IMG/VR virus record: IMGVR_UViG_3300045976_000196
Coordinates: 1-40,080 of that record
Source: a virus
Reading direction: 5' to 3' (one strand)
Length of the DNA: 40,080 nt
Shown: positions 1 to 40,080 of the stretch, in pieces
How positions within the stretch are numbered: position 1 is the stretch's first letter
How the letters are laid out: every line of letters starts with the position of its first letter
Translations under genes and position numbers: made by a program
Notes under the pieces: model-generated
Databases searched by the model: none
Told to the model about the DNA's origin: nothing
The model's input: the letters and a program-made list of their open reading frames with translations, nothing else

Positions 1-27
1 CCCCCGCTCTCGTATTGGCAGATCCAT
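1..27. repeat. Terminal direct repeat, left copy (circular closure)
   Basis: These 27 bases are identical to the last 27 bases of the window. The tape-measure gene reads in frame across the join, and the joined gene length is a multiple of three, which is what a circular or circularly permuted molecule gives. The short length fits an assembler overlap better than a biological terminal repeat. A lambda GpA-type terminase elsewhere in the window suggests cos packaging, but I found no cos site. Confidence 0.93.
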
Positions 28-1759
28 TTAGCGCATCCTTTGCGGCCGCCTTTTCAGCGTCCGATCCAAGCGTCTGCATTCGTAACTGCTCAGCAGAACC
101 GGAGCTTTTGAATTTCGAGATGAGGTCGTCGTGCTTTTGCTTGTCGATCATCGCCTGCTCCTCAGGAGTAGGCGACCGGCGCTCTCCGGTATTCGGATCG
201 ATGCCAGAAACAAGATTGAGGTTGCCGTCGAATTTCGGGTCAACGAGACCGCCCTGGCGGCGAAACTTCGCCAAGGACGTGGCCTGCAACTCTGCATCGC
301 GGCGCATTTTCTGCCCGGCCTCTAGCCGCGCGCGATCGGAGAGCAGCCGCCCACGACGCGGATCGTAGGCCGCCCCGAAGTCGGATGCCTCCTGCTGGAG
401 TTGCCCCTGCTGGCGGATCTGCTGCGCGAGCTCGGGCTGGCCGGAGCGCTCGGCCTTGAGCGCCTGCTGCTCGTAGTTGAGCCGTCGCGTCATGATCTCC
501 GAGAGCCGAGCCTCTCCGTGGAGCCGAGCCTCGAGCGCCTCGTTTGAGATGCGCGCGGTCTCCATCGCCATGTCCTGCTCGCGCTGTGCGTTGGTGAGTG
601 CGAGCTGCGCAGAGCGATACTTGATCTCGGCGATGTCGCGCTCTTCCTTGGAGCGCTGTTCAGTGAGATCCATCTCAGCCTGCGCCGCATCACGATTGAT
701 TTTGGCGGCTTCGACTGGGCTCAACCCTTCGACGGTCTCTTGCTTGTTGAGCAGTGCTTCCTGTCGACGTAAATCGAGACTCGACTTGTCGGCCTTGAAA
801 TTGATGTCGCCGATGTCGTTCGCCTGTTTTTGCTTGAGCACATCGACGAGGCGCAGGTTTTGCGTATCGCCAGCTTTGAGAAGCGGACCGAGAATCTCAT
901 CATAGCGTGCGTTCGCAGCGGCGATGGCGGCGTCGCGCTGGCTGCCGCCATTGGTGGCCATCGTCTCTATATCGAGCTGCTGCTGCGCCTTTTCGGCGAT
1001 GGACGCCTTTTGATCGTCGATGAGCTTTCTGGCCTCATCCGCACGAGCGCTGCGCGCATTAATGATCTCGTCGAGATCATTGCCAGACGCCATGTCTGTA
1101 TTAAACCCAAACGCGCCAGCCAGTTTATCGAGACTTTGAAAGGATATCCCGACCGCCTTTCCAGCAACGCCGCGTATGCCATCCTCATTCAGCGCCTCCA
1201 TCAGCCTGTTCGAGACGCCTCCGAAGACATCGCCTGTCGCCTGGCCGCGCGCGGCCATGGGGCTGCGGTTGGAATCCACGGCTCCGTTCGCGACCTGGAA
1301 ATCCTGCATCTCCTTGAGTCGCGCACGTAGCTGGTCGAGCGTCTGGAACTGCACGCTGCCCTGTGGTGCTCCGAGGTTCGCGAGCTTGTCGTCTAGCTTC
1401 TCGATCTCCTCGCCAGCGGCAGAGATTTTCTCTGCCAGAGTGGAAACGATGCCGATGCCAACTGCGAGGCCGAGGCCCGTCTTGAATGTCTCACTCAGGC
1501 GCTCCGCGCCCATGGTGAGCGCCTGTGTGGCAGTGCCAGCGTGCGTGAGGTCGGAGACGAGGCCGATGAGGTTGCGCTTCACCTTGCTCTCGCGCTCGAA
1601 ATAATCCTCGAACGTGCGCGAAGTGTCGGCGCGTTTCTCGAGTTGGCTCTTGAGCTCCTTGTCGTGCGCCATCATGCGCGCCATCGACGCGAGGAGCGCT
1701 TTCTCGCCGTCATTGAAACCGCTGACGTCGAAATCGAGTGTGGCTTTGGCGGTGCTCAT
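1..1759 (-). CDS. Tail tape measure protein, N-terminal 586 codons (continues across the junction)
   Basis: This is the first part of a 659-residue protein that starts at ATG 1759 (overlapping the upstream TGA) and ends at 39833 after crossing the circular junction. Its place directly downstream of the tail-chaperone genes, its length and its composition indicate the tape measure, which sets tail length and is threaded through the tube. A hydrophobic stretch lies around residues 70-95. It is followed by long Ala/Glu/Gln/Arg-rich regions of coiled-coil type, for example around residues 290-430. The family rule of about 1.5 angstrom per residue would give a tail near 100 nm. It is identified by position and architecture, since tape measures diverge strongly. 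Confidence 0.8.
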   Translation of the reverse strand, partial: MSTAKATLDFDVSGFNDGEKALLASMARMMAHDKELKSQLEKRADTSRTFEDYFERESKVKRNLIGLVSDLTHAGTATQALTMGAERLSETFKTGLGLAVGIGIVSTLAEKISAAGEEIEKLDDKLANLGAPQGSVQFQTLDQLRARLKEMQDFQVANGAVDSNRSPMAARGQATGDVFGGVSNRLMEALNEDGIRGVAGKAVGISFQSLDKLAGAFGFNTDMASGNDLDEIINARSARADEARKLIDDQKASIAEKAQQQLDIETMATNGGSQRDAAIAAANARYDEILGPLLKAGDTQNLRLVDVLKQKQANDIGDINFKADKSSLDLRRQEALLNKQETVEGLSPVEAAKINRDAAQAEMDLTEQRSKEERDIAEIKYRSAQLALTNAQREQDMAMETARISNEALEARLHGEARLSEIMTRRLNYEQQALKAERSGQPELAQQIRQQGQLQQEASDFGAAYDPRRGRLLSDRARLEAGQKMRRDAELQATSLAKFRRQGGLVDPKFDGNLNLVSGIDPNTGERRSPTPEEQAMIDKQKHDDLISKFKSSGSAEQLRMQTLGSDAEKAAAKDALNGSANTRAG

Positions 1760-2418
1760 GCGGCGGCTTTGAGTTCGCGTCCGCCGAATTGCACGGTGAC
1801 GCGATCAAGGTGGCGATTCACATACTCGAGCATGTCAGCCACTCGGGCGTTGAGGGCCTTCTGCACGTAGTCGCCATGCGCGAGGTTCACCTCGGCGGAG
1901 TTCTTGCGCGGGTTTCTCAATGTGACGGAGAGCACGTCGCCGGTGAGCTGCAGATACACCGTGGCGCACGCCTGTCGCTTGAGTCGGCCGCTCTTGATCT
2001 CCTTCGCCAGCACTTCGGAGAGCCAGCCAGTGGCCTGGTAGTAGCGCGCGGCGAGGCGGCGCTGGATCTCGCCGGCCTTCATGTTCTTGCCGTCGGCGCC
2101 CTTCCGGCGGACCTCGCGCATCTGTCCTTTCTTTGGGCCTTTTTTGTAGGCCTTCTGGTCATACAGCGTGAGCACCGGGCGACCACGGCGCTTGATGTGC
2201 CAGTCGAGCTTCACGGGCAGCGCGAAGATTTCCTCGATGGAGGGAGCGAGGTCGGCGGCTTCCTGAAAGAGCCCGCGCTTGCCGTCGCCGAAGTCGGAGC
2301 ACGAGAGCTTATTCGCCTGGTCAATGAGCACTTCGGGCAAGGGTTTGCCGATGGCCTGCGTGTAGGCCTTGATCACCGTGGCGAGTTGCCCGGAGAAGCC
2401 GCTGTAGGTCGCCTGCAT
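1756..2418 (-). CDS. Tail-module protein of unknown function
   Basis: A 220-residue basic, soluble protein between the tail-chaperone pair and the tape measure. It starts at ATG 2418, a few bases after the chaperone frame ends, and its stop overlaps the tape-measure start (ATGA), so the genes are translationally coupled. No signal peptide or membrane segment is visible. A Lys/Gly/Arg-rich stretch lies around residues 90-115. The position suggests a tail assembly role, but I recognise no family. Confidence 0.8.
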   Translation of the reverse strand: MQATYSGFSGQLATVIKAYTQAIGKPLPEVLIDQANKLSCSDFGDGKRGLFQEAADLAPSIEEIFALPVKLDWHIKRRGRPVLTLYDQKAYKKGPKKGQMREVRRKGADGKNMKAGEIQRRLAARYYQATGWLSEVLAKEIKSGRLKRQACATVYLQLTGDVLSVTLRNPRKNSAEVNLAHGDYVQKALNARVADMLEYVNRHLDRVTVQFGGRELKAAA

Positions 2419-2422
2419 GTCT

Positions 2423-3078
2423 CTACCTCGTGCGGCGTGTCAGCGCACGAGCGCCATTCACGCCGATGCGCACCGCGCGCTCGATCTCGACCACGCGCCG
2501 GCACACCTGGCCCTCGTTCACGCGGCGGGCGTGGTCGTAGAGGTTGAACTCCCAGATCGGCATCTCGTAGCGCACCCACATGGGCGAGACGCCTAGCGCC
2601 TGCGCGAGGATGAACGACTCCCAGATGATTTCTGGTGGGTAGTCGCCTTTTTTTTTGCCCCGACGACCTTCGTGCGACCGCCGGCGGGAACGCCCTGCAC
2701 CTCCGTGCGGCGCTTGAGGCCGTAGGCCTTCATCCAAAGCGCGACCGCCTCCTCGACGGCGCTGGCATCGTAGTCGGCGAAGAACTTCATCACCTCGATT
2801 CGGAATACATTCGGGTCGTCCCAGATCACGCCGATCACTTTGGGAAGGTCTTCGAAAAACGTCTTCCCGCCACGCTGCAGGTGGATAAAGACAAAGGCCA
2901 TCGCCGTGAAGCGACCGAGATCCACGCCGCGCGAAACGTGCGCCATGAGGAGATCGGTCTCCTTGTTGAGCGGCCAGAGTGGCTGATTCTGAAATGTGAG
3001 AGCGCGAGCCTGCGAGAGCTCGGACTCGCTCACGGGCGGTTCATCTTCGGGATCGAGGCTCGGTGTGATCGTGGGCAT
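2423..3078 (-). CDS. Tail assembly chaperone GT fusion made by -1 frameshift
   Basis: Shifting back one base at the A9 run (2648-2656 as T on the plus strand) joins the 161-residue chaperone to a second frame ending at 2423. The fusion is 218 residues. In the zero frame the run reads GCA AAA AAA AAG, containing the canonical A-AAA-AAG slippery heptamer. A stem-loop follows immediately in the mRNA (2615-2645), with arms CGACT/AGTCG and inner arms CCAGA/TCTGG. The downstream frame has normal protein composition (Trp, Tyr, Glu, Ile rich) and no good start of its own. This is the G/GT arrangement of lambda-like phages, where both products chaperone the tape measure. The shift itself is inferred. 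Confidence 0.85.
2593..3078 (-). CDS. Tail assembly chaperone G-like protein (unshifted product)
   Basis: The zero-frame product has 161 residues. The first ~135 residues look like a compact acidic/aromatic protein. After the A9 run it becomes a low-complexity Ser/Arg/Lys tail, as expected when ribosomes fail to shift. It lies just upstream of the tape-measure region and downstream of the tail-tube candidate, the usual place for gpG. The ATG at 3078 lies 12 bases after the stop of the preceding gene. Confidence 0.82.
   Translation of the reverse strand: MPTITPSLDPEDEPPVSESELSQARALTFQNQPLWPLNKETDLLMAHVSRGVDLGRFTAMAFVFIHLQRGGKTFFEDLPKVIGVIWDDPNVFRIEVMKFFADYDASAVEEAVALWMKAYGLKRRTEVQGVPAGGRTKVVGAKKKATTHQKSSGSRSSSRRR
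2615..2656 (-). promoter_or_regulatory. Programmed -1 frameshift signal
   Basis: The mRNA carries nine A residues followed by GG, giving A-AAA-AAG in the zero frame. One base later a stem-loop begins: outer arms CGACT/AGTCG (2641-2645 and 2615-2619) and inner arms CCAGA/TCTGG around a five-base loop. Slippery heptamer, adjacent hairpin and two open frames with the required -1 relation together support programmed frameshifting. Confidence 0.85.
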
Positions 3079-3090
3079 ATGCGTTTGGAT

Positions 3091-3798
3091 TTAGAGGCTG
3101 TGGAAAATCTCGAGGGCCTGCGCGGCGACCTCGGCCGATGCGCCGACCGGGATGTCGCACACCGCGCATCCGTCGTCGGGGCTGCCGCCATCGGTGTGGC
3201 GAATGAAGGGCGTGCATCGCTTCGTGAGGCCGACCAACTCCTCGCGCACATGGAGCGCGCGACGCACGAGCGCAGCCGGCTTCGCGAAAAACGCCTCCTC
3301 GCGAAAGTGCTCGTAATCGCGCAGGAAGGCGGGGGAGCACAAGCGGAAGAAGAACTCGCGCGTGCGAGCGTTGAACTTCACGAGCGGCTCGCCGGAGGCC
3401 TTGAGTGCGGAGGCGATGCCGATATCCTCGGTGCGGAAGTCGGAGCGACCGCCGGTGCCGGGCACTTTCACATCGCCGTGCCACACGCGATTCAGCCACG
3501 CGAAGGCATCCATGCCGCGGCGCATGGTGTTGAAGGGATGCTCGGGATTCGCCTCCTCGAAGAGGTCTTTATTGCGCCAGGCCCAGTCGATGGTCGCGGC
3601 CTCGTGCTTCTCGCCGAGGAATTCCTCGCCGACGAGCTGGAACCAAAACGTGATCTGCTTTTTCTCGGGCGCCTCTGCCGGGATGAGGATGGAGACGGGA
3701 TCGGTCTGCGCGATGGGGATGCGCAGCGCGCCCATGCAGGCTGCGAGACTCGTGGTGCGCACAGGGAAGCGTGCGTCGGCGAAGGTGGTGGATGACAT
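3091..3798 (-). CDS. Tail-module protein, function unknown
   Basis: A 235-residue protein between the tail-tube candidate and the chaperones. It is rich in aromatic residues with mixed charge and has no signal peptide. Four cysteines near the C-terminal third, including a CAVC pair around residue 209, could bind metal. The position allows a tail-tube or tail-completion role, or a small adaptor. I do not recognise the family. Confidence 0.78.
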   Translation of the reverse strand: MSSTTFADARFPVRTTSLAACMGALRIPIAQTDPVSILIPAEAPEKKQITFWFQLVGEEFLGEKHEAATIDWAWRNKDLFEEANPEHPFNTMRRGMDAFAWLNRVWHGDVKVPGTGGRSDFRTEDIGIASALKASGEPLVKFNARTREFFFRLCSPAFLRDYEHFREEAFFAKPAALVRRALHVREELVGLTKRCTPFIRHTDGGSPDDGCAVCDIPVGASAEVAAQALEIFHSL

Positions 3799-3852
3799 TT
3801 TGATGGATGCGCCGGGATGCCGCCGGCGCTCGGGTGGTGACCGTGAGAGTTG

Positions 3853-4230
3853 TTACGCGACGCCGGGCATCTGCGTGGCCGTGACGGTGAACTCGCGCAG
3901 CGAGCCGCCGTTGTGCGAAAGGGCCGTGGTGTCGGTGTAGATGCCGCCTGCGGCGACGCCGTTGCCGGTGGTCGTATTCGCGAGAGTGAGGGCGACGCCA
4001 GGCGACGCAGCGCAAATGCCCGTGGCGGCCGTGGTGATCACGCGCACGTTGTAGGTCGCCTTCGGGTTGTGATAGACGATGCCGGTCGTGTAGCCGACGG
4101 CGCCGTCGTAAACCTCGATCTTCTGGCGATCCGTATTTCGCGAGAACGACTGGATGATGCCTCCGCTCTCCGCGGTGAGGAGGAACGTCGCGCCCGAAAG
4201 GTTGAGCAGGATGGGGTCTTGAGCGGCCAT
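3853..4230 (-). CDS. Probable major tail tube protein
   Basis: A 125-residue protein rich in Thr, Gly, Ala and beta-branched residues, with the alternating pattern of a beta-sandwich. Tube proteins of this size normally lie between the tail terminator and the chaperone pair, as here. Its ATG directly follows the TAA of the gene upstream (4231). The call rests on position and composition only. The neighbour at 3091-3798 is the alternative candidate. Confidence 0.55.
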   Translation of the reverse strand: MAAQDPILLNLSGATFLLTAESGGIIQSFSRNTDRQKIEVYDGAVGYTTGIVYHNPKATYNVRVITTAATGICAASPGVALTLANTTTGNGVAAGGIYTDTTALSHNGGSLREFTVTATQMPGVA

Positions 4231-4410
4231 TTATTTCGCGGGAGTGGTGGGTTCCGCGATGGGGGCCTCGCCCGTGGCCTGGCACGTGGGGCAGACAACG
4301 GGCTCGATCTCGCCGGCCAGCACGGCCTTGCGGTCGGCCTGCGTCCACGGCTTCTTCGACTTGTTGTCGAGCTTGCCGCAGCCGGCACAGGTGGAGCAGG
4401 GATTCGCCAT
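4231..4410 (-). CDS. Small zinc-ribbon-like protein
   Basis: A 59-residue protein starting at ATG 4410. Cysteines are arranged as CSTCAGC near the N-terminus and CPTC in the middle, a likely zinc-binding knuckle pair. A TTG start at 4437 would add nine residues, but the ATG gives a cleaner N-terminus. It ends immediately before the tail-tube candidate. Its role is unknown. Confidence 0.65.
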   Translation of the reverse strand: MANPCSTCAGCGKLDNKSKKPWTQADRKAVLAGEIEPVVCPTCQATGEAPIAEPTTPAK

Positions 4411-4438
4411 CGCTTTACGCGACTGGCGAGGTGTCAAC

Positions 4439-4466
4439 TAGACAGCGGCCGCGCGCGTGCTAGACT
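4439..4466 (+). promoter_or_regulatory. Sigma70-like promoter of the plus-strand moron gene
   Basis: TAGACA (4439-4444, five of six matches to the -35 consensus) lies 16 bases before TAGACT (4461-4466, four of six matches to the -10). Initiation about seven bases downstream would fall on the A of the ATG at 4473, predicting a leaderless mRNA. Confidence 0.5.
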
Positions 4467-4472
4467 CTGCGC

Positions 4473-4670
4473 ATGAGGGTGATTGAGCTCGTCTATCATC
4501 GCGCAGTGCCGCTCAAACTCGGCGACAGCGTTCCGTCTGGAGTGATCGACGACGAGGGAACGATCCATCGATTTCGGGGTGCCGGAGTCGTCACGGAAAT
4601 CGAATCACGCCATTGCGAAAATCAGGTGGTCTCGCTCGTCGGCGTGAAAATATTCGCGCCCGTTTACTGA
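4473..4670 (+). CDS. Small plus-strand gene inside the late operon (moron candidate)
   Basis: A 65-residue protein encoded against the surrounding late genes, in the only sizeable non-coding gap of this module (4411-4663). Its composition is balanced in Val, Glu, Asp and Ile, unlike the Arg/Ala/Ser-rich antisense frames around it. It has its own promoter and ends head-on against the tail-terminator gene (4664-5065), overlapping it by seven bases. Independent promoter, opposite strand and small size fit a moron expressed in the lysogen. Function is unknown. Confidence 0.6.
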   Translation: MRVIELVYHRAVPLKLGDSVPSGVIDDEGTIHRFRGAGVVTEIESRHCENQVVSLVGVKIFAPVY

Positions 4671-5065
4671 GCGACGACGGCGCAGATGAGCGTGACGTTC
4701 ACGATGCGCTTGCGGATCGTATCGCCGACGAACGATGTCGCCGGCTCGCCCTGGAAAATGAGGCCGTAATCTCCCCTCGCCTGCGCGGCGAGGAGCTGCG
4801 CGTAGATGCGCGAGACGATGCTGTCGAGCTGCTCGGCCGGTGTCTCCTTGCGCCAATGCACCTCGACGGCCACGGGGATCTGCCAGATTCCGCCTCCCAC
4901 GGCATATTCCGTCCCCGGCGAGGCGACGACGGCGATGCGCGGCACGGGGGCCAGCGTGTCGGCATTCTGCTTCGTGGGCACGAGCGCGGCGAGCGCGGAA
5001 TCCTTGCACAGCTCGGAGCGGATTTGATTCTCGGCGGCTTCCTTGGGGCTCGGGTTCATGCTCAC
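4664..5065 (-). CDS. Probable tail terminator / tail completion protein
   Basis: A 133-residue protein two genes downstream of the coat protein and overlapping the head-tail gene at GTGA. GTG 5065 or ATG 5059 could start it. Size, mixed alpha/beta pattern and place between the connector and tail-tube candidates match lambda gpU / HK97 gp10-type terminators, which cap the tail tube and join it to the head. The call rests on context. Confidence 0.55.
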   Translation of the reverse strand: MSMNPSPKEAAENQIRSELCKDSALAALVPTKQNADTLAPVPRIAVVASPGTEYAVGGGIWQIPVAVEVHWRKETPAEQLDSIVSRIYAQLLAAQARGDYGLIFQGEPATSFVGDTIRKRIVNVTLICAVVAQ

Positions 5066-5391
5066 TCCTGGTTCTCGCCCTCGGTGGTGAGGCGGATCGC
5101 GACGTCGGCGGGATCGAACGAGACGGTGCGAATGCGCAGCGCGCGACCGTTCACGACAAGGGAGTCGTCGGGCTCGAAGGTCTCGCTGCCGGCGACGGCC
5201 TCGAGCGCAGCGCGACGCACCTGGAAGGTGGGGTTCTCGTAATCGGCGACGCCGCCATTCACGAGCGCCTCATACGACATTCCGGCGCCTTGAATGGCCG
5301 GGATGCTGCGCCCGCGCCACTCGATGGTGACGCCGCAGATGGCTTCCATCTCGGCCAGGCCACCGCCGAGGAGGGCTTGAAAGTCGTTCAC
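5062..5391 (-). CDS. Probable head-tail connector (gpFII-like)
   Basis: A 109-residue protein starting with GTG 5391. It is the first gene after the coat protein and its terminator-like hairpin, where lambda-like phages encode the small head-tail joining proteins. It is beta-rich in its second half. A TGACAC motif lies 12 bases upstream of the GTG, as at several other GTG starts on this strand. Confidence 0.55.
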   Translation of the reverse strand: MNDFQALLGGGLAEMEAICGVTIEWRGRSIPAIQGAGMSYEALVNGGVADYENPTFQVRRAALEAVAGSETFEPDDSLVVNGRALRIRTVSFDPADVAIRLTTEGENQE

Positions 5392-5436
5392 GAAAGGGAC
5401 GCGGTGTCAGCCCCGGCGGCGTCGGTGAAAACCGAA

Positions 5437-5473
5437 GCGCCCGGCGACGGATGGGAAATCCGAGGCCGGGCGC
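5437..5473 (-). terminator. Hairpin terminator or attenuator after the coat gene
   Basis: On the minus strand, arms GCGCCCGGC/GCCGGGCGC (nine pairs) enclose a second stem CGGAT/ATCCG with loop TTCCC. The 3' side continues TTCGGTTTTC, a short and interrupted U-tract, so termination may be partial. It separates the coat gene from the connector genes and could raise coat expression relative to tail genes. Confidence 0.6.
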
Positions 5474-5503
5474 ATGTTCCCCGAGGTGGTGATGAGGTGG
5501 GGC

Positions 5504-6676
5504 TTAGCCGAGGAGCGTGGCCACGAAGTTCGGCTTCCAGACCTTCACGCCGTAGAAGACGGTGAAGTCGAGGACGCTCATGCCGTAGCCGGCATACTCG
5601 GCCACGCTGAACACCAGACCCGTGCGGTCGTCGGCCACGACGATTTCGTCGATGCGTGCGTCGTTGCCGCGGTCTGGAGCGCGCATGGCGAGCTCGGCGG
5701 CCGACTTGTGCAGCGCGATGTTGCCCGTGTAGCTGTTTGCGACGGTGATGGCGCGGGCGCTCGTGGCAATCGCGGCCAGGAGGCCTGGAGCATTCAGAAC
5801 GATGGTGCCGCCATCTGACACGTCGGCGTCGCCGGTCTTCACGACGTAGGCGGTGCCGTTGTTTTCGGAAGCGATGTTGATCACGTCGCCAGCGACAATG
5901 GTGCCTGTGCCGGCAGCCGCGAGATTGATCGTGGTCGCTCCGGCCGCGTGGCCTGCGTTGCTCGTGGTCGAGCTGGCCGCGGTGCCCTTCGTGTGGCTGG
6001 CGATCTGGGCGGATTCTTTGATGGAGAAGCCGTTGAGGTTGAGCAGCTCGCCCTGGCGAAGGAGCATGTCGTTGCCGCTTTCGTTGACCTTGAAGAGGGT
6101 CGAGAGCTTGCGAAGGTTCGTGCCAGCTGCGGTGTTGATGACGAGGCTCAGGTTACCGTCGCTCAGCACGCAGCCATTGTCGGCGAGAATCTTGCGCACA
6201 TCGGCAATGGCCCCGAAGTCGGATGCGAAAGGCGTGGTGCCAGACGTGCCGGTGGCGCGGCTGGAGCCGTTCTTGAGCGCGACGCAGGTGTCGCTCTCGA
6301 TCTGGTTGACGACCTTGCGAATCGCCTGCGCGAGCATATCGCGAATCACGACATCGCGACCGAAGGAGTTGTCGAGCTTGCGAAGCACCTCGCCCTTGAG
6401 CGGGATGCGCACGTTGGCCACCTTGTCGAGCGCAAAGGTGTCGGACGCGATGGTCTGATCGTCGCCATCCGGGAAGCTCATGGCCGCCGTGTAGCTCGTA
6501 TTGAGCGTCGGCTGCGCGGTGATGTAGCTCTGCACCGAGTCGCCGAACGCACAGCGATCCACCTCGCTGGAGTTAACGGTGACGGAGTTGACCGCGCCCG
6601 TAAGCTCGCGGGCAACGATGTCTTTCGCCTCGTAGAGGACCGGAGCGAGATTGGAGAGCGTGATGGTGTTGGCCAT
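5504..6676 (-). CDS. Major capsid protein, P22 coat-like family
   Basis: A 390-residue protein following the protease and scaffold genes. The N-terminus (NLAPVLYEAKDIVARELTGA) and the pattern through residues 20-110 resemble the P22 gp5-type coat family with the HK97 fold. A Thr/Ala/Gly-rich insert around residues 235-300 resembles the inserted beta domain of that family. The C-terminal part returns to a compact fold. It starts at ATG 6676 and is followed by the hairpin at 5437-5473. Confidence 0.8.
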   Translation of the reverse strand: MANTITLSNLAPVLYEAKDIVARELTGAVNSVTVNSSEVDRCAFGDSVQSYITAQPTLNTSYTAAMSFPDGDDQTIASDTFALDKVANVRIPLKGEVLRKLDNSFGRDVVIRDMLAQAIRKVVNQIESDTCVALKNGSSRATGTSGTTPFASDFGAIADVRKILADNGCVLSDGNLSLVINTAAGTNLRKLSTLFKVNESGNDMLLRQGELLNLNGFSIKESAQIASHTKGTAASSTTSNAGHAAGATTINLAAAGTGTIVAGDVINIASENNGTAYVVKTGDADVSDGGTIVLNAPGLLAAIATSARAITVANSYTGNIALHKSAAELAMRAPDRGNDARIDEIVVADDRTGLVFSVAEYAGYGMSVLDFTVFYGVKVWKPNFVATLLG

Positions 6677-6688
6677 GGTGTGGTGTGG

Positions 6689-7129
6689 TTATTGAGAGAT
6701 TTTGCCGCCGGACTTGAAGAACGCGCTGCGCTCGGCCTGGGACATCGCGTTGAACTGCTCGCGGGTGCAGGTCTTCGCCGTGTCGGTCTTCTTGCCATTC
6801 ACGACGGGCGGCCGATGATCGCCGGCGAGGTGCGCGGCGATGGCGGCGTTGCAACGCTCGGTCTCGCCATCCTTGTAGGTCTGGTGCGCGGACTGCTCGG
6901 CAGCGAGGGCGGCCTCTGCCTTGTCGGCGCGCTGCTTCTCGGCATCGAAGGCCTCCTGAGTGGGGCGTTTCTCGAACTCGGCAATTTGCTCGGCGGTGTG
7001 AGTCGGGGCGCTGCCCTCGAGCTCGGCGATGCGCGCCTGTGCGGTGGCGAGGTCGGCTTCGGCCTTGGTCTTGGCCGCGAGTGCCGCCTCGATGCGCTGG
7101 GTCGCCTGGAAAATATTCGCGAGGTTCAC
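6689..7129 (-). CDS. Probable scaffolding protein
   Basis: A 146-residue, Ala/Glu/Lys-rich protein predicted to be coiled coil through about residue 100, with a short basic C-terminus containing a Lys-Thr-Asp patch. It lies between the prohead protease and the coat gene, the usual scaffold position. It starts with GTG 7129, and a TTGACAC motif lies exactly 12 bases upstream. Confidence 0.65.
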   Translation of the reverse strand: MNLANIFQATQRIEAALAAKTKAEADLATAQARIAELEGSAPTHTAEQIAEFEKRPTQEAFDAEKQRADKAEAALAAEQSAHQTYKDGETERCNAAIAAHLAGDHRPPVVNGKKTDTAKTCTREQFNAMSQAERSAFFKSGGKISQ

Positions 7130-7148
7130 GCGTCTGCGCGCGTGTCAA

Positions 7149-7976
7149 CTAGCCAAGCGTCTCTGCGAGCGTGCCCACCATGTCCACGAGGCCGAGCTCG
7201 AGCGCGCGGTCGCCGCCATACCAGCCGGCGCGGAAGACTTCGAAGTCGAGCTGCGGGCGGTGCGTGAGCACGTGGTCGCGGAACATCTCGCCCATCTTGT
7301 TCACGTCCTCCTGCAGGAACGCGCGTTGATCCTCGGTGATGCTCGGGCCGTGCATGGTCGATTTCAGGTCCGCGCCTTCGCTGGTGATCGGCTGGAACTC
7401 GCAGCCCTCGACATCCCACATCTTTGAGGTATCGACCCATGGGAGGATCACGCCAATATTGCCGATCATCGCGCTTCGCGTGCCGACGATGGCGCTGCAG
7501 CCGGCGGCCAGGTAATAGGCGGCGGAGCACATCACCGTGTCGGTGTGCGCGACGGTGAAGATGCTCGTCTCGTCCTTCACCGCGGCGATGGCGCGCGCGG
7601 CCTCGTCGCAGCCGGTGCAGTAGCCGCCTGGCGAGTCGAAGTGGAAGTCGATGCGCTCGGCGCCGAGATTCTTCGCCTCTTCGATCTCGGCGATAATTTC
7701 CTCGTAGCCGGTATTGCCGCAGGCCTTCTCGATATTCGACAGATACGGGCCGACGACACCAAAGACGCTGATCGTCGCCGTGCGCGTGGCGGCATTGAAC
7801 GCCATGTCGGGCCGGCGGCGCACGAAGTCCTCGAAAAAGGAATCCCATCCCTCGTTGCGAGACTGCGCATCGCGAGACATGGCGCGCTCGACAAGGCCGC
7901 GCACAGAGGCGTAGCCGGCGGCGGAAATGAACCACGGCCGGAAGTGCACGGCCTCGTGAATGCGTTGGAATCTCAT
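7149..7976 (-). CDS. Prohead maturation protease, S49 (SppA/gpC-like)
   Basis: A 275-residue protein whose ATG 7976 overlaps the portal stop (ATGA). The S49 signature is visible: a GDSPGG-like turn in the form DSPGGYCTGCDEA, then the nucleophile region MCSAAYYLAAGC, then a GNIGVI segment. Lambda gpC and relatives are serine proteases of this fold that process the prohead. It lies between portal and scaffold as in lambda. The catalytic serine is probably that of CSAAYY. The C-terminal ~60 residues carry the typical GWYGGDRALELGLVD end of the protease domain. Confidence 0.88.
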   Translation of the reverse strand: MRFQRIHEAVHFRPWFISAAGYASVRGLVERAMSRDAQSRNEGWDSFFEDFVRRRPDMAFNAATRTATISVFGVVGPYLSNIEKACGNTGYEEIIAEIEEAKNLGAERIDFHFDSPGGYCTGCDEAARAIAAVKDETSIFTVAHTDTVMCSAAYYLAAGCSAIVGTRSAMIGNIGVILPWVDTSKMWDVEGCEFQPITSEGADLKSTMHGPSITEDQRAFLQEDVNKMGEMFRDHVLTHRPQLDFEVFRAGWYGGDRALELGLVDMVGTLAETLG

Positions 7977-9568
7977 GGCTGTGTAGTCGTCTGGGTTGTG
8001 GTGTCTTCTTCGAACGAAGATCCGAAGCGGCCACCGGGAGCGTTGGCGTTCGAAGTGGTCTGGCGCAGCAGAGTGAGGATGGTGTCTACGGGCCACTTGT
8101 CCTTGTGCTTCGCGGCGATGGTCTCGGCACGCGTGAGCAGGGCATCGACTTCGCGGTCGCGCTGGGTGTGAAGCTTCGCCGCAGTGGTGCCCATGCGCAG
8201 GGCCTTCTGCTCGTCGGTGAGCCAGCCGTAATTGGCGTCCTCGCGGTCGTTCTGCCGGTCATTGCCCTCGTCGATCGTCATCAAGGGTGGCATCGAGAAA
8301 TCCCATTTCAGAAATCCGCCAATATCCTTGCCGGGATAGGGCGGCAGGATCGCGGGCTCGCCATTCGGCCCCTTCTGCATCGCGACGCCGATGGCGTAGC
8401 GGATCTTGCGCAGGGCGGGATAGCGCAGGAGAGACTGGCGGTCGGCGATGGATTTGCGCGCGGTATTCTGATCGGCGCGCGTGGCGGTGCCATTCGTGCC
8501 GTCCTTCTTCCAAACGAGGGAATACGGCCAATTCGCGGCGACACAGCAGACGCGGATGCCGCGGTCGTTGAACGATTCCCAATCGCTGCCTGGGCGCTGG
8601 TGCAGGAATTGCTCGAGCTTTCCGCCGCCATTCGCCTTGAAGTAGCGGATGAGGCCGCCGTAGAGATTCTTGAACTCGGGCGCTCCGGTGCTGGCGGGGA
8701 GATTCGCCGTATTCAGCGGGTCGTCGAGGCTGAAGCCGTCGCTGGCATCGCCGGTGTCGTTGTATTCCAGCAGGCCGATGGCGCTGGCGATGAGCATGCA
8801 CTGCTCCTCCCACTCGTGCGACTGCGCCATGGAGCGCCAGCTATCGAGCACGCTGGCAAAGAGCGGCAGGCCGCGCCCCTGGTCCACGCGACGCGGCTCG
8901 AACGTGCGGATGATGTGCGCGGTGTCGATATCCTCGAACTCGCCGCGATTCTCGCCGCGGATGCGGAAGGCGATGGGGCGACCGGCGCGGTTCTTGATCA
9001 CGCCATTCTCGATGTCGGCGCCGTCGTATTTGCCGCCGACGACCTTCGTGGCATTATCCCACTGGCCGATACGCCGGCAGGAGATGGCCTGCAGCATGGG
9101 CCAGCGGCCCTCGCCATCCTCGCTGCGCGTCTGGATGGTGATGGACTCGCCGCGCACGTCGGTCTCGATGGAGTCGAGATAGAGGCCGGTATTGAAATCG
9201 AAAATCTCGCCGCGAACGTCGCAATAGGGGAACCACTGATTGACGAGCCAATCGGTCACGAGGTCGCCCCACTCGTGGGCGGCCTTGTCGTCTGGGCCCG
9301 CGCCGCCGAGGAAGATGGGCGCCCAGCCGTCGGTCACGGAATACATCGACTTCTGCGCGACGATGCCCTCGGCGACGCCGAAGTTCATGTCCACCTTGTC
9401 GGCGAGGAAGCTGACGGTCTCGAAGTCGCGATTCGTGATCAGCTTCTTGAGCGGATCGAGCGGGCGCAGCGTCTCGGGCGGGAGACGTCGCGAGCCATTC
9501 TCGGCGCTCTTCAGGAACTTCGAGCTGATGGGCTGGCCATTCGGGCCAAAAAGACAGGGCTCGCTCAT
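7973..9568 (-). CDS. Portal protein, lambda gpB-like
   Basis: A 531-residue protein starting at ATG 9568, which overlaps the stop of the preceding gene. An upstream ATG in frame (9592) would add eight residues inside that gene. Length, order (before the S49 protease) and motifs such as the HIIRTFEPRRVDQGRGLPLF segment and a following SWEEQ-like region (SHEWEEQC) match the lambda-type portal family. The protein forms the dodecameric ring at the packaging vertex. Confidence 0.88.
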   Translation of the reverse strand: MSEPCLFGPNGQPISSKFLKSAENGSRRLPPETLRPLDPLKKLITNRDFETVSFLADKVDMNFGVAEGIVAQKSMYSVTDGWAPIFLGGAGPDDKAAHEWGDLVTDWLVNQWFPYCDVRGEIFDFNTGLYLDSIETDVRGESITIQTRSEDGEGRWPMLQAISCRRIGQWDNATKVVGGKYDGADIENGVIKNRAGRPIAFRIRGENRGEFEDIDTAHIIRTFEPRRVDQGRGLPLFASVLDSWRSMAQSHEWEEQCMLIASAIGLLEYNDTGDASDGFSLDDPLNTANLPASTGAPEFKNLYGGLIRYFKANGGGKLEQFLHQRPGSDWESFNDRGIRVCCVAANWPYSLVWKKDGTNGTATRADQNTARKSIADRQSLLRYPALRKIRYAIGVAMQKGPNGEPAILPPYPGKDIGGFLKWDFSMPPLMTIDEGNDRQNDREDANYGWLTDEQKALRMGTTAAKLHTQRDREVDALLTRAETIAAKHKDKWPVDTILTLLRQTTSNANAPGGRFGSSFEEDTTTQTTTQP

Positions 9569-9918
9569 GGGCAGGTGTAGCCGGGGAGGCACGGGCCGCC
9601 GAAGCTGGAGAAGGCGACATTGCGCCGACGGCGGAAGAGCAGCGCCTCGATCTCGGTGAGGGTGTGTTGTTTGAGGAACCGAATGGCATCGAAGGTAATC
9701 TCTGTGATTTCCTTCGGGCCGAAATTCGCCGGCAGCGTATAGGAGAAGCTCTTGCCCTCGCTGGCGGCGGTGGTCATCACGCGACCATTCGCGCCGGTGT
9801 GCGTGGAGTATTGGCCGGCGAGCACGAGCTCGAGGGCGGCCACTGCGGCATCCTTGTCGTCGCTATTGGCCTTCAGAGCCGCGTAGGCAAAGGCATGGAC
9901 GGCCGTGGAGAAGTTCAC
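9565..9918 (-). CDS. Small head protein upstream of portal, function unknown
   Basis: A 117-residue protein starting at GTG 9918 and ending four bases into the portal start (ATGA overlap). The centre is alpha-helical and Ala-rich, and the C-terminus is basic and then Gly/Pro/Cys-rich. The place between terminase and portal is that of lambda gpW (a 68-residue connector), but this protein is larger and I see no clear match. A TTGACAC motif lies 12 bases upstream of the GTG. Confidence 0.65.
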   Translation of the reverse strand: MNFSTAVHAFAYAALKANSDDKDAAVAALELVLAGQYSTHTGANGRVMTTAASEGKSFSYTLPANFGPKEITEITFDAIRFLKQHTLTEIEALLFRRRRNVAFSSFGGPCLPGYTCP

Positions 9919-10070
9919 GACAGGGGTGTCGTGTCAATGGTGCCAGCGCCGCGGATCGCGACCACCTGCTGGCGGGATGGCTGCAATGGCCCGGACGTCG
10001 CCACCTACGGTGACGGTCTGCTTCGGGACTTACTCGCTCGACTCTCGCGGCTTATCGTCTTGAAAAAAAT
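9919..10070 (-). other. Short non-coding gap downstream of the tRNA
   Basis: Between the tRNA 3' end and the GTG at 9918 I find no supported gene. On the minus strand about 33 codons are open and protein-like (roughly 10016-9934), but an in-frame TAA precedes them and there is no start, so this may be a remnant. Directly after the tRNA CCA the minus strand reads ATTTTTTTC, which could act as a U-tract. Confidence 0.5.
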
Positions 10071-10146
10071 TGGTGGCAGGGGCAGGAATCGAACCTGCGA
10101 CCTCCGGGGTATGAGCCCGACGAGCTAACCACTGCTCCACCCTGAC
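10071..10146 (-). tRNA. tRNA-Met(CAT), initiator-like
   Basis: The minus strand folds as a full 76-base cloverleaf with encoded CCA. It has acceptor GTCAGGG/CCCTGCC (one T-C mismatch at the second pair), D stem GAGC/GCTC, anticodon stem TCGGG/CCCGG with loop CTCATAC (anticodon CAT), and T stem GCAGG/CCTGC with loop TTCGATT. Three consecutive G-C pairs at the bottom of the anticodon stem and an A11-T24 pair are hallmarks of bacterial initiator tRNA. The first acceptor pair is G-C, unlike typical tRNA-fMet, but the next pair is a mismatch that could also weaken the end. Its 5' end overlaps the 3' end of the gene at 10125-10439. Confidence 0.9.
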
Positions 10147-10439
10147 GATGTGGGCGGCGTGTCAATGACCCATGCGACGAGCAGGTGCTCCACTCCGAGC
10201 ATGAGGCTGGCGACGTAGGCGTGCCGTCCGTCGTGCACGACAAAGGTGTCGCCTTCCCAATGCCCATTCGGCGGCGGCCACTCCTGCGCGGGGAGCGTCT
10301 GTAGCAGCCTACGAAACGCAGCCTCGACATCTCCGACGGCCATTCTCTCGCGGCACGCCATGCGCACCTTGTGGATCGGCACATATCCAGTAGCGATATG
10401 CGCTCCAGGAGCGACAAGGAGATGGCGATCTGCGATCAT
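10125..10439 (-). CDS. Small protein between terminase and portal, unknown
   Basis: A 104-residue protein whose ATG 10439 overlaps the terminase stop (ATGA), so it is translationally coupled. Composition is normal, with a hydrophobic/aromatic core and no signal peptide. The last ~7 codons and the TAG lie inside the 5' half of the tRNA gene, so transcript processing at the tRNA would cut this mRNA at its end. Function is unknown. The position allows a packaging or connector role. Confidence 0.65.
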   Translation of the reverse strand: MIADRHLLVAPGAHIATGYVPIHKVRMACRERMAVGDVEAAFRRLLQTLPAQEWPPPNGHWEGDTFVVHDGRHAYVASLMLGVEHLLVAWVIDTPPTSSGWSSG

Positions 10440-12316
10440 GTGGTGGTGGCGCAGTCGGCCTCGAAGGAATGGCCGATGCAGTTTCCGATGCCGTTTCCCT
10501 TCGGCCCGAGCGAGGCCATCACGAGGAGCATGCATCGTGCGTCGCGGTAGTGGTCGGCGCGCTTGCCGATGCGTATCCACTGCATCACGCGGCGGCCGGT
10601 GGCCTTGTTCTCCTTCGCGACTTTGTGGTTCGCACGCATTTGCGCCCAGAATCCGGTGGGCTTTTGCGTGCCTGGGTCGATGTAGGCGGCGACGTCCTCG
10701 ATGTCGGCGGGAACTCCGTAGGCGAGGCCGGCGTGCGCGAGGCGGTGGGCGTGCAGGTCGTGAAAGAAGGCATTCGACCACGAGGCGCGCCACGGGGCTT
10801 TTGCCAGGCCGGTGACGCGCTCTGGCTTCGAAAACGGCGTGCGGTAGGAGCGGCGCGTGCGGTCGTCGAACTGCGGCCAGTCCATGCGGTCGCTGCCGAG
10901 GAGCTCGAGCCAGCCGTATTTGAAGCAGATGGAATTGATGAGCGGCGTCTCGTCGGCGCAGTCGATGCCGACGCGCTTGCCGACGATGCCGAGACGCTCC
11001 TGCAGGGCGTGGATGTCGTCGGCGGAATTCATGCGCGCGGCATGGATCACCCGCGACTCGCCATTCGCGGCGAACGCGGCCGCGCACGTCACGAAATAGC
11101 CGCCATCGCCGGACTGGTAATCGGCGCAGATGAAGCGGTCCTCCTCGATGGCCCACGGGAAGCCGGCCTTGATGCCGGGGAAGCGGGACTCGTTCTCGAC
11201 CATCACGTAATCGCTCTCGGGGGCGTCGCTCTTGTAGCCCTCGAAGCGGTGCTCGTGCTCATCCCAAAACTCGGCGCAGCGTTTCTGGATGTAGATCTTC
11301 ATCGGCTCGTAGTTGCCGACCTTGCGGGCGAGATTCGCGCGCTTCCACTCGAGCGCGAGCTGGCCCCAGGGCACGTAGTAGAGCGCGGTCGCATGGACGT
11401 GGAAGCCGATGTGGCCGGGCAGTGCGCGGTCGTTCGTGGCGACGTAGGTGCTCTCGGTGGAGAGCTGGCGGCGCACGTCGATCTTGTCGGGGAACTCGGT
11501 GCCGCAGCGGCCTGGGCACTTGTAGCGCGCGCTCTCGAGGATGGCGCGCTCGTCGATCTCGCCGGTGCCGGTCTCGCCGCTCTCGAAGAGTAGGCCGGCA
11601 TTGCACCACGCGTGCACGTGGCTGCACTCGGGGCAGACCATGGAGTATTGCGCCTGGTCGGTCCATTGCCACGCCTCCTCAAGCTCGGTGAGCACGATCT
11701 CGCCGTCCTTCTCGATGAATCGGAAGCCGCCCTGGCTGGCGATGATGCGGCGCTGGTTCCAGCGATCGTGCGTGCGGGCGCGGGCCTCGGCGATGAACCC
11801 GTGCGGCGCCATCCACGCCTCGTCGATGCCAACGAAGCGGACGCTCTTTCGCTGCACGGCCTTCCATTTCAGGCTGGAGCAATAGAGAGACATGTGCGGC
11901 AGGGCGACGAAGCCGCGGCGCTTTTTCTTGCGCGGCAGGCGGTCGATCATCTTCGCGACGTCCTCGATGCCCTCGAGGATCGGGAAGAGTCGCTCCTCCC
12001 AATACGCGTTTGCCTCCTCGTCGTTCTGGAGCGTGAGGAGGAAGGAGCCGGGGTCGGTCTTGATGGCGCGAGGCACGGCGACATCGAAGACAGTCGTCTT
12101 GCCGGCGCCGGTGGGCATGAGGAGCACCATCTCCTTGATGGAGTTATCCGGCAGCGCGTCGATCGGCGCGCGGAGCCATGGCGTGGCGGTGACGTCAACC
12201 TGCGACGCGCGGGCGGAGTGCGGCGGCTTCACGAACTCGGCGGCCCATTCCGTAGCTGGCCGGCGGTCCTCGGGCTCCCACGCGGAGGCGTAGGCGTCTA
12301 TGAGCGCGGCGCTCAT
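10436..12316 (-). CDS. Terminase large subunit, lambda GpA family
   Basis: A 626-residue protein starting at ATG 12316, overlapping the small-subunit stop (ATGA). The ATPase P-loop is LLMPTGAGKTT near residue 75. A zinc-ribbon-like segment with CPECSHVHAWC and a later CPGRC lies near residues 235-285. The nuclease domain follows, with acidic residues in ICADYQSGDGG (~400) and GIDCADE (~450). These are features of the GpA-type packaging motor, which cuts at cos in lambda. This suggests cohesive ends, although the site is not located. Confidence 0.92.
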   Translation of the reverse strand: MSAALIDAYASAWEPEDRRPATEWAAEFVKPPHSARASQVDVTATPWLRAPIDALPDNSIKEMVLLMPTGAGKTTVFDVAVPRAIKTDPGSFLLTLQNDEEANAYWEERLFPILEGIEDVAKMIDRLPRKKKRRGFVALPHMSLYCSSLKWKAVQRKSVRFVGIDEAWMAPHGFIAEARARTHDRWNQRRIIASQGGFRFIEKDGEIVLTELEEAWQWTDQAQYSMVCPECSHVHAWCNAGLLFESGETGTGEIDERAILESARYKCPGRCGTEFPDKIDVRRQLSTESTYVATNDRALPGHIGFHVHATALYYVPWGQLALEWKRANLARKVGNYEPMKIYIQKRCAEFWDEHEHRFEGYKSDAPESDYVMVENESRFPGIKAGFPWAIEEDRFICADYQSGDGGYFVTCAAAFAANGESRVIHAARMNSADDIHALQERLGIVGKRVGIDCADETPLINSICFKYGWLELLGSDRMDWPQFDDRTRRSYRTPFSKPERVTGLAKAPWRASWSNAFFHDLHAHRLAHAGLAYGVPADIEDVAAYIDPGTQKPTGFWAQMRANHKVAKENKATGRRVMQWIRIGKRADHYRDARCMLLVMASLGPKGNGIGNCIGHSFEADCATTT

Positions 12317-12831
12317 TGGTAGGCCTTCGAGAGGGCGTTGTTCAGCGTCTTGCAGATCGAGTCGATGAGCACGGAGACGCGGCGCTCCATCTCGGATGCC
12401 TTGAGCCCCTCCCACGTCGGCACATCGGCCTTGAACCGCAAAAGCTCCGCGCGCGTCGCAGCACCGATGCGACGCCCCTGGTCGGCGATCACGTCGTTAT
12501 GCGTGTAGAGTCCGCGCTCGACCTCGTTCTGGAATTCCAGCTTCTCGCACTGCGCGAGCAGGCGGCGGCACTCGAGTTCCTCTTTTCGCGATCCCGAGCC
12601 ATCGACGGCCTCGGCATTCTCAGCAAGCCACGGCTTCAGCTCCGAAATGCACACCGACCCATTCGGGCGGAAGCCAGGCGCCCCCGCCTTCTTGGCATTC
12701 TTCAGAACGGTCGGATGGCACTCCAGCCGCGCCGCCGCCGCCGAAAGAGAGGCAGCCATCACAACAGATTGCCCCTCCGCTACCTCCTCACCACCACGGC
12801 GTGTGTGTTTTTGGATTTTGGCACTTTTCAC
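12313..12831 (-). CDS. Terminase small subunit, Nu1-like
   Basis: A 172-residue protein starting with GTG 12831. The N-terminal third looks like a winged helix (AAARLECHPTVLKNAKKAG, then a GSVCISELKPWL wing). A helical linker and a C-terminal region that should contact the large subunit follow. It lies directly upstream of and overlaps the large subunit. No Shine-Dalgarno sequence is visible before the GTG. An internal ATG at residue 25 is a possible alternative start. Confidence 0.8.
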   Translation of the reverse strand: MKSAKIQKHTRRGGEEVAEGQSVVMAASLSAAAARLECHPTVLKNAKKAGAPGFRPNGSVCISELKPWLAENAEAVDGSGSRKEELECRRLLAQCEKLEFQNEVERGLYTHNDVIADQGRRIGAATRAELLRFKADVPTWEGLKASEMERRVSVLIDSICKTLNNALSKAYQ

Positions 12832-12899
12832 AGAAAAATGAAGCGCTGCGCACGGAACCTGATTTCGGACCTGTGGCTAAAGAGATTCCTTATGGGGGC

Positions 12900-13445
12900 C
12901 TAGAGCTTGGCGTGGAGATCTACGAGCGGCTGAAGCTGCTCCTTCATCACCATGCGTTCGACCGGCGACCATGCACTGACTGGACGCTTCTCGATGCGGC
13001 TCTGGATCTCCGAGCGAGTGCGCATCATCAGCTTTAGCCACAAGTCTTCAGTGCTGTGCGCAGACTGCTCTCCCGGCTGGCGCTGAACCTCCGGCAGAAG
13101 CTCCATCTGCTTGAGCTGGTCGGCGAGCATCCGGCGATGCTTGAGCCATGCGTAAAACGACAGACCTGTCGCGCCCTCGCTGCGGTCGTATTGCTGCTTG
13201 GCCTCTGCGAGGCACATCATGCGTTGCGCTGTCCGAATGCTGAATGGAAGGTTGCGCACGATCCACTCCCCCCACGACGCGCTCTTCGGCAGTGCTGCCT
13301 GCGCCTCGATGAGGTTCAGTCCACACTCTGCCCGGCGCAGCACGGCTGCTTCCACCATGCTCCCTGCCTGCATGGCCATCTCGCACGAGGATTGGTATGT
13401 GGAGCGAATGCGCTCAACGAAGGCGATCTCAAGCTGCGTGTCCAT
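12900..13445 (-). CDS. DUF3102-like DNA-binding protein
   Basis: A 181-residue protein starting at ATG 13445, which has one of the few clear Shine-Dalgarno sequences here (AAAGGAG at a suitable distance). Residues ~25-75 carry the pattern of DUF3102 proteins: AGLNLIEAQ-type helix, SWGEWIVRNLPFS, then RTAQRMMCLAEA. These proteins are common in mobile elements and are thought to bind DNA. It is the second gene of the late operon, before the small terminase, and overlaps the first gene by 17 bases. Confidence 0.72.
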   Translation of the reverse strand: MDTQLEIAFVERIRSTYQSSCEMAMQAGSMVEAAVLRRAECGLNLIEAQAALPKSASWGEWIVRNLPFSIRTAQRMMCLAEAKQQYDRSEGATGLSFYAWLKHRRMLADQLKQMELLPEVQRQPGEQSAHSTEDLWLKLMMRTRSEIQSRIEKRPVSAWSPVERMVMKEQLQPLVDLHAKL

Positions 13446-13893
13446 AGAGTTGCTCCTTTCTCGTTTCGCTATATGTGGCGCACGCCTCCACGGATTTTTG
13501 TGCCCCGACTGGCGGCAATAATTGACCACGCTGGAAGGAGCGTTTGTGTTTGGAAAAGTCGGCTTTATGGACGCCGCACTCCGCCGCAAGGTCGATGTCA
13601 GATCTTCCAATGGCCCGCGGGTGCTGATAGGCACTCATGACGACGAGCAGCCTGCATCCCATCTCGCTTTGCATGTCGCGTGAACTTCGCCCTCCGGCAA
13701 CGAACGTGAGCACGGCGTGGATTTGCGAGAAGAACTTTTTCGCCGCATCCCGCGTAGCGCGTCGTTCGGCCTGCGCGATTTGTTGCTCGAAAGAAAGATC
13801 GACGCCCTCCTCTTCTTCCTCGCCCTCGATCAATGTGATTGGGTCAGTGAACTCACTGGCCGCCGGATCATCCGCAGCATCGTGGTTGATCAT
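13429..13893 (-). CDS. Putative HTH regulator, first gene of late operon
   Basis: A 154-residue protein with an acidic N-terminus (EGEEEEEGVD near residue 25), a helical middle, and a candidate helix-turn-helix around residues 97-120 (IDLAAECGVHKADFSKHKR). It is encoded just downstream of a good promoter and next to attP, at the head of the late operon, which fits a late regulator or a recombination accessory factor. The family is not recognised. Confidence 0.65.
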   Translation of the reverse strand: MINHDAADDPAASEFTDPITLIEGEEEEEGVDLSFEQQIAQAERRATRDAAKKFFSQIHAVLTFVAGGRSSRDMQSEMGCRLLVVMSAYQHPRAIGRSDIDLAAECGVHKADFSKHKRSFQRGQLLPPVGAQKSVEACATYSETRKEQLYGHAA

Positions 13894-13900
13894 TTATTGC

Positions 13901-13928
13901 TTTATCGGCCCGCTTTTTTCGCTGTCAA
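13901..13928 (-). promoter_or_regulatory. Promoter of the late (structural) operon
   Basis: On the minus strand a perfect TTGACA (-35, 13923-13928) lies 16 bases from GATAAA (13901-13906, four of six matches to the -10). The ATG at 13893 follows closely, leaving a very short leader. This is the only strong sigma70-type promoter I see upstream of the late genes. Confidence 0.6.
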
Positions 13929-13936
13929 CTCGATTT

Positions 13937-14092
13937 TGTAACAGCGAAATTATGTTACATTACAGAGTATTTCGTCACCTTGACACGGTAGGGGTCACAG
14001 GTTCGAACCCTGTATCGCGCACCATATACGGCTCATTTAGGGCCATATCCATAGAAGTGGGCTTTTCGAATGTTACATTTTCGTGTTACATT
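13937..14092. repeat. TGTTACATT repeats flanking attP
   Basis: TGTTACATT occurs at 13953-13961, 14071-14079 and 14084-14092, with an inverted TGTAACA at 13937-13943. The copies bracket the tRNA-like attP core and end just before the integrase start. They could be integrase arm-type or excisionase sites, or operators for the integrase promoter. Three exact nine-base copies in 140 bases are unlikely by chance. Confidence 0.5.
13976..14024 (+). other. attP core: 3' half of a tRNA-Val(GAC)
   Basis: The sequence matches the 3' part of a tRNA: anticodon loop TTGACAC (anticodon GAC, 13980-13986), 3' anticodon strand GGTAG, variable loop GGGTC, perfect T arm ACAGG-TTCGAAC-CCTGT, acceptor strand ATCGCGC, discriminator A and CCA (14022-14024). 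The 5' half of the tRNA is absent. Phage attP cores commonly carry a tRNA 3' end so that integration restores the host gene. The integrase follows at 14100. Predicted attB: a host tRNA-Val(GAC) whose 5' acceptor strand reads GCGCGAT. Confidence 0.9.
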
Positions 14093-14099
14093 CTTGGGC

Positions 14100-15149
14100 A
14101 TGAAAGGCGCGCTGAGGGGGCTCTATAAACGCGGAAAAATTTGGTGGTATCGCTGGGGCGTGGATGGTCGCGGTTATCACCAGAGTCTGAAAACTCAGAA
14201 CGAAGACGAGGCCATTGCGAAGGCCCTTGCCATTCGCCGCACGCCGGAGTTGGTGAAGTCGGATGAATGGAAAAAAGATGTTCGCTCCTTCATCCGTCAC
14301 AAGGTCTCTCTACGGGAATTTCGTGAAGGCCAATCTTCCAAGATTCGCGAGGATAAACTCGTGAGCATCGGCCAGGAGATTGGCATCTCCACGGTCGCCC
14401 AGCTTGATACAGAGCGCATCCAGACATGGTATGACGCCATGCGAGTGGCTCCATCCACGCGCCAGACCTACCTCAATTATCTCTCCTCCTTCTGCGCGTG
14501 GCTCGTCGAGAAACGGATGCTCCGCGAGAATCCGTGCACGCGCGTTCAGAGGGGGAAAATTCATCGCGCCGGACGCAAGTCCTTCCTCGAGCCGGAGGAT
14601 GTCGATAAATTGATTGCCGCCGTTGATGATCGCGTGGTTGCGATATCCGGCGAGGCCAAGGGATTATCCAACGACGAGCTGAAATTCATTTTGCTCTGCG
14701 GCTTCGATGCCGGCTTGCGCACGGAGGAGATTATCGAGGCGCAGCCGCATTGGTTCGACCTGCGCCGCGGCCTGCTTCACGTGCAGGCGACCGAGAACTG
14801 GATTCCCAAGGACAACGAGGCGCGCACGATCCCGCTCACGCAGCGTTTCCAGGAATTCCTCTCCACATTCCTGAGGCGTGAGGACAAGTATGTGTTGAAG
14901 CCGTCGGCCACGAAGTCCGCCTGGCGGTATCGCTACGATTTTCGCCGGCCGTTCAAGAAATTCGTCGCCGCGGCCGGGTATCCCACCCTCACTCGCCACG
15001 ACATGCGCCGCACCTTCGCGAGCCTGCGTGTCTCCGCCGGCGTCTCCATCTACAAGGTCGCCCGCTGGCTGGGCGATGGTGTCGCCGTCGTCGAGCGCAG
15101 CTACGGCCACCTCATCCCTCTCGACTCGGATATCGAGCGCGATCGGTGA
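14100..15149 (+). CDS. int: Phage tyrosine integrase
   Basis: A 349-residue recombinase next to attP. The N-terminal arm-binding segment (LYKRGKIWWYRWGVDG) and the SAM-like core-binding domain (~70-160) precede the catalytic domain. Catalytic residues appear as R in DAGLRTEEI, H..R in TRHDMRRTF, LGD in place of LGH, and the nucleophile Y in VVERSYGHL. An in-frame ATG at 14070 exists, but 14100 gives the usual N-terminus. It catalyses integration at the tRNA-Val site. It belongs to a different branch from the second recombinase at 27649. Confidence 0.93.
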   Translation: MKGALRGLYKRGKIWWYRWGVDGRGYHQSLKTQNEDEAIAKALAIRRTPELVKSDEWKKDVRSFIRHKVSLREFREGQSSKIREDKLVSIGQEIGISTVAQLDTERIQTWYDAMRVAPSTRQTYLNYLSSFCAWLVEKRMLRENPCTRVQRGKIHRAGRKSFLEPEDVDKLIAAVDDRVVAISGEAKGLSNDELKFILLCGFDAGLRTEEIIEAQPHWFDLRRGLLHVQATENWIPKDNEARTIPLTQRFQEFLSTFLRREDKYVLKPSATKSAWRYRYDFRRPFKKFVAAAGYPTLTRHDMRRTFASLRVSAGVSIYKVARWLGDGVAVVERSYGHLIPLDSDIERDR

Positions 15150-15157
15150 TCGGGGAT

Positions 15158-15730
15158 CTATTCGGGGCGCAAAAAACTCTTTCCATCAATCAAAACTTCC
15201 CGCGCCCGGTTTCTATATCGGGTGAATACCTTTCTGCGGTCAGAATCATCCACAACTCCGAGAAAATATAAATGCATCGTCCAGTTGCTTCCTTTTTCGA
15301 TTTCTGGTTCGGCCTTCCCTTCAATAAAAATCAACTCATCGCCATCCCCGCAGCGCTCGATTCCATCTACTTCCACGACTGGACTCATGTGCGCATAAAA
15401 TCCGTGATCAGTAAACCAAGCGATACGTATCCAAACGTAGGCATGTGCGCTGTCTAGCCGAGATTCTTCTGATTTGATTTTTTGTATCTCTTGCAGCTGC
15501 TCGTTTAGATCACGAATTTGTGATTTCGTGAGCCACGACGTGGGTATCTTCACGCTCTGTCTTGCATCTTCTCCGCTGGGATATGTTCCAGTCCCATACC
15601 GGATTACGACGCCATCCTTTCCGATGCTTTCGACTGTGTAATTTTTGTAAACGCGCCCGAAGGCCACCTGTAAATCACCCGCGAAGACATCTACGGACGC
15701 CGCCATAAAAATGATCACCGCCCATCTCAT
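15158..15730 (-). CDS. Secreted protein, lysogenic cargo candidate
   Basis: A 190-residue protein with a typical Sec signal peptide (hydrophobic RWAVIIFMAASVDVFAG, cleavage likely after the Ala-Gly region). The mature part begins with a beta-rich segment (YKNYTVESIGKDGVVIRYGTG), a helical linker, and an SH3/Ig-like beta pattern. It is convergent with the integrase, has lower GC than the structural genes and no phage-assembly context, so it looks like cargo expressed in the lysogen. Function is unknown. Confidence 0.7.
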   Translation of the reverse strand: MRWAVIIFMAASVDVFAGDLQVAFGRVYKNYTVESIGKDGVVIRYGTGTYPSGEDARQSVKIPTSWLTKSQIRDLNEQLQEIQKIKSEESRLDSAHAYVWIRIAWFTDHGFYAHMSPVVEVDGIERCGDGDELIFIEGKAEPEIEKGSNWTMHLYFLGVVDDSDRRKVFTRYRNRAREVLIDGKSFLRPE

Positions 15731-15776
15731 GCGCGCATGATTCCCAAGCGATGGGATATTGTCACGCCCGAAACAT

Positions 15777-16013
15777 TCAGTTCACAAGCGCGTCGAGCGT
15801 GGTTTTCAGGACGCGGGCAAGGATTTTCAGCTCGTAGTCGGTGACGAGGCGCTGCTGGAGCTCAATGTTGGCGATGATTCCGCGCGAGGCATCCCAGCCC
15901 GCGATCTGGCATTGCTCGGCGAGCTTGGCCTGCGACCATTTTCGCTCTGTGCGGTATTTCAGGACTTGAGGTCCGCAAACGTTGGCTGATGGCTGCGGAG
16001 TCCTGGATGGCAT
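15777..16013 (-). CDS. XRE-family HTH repressor
   Basis: A 78-residue protein, nearly all of it one helix-turn-helix domain of the Cro/CI type: VLKYRTERKWSQAKLAEQCQ, then a recognition helix region SRGIIANIE, and a closing ILARVLKTTLDAL. It starts at ATG 16013, and a 28-base palindrome lies just upstream (16024-16051). It may act as a Cro-like or auxiliary lysogeny regulator. Confidence 0.8.
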   Translation of the reverse strand: MPSRTPQPSANVCGPQVLKYRTERKWSQAKLAEQCQIAGWDASRGIIANIELQQRLVTDYELKILARVLKTTLDALVN

Positions 16014-16023
16014 CCGCGAGAGA

Positions 16024-16051
16024 TGACAGAAAATGCCGCGAGATTCTGTCA
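16024..16051. promoter_or_regulatory. Palindromic operator upstream of the XRE gene
   Basis: TGACAGAA (16024-16031) and TTCTGTCA (16044-16051) form a perfect inverted repeat with a 12-base spacer, ten bases upstream of the XRE start codon. An AT-rich TAAAAT element lies further upstream on the minus strand. This fits autoregulation by the XRE protein. Confidence 0.6.
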
Positions 16052-16138
16052 CACCGGTCGGACAAAATTTTATTTGACGCTCGCACTTGCAAGGCGATTG
16101 TCGGGGTCTCCCCCGATGATAATTTCAGATTCTTCCAC

Positions 16139-16161
16139 CATTGGACAACATAAGTCCAATG
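16139..16161. promoter_or_regulatory. Second palindrome, operator or hairpin
   Basis: CATTGGAC and GTCCAATG are perfect eight-base inverted arms with a seven-base spacer, in the gap between the XRE gene and the stop of the gene at 16194. A G/C hairpin (CGGGG-tct-CCCCG) lies 30 bases away. It may be an operator or part of a terminator for the 16194-16571 gene. No U-tract follows. Confidence 0.4.
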
Positions 16162-16193
16162 CCATGCGATACGCTTGGGAAATGGGCGTGCGG

Positions 16194-16571
16194 TTACTTT
16201 TCCTTTGCCATGGCCTCGGCGTGAGCGGCCAGAAGCTTCTTGATCATCTCATTGGCGAGATGCATCCCCTCCTTTGGGTCGTCATCCAGAGACTCACCAC
16301 CTCCGCCGAAGCGGAAATTCATCCATTCGCGGCCGCATGCGGAGCGGGTGCGCATGTTCCATATGAGCGCGTGATCGACGGCATCCTGCTTTCGCTTTGG
16401 CAAGCTGGCGACTGCCACAGCAAAATAGCAAAAATGCGGATCGAGCAGGAAGGTGCGATCCCAGCCGTTGTGAAACGCGTTGTAATTTTTAAGCCCGGAA
16501 ATGGCGATGATCTCGTCGGCTGCATCGGCAAGAATGTGCGAGCAGCGCAGACTCTTGGACTTTGTTCCCAT
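16194..16571 (-). CDS. Immunity-region protein, unknown
   Basis: A 125-residue protein with balanced composition, aromatic and cysteine residues in the middle and a C-terminal helix. It lies between the two HTH regulators and reads the same way, so it is probably expressed in the lysogen. No family is recognised. Superinfection exclusion is possible but speculative. Confidence 0.65.
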   Translation of the reverse strand: MGTKSKSLRCSHILADAADEIIAISGLKNYNAFHNGWDRTFLLDPHFCYFAVAVASLPKRKQDAVDHALIWNMRTRSACGREWMNFRFGGGGESLDDDPKEGMHLANEMIKKLLAAHAEAMAKEK

Positions 16572-16685
16572 TGGAGGCTTTCAAATTTGTAGCACTCTCT
16601 CGGGCTTTCCGCCACACGAAAATCATGTTCCGATTTATTCCGTTACCCACCCAAAATGAATGACCCCCACCTACTCGTGCGCGAA

Positions 16686-17288
16686 CTATGCCGGTGCCTC
16701 GTCGCGGCCCGTCACTATTTTATTGGCTGTCGCGATATGCTCGAGGCCGGCCTTCTTTTTCTTGAGAGCTGCCTTCTTTTTTGTTTGTGCAACTTCCTCA
16801 AGTTTTTGCGTCGGGCTGGAAACCTCGTAGGGCGCTTCGTCATCCGTGAGGCGATCCGCATGAATGGATTCCTCTGGTGAATCTTCGGCTGCGCGAGCGA
16901 GGTCTTCGGGTCTTGCGGAGACGATCTCCAGAATTGATTTCTTGGTGGCCTGGGTCGATTTACTTTTCATTGTCGCCCGTCCAGACAACACATCCTGCGT
17001 TTCGGCCTTGGATGCCTCGATGAGAAACTCAACGGGATCGGTGAATTTCGTCGCAGCCATGGCTTGAGTAATTTTCTGAAACTCTTCTGCAGAAAATCCC
17101 ACCGTCGTATGGAAAAGCTCATTTTGCAGGACTCGGAACAGTTTTTGCGCGGGAAGCGGAATGGGATCTCCATTGACGCCGAGCCAGTTATCCACCGTGC
17201 GCTTTGAGTAGCCGAGTTGATCGGCGAGCCATTCTCGCGATCGCTCCGTTTTTGAAAGGTAAGCCAAAATCTCGTCACGCATATTCAT
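16686..17288 (-). CDS. Probable lysogeny repressor (HTH, CI-like role)
   Basis: A 200-residue protein with an N-terminal HTH (residues ~12-45: SREWLADQLGYSKRTVDNWL). A middle helical region and a long charged Lys/Ala/Glu-rich C-terminus follow. There is no LexA-type peptidase motif, so induction would differ from lambda. It is divergent from the early operon across a 109-base region that holds two identical-format operators, the classical position of the repressor. Confidence 0.72.
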   Translation of the reverse strand: MNMRDEILAYLSKTERSREWLADQLGYSKRTVDNWLGVNGDPIPLPAQKLFRVLQNELFHTTVGFSAEEFQKITQAMAATKFTDPVEFLIEASKAETQDVLSGRATMKSKSTQATKKSILEIVSARPEDLARAAEDSPEESIHADRLTDDEAPYEVSSPTQKLEEVAQTKKKAALKKKKAGLEHIATANKIVTGRDEAPA

Positions 17289-17306
17289 TGCGACGAACCG
17301 TAGTGA

Positions 17307-17323
17307 TTACGCGCAAAACGTAA
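17307..17323. promoter_or_regulatory. Operator O1, TTACG-N7-CGTAA
   Basis: A perfect dyad of five-base arms with a seven-base spacer, about 19 bases upstream of the repressor start. It is the same format as O2. A lone half-site TTACG lies midway at 17337-17341. Confidence 0.72.
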
Positions 17324-17368
17324 AGAGAAAACTTTTTTACGCAGGCAATGCATTTTTTGCTTGCGTCG

Positions 17369-17385
17369 TTACGTTTGCAGCGTAA
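17369..17385. promoter_or_regulatory. Operator O2, TTACG-N7-CGTAA
   Basis: This is the second copy of the dyad, 62 bases from O1 and 13 bases before the first early start codon (17398). It would cover an early promoter using a CGTAAT-like -10. The spacer differs from O1 while arms and spacing are kept, as expected for a protein-binding site. Confidence 0.72.
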
Positions 17386-17397
17386 TTGTCTGCGCAA

Positions 17398-17574
17398 ATG
17401 AACGTGCTTGACGTAAAAATCCCTTGGGACCGGATTCCCCCAGAGCATCAAGATGAGCTCAAAAAGGCCGCGATCCGAGAGGGGGTATCTGTCGACGAAA
17501 TCTTCCGCCGTCGCGGACTCCAAAAATCCGAAGAGATCCAATCCTCCCAAAAAACAAGTAAGCGCAAGCGCTAA
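17398..17574 (+). CDS. First early gene, small regulator-like protein
   Basis: A 58-residue protein starting at ATG 17398, immediately after O2. A TTG 12 bases earlier is in frame but unlikely. A helical segment (DELKKAAIREGVSVDEIFRR) and a basic C-terminus suggest nucleic-acid binding, possibly a Cro-like role. It heads the early operon. Confidence 0.6.
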   Translation: MNVLDVKIPWDRIPPEHQDELKKAAIREGVSVDEIFRRRGLQKSEEIQSSQKTSKRKR

Positions 17575-17589
17575 CACCCCCCCACCCCA

Positions 17590-17889
17590 ATGGAACCGAT
17601 CACCCCCGAAGCCGTGCATCGCCTTATCTCCCGCGAGATCGCGTCGGCACGCGATTGCAACCGGCATGCGGTGCAGTATCGCCGCAAGCCCTACATGGAG
17701 AGCGTTGCGATCCAGTCACGAGGGATGGCCATCGCGCATTTCCAGGCCGCCACGCGCCTCGCCGAGCTTCTCGGCCGCGAGATGCACATCTTCCGCAAGC
17801 TCGACCGCAAGGCGAAGGCCAAGGCTCTCTCCGAAATGCCAGCCACGTCGCCGGAACTCGCGACCGCCGACGAGGAGTCCGTCAAATGA
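17590..17889 (+). CDS. Early protein, unknown
   Basis: A 99-residue helical protein with Arg/His/Ala-rich amphipathic stretches. Its stop overlaps the next start (ATGA), coupling it to the ParB-like gene. No domain is recognised. A cytosolic DNA-metabolism role is plausible from context. Confidence 0.65.
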   Translation: MEPITPEAVHRLISREIASARDCNRHAVQYRRKPYMESVAIQSRGMAIAHFQAATRLAELLGREMHIFRKLDRKAKAKALSEMPATSPELATADEESVK

Positions 17890-18545
17890 AGATGCTCGAA
17901 GATCACCCCATTGCGGCGCTGTTCCCGCTGCTGCCCGACGCCGAGCTCGACGCTCTGGCCGAGGACATCGGCGAGCGCGGGCTTCTCTCGCCGATCCTCG
18001 TGCACGAGGGCAAGATCCTCGACGGGCGCAATCGCTACCGTGCCTGTCTCAAGGCTGGAGTCGAGCCCGAGACGGCCATCTACACGGGCACCGATCCGGT
18101 CAAAGACACGCTGTCCTTGAATCTTCACCGCCGGCACCTCAGCGAGAGTCAGCGCGCGATGATCGCCGCCCAGCTCGCATCCCTTCCTGTTGGCGCGAAC
18201 CAGCATGCGGAGGGTGCTCAAATTCAAGCACCCTCCCAAGCCTCGGCTGCCGAGATGCTGAGCGTAAGTCGCTCGAGCGTTCAATCGGCCAAGCGCGTGC
18301 GCGATGCCTCTCCAGAGCTCGCCGCGCAGGTCACAAATGGCTCCCTCACGGTCCACGCCGCCGAGAGGCAGCTCACCGCCCAGCGCCACGCCACCACCCC
18401 ACGCCAGCCCGATGGCCCGCCGAGCGATGGCATGGCGATCGCGCGCAAGGCCATCGACCTCCTCCGAAAAATCCAGCGCGACGACACGCAGCGCCTCCTC
18501 GCCGGCGCGGAAGTCGTCTCGTGGGTCCAAGCAAACCTCACATGA
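17886..18545 (+). CDS. ParB/Spo0J N-terminal domain protein
   Basis: A 219-residue protein. Residues ~5-95 show the ParB N-terminal fold: HPIAALFPLLPDAELDALAE, GLLSPILVHEGKILDGRNRYRAC, then LNLHRRHLSESQRAM. A central HTH region (ASAAEMLSVSRSSVQSAKRV) and a short C-terminal helix follow. No parA neighbour is present, so a regulatory or DNA-binding role is more likely than partition. Confidence 0.85.
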   Translation: MKMLEDHPIAALFPLLPDAELDALAEDIGERGLLSPILVHEGKILDGRNRYRACLKAGVEPETAIYTGTDPVKDTLSLNLHRRHLSESQRAMIAAQLASLPVGANQHAEGAQIQAPSQASAAEMLSVSRSSVQSAKRVRDASPELAAQVTNGSLTVHAAERQLTAQRHATTPRQPDGPPSDGMAIARKAIDLLRKIQRDDTQRLLAGAEVVSWVQANLT

Positions 18546-18742
18546 ACGTTTCCATCCAGCCTGTCGGTCTGCGCGCCGAGGATTTAAGCCACTTCTACGG
18601 CAGTGAGCTCGTGGCGAAAGAAATCCTCAAGGGCGGCTATCTCAAGCCCGTTCGCAAGGGGAACCGCCTCACCATCTACGATGTCGGCGAGGCCACCGTT
18701 GCCTGGGTGAAATGGTGCTCTGCCCAAAGACTCAACGCCTAA
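18542..18742 (+). CDS. Small winged-helix protein, excisionase-like
   Basis: A 66-residue protein overlapping the ParB-like stop (ATGA). The pattern of helix, GGYLKPVRKGNRLTIYDVGE wing, then helix resembles MerR/excisionase-type small DNA-binding proteins. It could serve as excisionase or as an early regulator. Confidence 0.6.
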   Translation: MNVSIQPVGLRAEDLSHFYGSELVAKEILKGGYLKPVRKGNRLTIYDVGEATVAWVKWCSAQRLNA

Positions 18743-18748
18743 TCCGCC

Positions 18749-18928
18749 ATGAGCATCCCCTTCCCCGACCTCGCCGAGGGCGACTTCGTCCTCATCACCG
18801 AAGACCCCGCTCTCTTCCCGGCCCTGCGCCTGCACGCGCATGCCGAGCACCCGAGCGTCGACTGCATCTGCGCCGCCCTGCCGCGCGAGCAGGCCGAGGC
18901 CCTCTATTTCGCCACCGCTCGCGCCTAG
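18749..18928 (+). CDS. Small acidic early protein, unknown
   Basis: A 59-residue protein from ATG 18749 to TAG 18928, acidic and Ala/Leu-rich, with two cysteines (DCICAAL). Composition differs from antisense frames, and it fills an otherwise empty gap in the operon. Function is unknown. Confidence 0.55.
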   Translation: MSIPFPDLAEGDFVLITEDPALFPALRLHAHAEHPSVDCICAALPREQAEALYFATARA

Positions 18929-18962
18929 AGCATCCCACCCCAAAATAACCTCCTCTCAAAAC

Positions 18963-19154
18963 ATGATCGCCAAACGCAACGGCAAAATTTTCCGACACGA
19001 CCACGCCGAGCCCCTCATCGGCCGAAACGACCTCGCGCAGACCTGCCGCGACATCGCCGCCGGCTGCGAGCAGTTCTGGAAAAAGCGCGGGATGGAAGAC
19101 CCCGGCGACTACTTCCGCCGCTTCCCCATCACCCACCAGCCCCGCACGGCATGA
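18963..19154 (+). CDS. Small early protein, unknown
   Basis: A 63-residue basic, His/Arg-containing protein. Its stop overlaps the next start (ATGA at 19151). The A-rich leader (CAAAATAACC) resembles those of other early genes that lack a Shine-Dalgarno sequence. Confidence 0.55.
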   Translation: MIAKRNGKIFRHDHAEPLIGRNDLAQTCRDIAAGCEQFWKKRGMEDPGDYFRRFPITHQPRTA

Positions 19155-19495
19155 GCACCTCGCAGGAATACCGCACCTACACGCTCGGCGACCTCGAGGC
19201 CGAGGTCGAGATCGTCTATGCGCCGCGGTGGCGGTGGAAGCCGCCGCAGATCACGCTCAAGACGGTCACCTTCCCAGGCGGCTACGAGTGCACGAGCCCC
19301 GGCGACTATGCGCGCATGCTCGCCGTCGGCGATCTCCAGGCCGACCTGCTGCCGCCCGAGGATTGGGAGGAGGTCGAGCGCCAGTGCCGCCAGCGCTACG
19401 CCGACGGCCTCGCCGACACCGCCGCCATGCTCGGCCTCACCGGGGCGCTTGCAGCCCCCTTCCGCGACATGACCTACACGGACCCCGCCGCATGA
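19151..19495 (+). CDS. Early protein, unknown
   Basis: A 114-residue acidic protein. The N-terminal half is beta-patterned with Trp and Pro (PRWRWKPPQITLKTV), and the C-terminal half is helical. It is coupled by overlapping start/stop on both sides. No domain is recognised. Confidence 0.65.
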   Translation: MSTSQEYRTYTLGDLEAEVEIVYAPRWRWKPPQITLKTVTFPGGYECTSPGDYARMLAVGDLQADLLPPEDWEEVERQCRQRYADGLADTAAMLGLTGALAAPFRDMTYTDPAA

Positions 19496-19689
19496 ACGAG
19501 ACCCCGCGCGAGCTGGCAGCCCTCCTCGTGAGCGCGGCGAACCACGCCCAGGTCGCCGTCGAGGAAGAGCGCTACGCCTCCGCCGCGAAGTGGAGCGAGG
19601 CTGCCACCTGCATCGCCGCCAGTCTCGAGGTCGCCAGCACGGAGACCGCCGCCAGCATCGAAAAAGCCAAAGCCGACGAAGAATTATGA
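19492..19689 (+). CDS. Small helical early protein
   Basis: A 65-residue Ala/Glu-rich protein, probably a single helical hairpin. Its start overlaps the preceding stop, and its stop overlaps the next ATG. Small helical proteins of this kind are frequent in phage early operons. Function is unknown. Confidence 0.58.
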   Translation: MNETPRELAALLVSAANHAQVAVEEERYASAAKWSEAATCIAASLEVASTETAASIEKAKADEEL

Positions 19690-20024
19690 CTCAGATCCTC
19701 CTTCCCTTCCGCAGGCGCCGCCCCGCGCTCACGCCTGGCGAGCGGCTCCAGCGCACCGAGCGCCTGCTCGCCTACCTCGCCGGCCGCGGCTGGGTGTGCC
19801 GCCGCCAGATCGAGCTCATGCTCGGCATCGACGACCGCACCATTCGCGACATCGCCGAGACCAGCGACGAGATCATCAGCGGGAACCGTGGCTACAAGCT
19901 CTTCGCCGAGGCCACCACCGAGGAGATCCGCGAATGCCTCGGTCGCATCAGTTCGCAGGTCGATAAGATGACGGCGCGCTACATCCGCCTCCACAACAAA
20001 GCCCACCGCGAGGTCGGAGCATGA
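19686..20024 (+). CDS. HTH-domain early protein
   Basis: A 112-residue protein. Residues ~20-70 resemble a winged helix (RLLAYLAGRGWVCRRQIELML, then DDRTIRDIAETSDEIISGNRGY). The C-terminal helix is basic. This fits phage DNA-binding proteins that act on replication or transcription. Confidence 0.65.
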   Translation: MTQILLPFRRRRPALTPGERLQRTERLLAYLAGRGWVCRRQIELMLGIDDRTIRDIAETSDEIISGNRGYKLFAEATTEEIRECLGRISSQVDKMTARYIRLHNKAHREVGA

Positions 20025-20233
20025 AGGCCGCCGTCCTCGCCCACCTCATCGAGAAGCGCAATGGCCTGCTCGACCGCGCCCTCGAGCACGAGCGCCACGG
20101 CCAGCCCTACAGCGCGCATCAAACCAAGAAGCAGATCGACGAGCTCGAGGCGTGCATCACCTGGACGCGCGCGCAGCCAGAGACCACGCCGCTCTTCGAC
20201 GACATCGACCACGGAAAGGAAATCCATTCATGA
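20021..20233 (+). CDS. Small early protein, unknown
   Basis: A 70-residue charged helical protein (HLIEKRNGLLDRALEHERHG), coupled by overlap to both neighbours. No recognised domain. Confidence 0.6.
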   Translation: MKAAVLAHLIEKRNGLLDRALEHERHGQPYSAHQTKKQIDELEACITWTRAQPETTPLFDDIDHGKEIHS

Positions 20234-20484
20234 AAACCACCAATACATCCACCGACGCCGCCGCATCGTGCGTCTTTCTCTGCGGACTCCTGCTCCTCAA
20301 AATCGGGGCCGCCGTCCTGTGCTGGCCCTACGCGCTCAACGCGTGGCTCGATTTCGCCGGCAAGCCGCACGCCATCACGTGGTGGCAGGGCGCGCTCATC
20401 GGCTTCATTCCATTCATCGGTCGCGTGCGCGTCTCCGCCTCCGTGGCCTTCATCACCTTCGTCCTGCTGCTCTTTTTGAAATAG
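20230..20484 (+). CDS. Small membrane protein
   Basis: An 84-residue protein with two or three hydrophobic segments (around residues 12-35, 48-60 and 66-83). There is no signal-cleavage motif. Such early membrane proteins often act in superinfection exclusion. No function can be assigned. Confidence 0.65.
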   Translation: MKTTNTSTDAAASCVFLCGLLLLKIGAAVLCWPYALNAWLDFAGKPHAITWWQGALIGFIPFIGRVRVSASVAFITFVLLLFLK

Positions 20485-20492
20485 CCAGCCTT

Positions 20493-20557
20493 TTGCCGGT
20501 TTCGGGGGGAGCCGGCAACCCGTGGCGCCGCGTCGGCAGCGTCGGCGCGCGCCACGG
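20493..20557 (+). terminator. Two tandem hairpins in an operon gap
   Basis: TTGCCGG/CCGGCAA (20493-20499 with 20511-20517) is followed at once by CCCGTGGCGC/GCGCCACGGG (20518-20527 with 20548-20557). No U-tract follows. They could weaken readthrough, stabilise mRNA or mark a processing site within the 107-base gap before the next gene. Confidence 0.45.
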
Positions 20558-20590
20558 GAGCACTCACCTCCCACTAAATCCACCCGACCC

Positions 20591-20791
20591 ATGCACCATA
20601 CCGAAATCGCCCTCGTGGCACTCACGATCATTTCGATGATTTCCATCGTCCTCTGCGGCGCGCTCTGCTGGCACGGCGGCCGGCGCGGTCGAGATCACGA
20701 GATCCGAGAGGCGCATCGCAACTGGCCCGCCGCCACACGCCAGTGGCTGCGGCGCGAGACCGAGCACCTCCCCAGCATCCACCACGATTAA
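20591..20791 (+). CDS. Single-pass membrane protein
   Basis: A 66-residue protein with one transmembrane helix (residues ~6-27, ALVALTIISMISIVLCGAL) and a basic His/Arg-rich cytoplasmic tail. It is the second small membrane protein of the operon. Function is unknown. Confidence 0.6.
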   Translation: MHHTEIALVALTIISMISIVLCGALCWHGGRRGRDHEIREAHRNWPAATRQWLRRETEHLPSIHHD

Positions 20792-20822
20792 AAGCCACTC
20801 CATTTCAACCCATCCCATCATC

Positions 20823-21869
20823 ATGAGCGAATCCACTGCCGAGCTGCTTCCCGCCACCGACTCCACCGATCTCGACGCCATGGCGCGCGCCGAGTCCCCC
20901 GCCATCTGGACCGACTTCCGGGACAGCTTCGAAAAGCTGCGCCAGTCCGCCGATGCCGTTCTCGCGGCCGATCCAGCCCTCGCCAGCAGCAGCAAGCTCG
21001 CCCGTGCGGCTCGCCTCGAGCTGCGCGCCGTGCGCCTCGCCGTCGAGAACAAGCGCAAGGAGCTCGGCGAGTATCATCTGCGCAAGACGCAGGCGATCAA
21101 CTCCGCCGCCGGGCAGATCAAGGCGCTCATCGAGCCCTACGAGGAAAAGCTCCTCGAGGTGGAGAAGCACGCCGATCGCGTGGAGGCCGAGCGCATCCAG
21201 CGACTCACCGCCGAGCGCGTCGCCGAGATTTCCGCATTCACCACCATTTCCGGCGCCATCGATTACGGCCGCCTCTCCGAGGAGGATTATGCCCGACTGC
21301 TCGCCGATGCGAAGGCTGCTCACGAGGCCCGCCAGGCCGAGGCTCGCCGCATCGAGGAAGATCGCCTCGCCCGCGAACGGGCAGAGGCCGAGGAGCGCGA
21401 GCGCATCCGTGTCGAGAACGAGCGACTCCGCAAGGAGGCTGAGGCCCGAGAGGCCGAGCTTCGCGCCGAACGCGAGCGTGCCGAAGCAGAGCGCCGTGCA
21501 CTGGAAGAGAAAGCCCGCGCCGAACGCGCCGTCGCCGAAGAGAAGGCCCGCATCGAGCGCGAGAAGGTCGAGGCCGAGCGCAAGGCTGCCGAGGAACTCG
21601 CCGCACGTGAGCGCGCAGAGCGCGAGCGTCTGGAGGCAGAGGCTCGCCAGCGCGAAGAGAAAGCCGCCGCGGACCGTCGCGCCGCAGAGCGCGCCGCCAA
21701 AAAGGCAGCCGCCGCGCCCGATCGCGAGAAGCTGAAAGCCTACGCGCAGGCCCTCGGTGCGGTTCCCAAGCCGACCTTGAAAAATGTCGCTCTCCTTTCC
21801 CGCATCACGACGAAGGTGGATGCGCTCGTCGCCCATATCGAAGTCATCGACCCAGCCGAGGAGGAGTAA
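20823..21869 (+). CDS. Coiled-coil early protein (recombination-associated position)
   Basis: A 348-residue protein. Residues ~20-115 are helical with a KRKELGEYHLRKTQAINSAA segment. Residues ~165-300 form a long Glu/Arg/Ala heptad coiled coil. A short globular C-terminus ends in an acidic tail. Similar proteins occur before exonuclease and annealing genes in phages, and a RecE-like exonuclease follows two genes later. No annealase motif is visible, so a RecT/Erf role is not supported. Confidence 0.65.
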   Translation: MSESTAELLPATDSTDLDAMARAESPAIWTDFRDSFEKLRQSADAVLAADPALASSSKLARAARLELRAVRLAVENKRKELGEYHLRKTQAINSAAGQIKALIEPYEEKLLEVEKHADRVEAERIQRLTAERVAEISAFTTISGAIDYGRLSEEDYARLLADAKAAHEARQAEARRIEEDRLARERAEAEERERIRVENERLRKEAEAREAELRAERERAEAERRALEEKARAERAVAEEKARIEREKVEAERKAAEELAARERAERERLEAEARQREEKAAADRRAAERAAKKAAAAPDREKLKAYAQALGAVPKPTLKNVALLSRITTKVDALVAHIEVIDPAEEE

Positions 21870-21875
21870 TCCGCC

Positions 21876-21986
21876 ATGCCCCTCATCGACTTCCTCGCCG
21901 CGTGGTTCGACGCGCTGGCACCTGTGAACAAGGCCCTCGTCCTGCTGGCGTGCTTCGGCCTCATCGTCGCCATCTTTCGCCCATGA
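21876..21986 (+). CDS. Very small membrane protein
   Basis: A 36-residue protein with one hydrophobic helix (residues ~17-33, NKALVLLACFGLIVAIF) after an amphipathic N-terminus. The stop overlaps the next ATG at 21983. Close spacing on both sides and the intact overlap support it despite its size. Confidence 0.5.
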   Translation: MPLIDFLAAWFDALAPVNKALVLLACFGLIVAIFRP

Positions 21987-22399
21987 GAGTCTCCGACGAT
22001 CTCAATAAGCCGAAGCTCCACGCCGGCGACCTCGACGGGCGCGAGATCACGCTCACGATCCAGCGCGTCGAGCCCCGCGGCGCGGTGAAGATGGACGACG
22101 AGGCCATCGACAAGCCCGTGCTCTTCTTCGAGGAGACGACGAAGTTTTTCCCGATCAACGTCACCAACGAGCGCGTCTGCCAGCTCCAGCTCGGCAACTC
22201 CATGGCGAAGTGGCCTGGCAAGAAGATCACGCTCTACCCCACGACCACCGAGATCGCGAAGGCCAGCGCCGAGCGCTACGGCTGCATCATACTCCGCGAG
22301 CGCGGGAAGATGGCCACCGTCCCCTGCATCCGCGTGAAAGCCTCGATGCCCACCACCATCCGCACGAGCGACGCCCCCGACCCCGACTTCCAGCCATGA
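21983..22399 (+). CDS. Conserved phage recombination-module protein
   Basis: A 138-residue protein with pattern LNKPKLHAGDLDGREITLTI at the start, a beta-rich centre and a GNSMAKWPGKKITLYP segment. Proteins with this pattern regularly precede RecE/YqaJ-type nucleases in phages. It may be an OB-fold or nuclease accessory protein. It is coupled to the nuclease by ATGA overlap. Confidence 0.62.
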   Translation: MRVSDDLNKPKLHAGDLDGREITLTIQRVEPRGAVKMDDEAIDKPVLFFEETTKFFPINVTNERVCQLQLGNSMAKWPGKKITLYPTTTEIAKASAERYGCIILRERGKMATVPCIRVKASMPTTIRTSDAPDPDFQP

Positions 22400-23424
22400 C
22401 GACTGCCTCCATTCTCCCCGACGAAGAGCGCGCCGCCGCCGTGCTGCCACCGCCATCGGCCACCGAGCGCGTGCTCGTCCCGCAGCCACTCAGCGCTGCG
22501 CACATCGCACCGCCGCATCTCGAGCCCGGCCTGCACTTCGGCGTCTCCGCCGAGACGTATCGCGCTCTCCCGTATTTCAACCAGTCGATCCTCAAGAAGT
22601 GGATGGAGCTCGGAATGGATGTCCACGGCTCGCGCAACAAGCGCTGCCCGGCGAAGTTCAAGCTCTGGCTCGACACGCGCGACCAGCAGCCACAGAGCGA
22701 GGCCATGCTCCTCGGCAGCCTGCTCGATTGCGTGCTCCTCGAGCCAGACGCCTTCGACTCCCGCTACGTCGTCGTGCCGGAGGATGCTCCGAAGCGCCCG
22801 CCAAAAAAGATCGAGGATTACAAAAAGCCGAGCCTCGAGACCATCACCGCCTGCGCGTGGTGGGAGGATTTCGAGGCCGCCCGAGCCGGGCGCACGGTGG
22901 TCACCTCCGGGCAGCGAGAGCGCGCTCTGGCCATGGCCGCGAGCCTGCGAGAGCGCTCCGACTTCCGCACCATCCTCGAGTCCGGCACGAAGGCCGTGAT
23001 CGTCGCCGAGATCTGCGGCCAGCTCTGCAAGTGCGAGATCGACGTCTTCGTCCTCGCCGGCCGCTACCATTACGACATCAAGAAGTGCGTCGATGCGTCG
23101 AATTCCGCGAAGGGCTTCGTCAAGAGCATCCTCGACTATCGCCTCGACATCCAGGCCGCCTTCTACCTTGACATGGGCGCCGCGATTGGCCACCCACGCG
23201 AGGGCTTCTGCTTCCTCGCCTGCGAAGACGAGGCGCCGCATTTCACGAACGCGATCCGCCTCCCTGCCGACGACGTGCGCGTCGAGCACAGTCGCCGCCA
23301 ATACCTCGCCGCCCTGCAGACGCTCGCGCGGCACATCGCCGGCAACCACTGGCCTGGCTACACGAAATTCGAAATCCCGAACTGGCCCGAGTGGGCGCAA
23401 TTCGAGGCGGAGATGCCGGGCTAA
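22396..23424 (+). CDS. RecE-like exonuclease (PD-(D/E)XK)
   Basis: A 342-residue protein. The N-terminal region has YRALPYFNQSILKKW. The nuclease core then shows LLGSLLDCVLLEP, CEIDVFV and YDIKKC: the acidic residues and Lys of the PD-(D/E)XK site of RecE-type (exonuclease VIII) enzymes. The QAAFYLD helix follows. It resects double-stranded DNA for annealing recombination. The TAA stop lies in GGGCTAACGC, which also looks like the left core of the first attC-like site. Confidence 0.85.
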   Translation: MTTASILPDEERAAAVLPPPSATERVLVPQPLSAAHIAPPHLEPGLHFGVSAETYRALPYFNQSILKKWMELGMDVHGSRNKRCPAKFKLWLDTRDQQPQSEAMLLGSLLDCVLLEPDAFDSRYVVVPEDAPKRPPKKIEDYKKPSLETITACAWWEDFEAARAGRTVVTSGQRERALAMAASLRERSDFRTILESGTKAVIVAEICGQLCKCEIDVFVLAGRYHYDIKKCVDASNSAKGFVKSILDYRLDIQAAFYLDMGAAIGHPREGFCFLACEDEAPHFTNAIRLPADDVRVEHSRRQYLAALQTLARHIAGNHWPGYTKFEIPNWPEWAQFEAEMPG

Positions 23425-23536
23425 CGCGAAGCTCTCCAACCCCGACTTAGCAAAATGAACGACCAAACCACACTTAGCGAAGCGTCAACCCCCGCGTCCA
23501 CGCCAGATGCAGAGTCTTGTTCGGCGTTTGATGGCC
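23418..23536. repeat. attC-like site 1 (weak), RecE/first cassette
   Basis: Left core GGGCTAACGC holds the RecE stop. The right arm GCGTTTGATGGCC (23524-23536) can pair with it with bulges. Bases 23429-23510 repeat 25232-25313 with few mismatches. This could be the attI-equivalent or a degenerate attC. Confidence 0.45.
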
Positions 23537-23814
23537 ATACAGAGGGGCCTTGGGAGATGTCCTACGATCAAGGTAGTTATCGCGACATCATGACGAAAGA
23601 CGCGCGGATCTGCACGGTTCGCCACGGTTATGTCTCGCGAAAAACATACCACGCAAATTCTAGATTAATCGCGGCAGCGCCCACATTGCTAAAATCTCTC
23701 GAGCGACTTCACGCCGCTGTCGCCGATAGGATGATGTCGGCATCCGATGGGATGGTCCGAACGCTGGAGCTGAGCAACGCGGCGCGAATGACGACTGACC
23801 ATGAAATCGCCTGA
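23455..23814 (+). CDS. Cassette gene A: HTxGPW-type phage protein
   Basis: A 119-residue protein. Its first ~25 residues (MNDQTTLSEA...) are encoded inside the attC-like site and nearly repeat the N-terminus of gene F. The rest carries a well-known small-phage-protein pattern: HTEGPWEMSYD, a beta region, then NSRLIAAAPTLLKSL. The end of the frame runs into the left arm of the next site. Function of the family is unknown. Confidence 0.75.
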   Translation: MNDQTTLSEASTPASTPDAESCSAFDGHTEGPWEMSYDQGSYRDIMTKDARICTVRHGYVSRKTYHANSRLIAAAPTLLKSLERLHAAVADRMMSASDGMVRTLELSNAARMTTDHEIA

Positions 23815-23852
23815 GACAATCGAAAATCAGAACGGCTCGCCGCGTTGTGCTC
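23772..23852. repeat. attC-like site 2 (A/B)
   Basis: Left arm GAGCAACGCGGCG (23772-23784) pairs with right arm CGCCGCGTTGTGCTC (23838-23852), with a two-base bulge next to the AAC/GTT core. The start codon of gene B (23801) lies inside. The right core is followed by CAGCGACTGGTTCTG, related to the segment after other sites. Confidence 0.75.
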
Positions 23853-24205
23853 CAGCGACTGGTTCTGTGCGTCCGTCCGTAAAAGAAAGACTCGGCCATA
23901 GCGTGGATGAAAAAGGAAACATCCACTACGACGAACGCCCGATGACGTGGGAGGCCGCTGACAAACTCGCGGGCAAGAAACTCGACCGGCGCAAGAACTA
24001 CTGCGTGATAGATGGCCGCGTGTGTGAACTCGCTGAGTGGGTGGAATCATGCTCCGGCTGTCACGAGACAAATGAAGGCTACGAACTGCCCGGAACAAAA
24101 TTCGACGCGAACGGAATCGCGCTCGGCTCTGGCTGCCATGAGTGTGGCTACCAGGGGAAAGTGAAAACCGCCATGTGGATGCCAATAGATGGCGACGAAT
24201 GGTGA
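23801..24205 (+). CDS. Cassette gene B: zinc-ribbon-like protein
   Basis: A 134-residue protein. Residues 1-14 come from the attC-like site, and the PATGSV motif follows the crossover. The body has two cysteine pairs (CSGCHETNEGYELPG and GCHECGYQG) that probably bind zinc, as in many small phage proteins. It overlaps gene A by 14 bases. Confidence 0.72.
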   Translation: MKSPETIENQNGSPRCAPATGSVRPSVKERLGHSVDEKGNIHYDERPMTWEAADKLAGKKLDRRKNYCVIDGRVCELAEWVESCSGCHETNEGYELPGTKFDANGIALGSGCHECGYQGKVKTAMWMPIDGDEW

Positions 24206-24224
24206 AAGCACAGAACGACAAACC

Positions 24225-24293
24225 CAGCAACCGAGGGCGCGAAAATGAGTGATGCTATCAAAACCGACGCAGCCGCGACCGAAGGTTGCGCTG
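24225..24293. repeat. attC-like site 3 (B/C)
   Basis: CAGCAACC (24225-24232) pairs with GGTTGCGCTG (24284-24293) with a two-base bulge at the same place as in site 2. The start of gene C (24245) lies inside. Immediately downstream the sequence runs into TGCGGTGACTGGCTCTGCG, identical to site 6. Confidence 0.7.
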
Positions 24294-24571
24294 CGGTGAC
24301 TGGCTCTGCGCTAACTCCAATCGGCCCCAGCTCAGACGACTTCTACAGATTTATGAATGCGCGTCACGACCTCGACGAACGCATGCGTGATGGCACCTTC
24401 AATCGCCACACAGGCTATGAAATCTGGCGCAATGCTTGGATGGCCTGCGAGAGAGAACACGGCATCCGCCCGCATGCGCAGAGCGCCCGCGCCTCATCGG
24501 CGGGGGACAACGGCCCCACGTCCGATGCGGGCGCTGGCTCGCCGACGGCCGAGGCCGGGGGCGGCAGGTGA
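24245..24571 (+). CDS. Cassette gene C, unknown
   Basis: A 108-residue protein. The leader is encoded by the site, then AAVTGSAL, then a compact segment (FYRFMNARHDLDERMRDG and TGYEIWRNAWMACERE) resembling small proteins common in phages. The last ~30 residues (Ala/Ser/Gly-rich) read through the next site, so the ancestral protein probably ended earlier. Confidence 0.65.
   Translation: MSDAIKTDAAATEGCAAVTGSALTPIGPSSDDFYRFMNARHDLDERMRDGTFNRHTGYEIWRNAWMACEREHGIRPHAQSARASSAGDNGPTSDAGAGSPTAEAGGGR
24482..24535. repeat. attC-like site 4 (C/D), GTC-type
   Basis: Arms AGCGCCCGC/GCGGGCGCT enclose ATCGG/CCGAT, an asymmetric internal loop CG/ACGT, and a GGGG/CCCC stem. Sites 9 and 11 share the internal loop and order of stems. 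After it comes GGCGCTGGCTCGCCG, like the segment after GTT-type sites. Confidence 0.65.
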
Positions 24572-24576
24572 ATACT

Positions 24577-24996
24577 ATGAGACCGCTTGATCTAATATGG
24601 AAGTGCCGGGAGTGTGGCTGGACTGACATCGGTCCGGCTGAGCCAGATAAATGCGAGGACTGCGATGAGGAAGGCACGTTCGTCGCCGAAGAACCCGAGC
24701 AGCCGACAGCCGACGGCGGGACAGCGAACGCTCGGCGATCATCGCGAAGCGATGAAGTGCGAAGCACGTTCGCCGAAGAGGCGCGGGCGCTCACCGGCGG
24801 GGCCGCCAAGCTACGCGAATACTTCGAGCGCAGACTAGACGAAGCTCACGCCGCGTATGAGCACTACCAGCTTTGCCATGTCCCAGGCGAAAGCACGGAG
24901 AACATCTCCGAAACAATACGTGAGCTGGACGAGCTACTAGCCATCGTCGTGCGGTGGGAAACGGAGGCCCCGGCGGTGAGCGTGAAGCCCAGCTAA
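24577..24996 (+). CDS. Cassette gene D: two joined modules, zinc ribbon plus helical
   Basis: A 139-residue protein. Residues 1-43 are a rubredoxin-like zinc ribbon (CRECGW and CEDCDEEG). Residues ~44-72 are translated from a fold-back (site 5) and nearly repeat a stretch of gene I. Residues 73-139 are a helical protein (LREYFERRLDEAHAAYEHYQ). The simplest reading is two cassettes joined in frame through an attC-like element. The end, Lys-Pro-Ser-stop, lies in the left core of site 6. Confidence 0.7.
   Translation: MRPLDLIWKCRECGWTDIGPAEPDKCEDCDEEGTFVAEEPEQPTADGGTANARRSSRSDEVRSTFAEEARALTGGAAKLREYFERRLDEAHAAYEHYQLCHVPGESTENISETIRELDELLAIVVRWETEAPAVSVKPS
24724..24773. repeat. attC-like site 5, inside gene D
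   Basis: GCGAACG (24724-24730) pairs with CGTTCGC (24767-24773), around a perfect inner hairpin TCATCGC-GAA-GCGATGA (24739-24755). The surrounding 76 bases closely match 27335-27410 in gene I. It is translated as part of the protein (RSSRSDE core). Confidence 0.7.
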
Positions 24997-25057
24997 CCCC
25001 AGCCGGAAATGACCGCTATGAATACAAAAATAACGCCGCCCGGCTTGGGGTTAGCTG
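24990..25057. repeat. attC-like site 6 (D/E)
   Basis: CAGCTAACCCCAGCCGG (24990-25006) pairs with CCGGCTTGGGGTTAGCTG (25040-25057) over 17 pairs with one bulged T, as extrahelical bases occur in attC. The left core carries the gene D stop, the right core is GTTAGCT, and the start of gene E lies inside the loop. Confidence 0.8.
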
Positions 25058-25212
25058 CGGTGACTGGCTCTGCGGCGGGGATGTGCCACTGCGGAAAGAA
25101 ACCCAAACAACCAGACCATACCTGCCCGTATGCCGAGGAAATCAATGGCGACTCAACCTCGCTATGTAACTGCTGCGAGGACTGCGAACATGAATGCTGC
25201 ATGGACATCTAG
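25009..25212 (+). CDS. Cassette gene E: cysteine-rich small protein
   Basis: A 67-residue protein (ATG 25009, or 25018 giving 64). The leader comes from site 6, then AAVTGSAAG, then CHCGKKPKQPDHTC and LCNCCEDCEHECC: nine cysteines that suggest metal binding. Function is unknown. Confidence 0.6.
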   Translation: MTAMNTKITPPGLGLAAVTGSAAGMCHCGKKPKQPDHTCPYAEEINGDSTSLCNCCEDCEHECCMDI

Positions 25213-25234
25213 CGCCGAGCCGCAGAGCGCCAAG

Positions 25235-25330
25235 CTCTCCAACCCCGACTTAGCAAAATGAACGATCAAACCACACTTAGCGAAGCTGCAAGCCCCGCGT
25301 CCGAGCCAGATGGTGGCAAGGGGTTGGGAG
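25235..25330. repeat. attC-like site 7 (E/F)
   Basis: CTCTCCAACCCC (25235-25246) pairs with GGGGTTGGGAG (25320-25330) with one bulged T. The long loop holds the start codon and first 21 codons of gene F. The left part repeats site 1. The preceding GCAGAGCGCCAAGC also precedes site 8. Confidence 0.72.
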
Positions 25331-25629
25331 CGGCGACTGGCTCTGCGGTCGTGAAATGCCCTGTGTGCCGAAATGGAAGGCTGGCAGGACAAGAACTGTG
25401 GTTGGTCGGAGAGGATGGAGTAAAAATATCTTTCCTTGGCTATCAATCTGACCCGTGCCCCGTATGCAAGGGGACGGGTAAAATGATGCATCCCGCCGCT
25501 CCACTCAAGGCGCTGCTCGAACACTCTGGAGTGGCCGACGCCCACGAAGAGGACTTGGAGCCGGAGGATCGTGCCGCAGAAAGCACCGCGCGGCGTCTAC
25601 TCGATACGCAGAGCGCCAAGCCCAGCTAA
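25258..25629 (+). CDS. Cassette gene F: two-CxxC zinc-finger protein
   Basis: A 123-residue protein. The leader MNDQTTLSEA is shared with gene A and encoded in the site. GAATGSAVV follows the crossover. The body has CPVCRNGRL and CPVCKGTGKM, a DnaJ-like zinc-finger arrangement, and a helical acidic end. Lys-Pro-Ser-stop lies in the left core of site 8, exactly as in gene D. Confidence 0.72.
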   Translation: MNDQTTLSEAASPASEPDGGKGLGAATGSAVVKCPVCRNGRLAGQELWLVGEDGVKISFLGYQSDPCPVCKGTGKMMHPAAPLKALLEHSGVADAHEEDLEPEDRAAESTARRLLDTQSAKPS

Positions 25630-25692
25630 TTCCTAGCCGCCAATTTTGACGACCGAAACCAAAACCAACGTGCCACGGCTAGGAATTAGCTG
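25623..25692. repeat. attC-like site 8 (F/G), perfect 17-base arms
   Basis: CAGCTAATTCCTAGCCG (25623-25639) is the exact reverse complement of 25676-25692. Inner TTTTG/CAAAA can extend the fold. The core is AAT/ATT instead of AAC/GTT. A GTTAGCC core-like word follows nine bases later. The perfect arms suggest a recent or still-folding site. Confidence 0.72.
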
Positions 25693-25719
25693 AGGCGATT
25701 TGTTAGCCACTTAGTAAAA

Positions 25720-25932
25720 ATGAGATCGGATACGCTGCCAAGTAAAGAAAATGCTATGGAACAAGAGTTGCAGGATGCCTATCGCGCACTCGACGCGAAG
25801 GATGAGCGAATCAGAAAGCTGGAAAAGGAACTCTCTGATTGCTGGAAAGTCGAAGAAATCATTATGGCGGCAGGGCTGCTTCCAAAAGAGAAGTTCAATC
25901 AAGCTAGAGAGATTATCGCCTCTCTTGGCTAA
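25720..25932 (+). CDS. Cassette gene G: small coiled-coil protein
   Basis: A 70-residue protein (or 58 from the ATG at 25756). The LDAKDERIRKLEKELSDCW segment has clear heptads. A helical end follows. The stop lies in GGCTAACGGGG, again a left core. The CACTTAGTAAAA leader resembles the CACTTAGC and GACTTAGCAAAA words of sites 1 and 7. Confidence 0.62.
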   Translation: MRSDTLPSKENAMEQELQDAYRALDAKDERIRKLEKELSDCWKVEEIIMAAGLLPKEKFNQAREIIASLG

Positions 25933-25934
25933 CG

Positions 25935-26003
25935 GGGCCGGCCCATCGGCGGTCCCCCGTCAGGGGGACACGTCCGATGCGGTGGCTGGTTGCTCGCCGG
26001 CCC
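25935..26003. repeat. attC-like site 9 (G/H), GTC-type
   Basis: Outer arms GGGCCGGC/GCCGGCCC enclose CATCGG/CCGATG, internal loop CG/ACGT and GTCCCCC-GTCA-GGGGGAC. Compared with site 11 the second stem changes on both sides (CATCGG/CCGATG versus CTCCGG/CCGGAG). Downstream of CCGATG comes GCGGTGGCTGG. Confidence 0.72.
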
Positions 26004-26033
26004 GTGGAACGAAGAATCAACCTAATAGCTAAT

Positions 26034-26393
26034 ATGAAACTCACAATCGAAGATGGGAAGTCGAACGTAATCCTGGCCGTCGAGCTGCCAGCCACCGCAC
26101 GACGAATCGCCGTAGGCGATAGCGAAGCGGTCGTCGATGGGCCGGCCCCGTTGCTCGACGGGCTGGCCGAGCTAAAGCGGATCATCGACGGCAGGAATGA
26201 CGAAGCATGGTCGAGGCTGGAGAAAGCACGCAGAACTCCGCAGGAGGATGAACTTCGCTCCGAGTGGGCTCCGCACTACGAAGCCTCGATCATGCTGGAA
26301 AAGCTAATGCTTTACGTCGAATCGAAACCCGCGCGAAGCCCGGCGAGCAACGCTGAGCTATGCCGCGACGACCAACGGGAGGAGTTGGCATGA
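26034..26393 (+). CDS. Cassette gene H, unknown
   Basis: A 119-residue acidic protein with a beta-rich N-terminus (MKLTIEDGKSNVILAVELP) and a helical C-terminus. It has no leader from a site: its ATG follows site 9 by about 30 bases. Its last codons lie in the next fold-back. Function is unknown. Confidence 0.65.
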   Translation: MKLTIEDGKSNVILAVELPATARRIAVGDSEAVVDGPAPLLDGLAELKRIIDGRNDEAWSRLEKARRTPQEDELRSEWAPHYEASIMLEKLMLYVESKPARSPASNAELCRDDQREELA

Positions 26394-26406
26394 GCGCCTT
26401 GTTCGC
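26343..26406. repeat. attC-like site 10 (H/minus block)
   Basis: GCGAGCAACGC (26343-26353) pairs with GCCTTGTTCGC (26396-26406) at nine of eleven positions, around an inner CCAAC/GTTGG hairpin. The gene H stop is inside. Arms are less perfect than at other sites. Confidence 0.5.
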
Positions 26407-26409
26407 AGA

Positions 26410-26544
26410 TCATTCAGGCTTCGGCTTTCGTGGCCTTCCGCCCTTCTTGCCGTTGGCTCTTGCGGCAGCGGTCTTCGCGTCGCTTTTGACTTTACCGCCG
26501 ATCTTTCCTCCGAGCTTACCGAGAGCTTGCGCGGCCTTATTCAT
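26410..26544 (-). CDS. Small basic Lys/Gly-rich protein
   Basis: A 44-residue protein starting MNKAAQALGKLGGK and ending GKKGGRPRKPKPE. Such short basic proteins with the GGRPRK end are frequent in bacterial genomes and probably bind nucleic acid. Its start overlaps the end of the next minus gene, making a three-gene block opposite to the other cassettes. Confidence 0.6.
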   Translation of the reverse strand: MNKAAQALGKLGGKIGGKVKSDAKTAAARANGKKGGRPRKPKPE

Positions 26545-26764
26545 TTGGGGCGAGGTTTTCGGAGATCGTAAATCCATCGTCTCTTTTCCCGGTCTCAAAA
26601 GCCTCGATCAAATCGGCGTCATCAAGATCGTGGCGATGCCAAACATTGCAATCTTCGGAGGCGTTGATTTTTGCCAAATATTCATCGGCCTCTTGAGGCG
26701 TCCCAAATCCATACTGGGGCGCCGTGTTGTAACGCGAAAAATGATGCCAGCGAGCGTCGTCCAT
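26537..26764 (-). CDS. Small acidic protein in reversed cassette block
   Basis: A 75-residue acidic protein rich in Asp, Trp and His, with a PQEADEYLAKINASEDCNVW segment. It lies three bases after its upstream neighbour and overlaps the basic 44-residue gene. The acidic/basic pairing could suggest a toxin-antitoxin-like couple, but no family is recognised. Confidence 0.6.
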   Translation of the reverse strand: MDDARWHHFSRYNTAPQYGFGTPQEADEYLAKINASEDCNVWHRHDLDDADLIEAFETGKRDDGFTISENLAPNE

Positions 26765-26767
26765 TGG

Positions 26768-26992
26768 TTAGGAGAGTTGAGCGAGGGCAAGCTCGCAGGC
26801 TTCCAAGGCAGGGTGGCCAATGGTCAGGGCGCGGGCGTGACCGGAGCGCTTGTTGGACAGGCGGCCGTTGTCGAAAAGGACGTAGCCGCGCCCGAAGTAG
26901 ATTCGATCTGCGCCCGCGCGCGGGCGGTCACCAAAGTAATTGTAGCCCTGCTCGTTGAGCTTCCGGACGATGTCTTGCGTTGTGATTTCCAT
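26768..26992 (-). CDS. First gene of reversed cassette block, unknown
   Basis: A 74-residue protein with an N-terminal helix (TTQDIVRKLNEQGYNYFG) and a beta-rich middle (DRIYFGRGYVLFDNGRL). A hairpin CCCAAA-CCGC-TTTGGG (27004-27019) lies just upstream of its ATG and may be an operator. Its own promoter would be needed because it opposes the early operon. Confidence 0.6.
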   Translation of the reverse strand: MEITTQDIVRKLNEQGYNYFGDRPRAGADRIYFGRGYVLFDNGRLSNKRSGHARALTIGHPALEACELALAQLS

Positions 26993-27003
26993 GGACGCAA
27001 TAT

Positions 27004-27019
27004 CCCAAACCGCTTTGGG
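27004..27019. promoter_or_regulatory. Palindrome upstream of the reversed block
   Basis: CCCAAA and TTTGGG are perfect inverted arms with a four-base spacer, 11 bases upstream of the minus-strand ATG. Operator or hairpin function cannot be separated from sequence alone. The rest of 26993-27107 holds A-rich non-coding DNA. Confidence 0.4.
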
Positions 27020-27107
27020 TTTTGCAAGGGAAATTTCACGCGAAACGAAAAAAGCTGTGAGTTACAGAGTAAATCGCCGCAAAAAAATTCTGCGAACGGG
27101 GCGTGCT

Positions 27108-27146
27108 CTCCGGCGGTCCCTGCCCCTGGCAGGGACACGTCCGGAG
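27108..27146. repeat. attC-like site 11 (before gene I), GTC-type
   Basis: CTCCGG/CCGGAG, internal loop CG/ACGT and GTCCCTGCC-CCT-GGCAGGGAC: the same architecture as site 9 with compensatory changes in both stems. GCGGCGGCTGG follows. A GAAC-containing left flank lies just upstream. Confidence 0.72.
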
Positions 27147-27213
27147 CGGCGGCTGGGTCACCGCTGGCCGAGCCTGTAGGCCGCCCTCGACAACAAAATG
27201 AAAGGAAATAGCC

Positions 27214-27615
27214 ATGCCTGAGCCAGACAAAGTCGAAGAGATGACTCCTGAACAACGCCGAATGCTTGATCGCATCTTCGGGCCCGTAACTACTCCACGC
27301 CGTCTGGCGGTCGCCAATGCACATCGGCGCGAGGCGACAGCCATCGGTGGCACAGACGACGCCCGACGATCATCGCGAAGCGATGAAGGGCGAAGCCCGT
27401 TCGTCGGAGAGCACGCCCCGGTCACCGATGGGCCGGGTAGCCACATCGCCACGTTGGCGAAAATGCTGGAAGAAGAGCGGCGGGAGATACCGTTCTTCGG
27501 AATGCACCTTTCTGACTCACGCAGAGAGGAAATCGAAAGGAGGATAGCCGCTCTGGCCGAAGCCATAGCAGCGCTCCGAAACGGGAACGCTGGAGGCCCA
27601 GCGGTGACCAGGTGA
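27214..27615 (+). CDS. Cassette gene I: two joined modules
   Basis: A 133-residue protein. Residues 1-45 form a helical segment (EMTPEQRRMLDRIFGPVTT). Residues ~46-72 are translated from fold-back site 12 and match gene D. Residues ~75-133 are a second helical protein (IATLAKMLEEERREI and ERRIAALAEAIAAL). As in gene D this looks like in-frame joining of two cassettes. A Shine-Dalgarno-like GAAAGGAAAT precedes the ATG. Confidence 0.68.
   Translation: MPEPDKVEEMTPEQRRMLDRIFGPVTTPRRLAVANAHRREATAIGGTDDARRSSRSDEGRSPFVGEHAPVTDGPGSHIATLAKMLEEERREIPFFGMHLSDSRREEIERRIAALAEAIAALRNGNAGGPAVTR
27355..27405. repeat. attC-like site 12, inside gene I
   Basis: GACGACG (27355-27361) can pair with CGTTCGTC (27398-27405), around TCATCGC-GAA-GCGATGA (27370-27386). 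Relative to site 5 the outer arm changes on both sides (GCG/CGC to GACG/CGTC). Confidence 0.65.
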
Positions 27616-27648
27616 TTCGCCAGAACCACTTCTAAAATAACTCAGAAA

Positions 27649-28665
27649 ATGACGAAATCCGAGGCGATGGCTGCGCTGGAGCGCGGGATGGGGCGGGAGC
27701 GGTTGCTTTACCGCTCGCAGCAGACTTATCGCGGCTGCGTCTCGCGATTTCTCGATTGGGCAAAGGGGCGGTGGTCCGGTTCCACGCCCGAGCAGGTGGT
27801 CTCCGACTACCTCGGCGAACATGCGCCGAATTGGGCGGCGGCCACGCAGAGCCAGGCGCTCAATGCCATCGTCTTCTTTTTCCGCGCGGGGCTGGAGAAG
27901 CCGCTCGGCGAGTTGCCATCGTGGGCGCGTGCGCAACGGCCAAGCCGCCTGCCCGTGTGGCTTACGCACGAGGAGGCGCTCGCCGTGCTCGAGCAAATGA
28001 CCGGTCTTCCCCGGCTCGCGTGCGAGCTGATGTATGGCGGCGGCTTTCGCATCACCGAGGTCTGCCGGCTGCGGCGGCGCGATGTGAACTGGCGAGACCT
28101 CACCATCACTGTGCGCGATGGCAAGGGCGGGAAGGACCGAGTCACCTGCCTGCCCGTGGCGCTTGTCGAGAAGCTGCGTGAGCAGGATGCCCGCGCGGAG
28201 GCCACATGGCGACAGGATCGTGAGCGAAACGTCGGCCCCGTGTGGGTGCCCGATTGCGTGCTCCGCAAGCAGCCACGCGCCGGTCTCGAGGAGGGAAATT
28301 TCTGGTTGCTTCCTGCGGCCGGTCTCGCGCGCGGCGAGCAGTGGGGCAATGTGCGCCACCACGTGCACCCCGATACGCTCGCGAAGGCCATCCCCATCGC
28401 CGTGCGGCGCGCGCGAGTGCTCAAGCGCGTAACCGCGCATGTCTTTCGCCACACGTTCGCCACCGAGTATCTGCGCAACGGCGGCGATCTCAACTCCCTT
28501 CGAGAGCTTCTCGGGCACACGCACCTCGACACCACGCAGATCTATCTACACTGCCTGCCGCGGCTGGCCGCGCGCATCACGAGCCCGCTTGATCAAAAGC
28601 CCGGCAACGTGATCGCGATGCCTTCCGCACCGGCCCCTTTCGCGGCGCTGCACGCTGTTGGTTGA
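27649..28665 (+). CDS. Integron integrase-like tyrosine recombinase
   Basis: A 338-residue recombinase. The N-terminal domain has YRSQQTYRGCVSRFLDW and QRPSRLPVWLTHEEAL. Catalytic residues are R134 (GGGFRITE), K162 (GKGGKDR), H264/R267 (HVFRH), H290 (LLGH) and Y299 (TQIYLH). Between the Lys and the HxxR box lies an extra segment, residues ~198-240 (VPDCVLRKQPRAG, then NVRHHVHPDTL). It aligns by eye with the IntI-specific insert (LPDALERKYPRAG ... VRRHH) that recognises folded attC. The conserved end SPLD is also present. It should recombine the adjacent fold-back sites. No LexA box is seen upstream. Confidence 0.88.
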   Translation: MTKSEAMAALERGMGRERLLYRSQQTYRGCVSRFLDWAKGRWSGSTPEQVVSDYLGEHAPNWAAATQSQALNAIVFFFRAGLEKPLGELPSWARAQRPSRLPVWLTHEEALAVLEQMTGLPRLACELMYGGGFRITEVCRLRRRDVNWRDLTITVRDGKGGKDRVTCLPVALVEKLREQDARAEATWRQDRERNVGPVWVPDCVLRKQPRAGLEEGNFWLLPAAGLARGEQWGNVRHHVHPDTLAKAIPIAVRRARVLKRVTAHVFRHTFATEYLRNGGDLNSLRELLGHTHLDTTQIYLHCLPRLAARITSPLDQKPGNVIAMPSAPAPFAALHAVG

Positions 28666-28700
28666 AACGCAGAGACGCCGAGACGCAGAGGAGAAATCAG
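28664..28700. repeat. Dispersed 'acgcagagacgc' repeat, copy 1
   Basis: GAAACGCAGAGACGC and its continuation fill the gap between the integrase stop and the nuclease start. Related copies lie at 30572-30634, 32597-32633 and 33263-33356. Such sequences are scattered through intergenic DNA of many bacterial genomes. Confidence 0.6.
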
Positions 28701-28703
28701 ACC

Positions 28704-29153
28704 ATGAACCGCGCATCCCTTATCGCCACGCTCGAGGCGCTTCCGCCTCACCTTCGCCAGCTAAACGCGACGACCATCGCCGCCGCTCAGAAAAAGACAC
28801 GCGACGATGCCACGGAGTTCGACGCCAGGCTCTCGCAGGTCGCCGAGGCGCGCGACGAGCGTCAGCTCCACCAGCAGATCGCCGGGATGCTGCGTCGCCG
28901 TGGCATCGCGTGGATCGGCCACGGCTCCACGGCCCATCGCAGCAAATACACCGTCGGCTGGCCCGACTTCGTGATTCCCCTTCCAAATGGCCGCGTGCTC
29001 TTCTGGGAGGTGAAGCACGGTGACGGCAAGCTCAGCCCCGAGCAGGTCGAGTGCCTCGACTGGCTGCGCGACGCCGGGCAGCTCGTTCACGTCATCCGCA
29101 GCTACGCCGAGGCCGTCGAGACGCTCGAGAAATTCTGGCCAGAGGTGAAATAG
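28704..29153 (+). CDS. VRR-NUC domain nuclease
   Basis: A 149-residue protein. The N-terminal helical part is followed by the PD-(D/E)XK core of VRR-NUC enzymes: GWPDFVIPLPNGRVLFWEVK, then LSPEQVECLDWLRDAG. These single-domain nucleases are common in phage replication modules and probably cut branched DNA. The start at 28704 avoids translating the upstream repeat. Confidence 0.85.
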   Translation: MNRASLIATLEALPPHLRQLNATTIAAAQKKTRDDATEFDARLSQVAEARDERQLHQQIAGMLRRRGIAWIGHGSTAHRSKYTVGWPDFVIPLPNGRVLFWEVKHGDGKLSPEQVECLDWLRDAGQLVHVIRSYAEAVETLEKFWPEVK

Positions 29154-29155
29154 GT

Positions 29156-29509
29156 ATGAGTGAGTTCCTTTTCAACGCTGTCGCGCGCGTGCGTCGTCCG
29201 TGTGGCGGCCATGAGGCCGAGCAGCCATGCCGACCGCGCCGCATTCAACTCTCGCGAGCTCGTGGCTGGCGCATGCCGGCCAATACGGTGAAGGTTTCTC
29301 GCGGGCCGGGAATGAAGTGGGGCAACCCATTCCGAGTCGGGTTGGATGGAGATGCCGAGTATTGCGTGCATCTTTTCCGCGCGTGGGTCGAGGCTGAGTT
29401 TCTTGAAGGAGAAATACGCAGAGAATTGCGCGGTAAAAATCTCGCGTGCTGGTGCAAGCCCGGCACGCCATGCCACGCCGACGTTTTGCTGGAGATCGCA
29501 AATTCATGA
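29156..29509 (+). CDS. DUF4326 protein
   Basis: A 117-residue protein with the DUF4326 signature: RIQLSRARGWRMPANTVKVS, KWGNPFRVG and ELRGKNLACWCKPGTPCHAD. The family is widespread in phages with unknown function. The first ~35 residues have extra cysteines. It is coupled to the next gene by ATGA overlap. Confidence 0.82.
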   Translation: MSEFLFNAVARVRRPCGGHEAEQPCRPRRIQLSRARGWRMPANTVKVSRGPGMKWGNPFRVGLDGDAEYCVHLFRAWVEAEFLEGEIRRELRGKNLACWCKPGTPCHADVLLEIANS

Positions 29510-29694
29510 CTCCCTCCTGCCAGACGTGCCAGGATGGCCTTGCGCCGACGCGCCTCGTGCGCGAGGGCCGCGCGAGCTACTCGTGCGCCGACTGTCGCCG
29601 CGATGTCTCGCTCGTCGTGTTTCTCATCGCTGATGCCTACGCCCTCACTGGAGAGGAGCCGGATTTCGAAGTGGTGCCACCGGAGAAGTTGTAA
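29506..29694 (+). CDS. Small zinc-ribbon protein
   Basis: A 62-residue protein with CQTC and CADC pairs 21 residues apart, a zinc ribbon, followed by a hydrophobic helix (VSLVVFLIADAYALTG). It overlaps the DUF4326 stop and precedes the replication gene by two bases. Confidence 0.68.
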   Translation: MTPSCQTCQDGLAPTRLVREGRASYSCADCRRDVSLVVFLIADAYALTGEEPDFEVVPPEKL

Positions 29695-29696
29695 TT

Positions 29697-30605
29697 ATGG
29701 AATGGCTGAATCTCAAATTGAAGGACGTGAGGTCGCCGGAGTTCATCGGCAGCTCGCCCGTCGAGCGGTCCACGTGGATCTCGCTGCTCGCGTATTGCGT
29801 CGATCAGGAGAATGGCGGCGTGATCGCCGGCGGCGCGACGTGGAAGGACCGCCAGTGGCAGCAGACGTGCGGGGTGACGGCGCGCGAGGTGCGCGCGACG
29901 ACGAAGCTCGTGCGCGTGCACGGCGAAGACATCGTGGTGATGTTCTACCCCGTGGAGAAAGAGCGCATCGTGAAGCAAAAGCGCGAGAATGGTCGAAGCG
30001 GCGGCCTAGCCAGCGGCGAAGCTCGCGCGAAGCATATGGTTGAACCACCTCCAGACCTTTTGCTTGAAGCATATGCTTCAACGGAAGTGGAAGGAGAAAG
30101 GAAGGGGAAAGAAAAGGAGAAAGGAAATACCCCCCTACCCCCGAAGAACGTCCCCACGCATCCCAACGCCCTGCGCATCGCCACGCTCTTCGGGCGGCGT
30201 CTCTCGACGCCTTGGAGTGAGAAGGAGGTGAAGGCCTTCAAGCGCCTGCCCAAGGAGATCGCCGAGGAGGATTGGCAGGCCCTAGAGCGCTACTACGCCG
30301 CCGAGCGCGCCAAGGGCGATGCAGGAGTGCATCGCCGCGATCTCTACACCTTCCTCAACCACTTCCCCGGCGAGATGGATCGCGCGAGAGCGCGCCCCGC
30401 CAGGCCGGTCTCGACGCCGCAGAGCCGCCGCGAGGCGGACGAGATCGCCGAGCTCAAGCAGCGCGTGCGGAACATCGGCGAGGAGAAGTTTCGCGAGTGG
30501 CTGCTGGCCGAATACAACCGCGACGACATCGATGAGGCCTATCGCCGCGCCGACGTGATGAAGAATTTCCTGGAAACGCAGAGACGCGGAGACGCAGAGC
30601 GATGA
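29697..30605 (+). CDS. Replication initiator / replisome organiser-like protein
   Basis: A 302-residue protein. The N-terminal ~100 residues form a winged-helix-like domain (WISLLAYCVDQENGGVI, then QWQQTCGVTAREVRATT), as in phage replisome organisers. A charged linker follows, then a helical domain (WSEKEVKAFKRLPKEIAEED, YFLNHF-like end). The C-terminus runs into the dispersed repeat (residues ETQRRGDAER), so it may have been altered by its insertion. Confidence 0.65.
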   Translation: MEWLNLKLKDVRSPEFIGSSPVERSTWISLLAYCVDQENGGVIAGGATWKDRQWQQTCGVTAREVRATTKLVRVHGEDIVVMFYPVEKERIVKQKRENGRSGGLASGEARAKHMVEPPPDLLLEAYASTEVEGERKGKEKEKGNTPLPPKNVPTHPNALRIATLFGRRLSTPWSEKEVKAFKRLPKEIAEEDWQALERYYAAERAKGDAGVHRRDLYTFLNHFPGEMDRARARPARPVSTPQSRREADEIAELKQRVRNIGEEKFREWLLAEYNRDDIDEAYRRADVMKNFLETQRRGDAER

Positions 30606-30634
30606 ATCTGGAAATCAGGAACTCAGGAAATTCC
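30572..30634. repeat. Dispersed repeat, copy 2
   Basis: GAAACGCAGAGACGCGGAGA, then ATGAATCTGGAAATCAGG and further CAGGAA units. The same two-part composite occurs at 33263-33356. Here it forms the 3' end of the replication gene and the following gap. Confidence 0.6.
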
Positions 30635-30700
30635 CGGTCGTCGCGAACCTCCGAGACCGTTGCGTGAGCCCCTGTATTTATCTGCGAATAAAATAATGTA

Positions 30701-30772
30701 TTGACATTAAATAGGCGTGATGCAAATCTCTCCATCGTAGCAACGAGCTACGACCGACCGGGCGGAACCCGG
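30701..30772 (+). promoter_or_regulatory. TTGACA element and double-hairpin leader
   Basis: In an AT-rich gap a perfect TTGACA (30701-30706) is followed by a weak -10. Downstream lie two consecutive hairpins: CGTAGC-AACGA-GCTACG (30736-30752) and CCGGG-CGGAA-CCCGG (30758-30772). They end about 20 bases before the ATG at 30792. This could be a structured 5' leader controlling the next three genes. I recognise no known riboswitch. Confidence 0.5.
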
Positions 30773-30791
30773 AACCTCACCGAAGAAAAAT

Positions 30792-30974
30792 ATGATTACC
30801 GACAAGAAGAGCCTTGCGACGAAAGAAATGATGGAAGCTGGATTCAAGGCTCTCGTCAAAACTCGCAACGGCAAAGTCCGCCCGGCTTTTGTCCAGGGAG
30901 CTCTGGCGAAAATCGAATGCGGTCGCGGAAATTTCATGTGGATGGACGCCGAAATCGTTCGCATCATCGCCTAA
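30792..30974 (+). CDS. Small early protein, unknown
   Basis: A 60-residue protein with an A-rich leader. Basic N-terminal half (TRNGKVRPAFVQGALAKIEC) and a hydrophobic end. It is expressed below the double-hairpin leader and followed closely by the next gene. Function is unknown. Confidence 0.6.
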   Translation: MITDKKSLATKEMMEAGFKALVKTRNGKVRPAFVQGALAKIECGRGNFMWMDAEIVRIIA

Positions 30975-30977
30975 GCC

Positions 30978-31172
30978 ATGAGCAAAGAATTTCAAATCCG
31001 CATGGAATCAGTGAAATCCAACGCGGAGCGGGAAGTTCTTTCCGGCCTGAAAAAGGAAATCAACGATCTTATCGACAAGGGCAAGCTGCCCGATGCTCGT
31101 TGTGCAATCGAAGAGCTATTTGCGATTGCCTCGACATACCAACAATACCTTCTGGATGGAAAAAACATCTAG
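30978..31172 (+). CDS. Small helical protein, unknown
   Basis: A 64-residue charged helical protein (ESVKSNAEREVLSGLKKEIN). Its end overlaps the start of the ribbon-helix-helix gene by 17 bases. The pair may be co-regulated. Confidence 0.6.
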   Translation: MSKEFQIRMESVKSNAEREVLSGLKKEINDLIDKGKLPDARCAIEELFAIASTYQQYLLDGKNI

Positions 31173-31341
31173 TCGCGGTCGCCCGCCGCTGCCAGACAGC
31201 GAGCGGGCAGACTCGCAAATTCAGCTCCGCGTCACGCGGAGGCGCAAGGCTGCGTATGTGCGCGCTGCCAACAAGCAGGGCCTCACGCTCGCTGCATGGA
31301 CTTTCGAGAATCTCGACCGAGCTGCCGGTCACTCCGAATAG
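31156..31341 (+). CDS. Ribbon-helix-helix-like DNA-binding protein
   Basis: A 61-residue protein: GRPPLPDSERADSQIQLRVT, then RRRKAAYVRAANKQGLTLAAW. The N-terminal basic arm, beta strand (QIQLRV) and two helices match CopG/Arc-type regulators. It is the last plus-strand gene and could repress the operon through the upstream leader region. Confidence 0.68.
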   Translation: MEKTSSRGRPPLPDSERADSQIQLRVTRRRKAAYVRAANKQGLTLAAWTFENLDRAAGHSE

Positions 31342-31373
31342 CTCCGCCCTTCCTGATTTCCTGATTTCCACAT

Positions 31374-31628
31374 TCAATCCTCCTCATCCTCGACTTCCGC
31401 ATCCTCTGCGGCGAGTTCCTCGGCGGTCACCAGGCAGCCGCCGGCGTAGTCCTCGGCGAGCTTGCCGAGCGCGAAGGCGTTTCCGAATTCCACCTTGCTC
31501 CACACCGTCTTACCGCCCTCCTCGCGACACACCACGATGAACCCTGCCTCGAACGTCTCGACGAGTGCCAGGCGCACGGCCTCGAGCGTGGCGAGGTCGG
31601 CGGGATCAGTGTTTTCCTCGGCGTGCAT
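31374..31628 (-). CDS. Small acidic protein, last gene of late operon
   Basis: An 84-residue, strongly acidic protein ending in Glu/Asp-rich residues, starting at ATG 31628 and overlapping the HTH gene upstream. The gap to the convergent plus-strand gene (31342-31373) contains CTGATTTCCTGATTTCC, related to the dispersed repeat. Function is unknown. Confidence 0.62.
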   Translation of the reverse strand: MHAEENTDPADLATLEAVRLALVETFEAGFIVVCREEGGKTVWSKVEFGNAFALGKLAEDYAGGCLVTAEELAAEDAEVEDEED

Positions 31629-31869
31629 GGGGCTTCTCCCGGTAGTGCGGCACCGGGCGCACGGTGCCGGCCGTGGCGATGCGATAGCTGCGCTTCTCCA
31701 GTCGCCCAAGCGCGATGCCCTTACGCAGAAGCTGGCTCGTGCGCTCGCGACTGAGTCCCCATTCATCGGCCCACACGGAGCAGGGTTTCCAGCCCGCAGG
31801 CACGGGCTCGGCCTCGCCGCTCATCGCGGCGCGCAGGTCGCGCAGGAGGGTGTTTACGGCAGTCGCCAT
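31606..31869 (-). CDS. Small HTH protein
   Basis: An 87-residue protein with a helix-turn-helix-like segment (SVWADEWGLSRERTSQLLRKG) and a basic C-terminus. It overlaps the end of the phosphoesterase gene. Possibly a late regulator. Confidence 0.65.
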   Translation of the reverse strand: MATAVNTLLRDLRAAMSGEAEPVPAGWKPCSVWADEWGLSRERTSQLLRKGIALGRLEKRSYRIATAGTVRPVPHYREKPHARRGKH

Positions 31870-32594
31870 ATGTCGTTGCGGTTTTCGCGTGGTCCGGTGA
31901 CGAGGTGCAGGGAGGCGGAGGTCTCGCAGTATTCGCCGAAGACGAACCCCTGCCCCCACGCGAGCGTGGCGCGTCGCGCCTTTGCGTAGCTCATCTCGCG
32001 CCGGCGCGTGAGCGTGCCCACACAGATCCCGATCGGCGAGTCGTCGCGGCGGCCGATGGCGAATGCCGGGCGATGCGTGTGCGCGTGCACGATGTCGCCG
32101 AAGGCCTCGGCGTGATCGCGCGTGGCATTCTCGCCAAACATCACGCCGTGGAGAAACTTCACCCCGCCGAAGACGAAGGGCCGCTGGTGCACGCCCTCCC
32201 ACTCTCGCAGCTCGTAGCGATACTTTCGCGCGTGATCCTGCAGAGCGCCGATGCACTTGCCGGCCGCGTAGGCCACCACGGCATTCGGGCTCGCGGCCTC
32301 GCGCCAGAGACGGTCCTCGTGATTCCCGCAGAGCACGTGCGTGGCGCCCATCTCGGCGAGGAATGTAAGGCCGCCGTCGATATCGGGCTCGACGTCCTCG
32401 GCCTCGTCGGCGCTGCCGTGCGCGCCCGCGCGAAAGGCCGTGGTGTCGCAAAAGTCGCCGAGATGCACGCGCACCGCGGGGCGAAAGTCGTCGAGGAAGC
32501 CGAGGAAGGCCCGCCGAGCGTCGGGGCAGATGTAGCGCCCGTGCGTGCAGCCGACGGCAACGATCTTCTTCCAGCGGCGGGTGATGCTAGCCAT
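31854..32594 (-). CDS. Calcineurin-like metallophosphoesterase
   Basis: A 246-residue protein with the family motifs in order: VGCTHG (residues ~14-19, where D-x-H is usual), HLGDFCD (~42), GNHEDR (~96) and HAHTHRP (~170). The first metal ligand Asp is replaced by Cys, which may change metal or activity. The nucleotide or nucleic-acid substrate is unknown. Such enzymes occur in many phages, more often in replication modules than next to holins. Confidence 0.82.
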   Translation of the reverse strand: MASITRRWKKIVAVGCTHGRYICPDARRAFLGFLDDFRPAVRVHLGDFCDTTAFRAGAHGSADEAEDVEPDIDGGLTFLAEMGATHVLCGNHEDRLWREAASPNAVVAYAAGKCIGALQDHARKYRYELREWEGVHQRPFVFGGVKFLHGVMFGENATRDHAEAFGDIVHAHTHRPAFAIGRRDDSPIGICVGTLTRRREMSYAKARRATLAWGQGFVFGEYCETSASLHLVTGPRENRNDIWRLP

Positions 32595-32775
32595 TCGAAT
32601 CTCTCTGCGCCTCGGCGTCTCGGCGGTGGAAACTTCCCTCTCGCGCGCGACGCAGTTTCTCGAAGTGCAACCGCAGCGTGTGGCGCGTGGGGATGCGCAG
32701 CGCCGTCTTGAGGTGGCGCACCGCGCGCCACGCGGCGTGGCCGAGACCGGGATGCTGGCCGCTCTGCTTGCTCAT
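32587..32775 (-). CDS. Small basic protein downstream of lysis genes
   Basis: A 62-residue protein whose ATG 32775 overlaps the upstream stop (ATGA). The core LKTALRIPTRHTLRLHFEKL is basic and helical. The last ~10 residues are translated from the dispersed repeat (32597-32633). It could be a short real gene extended by the repeat. Confidence 0.5.
   Translation of the reverse strand: MSKQSGQHPGLGHAAWRAVRHLKTALRIPTRHTLRLHFEKLRRAREGSFHRRDAEAQRDSNG
32597..32633. repeat. Dispersed repeat, copy 3 (inverted)
   Basis: CTCTCTGCGCCTCGGCGTCT and following bases are the reverse complement of the repeat at 28664-28700. It overlaps the 3' end of the small gene above. Confidence 0.55.
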
Positions 32776-33236
32776 AAAAACTTGGCGCCGCCGTGAATCG
32801 TGATCGTGAGTCCCTTCACGACCCCGACGCGCAGCGGCGCAAATTGCACGAACGCGGCGCGCGTCATATCCACCTGGTCGCGCGCACTCTTCGCCGGTCC
32901 CACATCGATCAGCGGGCCGGTGACGCTCACTTCGCCATTAGAAACGGTGATGGGCGTGTGCCAGGGCAACGCGGGGATCGGCGAACCTTTTGTCGATTTC
33001 GAGCGTCCGTCCATCGGCAAAGAAAAGCCGACGAGGCCGGGATTCCCCTTCGTGCGCACGCCGCTGGCGGTCTCGCCATTGTCGAGGGGATCATCGTCCC
33101 CACCGAACCACGTGCCGCTGGCGCCGCGGATCACGATGTCGTCGCCGACCACATCGGCCGACCATCCCCAGGTGCCGTCCCCGACGAGCTGCCGCGTGCG
33201 CGTGCCGCCGGAGAGTTTCGGGAATCCACCGCTCAC
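32772..33236 (-). CDS. Double-psi-barrel-like protein, candidate cell-wall enzyme
   Basis: A 154-residue protein starting at GTG 33236. The C-terminal half has the RlpA/barrel-type pattern: LPWHTPITVSNGEVSVTGPL, IDVGPAK and QVDMTRAAFVQF. The N-terminal half has GTWFGGDDDPLDNGETASG. It directly follows the holins, where an endolysin is expected, and no other lysin is visible. Peptidoglycan activity is an inference. Confidence 0.55.
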   Translation of the reverse strand: MSGGFPKLSGGTRTRQLVGDGTWGWSADVVGDDIVIRGASGTWFGGDDDPLDNGETASGVRTKGNPGLVGFSLPMDGRSKSTKGSPIPALPWHTPITVSNGEVSVTGPLIDVGPAKSARDQVDMTRAAFVQFAPLRVGVVKGLTITIHGGAKFL

Positions 33237-33262
33237 GAAAGAGCGGAGGTGTCAAACTGTGG

Positions 33263-33356
33263 CCTCACGCAAAGGTCGCGGAGGTTCGCAGAGGGATGAA
33301 TCTGGAACTCAGGAAATCAGGAAAGCCCTGCGCCTTTGCGTCTCCGCGTGAGAACT
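33263..33356. repeat. Dispersed composite repeat, copy 4
   Basis: CTCACGCAAAGG at the left pairs with CCTTTGCG and CGTGAG at the right. Between them lies GATGAATCTGGAACTCAGG and a second CAGGAA unit, as in copy 2. It fills the gap between the holin and barrel genes and may fold as a long hairpin. Confidence 0.6.
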
Positions 33357-33778
33357 TACGCGCGCGCGACGCCCTTGAACTTCTCGAGCGTGCGCAGGCC
33401 GCCGAGGCCCAGCAGACCGCTCAGCAGAAACATGAGCTGGTCCATGTCCAGCGCCGGGGCCGGCGAGGGCTGGTGCGTGAACGCAGTGAAAAAGCAGCTG
33501 AAGACGGGCTGGAACAGGAAACTCCACGCGAAGGCCGCCACGCACACCCACCCCACGGCCGGTCGCCATCCCGAGACGAAGAGATTCAGGTTGCCAGCCT
33601 CGGCCGTGTTTGTCGTCGCCTGCGAGGCATCCGAGGAAGCCACCTGCGAGATGAGCGCCATTTGGATGTCGTTTTGCAGCTTCGCCGCCTGGTCCTTGTC
33701 GGGAATGAATTTCGAGACGATCTGGGCGATCGTTTCCCCGGCGTTTGCAATGGCTGTGACTGGATCTGCTCCCGGCAT
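33356..33778 (-). CDS. Holin, 3TM family
   Basis: A 140-residue protein. The helical N-terminus (VTAIANAGETIAQIVSKFIP) is followed by three hydrophobic segments near residues 72-90, 93-105 and 112-125, then LGLGGLRTLEKFKGV. The FVSGWRPAVGWVC motif and the LRTLEK end match the 3TM holins of gene-transfer agents and phages. It permeabilises the inner membrane at lysis. Confidence 0.82.
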   Translation of the reverse strand: MPGADPVTAIANAGETIAQIVSKFIPDKDQAAKLQNDIQMALISQVASSDASQATTNTAEAGNLNLFVSGWRPAVGWVCVAAFAWSFLFQPVFSCFFTAFTHQPSPAPALDMDQLMFLLSGLLGLGGLRTLEKFKGVARA

Positions 33779-33817
33779 GGTCTCGGTGTGGGTTTTCGAA
33801 AGCGCGGGCGTGTCAAA

Positions 33818-34078
33818 TCACGGCACGTCGTCGTCGTCGCGTGGGACGATGCTGTGGCGTGTCTTCCAGCTTTCCCAGATGCTCGCGATCTTTACGATCA
33901 GCACGAGGATGGAGGTGACGCCGGCCGCGATGAGGCCGATATCCGTCACGAGGCCGGCGAGCGCGTGCAGCTGCATAAGGAGCCACCCCCACACGCCAGA
34001 GACCAGCCCCGTCGCCCACGTGGCCACGGGCGCGCGCTTGTCGAGAGCGACGGCTTGCGCGAGGAGGTGCGTGATCAT
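33818..34078 (-). CDS. Second small membrane protein (holin/antiholin candidate)
   Basis: An 86-residue protein with two transmembrane helices (~18-38 and ~43-64) and a charged C-terminus ending in Asp residues. Its ATG touches the fibre stop. Placement beside the 3TM holin suggests holin or antiholin. Confidence 0.65.
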   Translation of the reverse strand: MITHLLAQAVALDKRAPVATWATGLVSGVWGWLLMQLHALAGLVTDIGLIAAGVTSILVLIVKIASIWESWKTRHSIVPRDDDDVP

Positions 34079-36141
34079 TAGTTCGGAATCCTCAACACCT
34101 TGTATCCCGTGCCGCCAGAATCGGCCGCCCCGACCGAAACCCGCTTCAGCGTGCCGGCAGTGACGTCGTATAGCAAAAACCGCGTGTCTCCAGAGGTCGC
34201 CGAATCGTCGAACTGCGCGGCCGTCACGGCGGAGTTGGCAGAGGAGCCGCTGCTTCCCGCCGGAGCGGTTTTTATCGTAACCTTGCCACCCGCGCCGGTG
34301 CCAGTGCCTGCGCCGCCGGCGATATTTATATCCGCGCCAGCGATGTTCGAGCCGCTTCCGCCGGTGCCATAGATCGTATAGGCGGTCGGCGTGGCGCTGG
34401 TAACACCTTTGCCAAAATAGACCGCCGATATCGCGTAGCTCGGGTCGTCGCCGCCTGCGATGAATTGATTTGACCCAGTCGTATTCGTCGCGCCAGCGCT
34501 GCGACCGAGAAAAATGTTGCCAGAGCCGCTCGTATTCGCGTTACCGGCGAGCAGGCCAAGGAAGACGTTGTAGGCGGAGGAACTCGTCGCGTTCTCGCCG
34601 GCCTGTCCGCCGATGAAGATGTTCTGCCCAGTGCCGCTCGTGGCCGTAACACCCGCACGATAGCCGACAAAGATGTTGTTGGAGGAGCTGACATTGAGGC
34701 CGGCATTGAGGCCGATCAGGATGTTGTTGCTGTATCCCGTCCCGTTTTTTCCAGCCGAAGCGCCGATCAGCACATTGTTGTCGCCGCTCGTTGTCGTCGC
34801 GCCGGCGTTGCTGCCGATCATGATCGAGCTCGTGCCGCTCGTGAGCGACTTGCCTGCCGACGAGCCAATGAAAACGTGATCGGTGCCACCGCCAGACTGG
34901 CCCGCCTTCCAGCCAATGCCGACGCTGTCGCTGTTCGTCGTGCCATTCCCTCCGGCGAGGTATCCGATATAGACATCGCGGGCGCCGGAGGTGAGCGAGC
35001 TGCCGGCGCTGGAGCCGAGAATGGTCAGCTCGCTGCCGGTCGTGTTCTGGCCGGCCACAGTGCCAATGAAGAGATTGTTGATGCCGGTGACGTTGTTTTC
35101 GCCGGAGCCCGAGCCGATGAAGATATTCCGGCTCGCGGTCGCCTGGAGCCGGCCCGCGTAATGGCCGATGTAGACGTTATCGACCTTGTCGCCGGCGGCG
35201 GTGGACGTGGCCTCGCCGATGGCGATGTTGTTGGTCGAGGTGACCGCGCCAGCTCCACCGTTGTCCAGCGCCGCCCGACCAATCACAACCGACGACGCAC
35301 CGGTGGTGATGCTCGTGCCGGCGTGCGCGCCGATCAGCACACTCGTCGGCAGGGTTGTGGCGCTGATGGCCGCCTTTTGGCCGATGAAAACGGAGTCGAT
35401 GGTCGTGCCGTCGGCCACCAGGCCGGCGTAGCTGCCGATCATCACGTTGAGGCCGTTTTGAATTGGGTCCGATGCGCCCGTGAATGCTTCGCCCGCGCGA
35501 TAGCCGATGAAGACGGATTCTCGGCAGGTGGTGGCATTCTGTCCGGCGTGGTAGCCGAAGAAGGTATTGTCGTCGCCAGTCGTGAGCGCAGAGCCAGCAG
35601 AGATGCCGAAGCTCAAGTTCGAGTAGGTCGCATTCCACGTGAGTCCGACGCCATTGAACGAACTACTCGTGATCGTCGCGCCTGTGATCGTCGGCGACGT
35701 GAGTGTCTTGTTCGTCAGCGTCTCCGAGCCGGCGAGCGTCGCCAGCGTTCCCGACGTGGGAAGTGTGACATTCGTCGAGCCCGTCGTCGTGAGCGTAAGC
35801 GCCGAGGAGCCGGATGTCGTGAAGTTGCCGCCGAAGCTTGCCGTCACCGAGGGATTGAGCGTGAGCGTGGAGCCGGCACCGAGATTGAGCGTCTGCGTGC
35901 CGGCGCTGTTTCTCAAAATGACGCGGCCGAGGTTGTCGGAGTAGATCGCATTGCCGGAGCCAGGGGCGCTCGGCGTGGGGCTGGGCACGCCGAGGATGGT
36001 GGTGCCATTGAGCGAGAGCGTGCTGCCGGCCTTCGCCTGGCTGGTGCCGCCGATCACGACATTATCGAGCACGCGATTCTGCGCGCTGGCGCCGGTGAGC
36101 GTCGCGAGGCCGAGGAGGAGTGCGAGAGCGAGGTGTTTCAT
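34078..36141 (-). CDS. Secreted repeat-rich fibre/adhesin-like protein
   Basis: A 687-residue protein. Residues 1-21 form a clear Sec signal peptide (MKHLALALLLGLATLTGASA). Residues ~190-560 hold about 17 degenerate repeats of 18-28 residues with the pattern N-x-x-I-G-x-x-A-G-x-x-x-T (for example NIFIGSGSGEN, NVLIGASAGKN), as in YadA-type head/stalk beta-helices. The C-terminus is Gly/Ala/Thr-rich. It lies at the tail-fibre position after the tip proteins. A signal peptide is unusual for a virion protein that assembles in the cytoplasm. Confidence 0.75.
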   Translation of the reverse strand: MKHLALALLLGLATLTGASAQNRVLDNVVIGGTSQAKAGSTLSLNGTTILGVPSPTPSAPGSGNAIYSDNLGRVILRNSAGTQTLNLGAGSTLTLNPSVTASFGGNFTTSGSSALTLTTTGSTNVTLPTSGTLATLAGSETLTNKTLTSPTITGATITSSSFNGVGLTWNATYSNLSFGISAGSALTTGDDNTFFGYHAGQNATTCRESVFIGYRAGEAFTGASDPIQNGLNVMIGSYAGLVADGTTIDSVFIGQKAAISATTLPTSVLIGAHAGTSITTGASSVVIGRAALDNGGAGAVTSTNNIAIGEATSTAAGDKVDNVYIGHYAGRLQATASRNIFIGSGSGENNVTGINNLFIGTVAGQNTTGSELTILGSSAGSSLTSGARDVYIGYLAGGNGTTNSDSVGIGWKAGQSGGGTDHVFIGSSAGKSLTSGTSSIMIGSNAGATTTSGDNNVLIGASAGKNGTGYSNNILIGLNAGLNVSSSNNIFVGYRAGVTATSGTGQNIFIGGQAGENATSSSAYNVFLGLLAGNANTSGSGNIFLGRSAGATNTTGSNQFIAGGDDPSYAISAVYFGKGVTSATPTAYTIYGTGGSGSNIAGADINIAGGAGTGTGAGGKVTIKTAPAGSSGSSANSAVTAAQFDDSATSGDTRFLLYDVTAGTLKRVSVGAADSGGTGYKVLRIPN

Positions 36142-36151
36142 TGGGAAAAAA

Positions 36152-37444
36152 TCAGGAAGCGACGGCGGCGATCACGGTGCCCTTCATGCCCGTGTAGGAG
36201 CTGGGCGTGCCATCGAGGGCCCATGCGATGCCCGAGGTGGTGGGCGCCGCGGTGAGGAAGATGCCCACGCGATCGCCAGGGCAAATGATGCCAAGCGCCA
36301 CGACCGGCGCCGTGGCAAAGGCGCTCGGGAACGAGAACGTCCCCGACGTGGCCGAGATGGTGAACGTGCCGGAGAAGTAATCGACCAGCGGCGGCGAGCC
36401 GCTCGAGCCATTGAGGATATCGCGATAAATTTTGACCGCCTCGACGTAGAGAATCGTCTCGTCGCCGATGCGGATCTGCAGCGTGGCCTCGAGGAAGTCG
36501 GCGTCCGTCGCGGCGAAGGCGCGCCAGAGCGAGGCGGAATTCACCGATAGCGTTCCTGTTACGCCCGTGTAGGCGACGAGCCCTGTGGTGACGACGCCTG
36601 TCGAGAGGTCGATGGTGGCCGTGCCGGTATCGTCGCGCTCGACGGTCCAGATGCGGTCGGTCACCTTTGTCGCCGTCCATGCGCCAGCCATGGCGGCGGT
36701 GAGGTCGGTCGCCTCGCCATTCCATGCGACGGATGTGCCCGTGCCGTCGCTGCTGTCGACGGAGAACGTGCCGTCGTAGATGAGATCGGAGAGCGTAATT
36801 TGATATTTCGCCTTGTTGCTTACGTCGCCGGTGCGCAGCTCCAGCACGGTGACGATCGGCGTGGAGATGGCCGAGACGTCGCTGATCGAGAGGTAGGGCC
36901 GCCGGACGAACTGCACGAGCTGCACCTCGCTGTGCGTGCTGTCGCCAGCCTGCACGCGCGTGATCACGACCGTGCAATCGGGCTCGAGCGTGTAGGCGTC
37001 TCCCGTCATGAGCGCACGCGCGCCGGCGGTCGTCCAGCGCACGAGGAAACCGTCGTTGATGCCCTGTGGCATCGAGACAGTCACGCCGCCGGCCGCGGTG
37101 ATGGAGGATAGGGCGTTGAGCGCCGACTGGATGGCATTCTCCGAGAGAGTCGTGGCGAGGGTGGCCGTATCGCCGCCCCATGTGAGCTTCCCACTGCCGA
37201 GCACGGGCGCTGCATCGGCGAGGCCCACGCCGAGGGTGACGTCGGCGGGATCGGCAATCGTGTAGGCATCCCAAAATCGCGAGCCCGAGGGGGCATTCGT
37301 CGGCTGCACGGCGTAGAGCTCGACGGCGGTGATGTCGCGGCGGAAGGAACGGCCGATGGAGCCCGCGGTGGCGGCCCAGAAGGAGGAGAGAAGACCGTCC
37401 TTATTCTCATCGAGGGCGTTGACGATCCAGCGAACGGTGCTCAC
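36152..37444 (-). CDS. Tail tip / baseplate protein, unknown
   Basis: A 430-residue beta-rich protein starting with GTG 37444. Tandem beta-sandwich-like segments with Thr/Asp-rich loops suggest a receptor-binding or tip-scaffold protein. Its last ~50 residues resemble the end of fibre-like proteins. A TTTGACAC motif lies 13 bases upstream of the GTG. Confidence 0.65.
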   Translation of the reverse strand: MSTVRWIVNALDENKDGLLSSFWAATAGSIGRSFRRDITAVELYAVQPTNAPSGSRFWDAYTIADPADVTLGVGLADAAPVLGSGKLTWGGDTATLATTLSENAIQSALNALSSITAAGGVTVSMPQGINDGFLVRWTTAGARALMTGDAYTLEPDCTVVITRVQAGDSTHSEVQLVQFVRRPYLSISDVSAISTPIVTVLELRTGDVSNKAKYQITLSDLIYDGTFSVDSSDGTGTSVAWNGEATDLTAAMAGAWTATKVTDRIWTVERDDTGTATIDLSTGVVTTGLVAYTGVTGTLSVNSASLWRAFAATDADFLEATLQIRIGDETILYVEAVKIYRDILNGSSGSPPLVDYFSGTFTISATSGTFSFPSAFATAPVVALGIICPGDRVGIFLTAAPTTSGIAWALDGTPSSYTGMKGTVIAAVAS

Positions 37445-37460
37445 ACAGGCGGTCGCCGTG

Positions 37461-37877
37461 TCAAACGGCAGCCGCGATTTCCTGCTCGCTCAAGGGTGGA
37501 TGCGCGCGCAGGGCGCGCACGTCGTTGCGCCGCGCCACGCTCCAGGCGAACTGCTCGCGCGCCGGCAGCGGGTGCGCATCGAGGATGCGCGCCCAGTTTT
37601 TCCCGCAGCCGCAGACATTCAGGATGTCGATGCGCGCGGAGAAATCGGCGAGCCACTCGGGCGTGATGGCGTCGCGCTGCGCGAGGGCGTGAAAGGCGTC
37701 CCACACGGGATCGCTCGCGAGGCGGCGAGGCTCAGCCCACGCATCGCGGGGACAGGCTCCCTTCGCGACCACGAAGGCCGGAGTCGCGAAAAAATCGACG
37801 CATTCCCGGCAGCGCACGCACACATGCAGCCTGGCCGCAACAGCCGCGCGCTCCTCAATCGATGGAGAGGGAGACAT
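37461..37877 (-). CDS. Cysteine-rich tail-module protein
   Basis: A 138-residue protein with CVRCRECVDFF and a later CGCGKNW, a possible zinc site of the type seen in some tail-tip proteins that bind iron or zinc. It overlaps the upstream gene by 23 bases. Function is unknown. Confidence 0.65.
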   Translation of the reverse strand: MSPSPSIEERAAVAARLHVCVRCRECVDFFATPAFVVAKGACPRDAWAEPRRLASDPVWDAFHALAQRDAITPEWLADFSARIDILNVCGCGKNWARILDAHPLPAREQFAWSVARRNDVRALRAHPPLSEQEIAAAV

Positions 37878-38553
37878 GGATGTCGTCGCTGGCGCTCGTC
37901 CAGGTGGAGCGGTCTGGAGATTCCACGATGCCCGTGAGGCCGATGCCGTTCATCACGGCACTTCCTGCCGGCAGCCATGTGGCCGATGACGGGTAAAGCA
38001 CATCCGACCACGCCGATTGCGGCCCGGTGAATAGGTAAAAATAAATAATCGTCTCTGCCGTGATGGTGCCGCTCAAAAGGAGCGAAACCTTGTAGTCACT
38101 TGCAGAGCGATAGAATTTCGCCGTGAGGTCGAAGACAGAGACTGTCACGTCCGTATCGGTCGTGTAGTCGGGTAGGCAGGTTCCTCCGGAAGGTGGGTCT
38201 GTGTAATACACGCTGGTTCCGCCAGGCTGTGAATAAAGGATCGATGCCGTGGGGTTCCACGTTCGCTGCGGTTCGCCGCAGAGTGAGAAGCATTTTTGCG
38301 CGAGATTATTTACGAGCGCCATCGTCTGGCCCGAGAACGAGAAGCTTGCGTCGATGTGATAGATGCAAGTCGACGTGCCGCTTACGAGATTCGCCACCCA
38401 ACTTGCATCCATGCCGAGCGTGATGCTGGTGCGCGACAGGATATCCTTGCACTGCTGGAGAGTGGCGGTGACGTATCGCCCCCCCGTGCCAGCCGGCACC
38501 TCCTCGAGCACGGGCAGGCCGAAGGGGAAATTCGCAGTGAAGGGGAATCCCAT
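37855..38553 (-). CDS. Tail protein, unknown
   Basis: A 232-residue, Ser/Thr/Tyr-rich beta protein starting at ATG 38553, two bases after the preceding stop. Composition suggests a virion-surface protein such as a tip or fibre component. Family not recognised. Confidence 0.68.
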   Translation of the reverse strand: MGFPFTANFPFGLPVLEEVPAGTGGRYVTATLQQCKDILSRTSITLGMDASWVANLVSGTSTCIYHIDASFSFSGQTMALVNNLAQKCFSLCGEPQRTWNPTASILYSQPGGTSVYYTDPPSGGTCLPDYTTDTDVTVSVFDLTAKFYRSASDYKVSLLLSGTITAETIIYFYLFTGPQSAWSDVLYPSSATWLPAGSAVMNGIGLTGIVESPDRSTWTSASDDIHVSLSID

Positions 38554-38555
38554 GG

Positions 38556-39125
38556 TTATGCCGCGTAGAAGTAATGGTTGCCCCCACAACTGAAGACGCC
38601 CTGCGAGCCGATTCCAGCCTTCCCGGCGCCGATGCTCAGCGCCCCATCCGTCACCGAGAAGTCGCCGAGCACGCGATAGGCCGTGGTGCTCGTATTCGCC
38701 GGCACGGAGGTGAGCGACTGGATGACGACCGCGGTTACCACGCCGTCGGAATTGATCGTGGCCTTCAGCACGAGCACGCCCGAGCCGGAGACCGCGATTC
38801 TGTAGGCATCGGCGCTGCCGCGCGTGGCGCCCTCCACCATTCCGCTCGGCAGGATGTTTTCCACATAGCCATTGACCACGCCGATCTTTACGCTGGCATC
38901 AGTGCTCGCATCGTAGAGCGCGAAGTCGTCGGTGACGCCGCCCCCATCGCCGCTGCCGCCATCGGCATTGATGCGAGAGCCCTCCTTGAGACGGTCGATG
39001 AGTATGTTGTGCCCCTGGAGCGGCATGTTCGCCTGGGCAAAATCGTCGCGGTCCTTTAGGCCGTCGCGAAGCCACTTCGGGCCTTTCTTGATCGGCTTGG
39101 GCCGCTGCGGGCTGTCGCTGCTCAT
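38556..39125 (-). CDS. Tail protein, unknown
   Basis: A 189-residue protein. The first ~60 residues are basic and charged (PKPIKKGPKWLRDGLKDRDD). The rest is Gly/Ser/Val-rich beta structure. It overlaps the upstream gene (ATGA). The two-part make-up suggests an anchor followed by an exposed domain. Confidence 0.68.
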   Translation of the reverse strand: MSSDSPQRPKPIKKGPKWLRDGLKDRDDFAQANMPLQGHNILIDRLKEGSRINADGGSGDGGGVTDDFALYDASTDASVKIGVVNGYVENILPSGMVEGATRGSADAYRIAVSGSGVLVLKATINSDGVVTAVVIQSLTSVPANTSTTAYRVLGDFSVTDGALSIGAGKAGIGSQGVFSCGGNHYFYAA

Positions 39126-39829
39126 CGCTGGACGACGAAGGGTTGGTTGAGCAGGCGCGAGACCTTCGACTCACATTCCCAGTATCGCGACTTCACCGAC
39201 TCGCGCGGCTCGTAGGCGACGATCTGCGTGACGGGCTTGTAGTTGTTTCGCAGATACGTCATCAGCGTCTGCAGCGCGCTGGAGGTGATCGACGCGCCCG
39301 AGGGCAGCGCGATGCGCGTGCTCTGCACGTAGTCCCAGGGATTCAGGCTGCTCGAGACGGTCTTGTAGCGCGGCGTGTCGGCCGGCCTCGTCGATTCCCA
39401 CCAGCGATACGTCGTGCTCGGGGCGAGGTATTGCAGCGAGACGGTGAGCGTGCCGCCGTTGCTGAGATAGACGAGAAACGACGTGCTCTGCGGCGAGAGG
39501 CTCGCATCGGTGTAGGCGTTGAACGCGCCCGGCACGTTCGTCGCGCGGCCGCGATAATCCACCGTCACCGCGGCCAGGCCGCCGGCCATGAGCGCGATGT
39601 CGTGGTCGACCTTGTAGAGGCCGGGGAACTCGGGGTCTGTCGTCTGCGAGAGCGCGAAGGCGCGAGCGATGGCCTTCGGCCCGATCCACACGCGCGTGAT
39701 CTCGTCGAGGCCAAACGCATTCTCGCGCAGGCGGCTGCCCTCCTGCAACGCGAATGCCGACGCCACCGCCCCGCGCATGATCGGCGCGATGGCGGGATTC
39801 CCCGTGCCTTGTGCGAATTCCGTGGCCAT
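39122..39829 (-). CDS. Tail protein downstream of tape measure
   Basis: A 235-residue protein starting three bases after the tape-measure stop. It is the position of lambda gpM/distal-tail proteins, but the mixed alpha/beta sequence shows no clear match. It is coupled to the next gene by ATGA. Confidence 0.68.
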   Translation of the reverse strand: MATEFAQGTGNPAIAPIMRGAVASAFALQEGSRLRENAFGLDEITRVWIGPKAIARAFALSQTTDPEFPGLYKVDHDIALMAGGLAAVTVDYRGRATNVPGAFNAYTDASLSPQSTSFLVYLSNGGTLTVSLQYLAPSTTYRWWESTRPADTPRYKTVSSSLNPWDYVQSTRIALPSGASITSSALQTLMTYLRNNYKPVTQIVAYEPRESVKSRYWECESKVSRLLNQPFVVQR

Positions 39830-39832
39830 GCG

Positions 39833-40080
39833 TTACTCCGAGTCCCACTTCTTGATGATTTCCCGAAGGGCCTTGATGTCTTCGGCCATCTTCGCGATGG
39901 CGTCGCCCTGGTCGTCTTTCGATTTGTTTTGCGACTTGTCGTCTGCCTGAACCTGCTTTTCGGCTCCTTCTTTTGAAGCCTTATTGCGGTCGCCAAACCG
40001 TTCCTTTGCCAAGTCCTCTGCGGTTTTGTGATTCAGCGAATCAGGCTTCGAATCCCCCGCTCTCGTATTGGCAGATCCAT
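39833..40080 (-). CDS. Tail tape measure protein, C-terminal end
   Basis: This is the last part of the 659-residue tape measure that begins at 1759. Over the 27-base overlap it repeats sequence already counted at 1-27. The end is charged and helical (KDDQGDAIAKMAEDIKALRE) and stops at TAA 39833-39835. Confidence 0.8.
   Translation of the reverse strand, partial: GSANTRAGDSKPDSLNHKTAEDLAKERFGDRNKASKEGAEKQVQADDKSQNKSKDDQGDAIAKMAEDIKALREIIKKWDSE
40054..40080. repeat. Terminal direct repeat, right copy
   Basis: Identical to bases 1-27. See the left copy for interpretation. Confidence 0.93.

Follow-up and report, generated by a model that had tools for sequence, protein, structure and literature searches.

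The virus contig studied here carries an integron built around an IntI-type integrase, in which most cassette genes point toward intI while the attI-like and attC-like sites keep the canonical orientation relative to it. The window analysed, i.e. the whole 40,080-nucleotide stretch of the IMG/VR record IMGVR_UViG_3300045976_000196, is a phage contig with terminase, portal and major head protein genes. The same layout recurs in 23 other uncultivated virus contigs: over all 24 loci, 80 gene direction calls are plus and 5 are minus. Complete integrons in phages have been published (Qi et al. 2023, PMC9892861), but those look like captured, canonically arranged host or class 1 integrons, and not like a module of an early operon.

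The integrase, the attI-like site and the cassette array

The initial annotation described a phage genome carrying an integron, with an IntI-like integrase and about twelve attC-like sites, and inferred that the phage exchanges accessory genes by cassette recombination. This observation was confirmed, and the interpretation was supported by the comparison of related phages. We counted 13 attC-like sites bounding about 13 small cassettes at 23.4-27.6 kb, and an attI-like site in addition. The features of the window are as follows.

5504-6676, minus strand: major head protein (phrog_283)
7973-9592, minus strand: portal protein
10436-12415, minus strand: terminase large subunit, gpA type
22210-23424, plus strand: gene flanking the distal end of the array (DUF3799, PDDEXK-like)
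23425-27609, plus strand: cassette array, 13 cassettes, genes mostly toward intI (7 plus, 1 minus, 5 undecided)
23419-23528, minus strand: attC-like site S1, the most distal, placed by eye; the stop codon of the 22210-23424 gene lies in its left core
23755-23869, minus strand: attC-like site S2, with an extrahelical G on L''
24209-24310, minus strand: attC-like site S3
24477-24544, minus strand: attC-like site S4
24718-24796, minus strand: attC-like site S5, the only window site preferring the other orientation in the PWM test
24974-25074, minus strand: attC-like site S6, which holds the ATG of the next gene
25221-25347, minus strand: attC-like site S7, which shares 85 nt (92%) with S1, starting exactly at the crossover base
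25607-25709, minus strand: attC-like site S8, with 17-bp perfect inner arms
25926-25996, minus strand: attC-like site S9
26078-26157, minus strand: attC-like site S10
26344-26408, minus strand: attC-like site S11
27090-27163, minus strand: attC-like site S12
27344-27427, minus strand: attC-like site S13
23455-23814, plus strand: cassette gene, 119 aa; its first ~27 codons are encoded by attC, and it matches phrog_1273 from residue 27
23801-24205, plus strand: cassette gene, 134 aa, Cys-rich, starting inside attC S2
24245-24571, plus strand: cassette gene, 108 aa, starting inside attC S3
25009-25212, plus strand: cassette gene, 67 aa, Cys-rich, starting inside attC S6
25258-25629, plus strand: cassette gene, 123 aa, starting inside attC S7
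26401-27097, minus strand: cassette with genes on the minus strand (e.g. 26768-26992), the one clear exception in direction
27603-27626, minus strand: attI-like site, with the crossover at the left core ...GGTGAC|C, followed by AGGTGATTCGCCAGAA; the minus strand reads TTCTGGCGAATCACCT-G|GTC
27649-28665, plus strand: intI-like integron integrase, 338 aa
28662-29153, plus strand: VRR-NUC nuclease gene after intI

The integrase matched TIGR02249 (integron integrase) at 249.9 bits, against about 100 for XerC/XerD, although this is just under the curated NCBI cut-off of 265. Alignments showed the IntI insert (VPDCVLRKQPRAG...FW..RHH) and all catalytic residues, R134, K159, H264, R267, H290 and Y299, to be present. 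A tree nested the protein with other viral IntI-like proteins, however its deep support was weak. The best relatives from named phages are integron integrases at 36-37% identity. A scan with the single protein sequence found only one close viral relative and, in bacterial genomes, only a distant tyrosine recombinase, while scans with the DUF3799, VRR-NUC and terminase proteins of the window found no viral relatives.

The two ends of each cassette are complementary to each other, as integron logic requires. An automatic end-complementarity scan gave a score of 22.5 for 23-28 kb, compared with at most 10.5 in 200 shuffles and at most 7.5 in eleven other 5-kb pieces of the window. The cores of the window were chosen by eye, partly guided by complementarity; the automatic scan is independent of that choice but recovered only 7 units. 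Moreover, the attC reconstituted in the free circle folds better than the attC in the array (-28.6 vs -24.0 kcal/mol, p=0.0012). In contrast, a scan for attC by stem strength alone did not separate the array from the rest of this GC-rich phage, and a first DNA motif search in viral contigs gave 23 single hits, about what would be expected by chance. The initial annotation had also stated that the sites keep AAC/GTT cores and stop codons in the left core. The crossover triplet is not always AAC/GTT: the right cores of the window are GTT in 6 sites, GCT in 5 and GGT in 2, usually matched by the other end of the same cassette, whereas GTT prevails in most related arrays. Stop codons do lie in or near several left cores, for example TAA-C at 23422-23425.

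Orientation of the sites and of the cassette genes

Surprisingly, the cassette genes face intI while attI and attC keep canonical geometry, a feature that the initial annotation did not note. In the PWM test, 70 of 78 sites were canonical relative to intI (12 of 13 in the window and 58 of 65 elsewhere), with a leave-one-out control of 16/16. The extrahelical base was found on L'' rather than L' at a ratio of 44:3 in phage arrays (5:1 in the window and 39:2 elsewhere), compared with 13:1 in controls. A similar attI-like sequence directly follows the last left core in 23 viral loci, between the array and intI, with the same layout as attI1 in a class 1 integron (locus L136). With intI directly adjacent, the array is not a CALIN (array without integrase).

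The direction of the genes is supported by Pfam, which found 20 families in 83 plus-strand cassette ORFs and none in 59 minus-strand ORFs. In the window itself the direction is less complete, being undecided for 5 of 13 cassettes and minus in one. The mobile unit is therefore attC followed by the gene: attC forms the 5' leader and in about half of the cassettes holds the start codon. The boundaries of duplicated and shared cassettes fall exactly at the predicted crossover, as seen in a 305-nt duplication (100%) in the related locus L040, in a 923-nt cassette (86%) shared between the phage loci L070 and L077, and in the S1/S7 repeat of the window. Near-identical phages carry different arrays: the intI genes of L040 and L044 are 92% identical, and homology stops at attI.

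Taken together, these data make it likely that the region is a phage-encoded integron of an inverted-cassette type, although the evidence for recombination is only comparative. In this reading, IntI folds and cuts the minus strand of attC and recombines cassettes at the attI next to intI in canonical geometry, whereas the genes are turned round, so each mobile unit is attC, gene and end core. The start codon often lies in the attC loop, translation is inferred to run through attC as an N-terminal leader, and the stop often falls in or near the end core. The cassette genes and intI are co-directional with the neighbouring phage genes; that they share one transcript, replacing the integron Pc promoter, is inferred, as is the activity of IntI. 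The cargo includes DNA methyltransferases and small unknown proteins, which may serve counter-defence.

Alternative explanations and related systems

It remains possible, though we consider it unlikely, that the window carries a true phage integron that is decaying and no longer recombines, which would be compatible with the above interpretation for the relatives. The core triplets deviate in about half of the sites, and same-site pairing is no better than random. However, IntI is intact, 11 of 13 cassettes still have matching triplets at both ends by our reading of the cores, and 12/13 sites keep canonical orientation signals.

It is improbable that the whole array, attC included, is flipped relative to intI, as in Treponema, with ordinary cassettes and crossover at the right cores. 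Genes and intI do share a direction, and stop codons lie near the left cores. Nevertheless, the attI-like sequence lies at the array-proximal end of intI, the attC signature and extrahelical bases point the canonical way, duplicated and shared cassettes break at left cores, and homology between related phages starts at the left core next to intI. In the atypical integrons of Treponema (PMC3607928), intI and cassette genes are likewise transcribed in the same direction, but there intI is flipped and transcribed toward attI while the cassettes are canonical. Here attI lies 5' of intI and the cassette genes are flipped, in a mirror image of that arrangement.

A host integron captured by, or misassembled into, a phage contig is also very unlikely, even though the published phage integrons are captures of host integrons and the window comes from a single metagenomic assembly. 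A weak counterpart of the VRR-NUC gene follows intI in an independent contig (L003), the inverted layout recurs in the 23 other virus contigs, 14 of which carry terminase or portal, and the GC content of intI and its flank matches the phage. It should be noted that all relatives are metagenomic contigs without named hosts, and 9 of 24 show neither terminase nor portal. Sampled bacterial arrays are mostly canonical, with a raw count of 31 minus, 12 plus and 4 undecided calls, six of the plus calls coming from one locus (L166); the control tally leaves out bacterial loci with weak arrays (L158, L163, L164, L170 and L172). Finally, the hairpins overlap start codons, but control elements or terminators unrelated to recombination, for which no Rfam family matched, would not explain the complementarity between cassette ends, the attC-type asymmetry, the duplication boundaries or the linked IntI, and are the least likely explanation.

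Among the phage-borne integrons of Qi et al. (PMC9892861; Shewanella phage M16-3, Vibrio phage Va_90-11-286_p16 and P1 L-II), which also combine IntI with attC cassettes, the cassette genes point away from intI in M16-3 and mostly so in the Vibrio phage, and they were described as captured chromosomal or class 1 integrons; in the window, intI lies within a co-directional phage gene cluster. Class 1 and chromosomal integrons (L136, class 1; L033, Vibrio; L165, L173, L175 and L176, bacterial genomes) share the attI layout (class 1), the attC asymmetry and the end complementarity within cassettes, but have the gene on the other strand of the cassette, so attC is 3' of the gene there and 5' here. 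The named phage Virus Rctr41k (KX853513) has an IntI-like gene (36% identity) in a co-directional cluster of small genes, but no cassette array was detected in it by our scan.

Implications for gene exchange between phages

A broader hypothesis, which we regard as only somewhat more likely than not, is that tailed phages have repeatedly adopted a virus-specific integron design in which reversed cassette genes make attC a translated 5' leader and the array is driven by the phage operon, forming a gene-exchange network between phages for counter-defence and other accessory genes. The arrays also warn that tools assuming a gene-then-attC order may misread them. The finding would show that integrons are not only carried by phages but built into their genomes, with a reversed cassette layout not described in the literature that we could search. 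It gives a concrete mechanism for how phages swap accessory genes one at a time, which may be how such viruses trade anti-defence genes, and makes the exchange of cassettes between phages and bacteria testable.

Phage context and the integron integrase

The whole IMG/VR record of 40,080 bases encodes a terminase, a portal and a major head protein, so it is a tailed-phage contig. The best terminase matches among named phages were weak (23.5% identity) and were led by Verrucomicrobia phage P8625, so the host is uncertain. The features relevant to this context are as follows:
5504-6676, minus strand, major head protein
7973-9592, minus strand, lambda-type portal
10071-10146, minus strand, tRNA-Met (CAT) gene, beside the terminase gene
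10436-12415, minus strand, gpA-type terminase
14070-15149, second tyrosine recombinase, not IntI-like
27649-28665, IntI-type integrase, 338 aa
28668-28692, short repeat-like stretch ACGCAGAGACGCCGAGACGCAGAG directly after intI

The 338-aa protein scored 249.9 bits against TIGR02249 (integron integrase; curated cut-off 265) and about 100 bits against XerC/XerD. Its best matches among named phages are integron integrases at 36-37% identity, and it has the IntI insert and every catalytic residue. The second tyrosine recombinase did not match the integron model and, as may be inferred, is probably the phage's own integrase.

The cassette array and its relatives in other viruses

We placed 13 attC-like sites (numbered from S1) and an attI-like end. 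Their defining property is that the first bases of each cassette are the reverse complement of its last bases, for example GTTCGCAGA...TCTGCGAAC and GCTCACCGGCGGGGCC...GGCCCCGGCGGTGAGC (one mismatch). With the hand-placed cores for S2-S14, the mean match within a cassette was 9.3 of 13, compared with 7.25 within a site and 6.6 elsewhere; none of 20,000 permutations reached the within-cassette value, while within-site pairing was no better than chance (p=0.23). Because some cores were placed with complementarity in mind, the fair test is the automatic chain scan, which gave 22.5 for 23-28 kb, at most 10.5 in 200 shuffles, and at most 7.5 elsewhere in the window. The same scan detected the known integrons of Shewanella phage M16-3 (26.5) and a Vibrio phage (21.5). 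Folding each attC as it would exist in the free circle was more stable than as it stands in the array (-28.6 vs -24.0 kcal/mol, p=0.0012). This is the logic of integron cassettes. Notably, the crossover triplets of the window are variable, so its sites may be less active than those of its relatives. An 80-nt repeat (82.5%) at 24701-24780 and 27332-27411, inside S5 and S13, contains a nested palindrome ATCATCGCGAAGCGATGA.

Two alignment-based scans of viral contigs found many IntI-like genes, and in 23 other loci, all of them on metagenomic contigs, an array of this kind lies upstream of intI, although some arrays are short and that of one locus, L051, did not exceed shuffles. Counting L003, a contig of a related phage that ends at the attI, 15 of 24 such contigs carry a terminase or portal gene, while the two contigs with canonical arrays, L074 and L081, carry neither. 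A sub-group of virus IntI-like proteins (loci L046, L047, L049 and L051) has a divergent insert, and some of its members have upstream arrays; the frame of L051 is broken or truncated.

Direction of the cassette genes and orientation of the sites

By codon usage, cassette genes in the 24 loci (window included) read toward intI in 80 cases, away from it in 5, and were undecided in 16. The calls for very small genes are weak one by one. The array of the Shewanella phage reads away 10 to 0, and that of the Vibrio phage 4 to 2. Among the sampled bacterial genomes, the raw count was 31 away, 12 toward and 4 undecided, with half of the 12 coming from one locus, L166. There (L166:1576-2927), the integron of a bacterial genome holds cassettes facing intI, one encoding a phage-type DNA methyltransferase (phrog_111, 5.9e-41) and a duplicated 91-aa gene, amid ordinary outward cassettes, a possible capture of phage cassettes by a host integron. 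As an independent check, Pfam found 20 families among 83 plus-strand cassette ORFs of the viral arrays and none among 59 minus-strand ORFs. In about half of the cassettes (49 of 97 ORFs) the reading frame starts inside the attC. In the window (23455-25340), several cassette proteins begin with an attC-encoded leader containing a shared (A)xTGS motif (AAVTGSA, PATGSV, AATGSAV), and a cassette protein in L057, another locus, has the same (AAPTGSV).

If genes face intI, either the array is flipped or the genes are flipped within cassettes. In the absence of recombination or expression data, four lines of sequence evidence say the latter. First, a position profile built from 16 canonical attC sites preferred the canonical orientation relative to intI in 70 of 78 viral sites, 12 of 13 in the window (p=1.7e-13 if sites are independent, although some are related; leave-one-out control 16/16). 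Second, the extrahelical base lies on L'' in the canonical reading: 13:1 in controls, 39:2 in viral arrays, and 5:1 in the window (ties not counted). Third, an attI-like motif follows the last left core next to intI in 23 loci, and its layout matches attI1 of a class 1 integron, TAAC|TTTGTTTTAGGGCGAC. Fourth, mobile units are bounded by left cores, as seen from a 305-nt perfect duplication in the viral locus L040, a 923-nt cassette shared by the viral loci L070 and L077 at 86% identity while their integrase genes are 66% identical, and the 85-nt repeat of S1 and S7 in the window, which begins exactly at the crossover base.

Cassette turnover, cargo and comparison with known integrons

The integrases of L040 and L044 are 92% identical, and those of L040 and L043 85%. 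DNA homology around intI stops exactly at attI, and the arrays beyond it differ; L044 carries what, from our reading of the sequence, appears to be a cytosine methyltransferase cassette. The window and L003 also share homology that starts at the same point, but the L003 contig ends there. Contigs of related phages, L003 and L041, end at attI or inside the array, as if assembly breaks at variable cassettes. Two related phages carry cassettes (L053:149-620 and L054:5484-6213) with the same ends and attC-proximal 100 nt but different interiors.

Viral cassettes match DNA methyltransferases, PAPS reductase, RNA ligase, DHH phosphoesterase, and there was one weak Acb2/Tad1 hairpin hit (E 5e-4). Most cassettes, including nearly all in the window, have no known family. 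Counter-defence is a plausible use of this cargo, not a demonstrated one.

Phage integrons and CALINs were described by Qi et al. 2023 (PMC9892861), who showed that phage attC sites are recombined by IntI1; the complete phage integrons are presented there as captured host or class 1 integrons. Treponema integrons also have intI and genes in one direction, however, there intI reads toward attI (PMC3607928), the mirror image of this case. We found no description of whole arrays with reversed cassette genes, although only open-access literature was searched and such absence is weak evidence. The IntI tree suggests that the inverted type is not one clade: IntI1 (L034) falls among L070, L077, L075 and L079 with 97/99 support, though deep branches are unresolved. 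That would mean repeated origin or exchange.

Follow-up and report, generated by a model that had tools for sequence, protein, structure and literature searches.

attC sites as probable frame-locked stop/start adaptors in a phage integron with inverted cassette genes

Integron cassettes are usually viewed as promoterless genes with the recombination site as a passive tail. In the usual, though not universal, layout the cassette gene lies upstream of its attC and is read away from intI. The sole conserved sequence of attC sites is an AAC on the recombining bottom strand, which is cut between A and C (PMC4792948). Phages are known to carry integrons, and also attC clusters without an integrase, as in Shewanella phage M16-3 and V. 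anguillarum phages (Qi et al. 2023, PMC9892861), and several phage attC sites recombine with attI1 via IntI1 (PMC9892861). Coding across a recombination site is known from ORF-11, whose frame crosses the attI1 crossover, needs an in-phase stop from the cassette core and aids the next gene by translational coupling (PMC8876359). In Treponema integrons intI lies in the direction of the cassettes and reads toward attI (PMC3607928). In fused cassettes, which arise by attC loss and are rare, proteins take their start signals from the neighbouring cassette (PMC4670013, PMC8876359).

We analysed a phage contig, an IMG/VR virus record of 40,080 bases (hereafter, the window), which like the phages of PMC9892861 has attI and attC sites on a phage genome, here together with an IntI-like gene. 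The product of the gene at 27649-28665 is an integron-integrase-like tyrosine recombinase: its best match is TIGR02249, over 308 residues at 249.9 bits, just below the curated cut-off of 265 and far higher than its scores on the Xer models. It also matches PF00589 (90 bits) and shares 36% identity with the protein annotated as integron integrase in Shewanella phage M16-3. Directly 5' of intI lies an attI-like stretch with an AAC-type triplet that is the edge of conservation in about 25 phage loci, the sequence to the right of the triplet being conserved and that to its left variable. The same contig also has a second tyrosine integrase gene (14070-15149, plus strand) and a tRNA-Met gene (10071-10146, minus strand).

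Upstream of intI, between 23423 and 27423, about ten palindromic attC-like sites separate small plus-strand genes (A to I), which point the same way as intI and the surrounding phage genes. These features are given below; a slash marks the cut position in a box, "-stop" marks a stop codon, and phase 2 denotes the frame in which the crossover triplet AAC is a codon (Asn).

23423-23521, plus strand: site S1; left box AA/C at 23423, right box G/TT at 23519; holds the gene A ATG (23455)
23455-23814, plus strand: gene A; 21-residue leader from S1; 17 C-terminal residues from S2, entered in phase 1, the sole phase exception in the window
23760-23864, plus strand: site S2; left box 23760, right box 23862; holds the gene B ATG (23801)
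23801-24205, plus strand: gene B; leader MKSPETIENQNGSPRCAPAT from S2; stop lies before S3
24214-24305, plus strand: site S3; left box 24214, right box 24303 (G/CTC); holds the gene C ATG (24245)
24245-24571, plus strand: gene C; 28 C-terminal residues coded by the next site (S4/S5), phase 2
24482-24791, plus strand: S4/S5, large two-step site; left box 24482, right box 24789; outer stem 24481-24502 with 24771-24792; holds the gene D ATG (24577)
24577-24996, plus strand: gene D; rubredoxin-like zinc-ribbon stretch at the start; tail SVKPS-stop from S6, phase 2
24979-25069, plus strand: site S6; left box 24979, right box 25067; right arm with extra unpaired bases; holds the gene E ATG (25009)
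25009-25212, plus strand: gene E, Cys-rich; leader MTAMNTKITPPGLGLAAVT; stop lies before S7
25226-25342, plus strand: site S7; left box 25226, right box 25340; holds the gene F ATG (25258)
25258-25629, plus strand: gene F, with CXXC motifs; 27-residue leader; tail SAKPS-stop from S8, phase 2
25612-25704, plus strand: site S8; left box 25612, right box 25702; without an in-frame ATG
25720, plus strand: own ATG of gene G, after S8; the only one of genes A to I to start outside its site
25931-26152, plus strand: S9/S10, large two-step site; left box 25931, right box 26150; holds the gene H ATG (26034)
26034-26393, plus strand: gene H; tail NAELCRDDQREELA-stop from S11, phase 2
26349-26403, plus strand: site S11; left box 26349, right box 26401
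26349-27095: S11 cassette; likely genes of 62-75 aa on the minus strand (26410-26992), in the usual integron orientation
27095-27423, plus strand: S12/S13, large two-step site; left box 27095, right box 27421; holds the gene I ATG (27214)
27214-27615, plus strand: gene I, the last cassette gene; enters attI in phase 2 and stops there as TR-stop
27606-27648, plus strand: attI-like site between the last cassette and intI; GTGAC/CAGGTGATTCGCCAGAACC...ATG
27649-28665, plus strand: intI, integron-integrase-like tyrosine recombinase of 338 aa, on the strand shared with the cassette genes

The sites are palindromic with AAC/GTT boxes; those of the window partly have AGC/GCT in this place and depart from the strict GTTRRRY pattern. 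The inner GTT (GTTGGGA, GTTAGCT, GTTGCGC, GTTGTGC) belongs to an inner, L-type arm, and a second conserved box pair is found outside it, with GAAC/GAGC on the left and GTTC/GCTC on the right. Bases past a right box pair with bases before the next left box, matching the expectation for the two ends of a single circularised cassette: GCTCTGCGC at 24303 pairs with GCGCAGAGC at 24476, GTTAGCCA at 25702 with TGGCTAAC at 25926, and TTCGCAGA at the S11 right box with TCTGCGAA at the following left box. The crossover therefore lies at one of the outer boxes, and the pairing does not tell which one. As bottom-strand DNA, S2 (23755-23869), S6 (24973-25074), S7 (25220-25347) and S8 (25605-25708) fold better than shuffles, with z = -3.0, -3.2, -2.4 and -6.1, respectively; the other three of the seven simple window sites fold no better than shuffles (S3, 24208-24310; S11, 26342-26408; S1, 23419-23526). 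These results bear out the arms, and an earlier sequence-only reading of this DNA was right in taking the sites for recombination sites of an integron-like array.

In the large sites S4/S5, S9/S10 and S12/S13, a second stem and the ATG lie within outer arms of 21-27 bp. We considered small inserted cassettes at these positions, but the pairing of both outer and inner arms better fits a single large site in each case.

To compare this array with others, we gathered IMG/VR contigs with related integrases (loci given below as L numbers) by integrase-alignment searches. The closest relative of the window IntI, L007 (82% identical), is on a contig that ends 35 nt upstream of intI, and its array is therefore missing. 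L019/L094 have an IntI 42% identical to that of the window and about ten cassettes, and L022/L125 have one that is 40% identical. Prediction with a simple arm score gave 65 sites upstream of intI as against 6 in downstream stretches of similar lengths at 24 loci, so that some of the predicted sites are false; together with the curated sites they make 70 distinct sites. The array was without a nucleotide relative among GenBank phages, an Rfam search gave no match, and a scan of genome contigs with two close IntI sequences returned one distant recombinase only. An exact DNA search of IMG/VR with the arm GCGGYGACTGGCTCTGCG gave three chance matches only, all in coding genes. We could not find a near relative with an array, and gain or loss was not seen for the window's own cassettes.

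The products encoded by the related cassettes include C5 and N6/N4 DNA methyltransferases (L099, L107, L113, L114, L118, L119), which would suit protection against host restriction, as well as an RNA ligase (L121, L104) and a PAPS-reductase-like protein (L104). At five more distant integrase loci (L175, L069, L202, L193, L042) the attC sites are of another sequence type and a stop/start overlap lies near an in-site ATG; the stop/start design may thus be wider than the group studied here. L031 has perfect inverted repeats of 20 and 24 nt (4058-4161 and 2492-2559) upstream of a phage IntI-like gene, which are unlike the attC sites of the studied arrays.

Eight plus-strand genes of the window have their start within a site and leave it by the right arm, the gene after S8 being different in this respect. 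The ATG lies between the arms at 23455, 23801, 24245, 25009 and 25258, and within the two-step sites at 24577, 26034 and 27214. Over about 20 arrays, 59 sites have a clear downstream gene frame; 45/59 contain an open ATG in that frame as compared with 20/118 for the other two frames (p = 1.4e-14), and the minus-strand mirror control gave no excess (8/41 vs 25/82). The proposal of the sequence-only reading that a site carries the ATG of the next gene, with the frame running through the right arm, is thus well supported. The leaders encoded in this way are mostly 13-27 residues long (MKNELTAESGGGVSSTDLLCAF is an example). Matches to known domains set in shortly afterwards: the phrog_1273 match of gene A starts no earlier than residue 27 (profile position 7), the C5 methyltransferase of L107 has its Pfam match from residue 26 (profile position 4), and the RNA ligase of L121 has its domain match from residue 35 (profile position 3). 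Homologues therefore lack the leader, a further point on which the same reading holds. Its TGSA/TGSV motif is the translation of a conserved DNA arm, GCGGYGACTGGYTCTGYG, and one site of L022/L125 has the same TGSV reading, but the motif is missing from most sites of the related arrays. Shine-Dalgarno-like motifs are rare upstream of the in-site ATGs (4/50).

It could be argued that the leaders and tails are not translated, or are cleaved, that the proteins start past the right box, and that the open frames merely reflect stop-poor, GC-rich arms. The domain matches that begin only after the leader would fit such a situation, as would the in-frame ATG, GTG or TTG that 37/50 genes have at most 15 codons past the right box, so that a later start is possible for individual genes. 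When only ATG is counted, such a codon is present in 13/50, leaving 37/50 without one, and the other two frames of these arms have an open ATG in only the 20/118 noted above. We therefore regard this explanation as unlikely, and favour translation from the in-site starts.

The phase in which an upstream gene enters the following site was nearly constant. In a frame-length test that ignores starts, entry was in phase 2 at 48/51 junctions, with the reservation that, the genomes being GC-rich, some of the counted long frames do not represent genes, for example those into window S1, S9 and S12. Elsewhere in long frames AACG is in phase 2 in 51% of cases, and the excess over this background is significant (p = 2e-11); at loci that were not used for discovery, phase 2 was found in 26/32 (p = 4e-4 vs background). 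Among genes that have an in-site start and cross the left box, phase 2 was seen in 20/20 outside the window and in 5/6 inside it, namely C, D, F and H into attC sites and I into attI. The window genes that do not follow the pattern are A, in phase 1, B and E, which stop before the next site, and G, which stops in the box.

The phase-2 frame also has a fixed fate. Among sites with an in-site start the phase-2 tail stops within the site in 51/51, and this stop is located between -30 and +15 nt from the next ATG in 47/51, as compared with 22/51 and 12/51 for the other phases (p = 7e-13). In 17/51 the stop and start overlap exactly as ATGA; in S7, for example, the phase-2 tail SAKLSNPDLAK-stop overlaps the start of gene F in this manner. 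In the large sites S4/S5, S9/S10 and S12/S13 the tails run to 29, 33 and 38 codons, and their stops precede the ATG by 8, 4 and 5 nt, respectively. An example of the end of a C-terminal tail is ...LEANVPALAASLAENSNQATDTQDEN. In addition, attI stops the phase-2 frame before intI in 24/24 correctly placed cases, with related tails such as NSDYPEQLSR-stop and, in L114, NTDYPHQKCK-stop (triplet placed by eye). Two attI variants have an extra or changed base in the crossover triplet, GAACC/AGTGATT in L125 and GTGAC/CAGGTGATT at 27606 in the window; in both of them the phase-2 stop still precedes intI.

These regularities would be hard to obtain from an ordinary integron in which the gene orientation is incidental, the overlaps come from phage packing, and the phase comes from base composition or codon bias around AACG. 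Overlaps of the ATGA type are common among phage genes, and the 51% background shows that AACG in long frames already tends to phase 2. However, the junctions exceed this background, the minus strand of the palindromic sites at the loci not used for discovery has an even distribution of phases (13/12/7), and no phase other than 2 stops within every site, which it does even at 24482, 25931 and 27095, where the tail takes 29-38 codons. Packing alone predicts no single phase across unrelated genes and arrays, and we consider this explanation improbable.

Where related phage contigs have gained, lost or shared cassettes, the breakpoint is always the same. L118 and L139 match without a difference for 3.6 kb, after which L139 has one cassette, about 300 nt long, that L118 lacks; it is bounded by GGCGAACG/TCCC and GCCGAACG/GCAT, both GAACG boxes. 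L102 and L101 are without stretches found in L104, the joints being CAGAAC and GAACGA, and L104 and L121 have 1011 nt in common at 100% identity, from AACGACCC to CATAACGA. In four of four cassette polymorphisms the breakpoint is the left box, before the ATG. Where the ends of shared segments fall at boxes, over all pairs, 16/18 are at the left box and 2/18 at the right, both of the latter being matches confined to the hairpin; 5 more ends lie inside a site. Within the window, S1 and S7 share an 85-nt repeat that starts exactly at the crossover C (23425 and 25228). In canonical attC sites it is the arm away from the crossover that carries the extra unpaired bases, which set the choice of strand; here 48 sites have more unpaired bases on the right arm and 5 on the left arm. 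The attI-like stretch, with its edge of conservation at the AAC-type triplet, points to the left box as well. As judged from these comparisons of sequences, the crossover is at the left box, AA/C on the coding strand, upstream of the ATG.

Two of the polymorphisms show what such a crossover does to a protein. One protein ends in ...KIEDLEANGMDERARSSTSSTTHSTL-stop in L118 and in ...KIEDLEANVPALAASLAENSNQATDTQDEN-stop in L139, and the RNA ligase common to L104 and L121 ends in ...ALQAHND-stop in one and ...ALQAHNESALP-stop in the other. In either pair the two copies agree fully as far as the crossover and differ in the tail, each beside a different site.

Placing the crossover at the right-hand GTT, so that each site donates a start, expression signals and an N-terminal tag to the next inserted cassette, would make use of a loop ATG and an open frame through the right arm that are real and enriched, but it is highly improbable, as it conflicts with the left-box polymorphisms, the 16 vs 2 homology ends, the unpaired bases on the right arm, a right-box codon phase of 11/14/25 over the three phases, and homologous methyltransferases of different arrays that differ in phase. 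The constant phase of TGS in the window had made the right box a candidate; the other arrays show all three phases, and the mapping of the polymorphisms to the left box contradicts it. Since the phase at the right box is not fixed, the sites do not give a start to whichever cassette follows.

The crossover at the left box also corrects the sequence-only reading, which had put it at the inner GTT, with a constant frame there that should be conserved in related arrays, and had the leader supplied by a neighbour across the crossover. The inner GTT is in two phases within the window alone (genes B and C vs E and F), the right-box counts show no frame conservation in related arrays, and the breaks upstream of the ATG mean that the leader is not a neighbour's. 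What stands of its idea of translation across the crossover in a fixed frame is found at the 3' ends of genes, not as an N-terminal fusion.

With the crossover upstream of the ATG, the start, leader and gene move as one unit, and the gene travels with the site that precedes it. An AAC crossover at the left box makes the recombining strand the coding strand, and the cassette genes are therefore inverted relative to attC. Accordingly, except in the S11 cassette with its minus-strand genes, each cassette gene lies behind its own site and reads toward intI, in the same direction as intI itself.

We propose, with considerable confidence, that the attC sites described here serve as stop/start adaptors locked in frame, through which an array stays translationally coupled when it is shuffled, in a phage-borne integron whose cassette genes are opposite to the ordinary orientation relative to attC and so run with intI in a phage operon. 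The proposal builds on what is visible in the DNA itself: the anatomy of the sites, the position of the crossover, the fixed phase, the proximity of stop and start, and the natural tail swaps. Each cassette starts with the left box (coding-strand crossover AA/C), followed by the left arm, the loop, the right arm and finally the gene. The left arm, read in the one phase in which AAC is an Asn codon, would provide a short C-terminal tail and a stop for the upstream gene; the loop holds the start codon of the cassette's own gene, and the right arm its first 15-30 codons. The tail stop and the start are at most a few tens of bases apart, often overlapping as ATGA, and a ribosome ending one gene could melt the hairpin, terminate in the loop and reinitiate on the gene that follows. 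Presumably the sites are acted on by IntI and both leaders and tails are translated; coupling by reinitiation would be the selected benefit.

As the crossover has the same phase in nearly all genes and sites, any order of cassettes would keep frames, stops and coupling. It is likely that the AAC codon frame is shared by nearly all cassettes of a widespread phage group, and that recombination swaps tails in frame and re-forms a coupled junction each time, giving a shuffleable operon that needs no cassette promoter. If true, the site is a two-sided coding adaptor, and each recombination rewrites protein ends with the frames intact. This would account for how a phage can shuffle small genes, such as those of DNA methyltransferases, RNA ligase and zinc-ribbon proteins, in an operon and yet express each of them. 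The AAC phase is also a simple sequence test, with which such arrays can be found and the adaptation of integrons to phage genomes studied, and the adaptors might be useful for constructing reorderable operons.

We were not able to find a report of arrays that combine inverted genes, in-site starts and a fixed attC phase in the literature searched, which took in few subscription papers and no preprints. PMC9892861, which we searched for orientation and start codons, has no mention of attC start codons or frame locking, and the M16-3 genes beside intI are on the strand opposite to intI, in the usual layout, unlike those of the window. In Treponema it is intI that reads toward attI; here attI has its usual place 5' of intI, and it is the genes of the cassettes whose direction is reversed. 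Fused cassettes differ in that a site has been lost, whereas the sites here are retained and each serves two genes. ORF-11 of class 1 integrons encodes an 11-residue peptide and concerns attI1 only. By contrast, the arrays described here have inverted cassette genes, most of their attC sites are crossed by whole genes in a single phase, and the same site also contains the start of the next gene.
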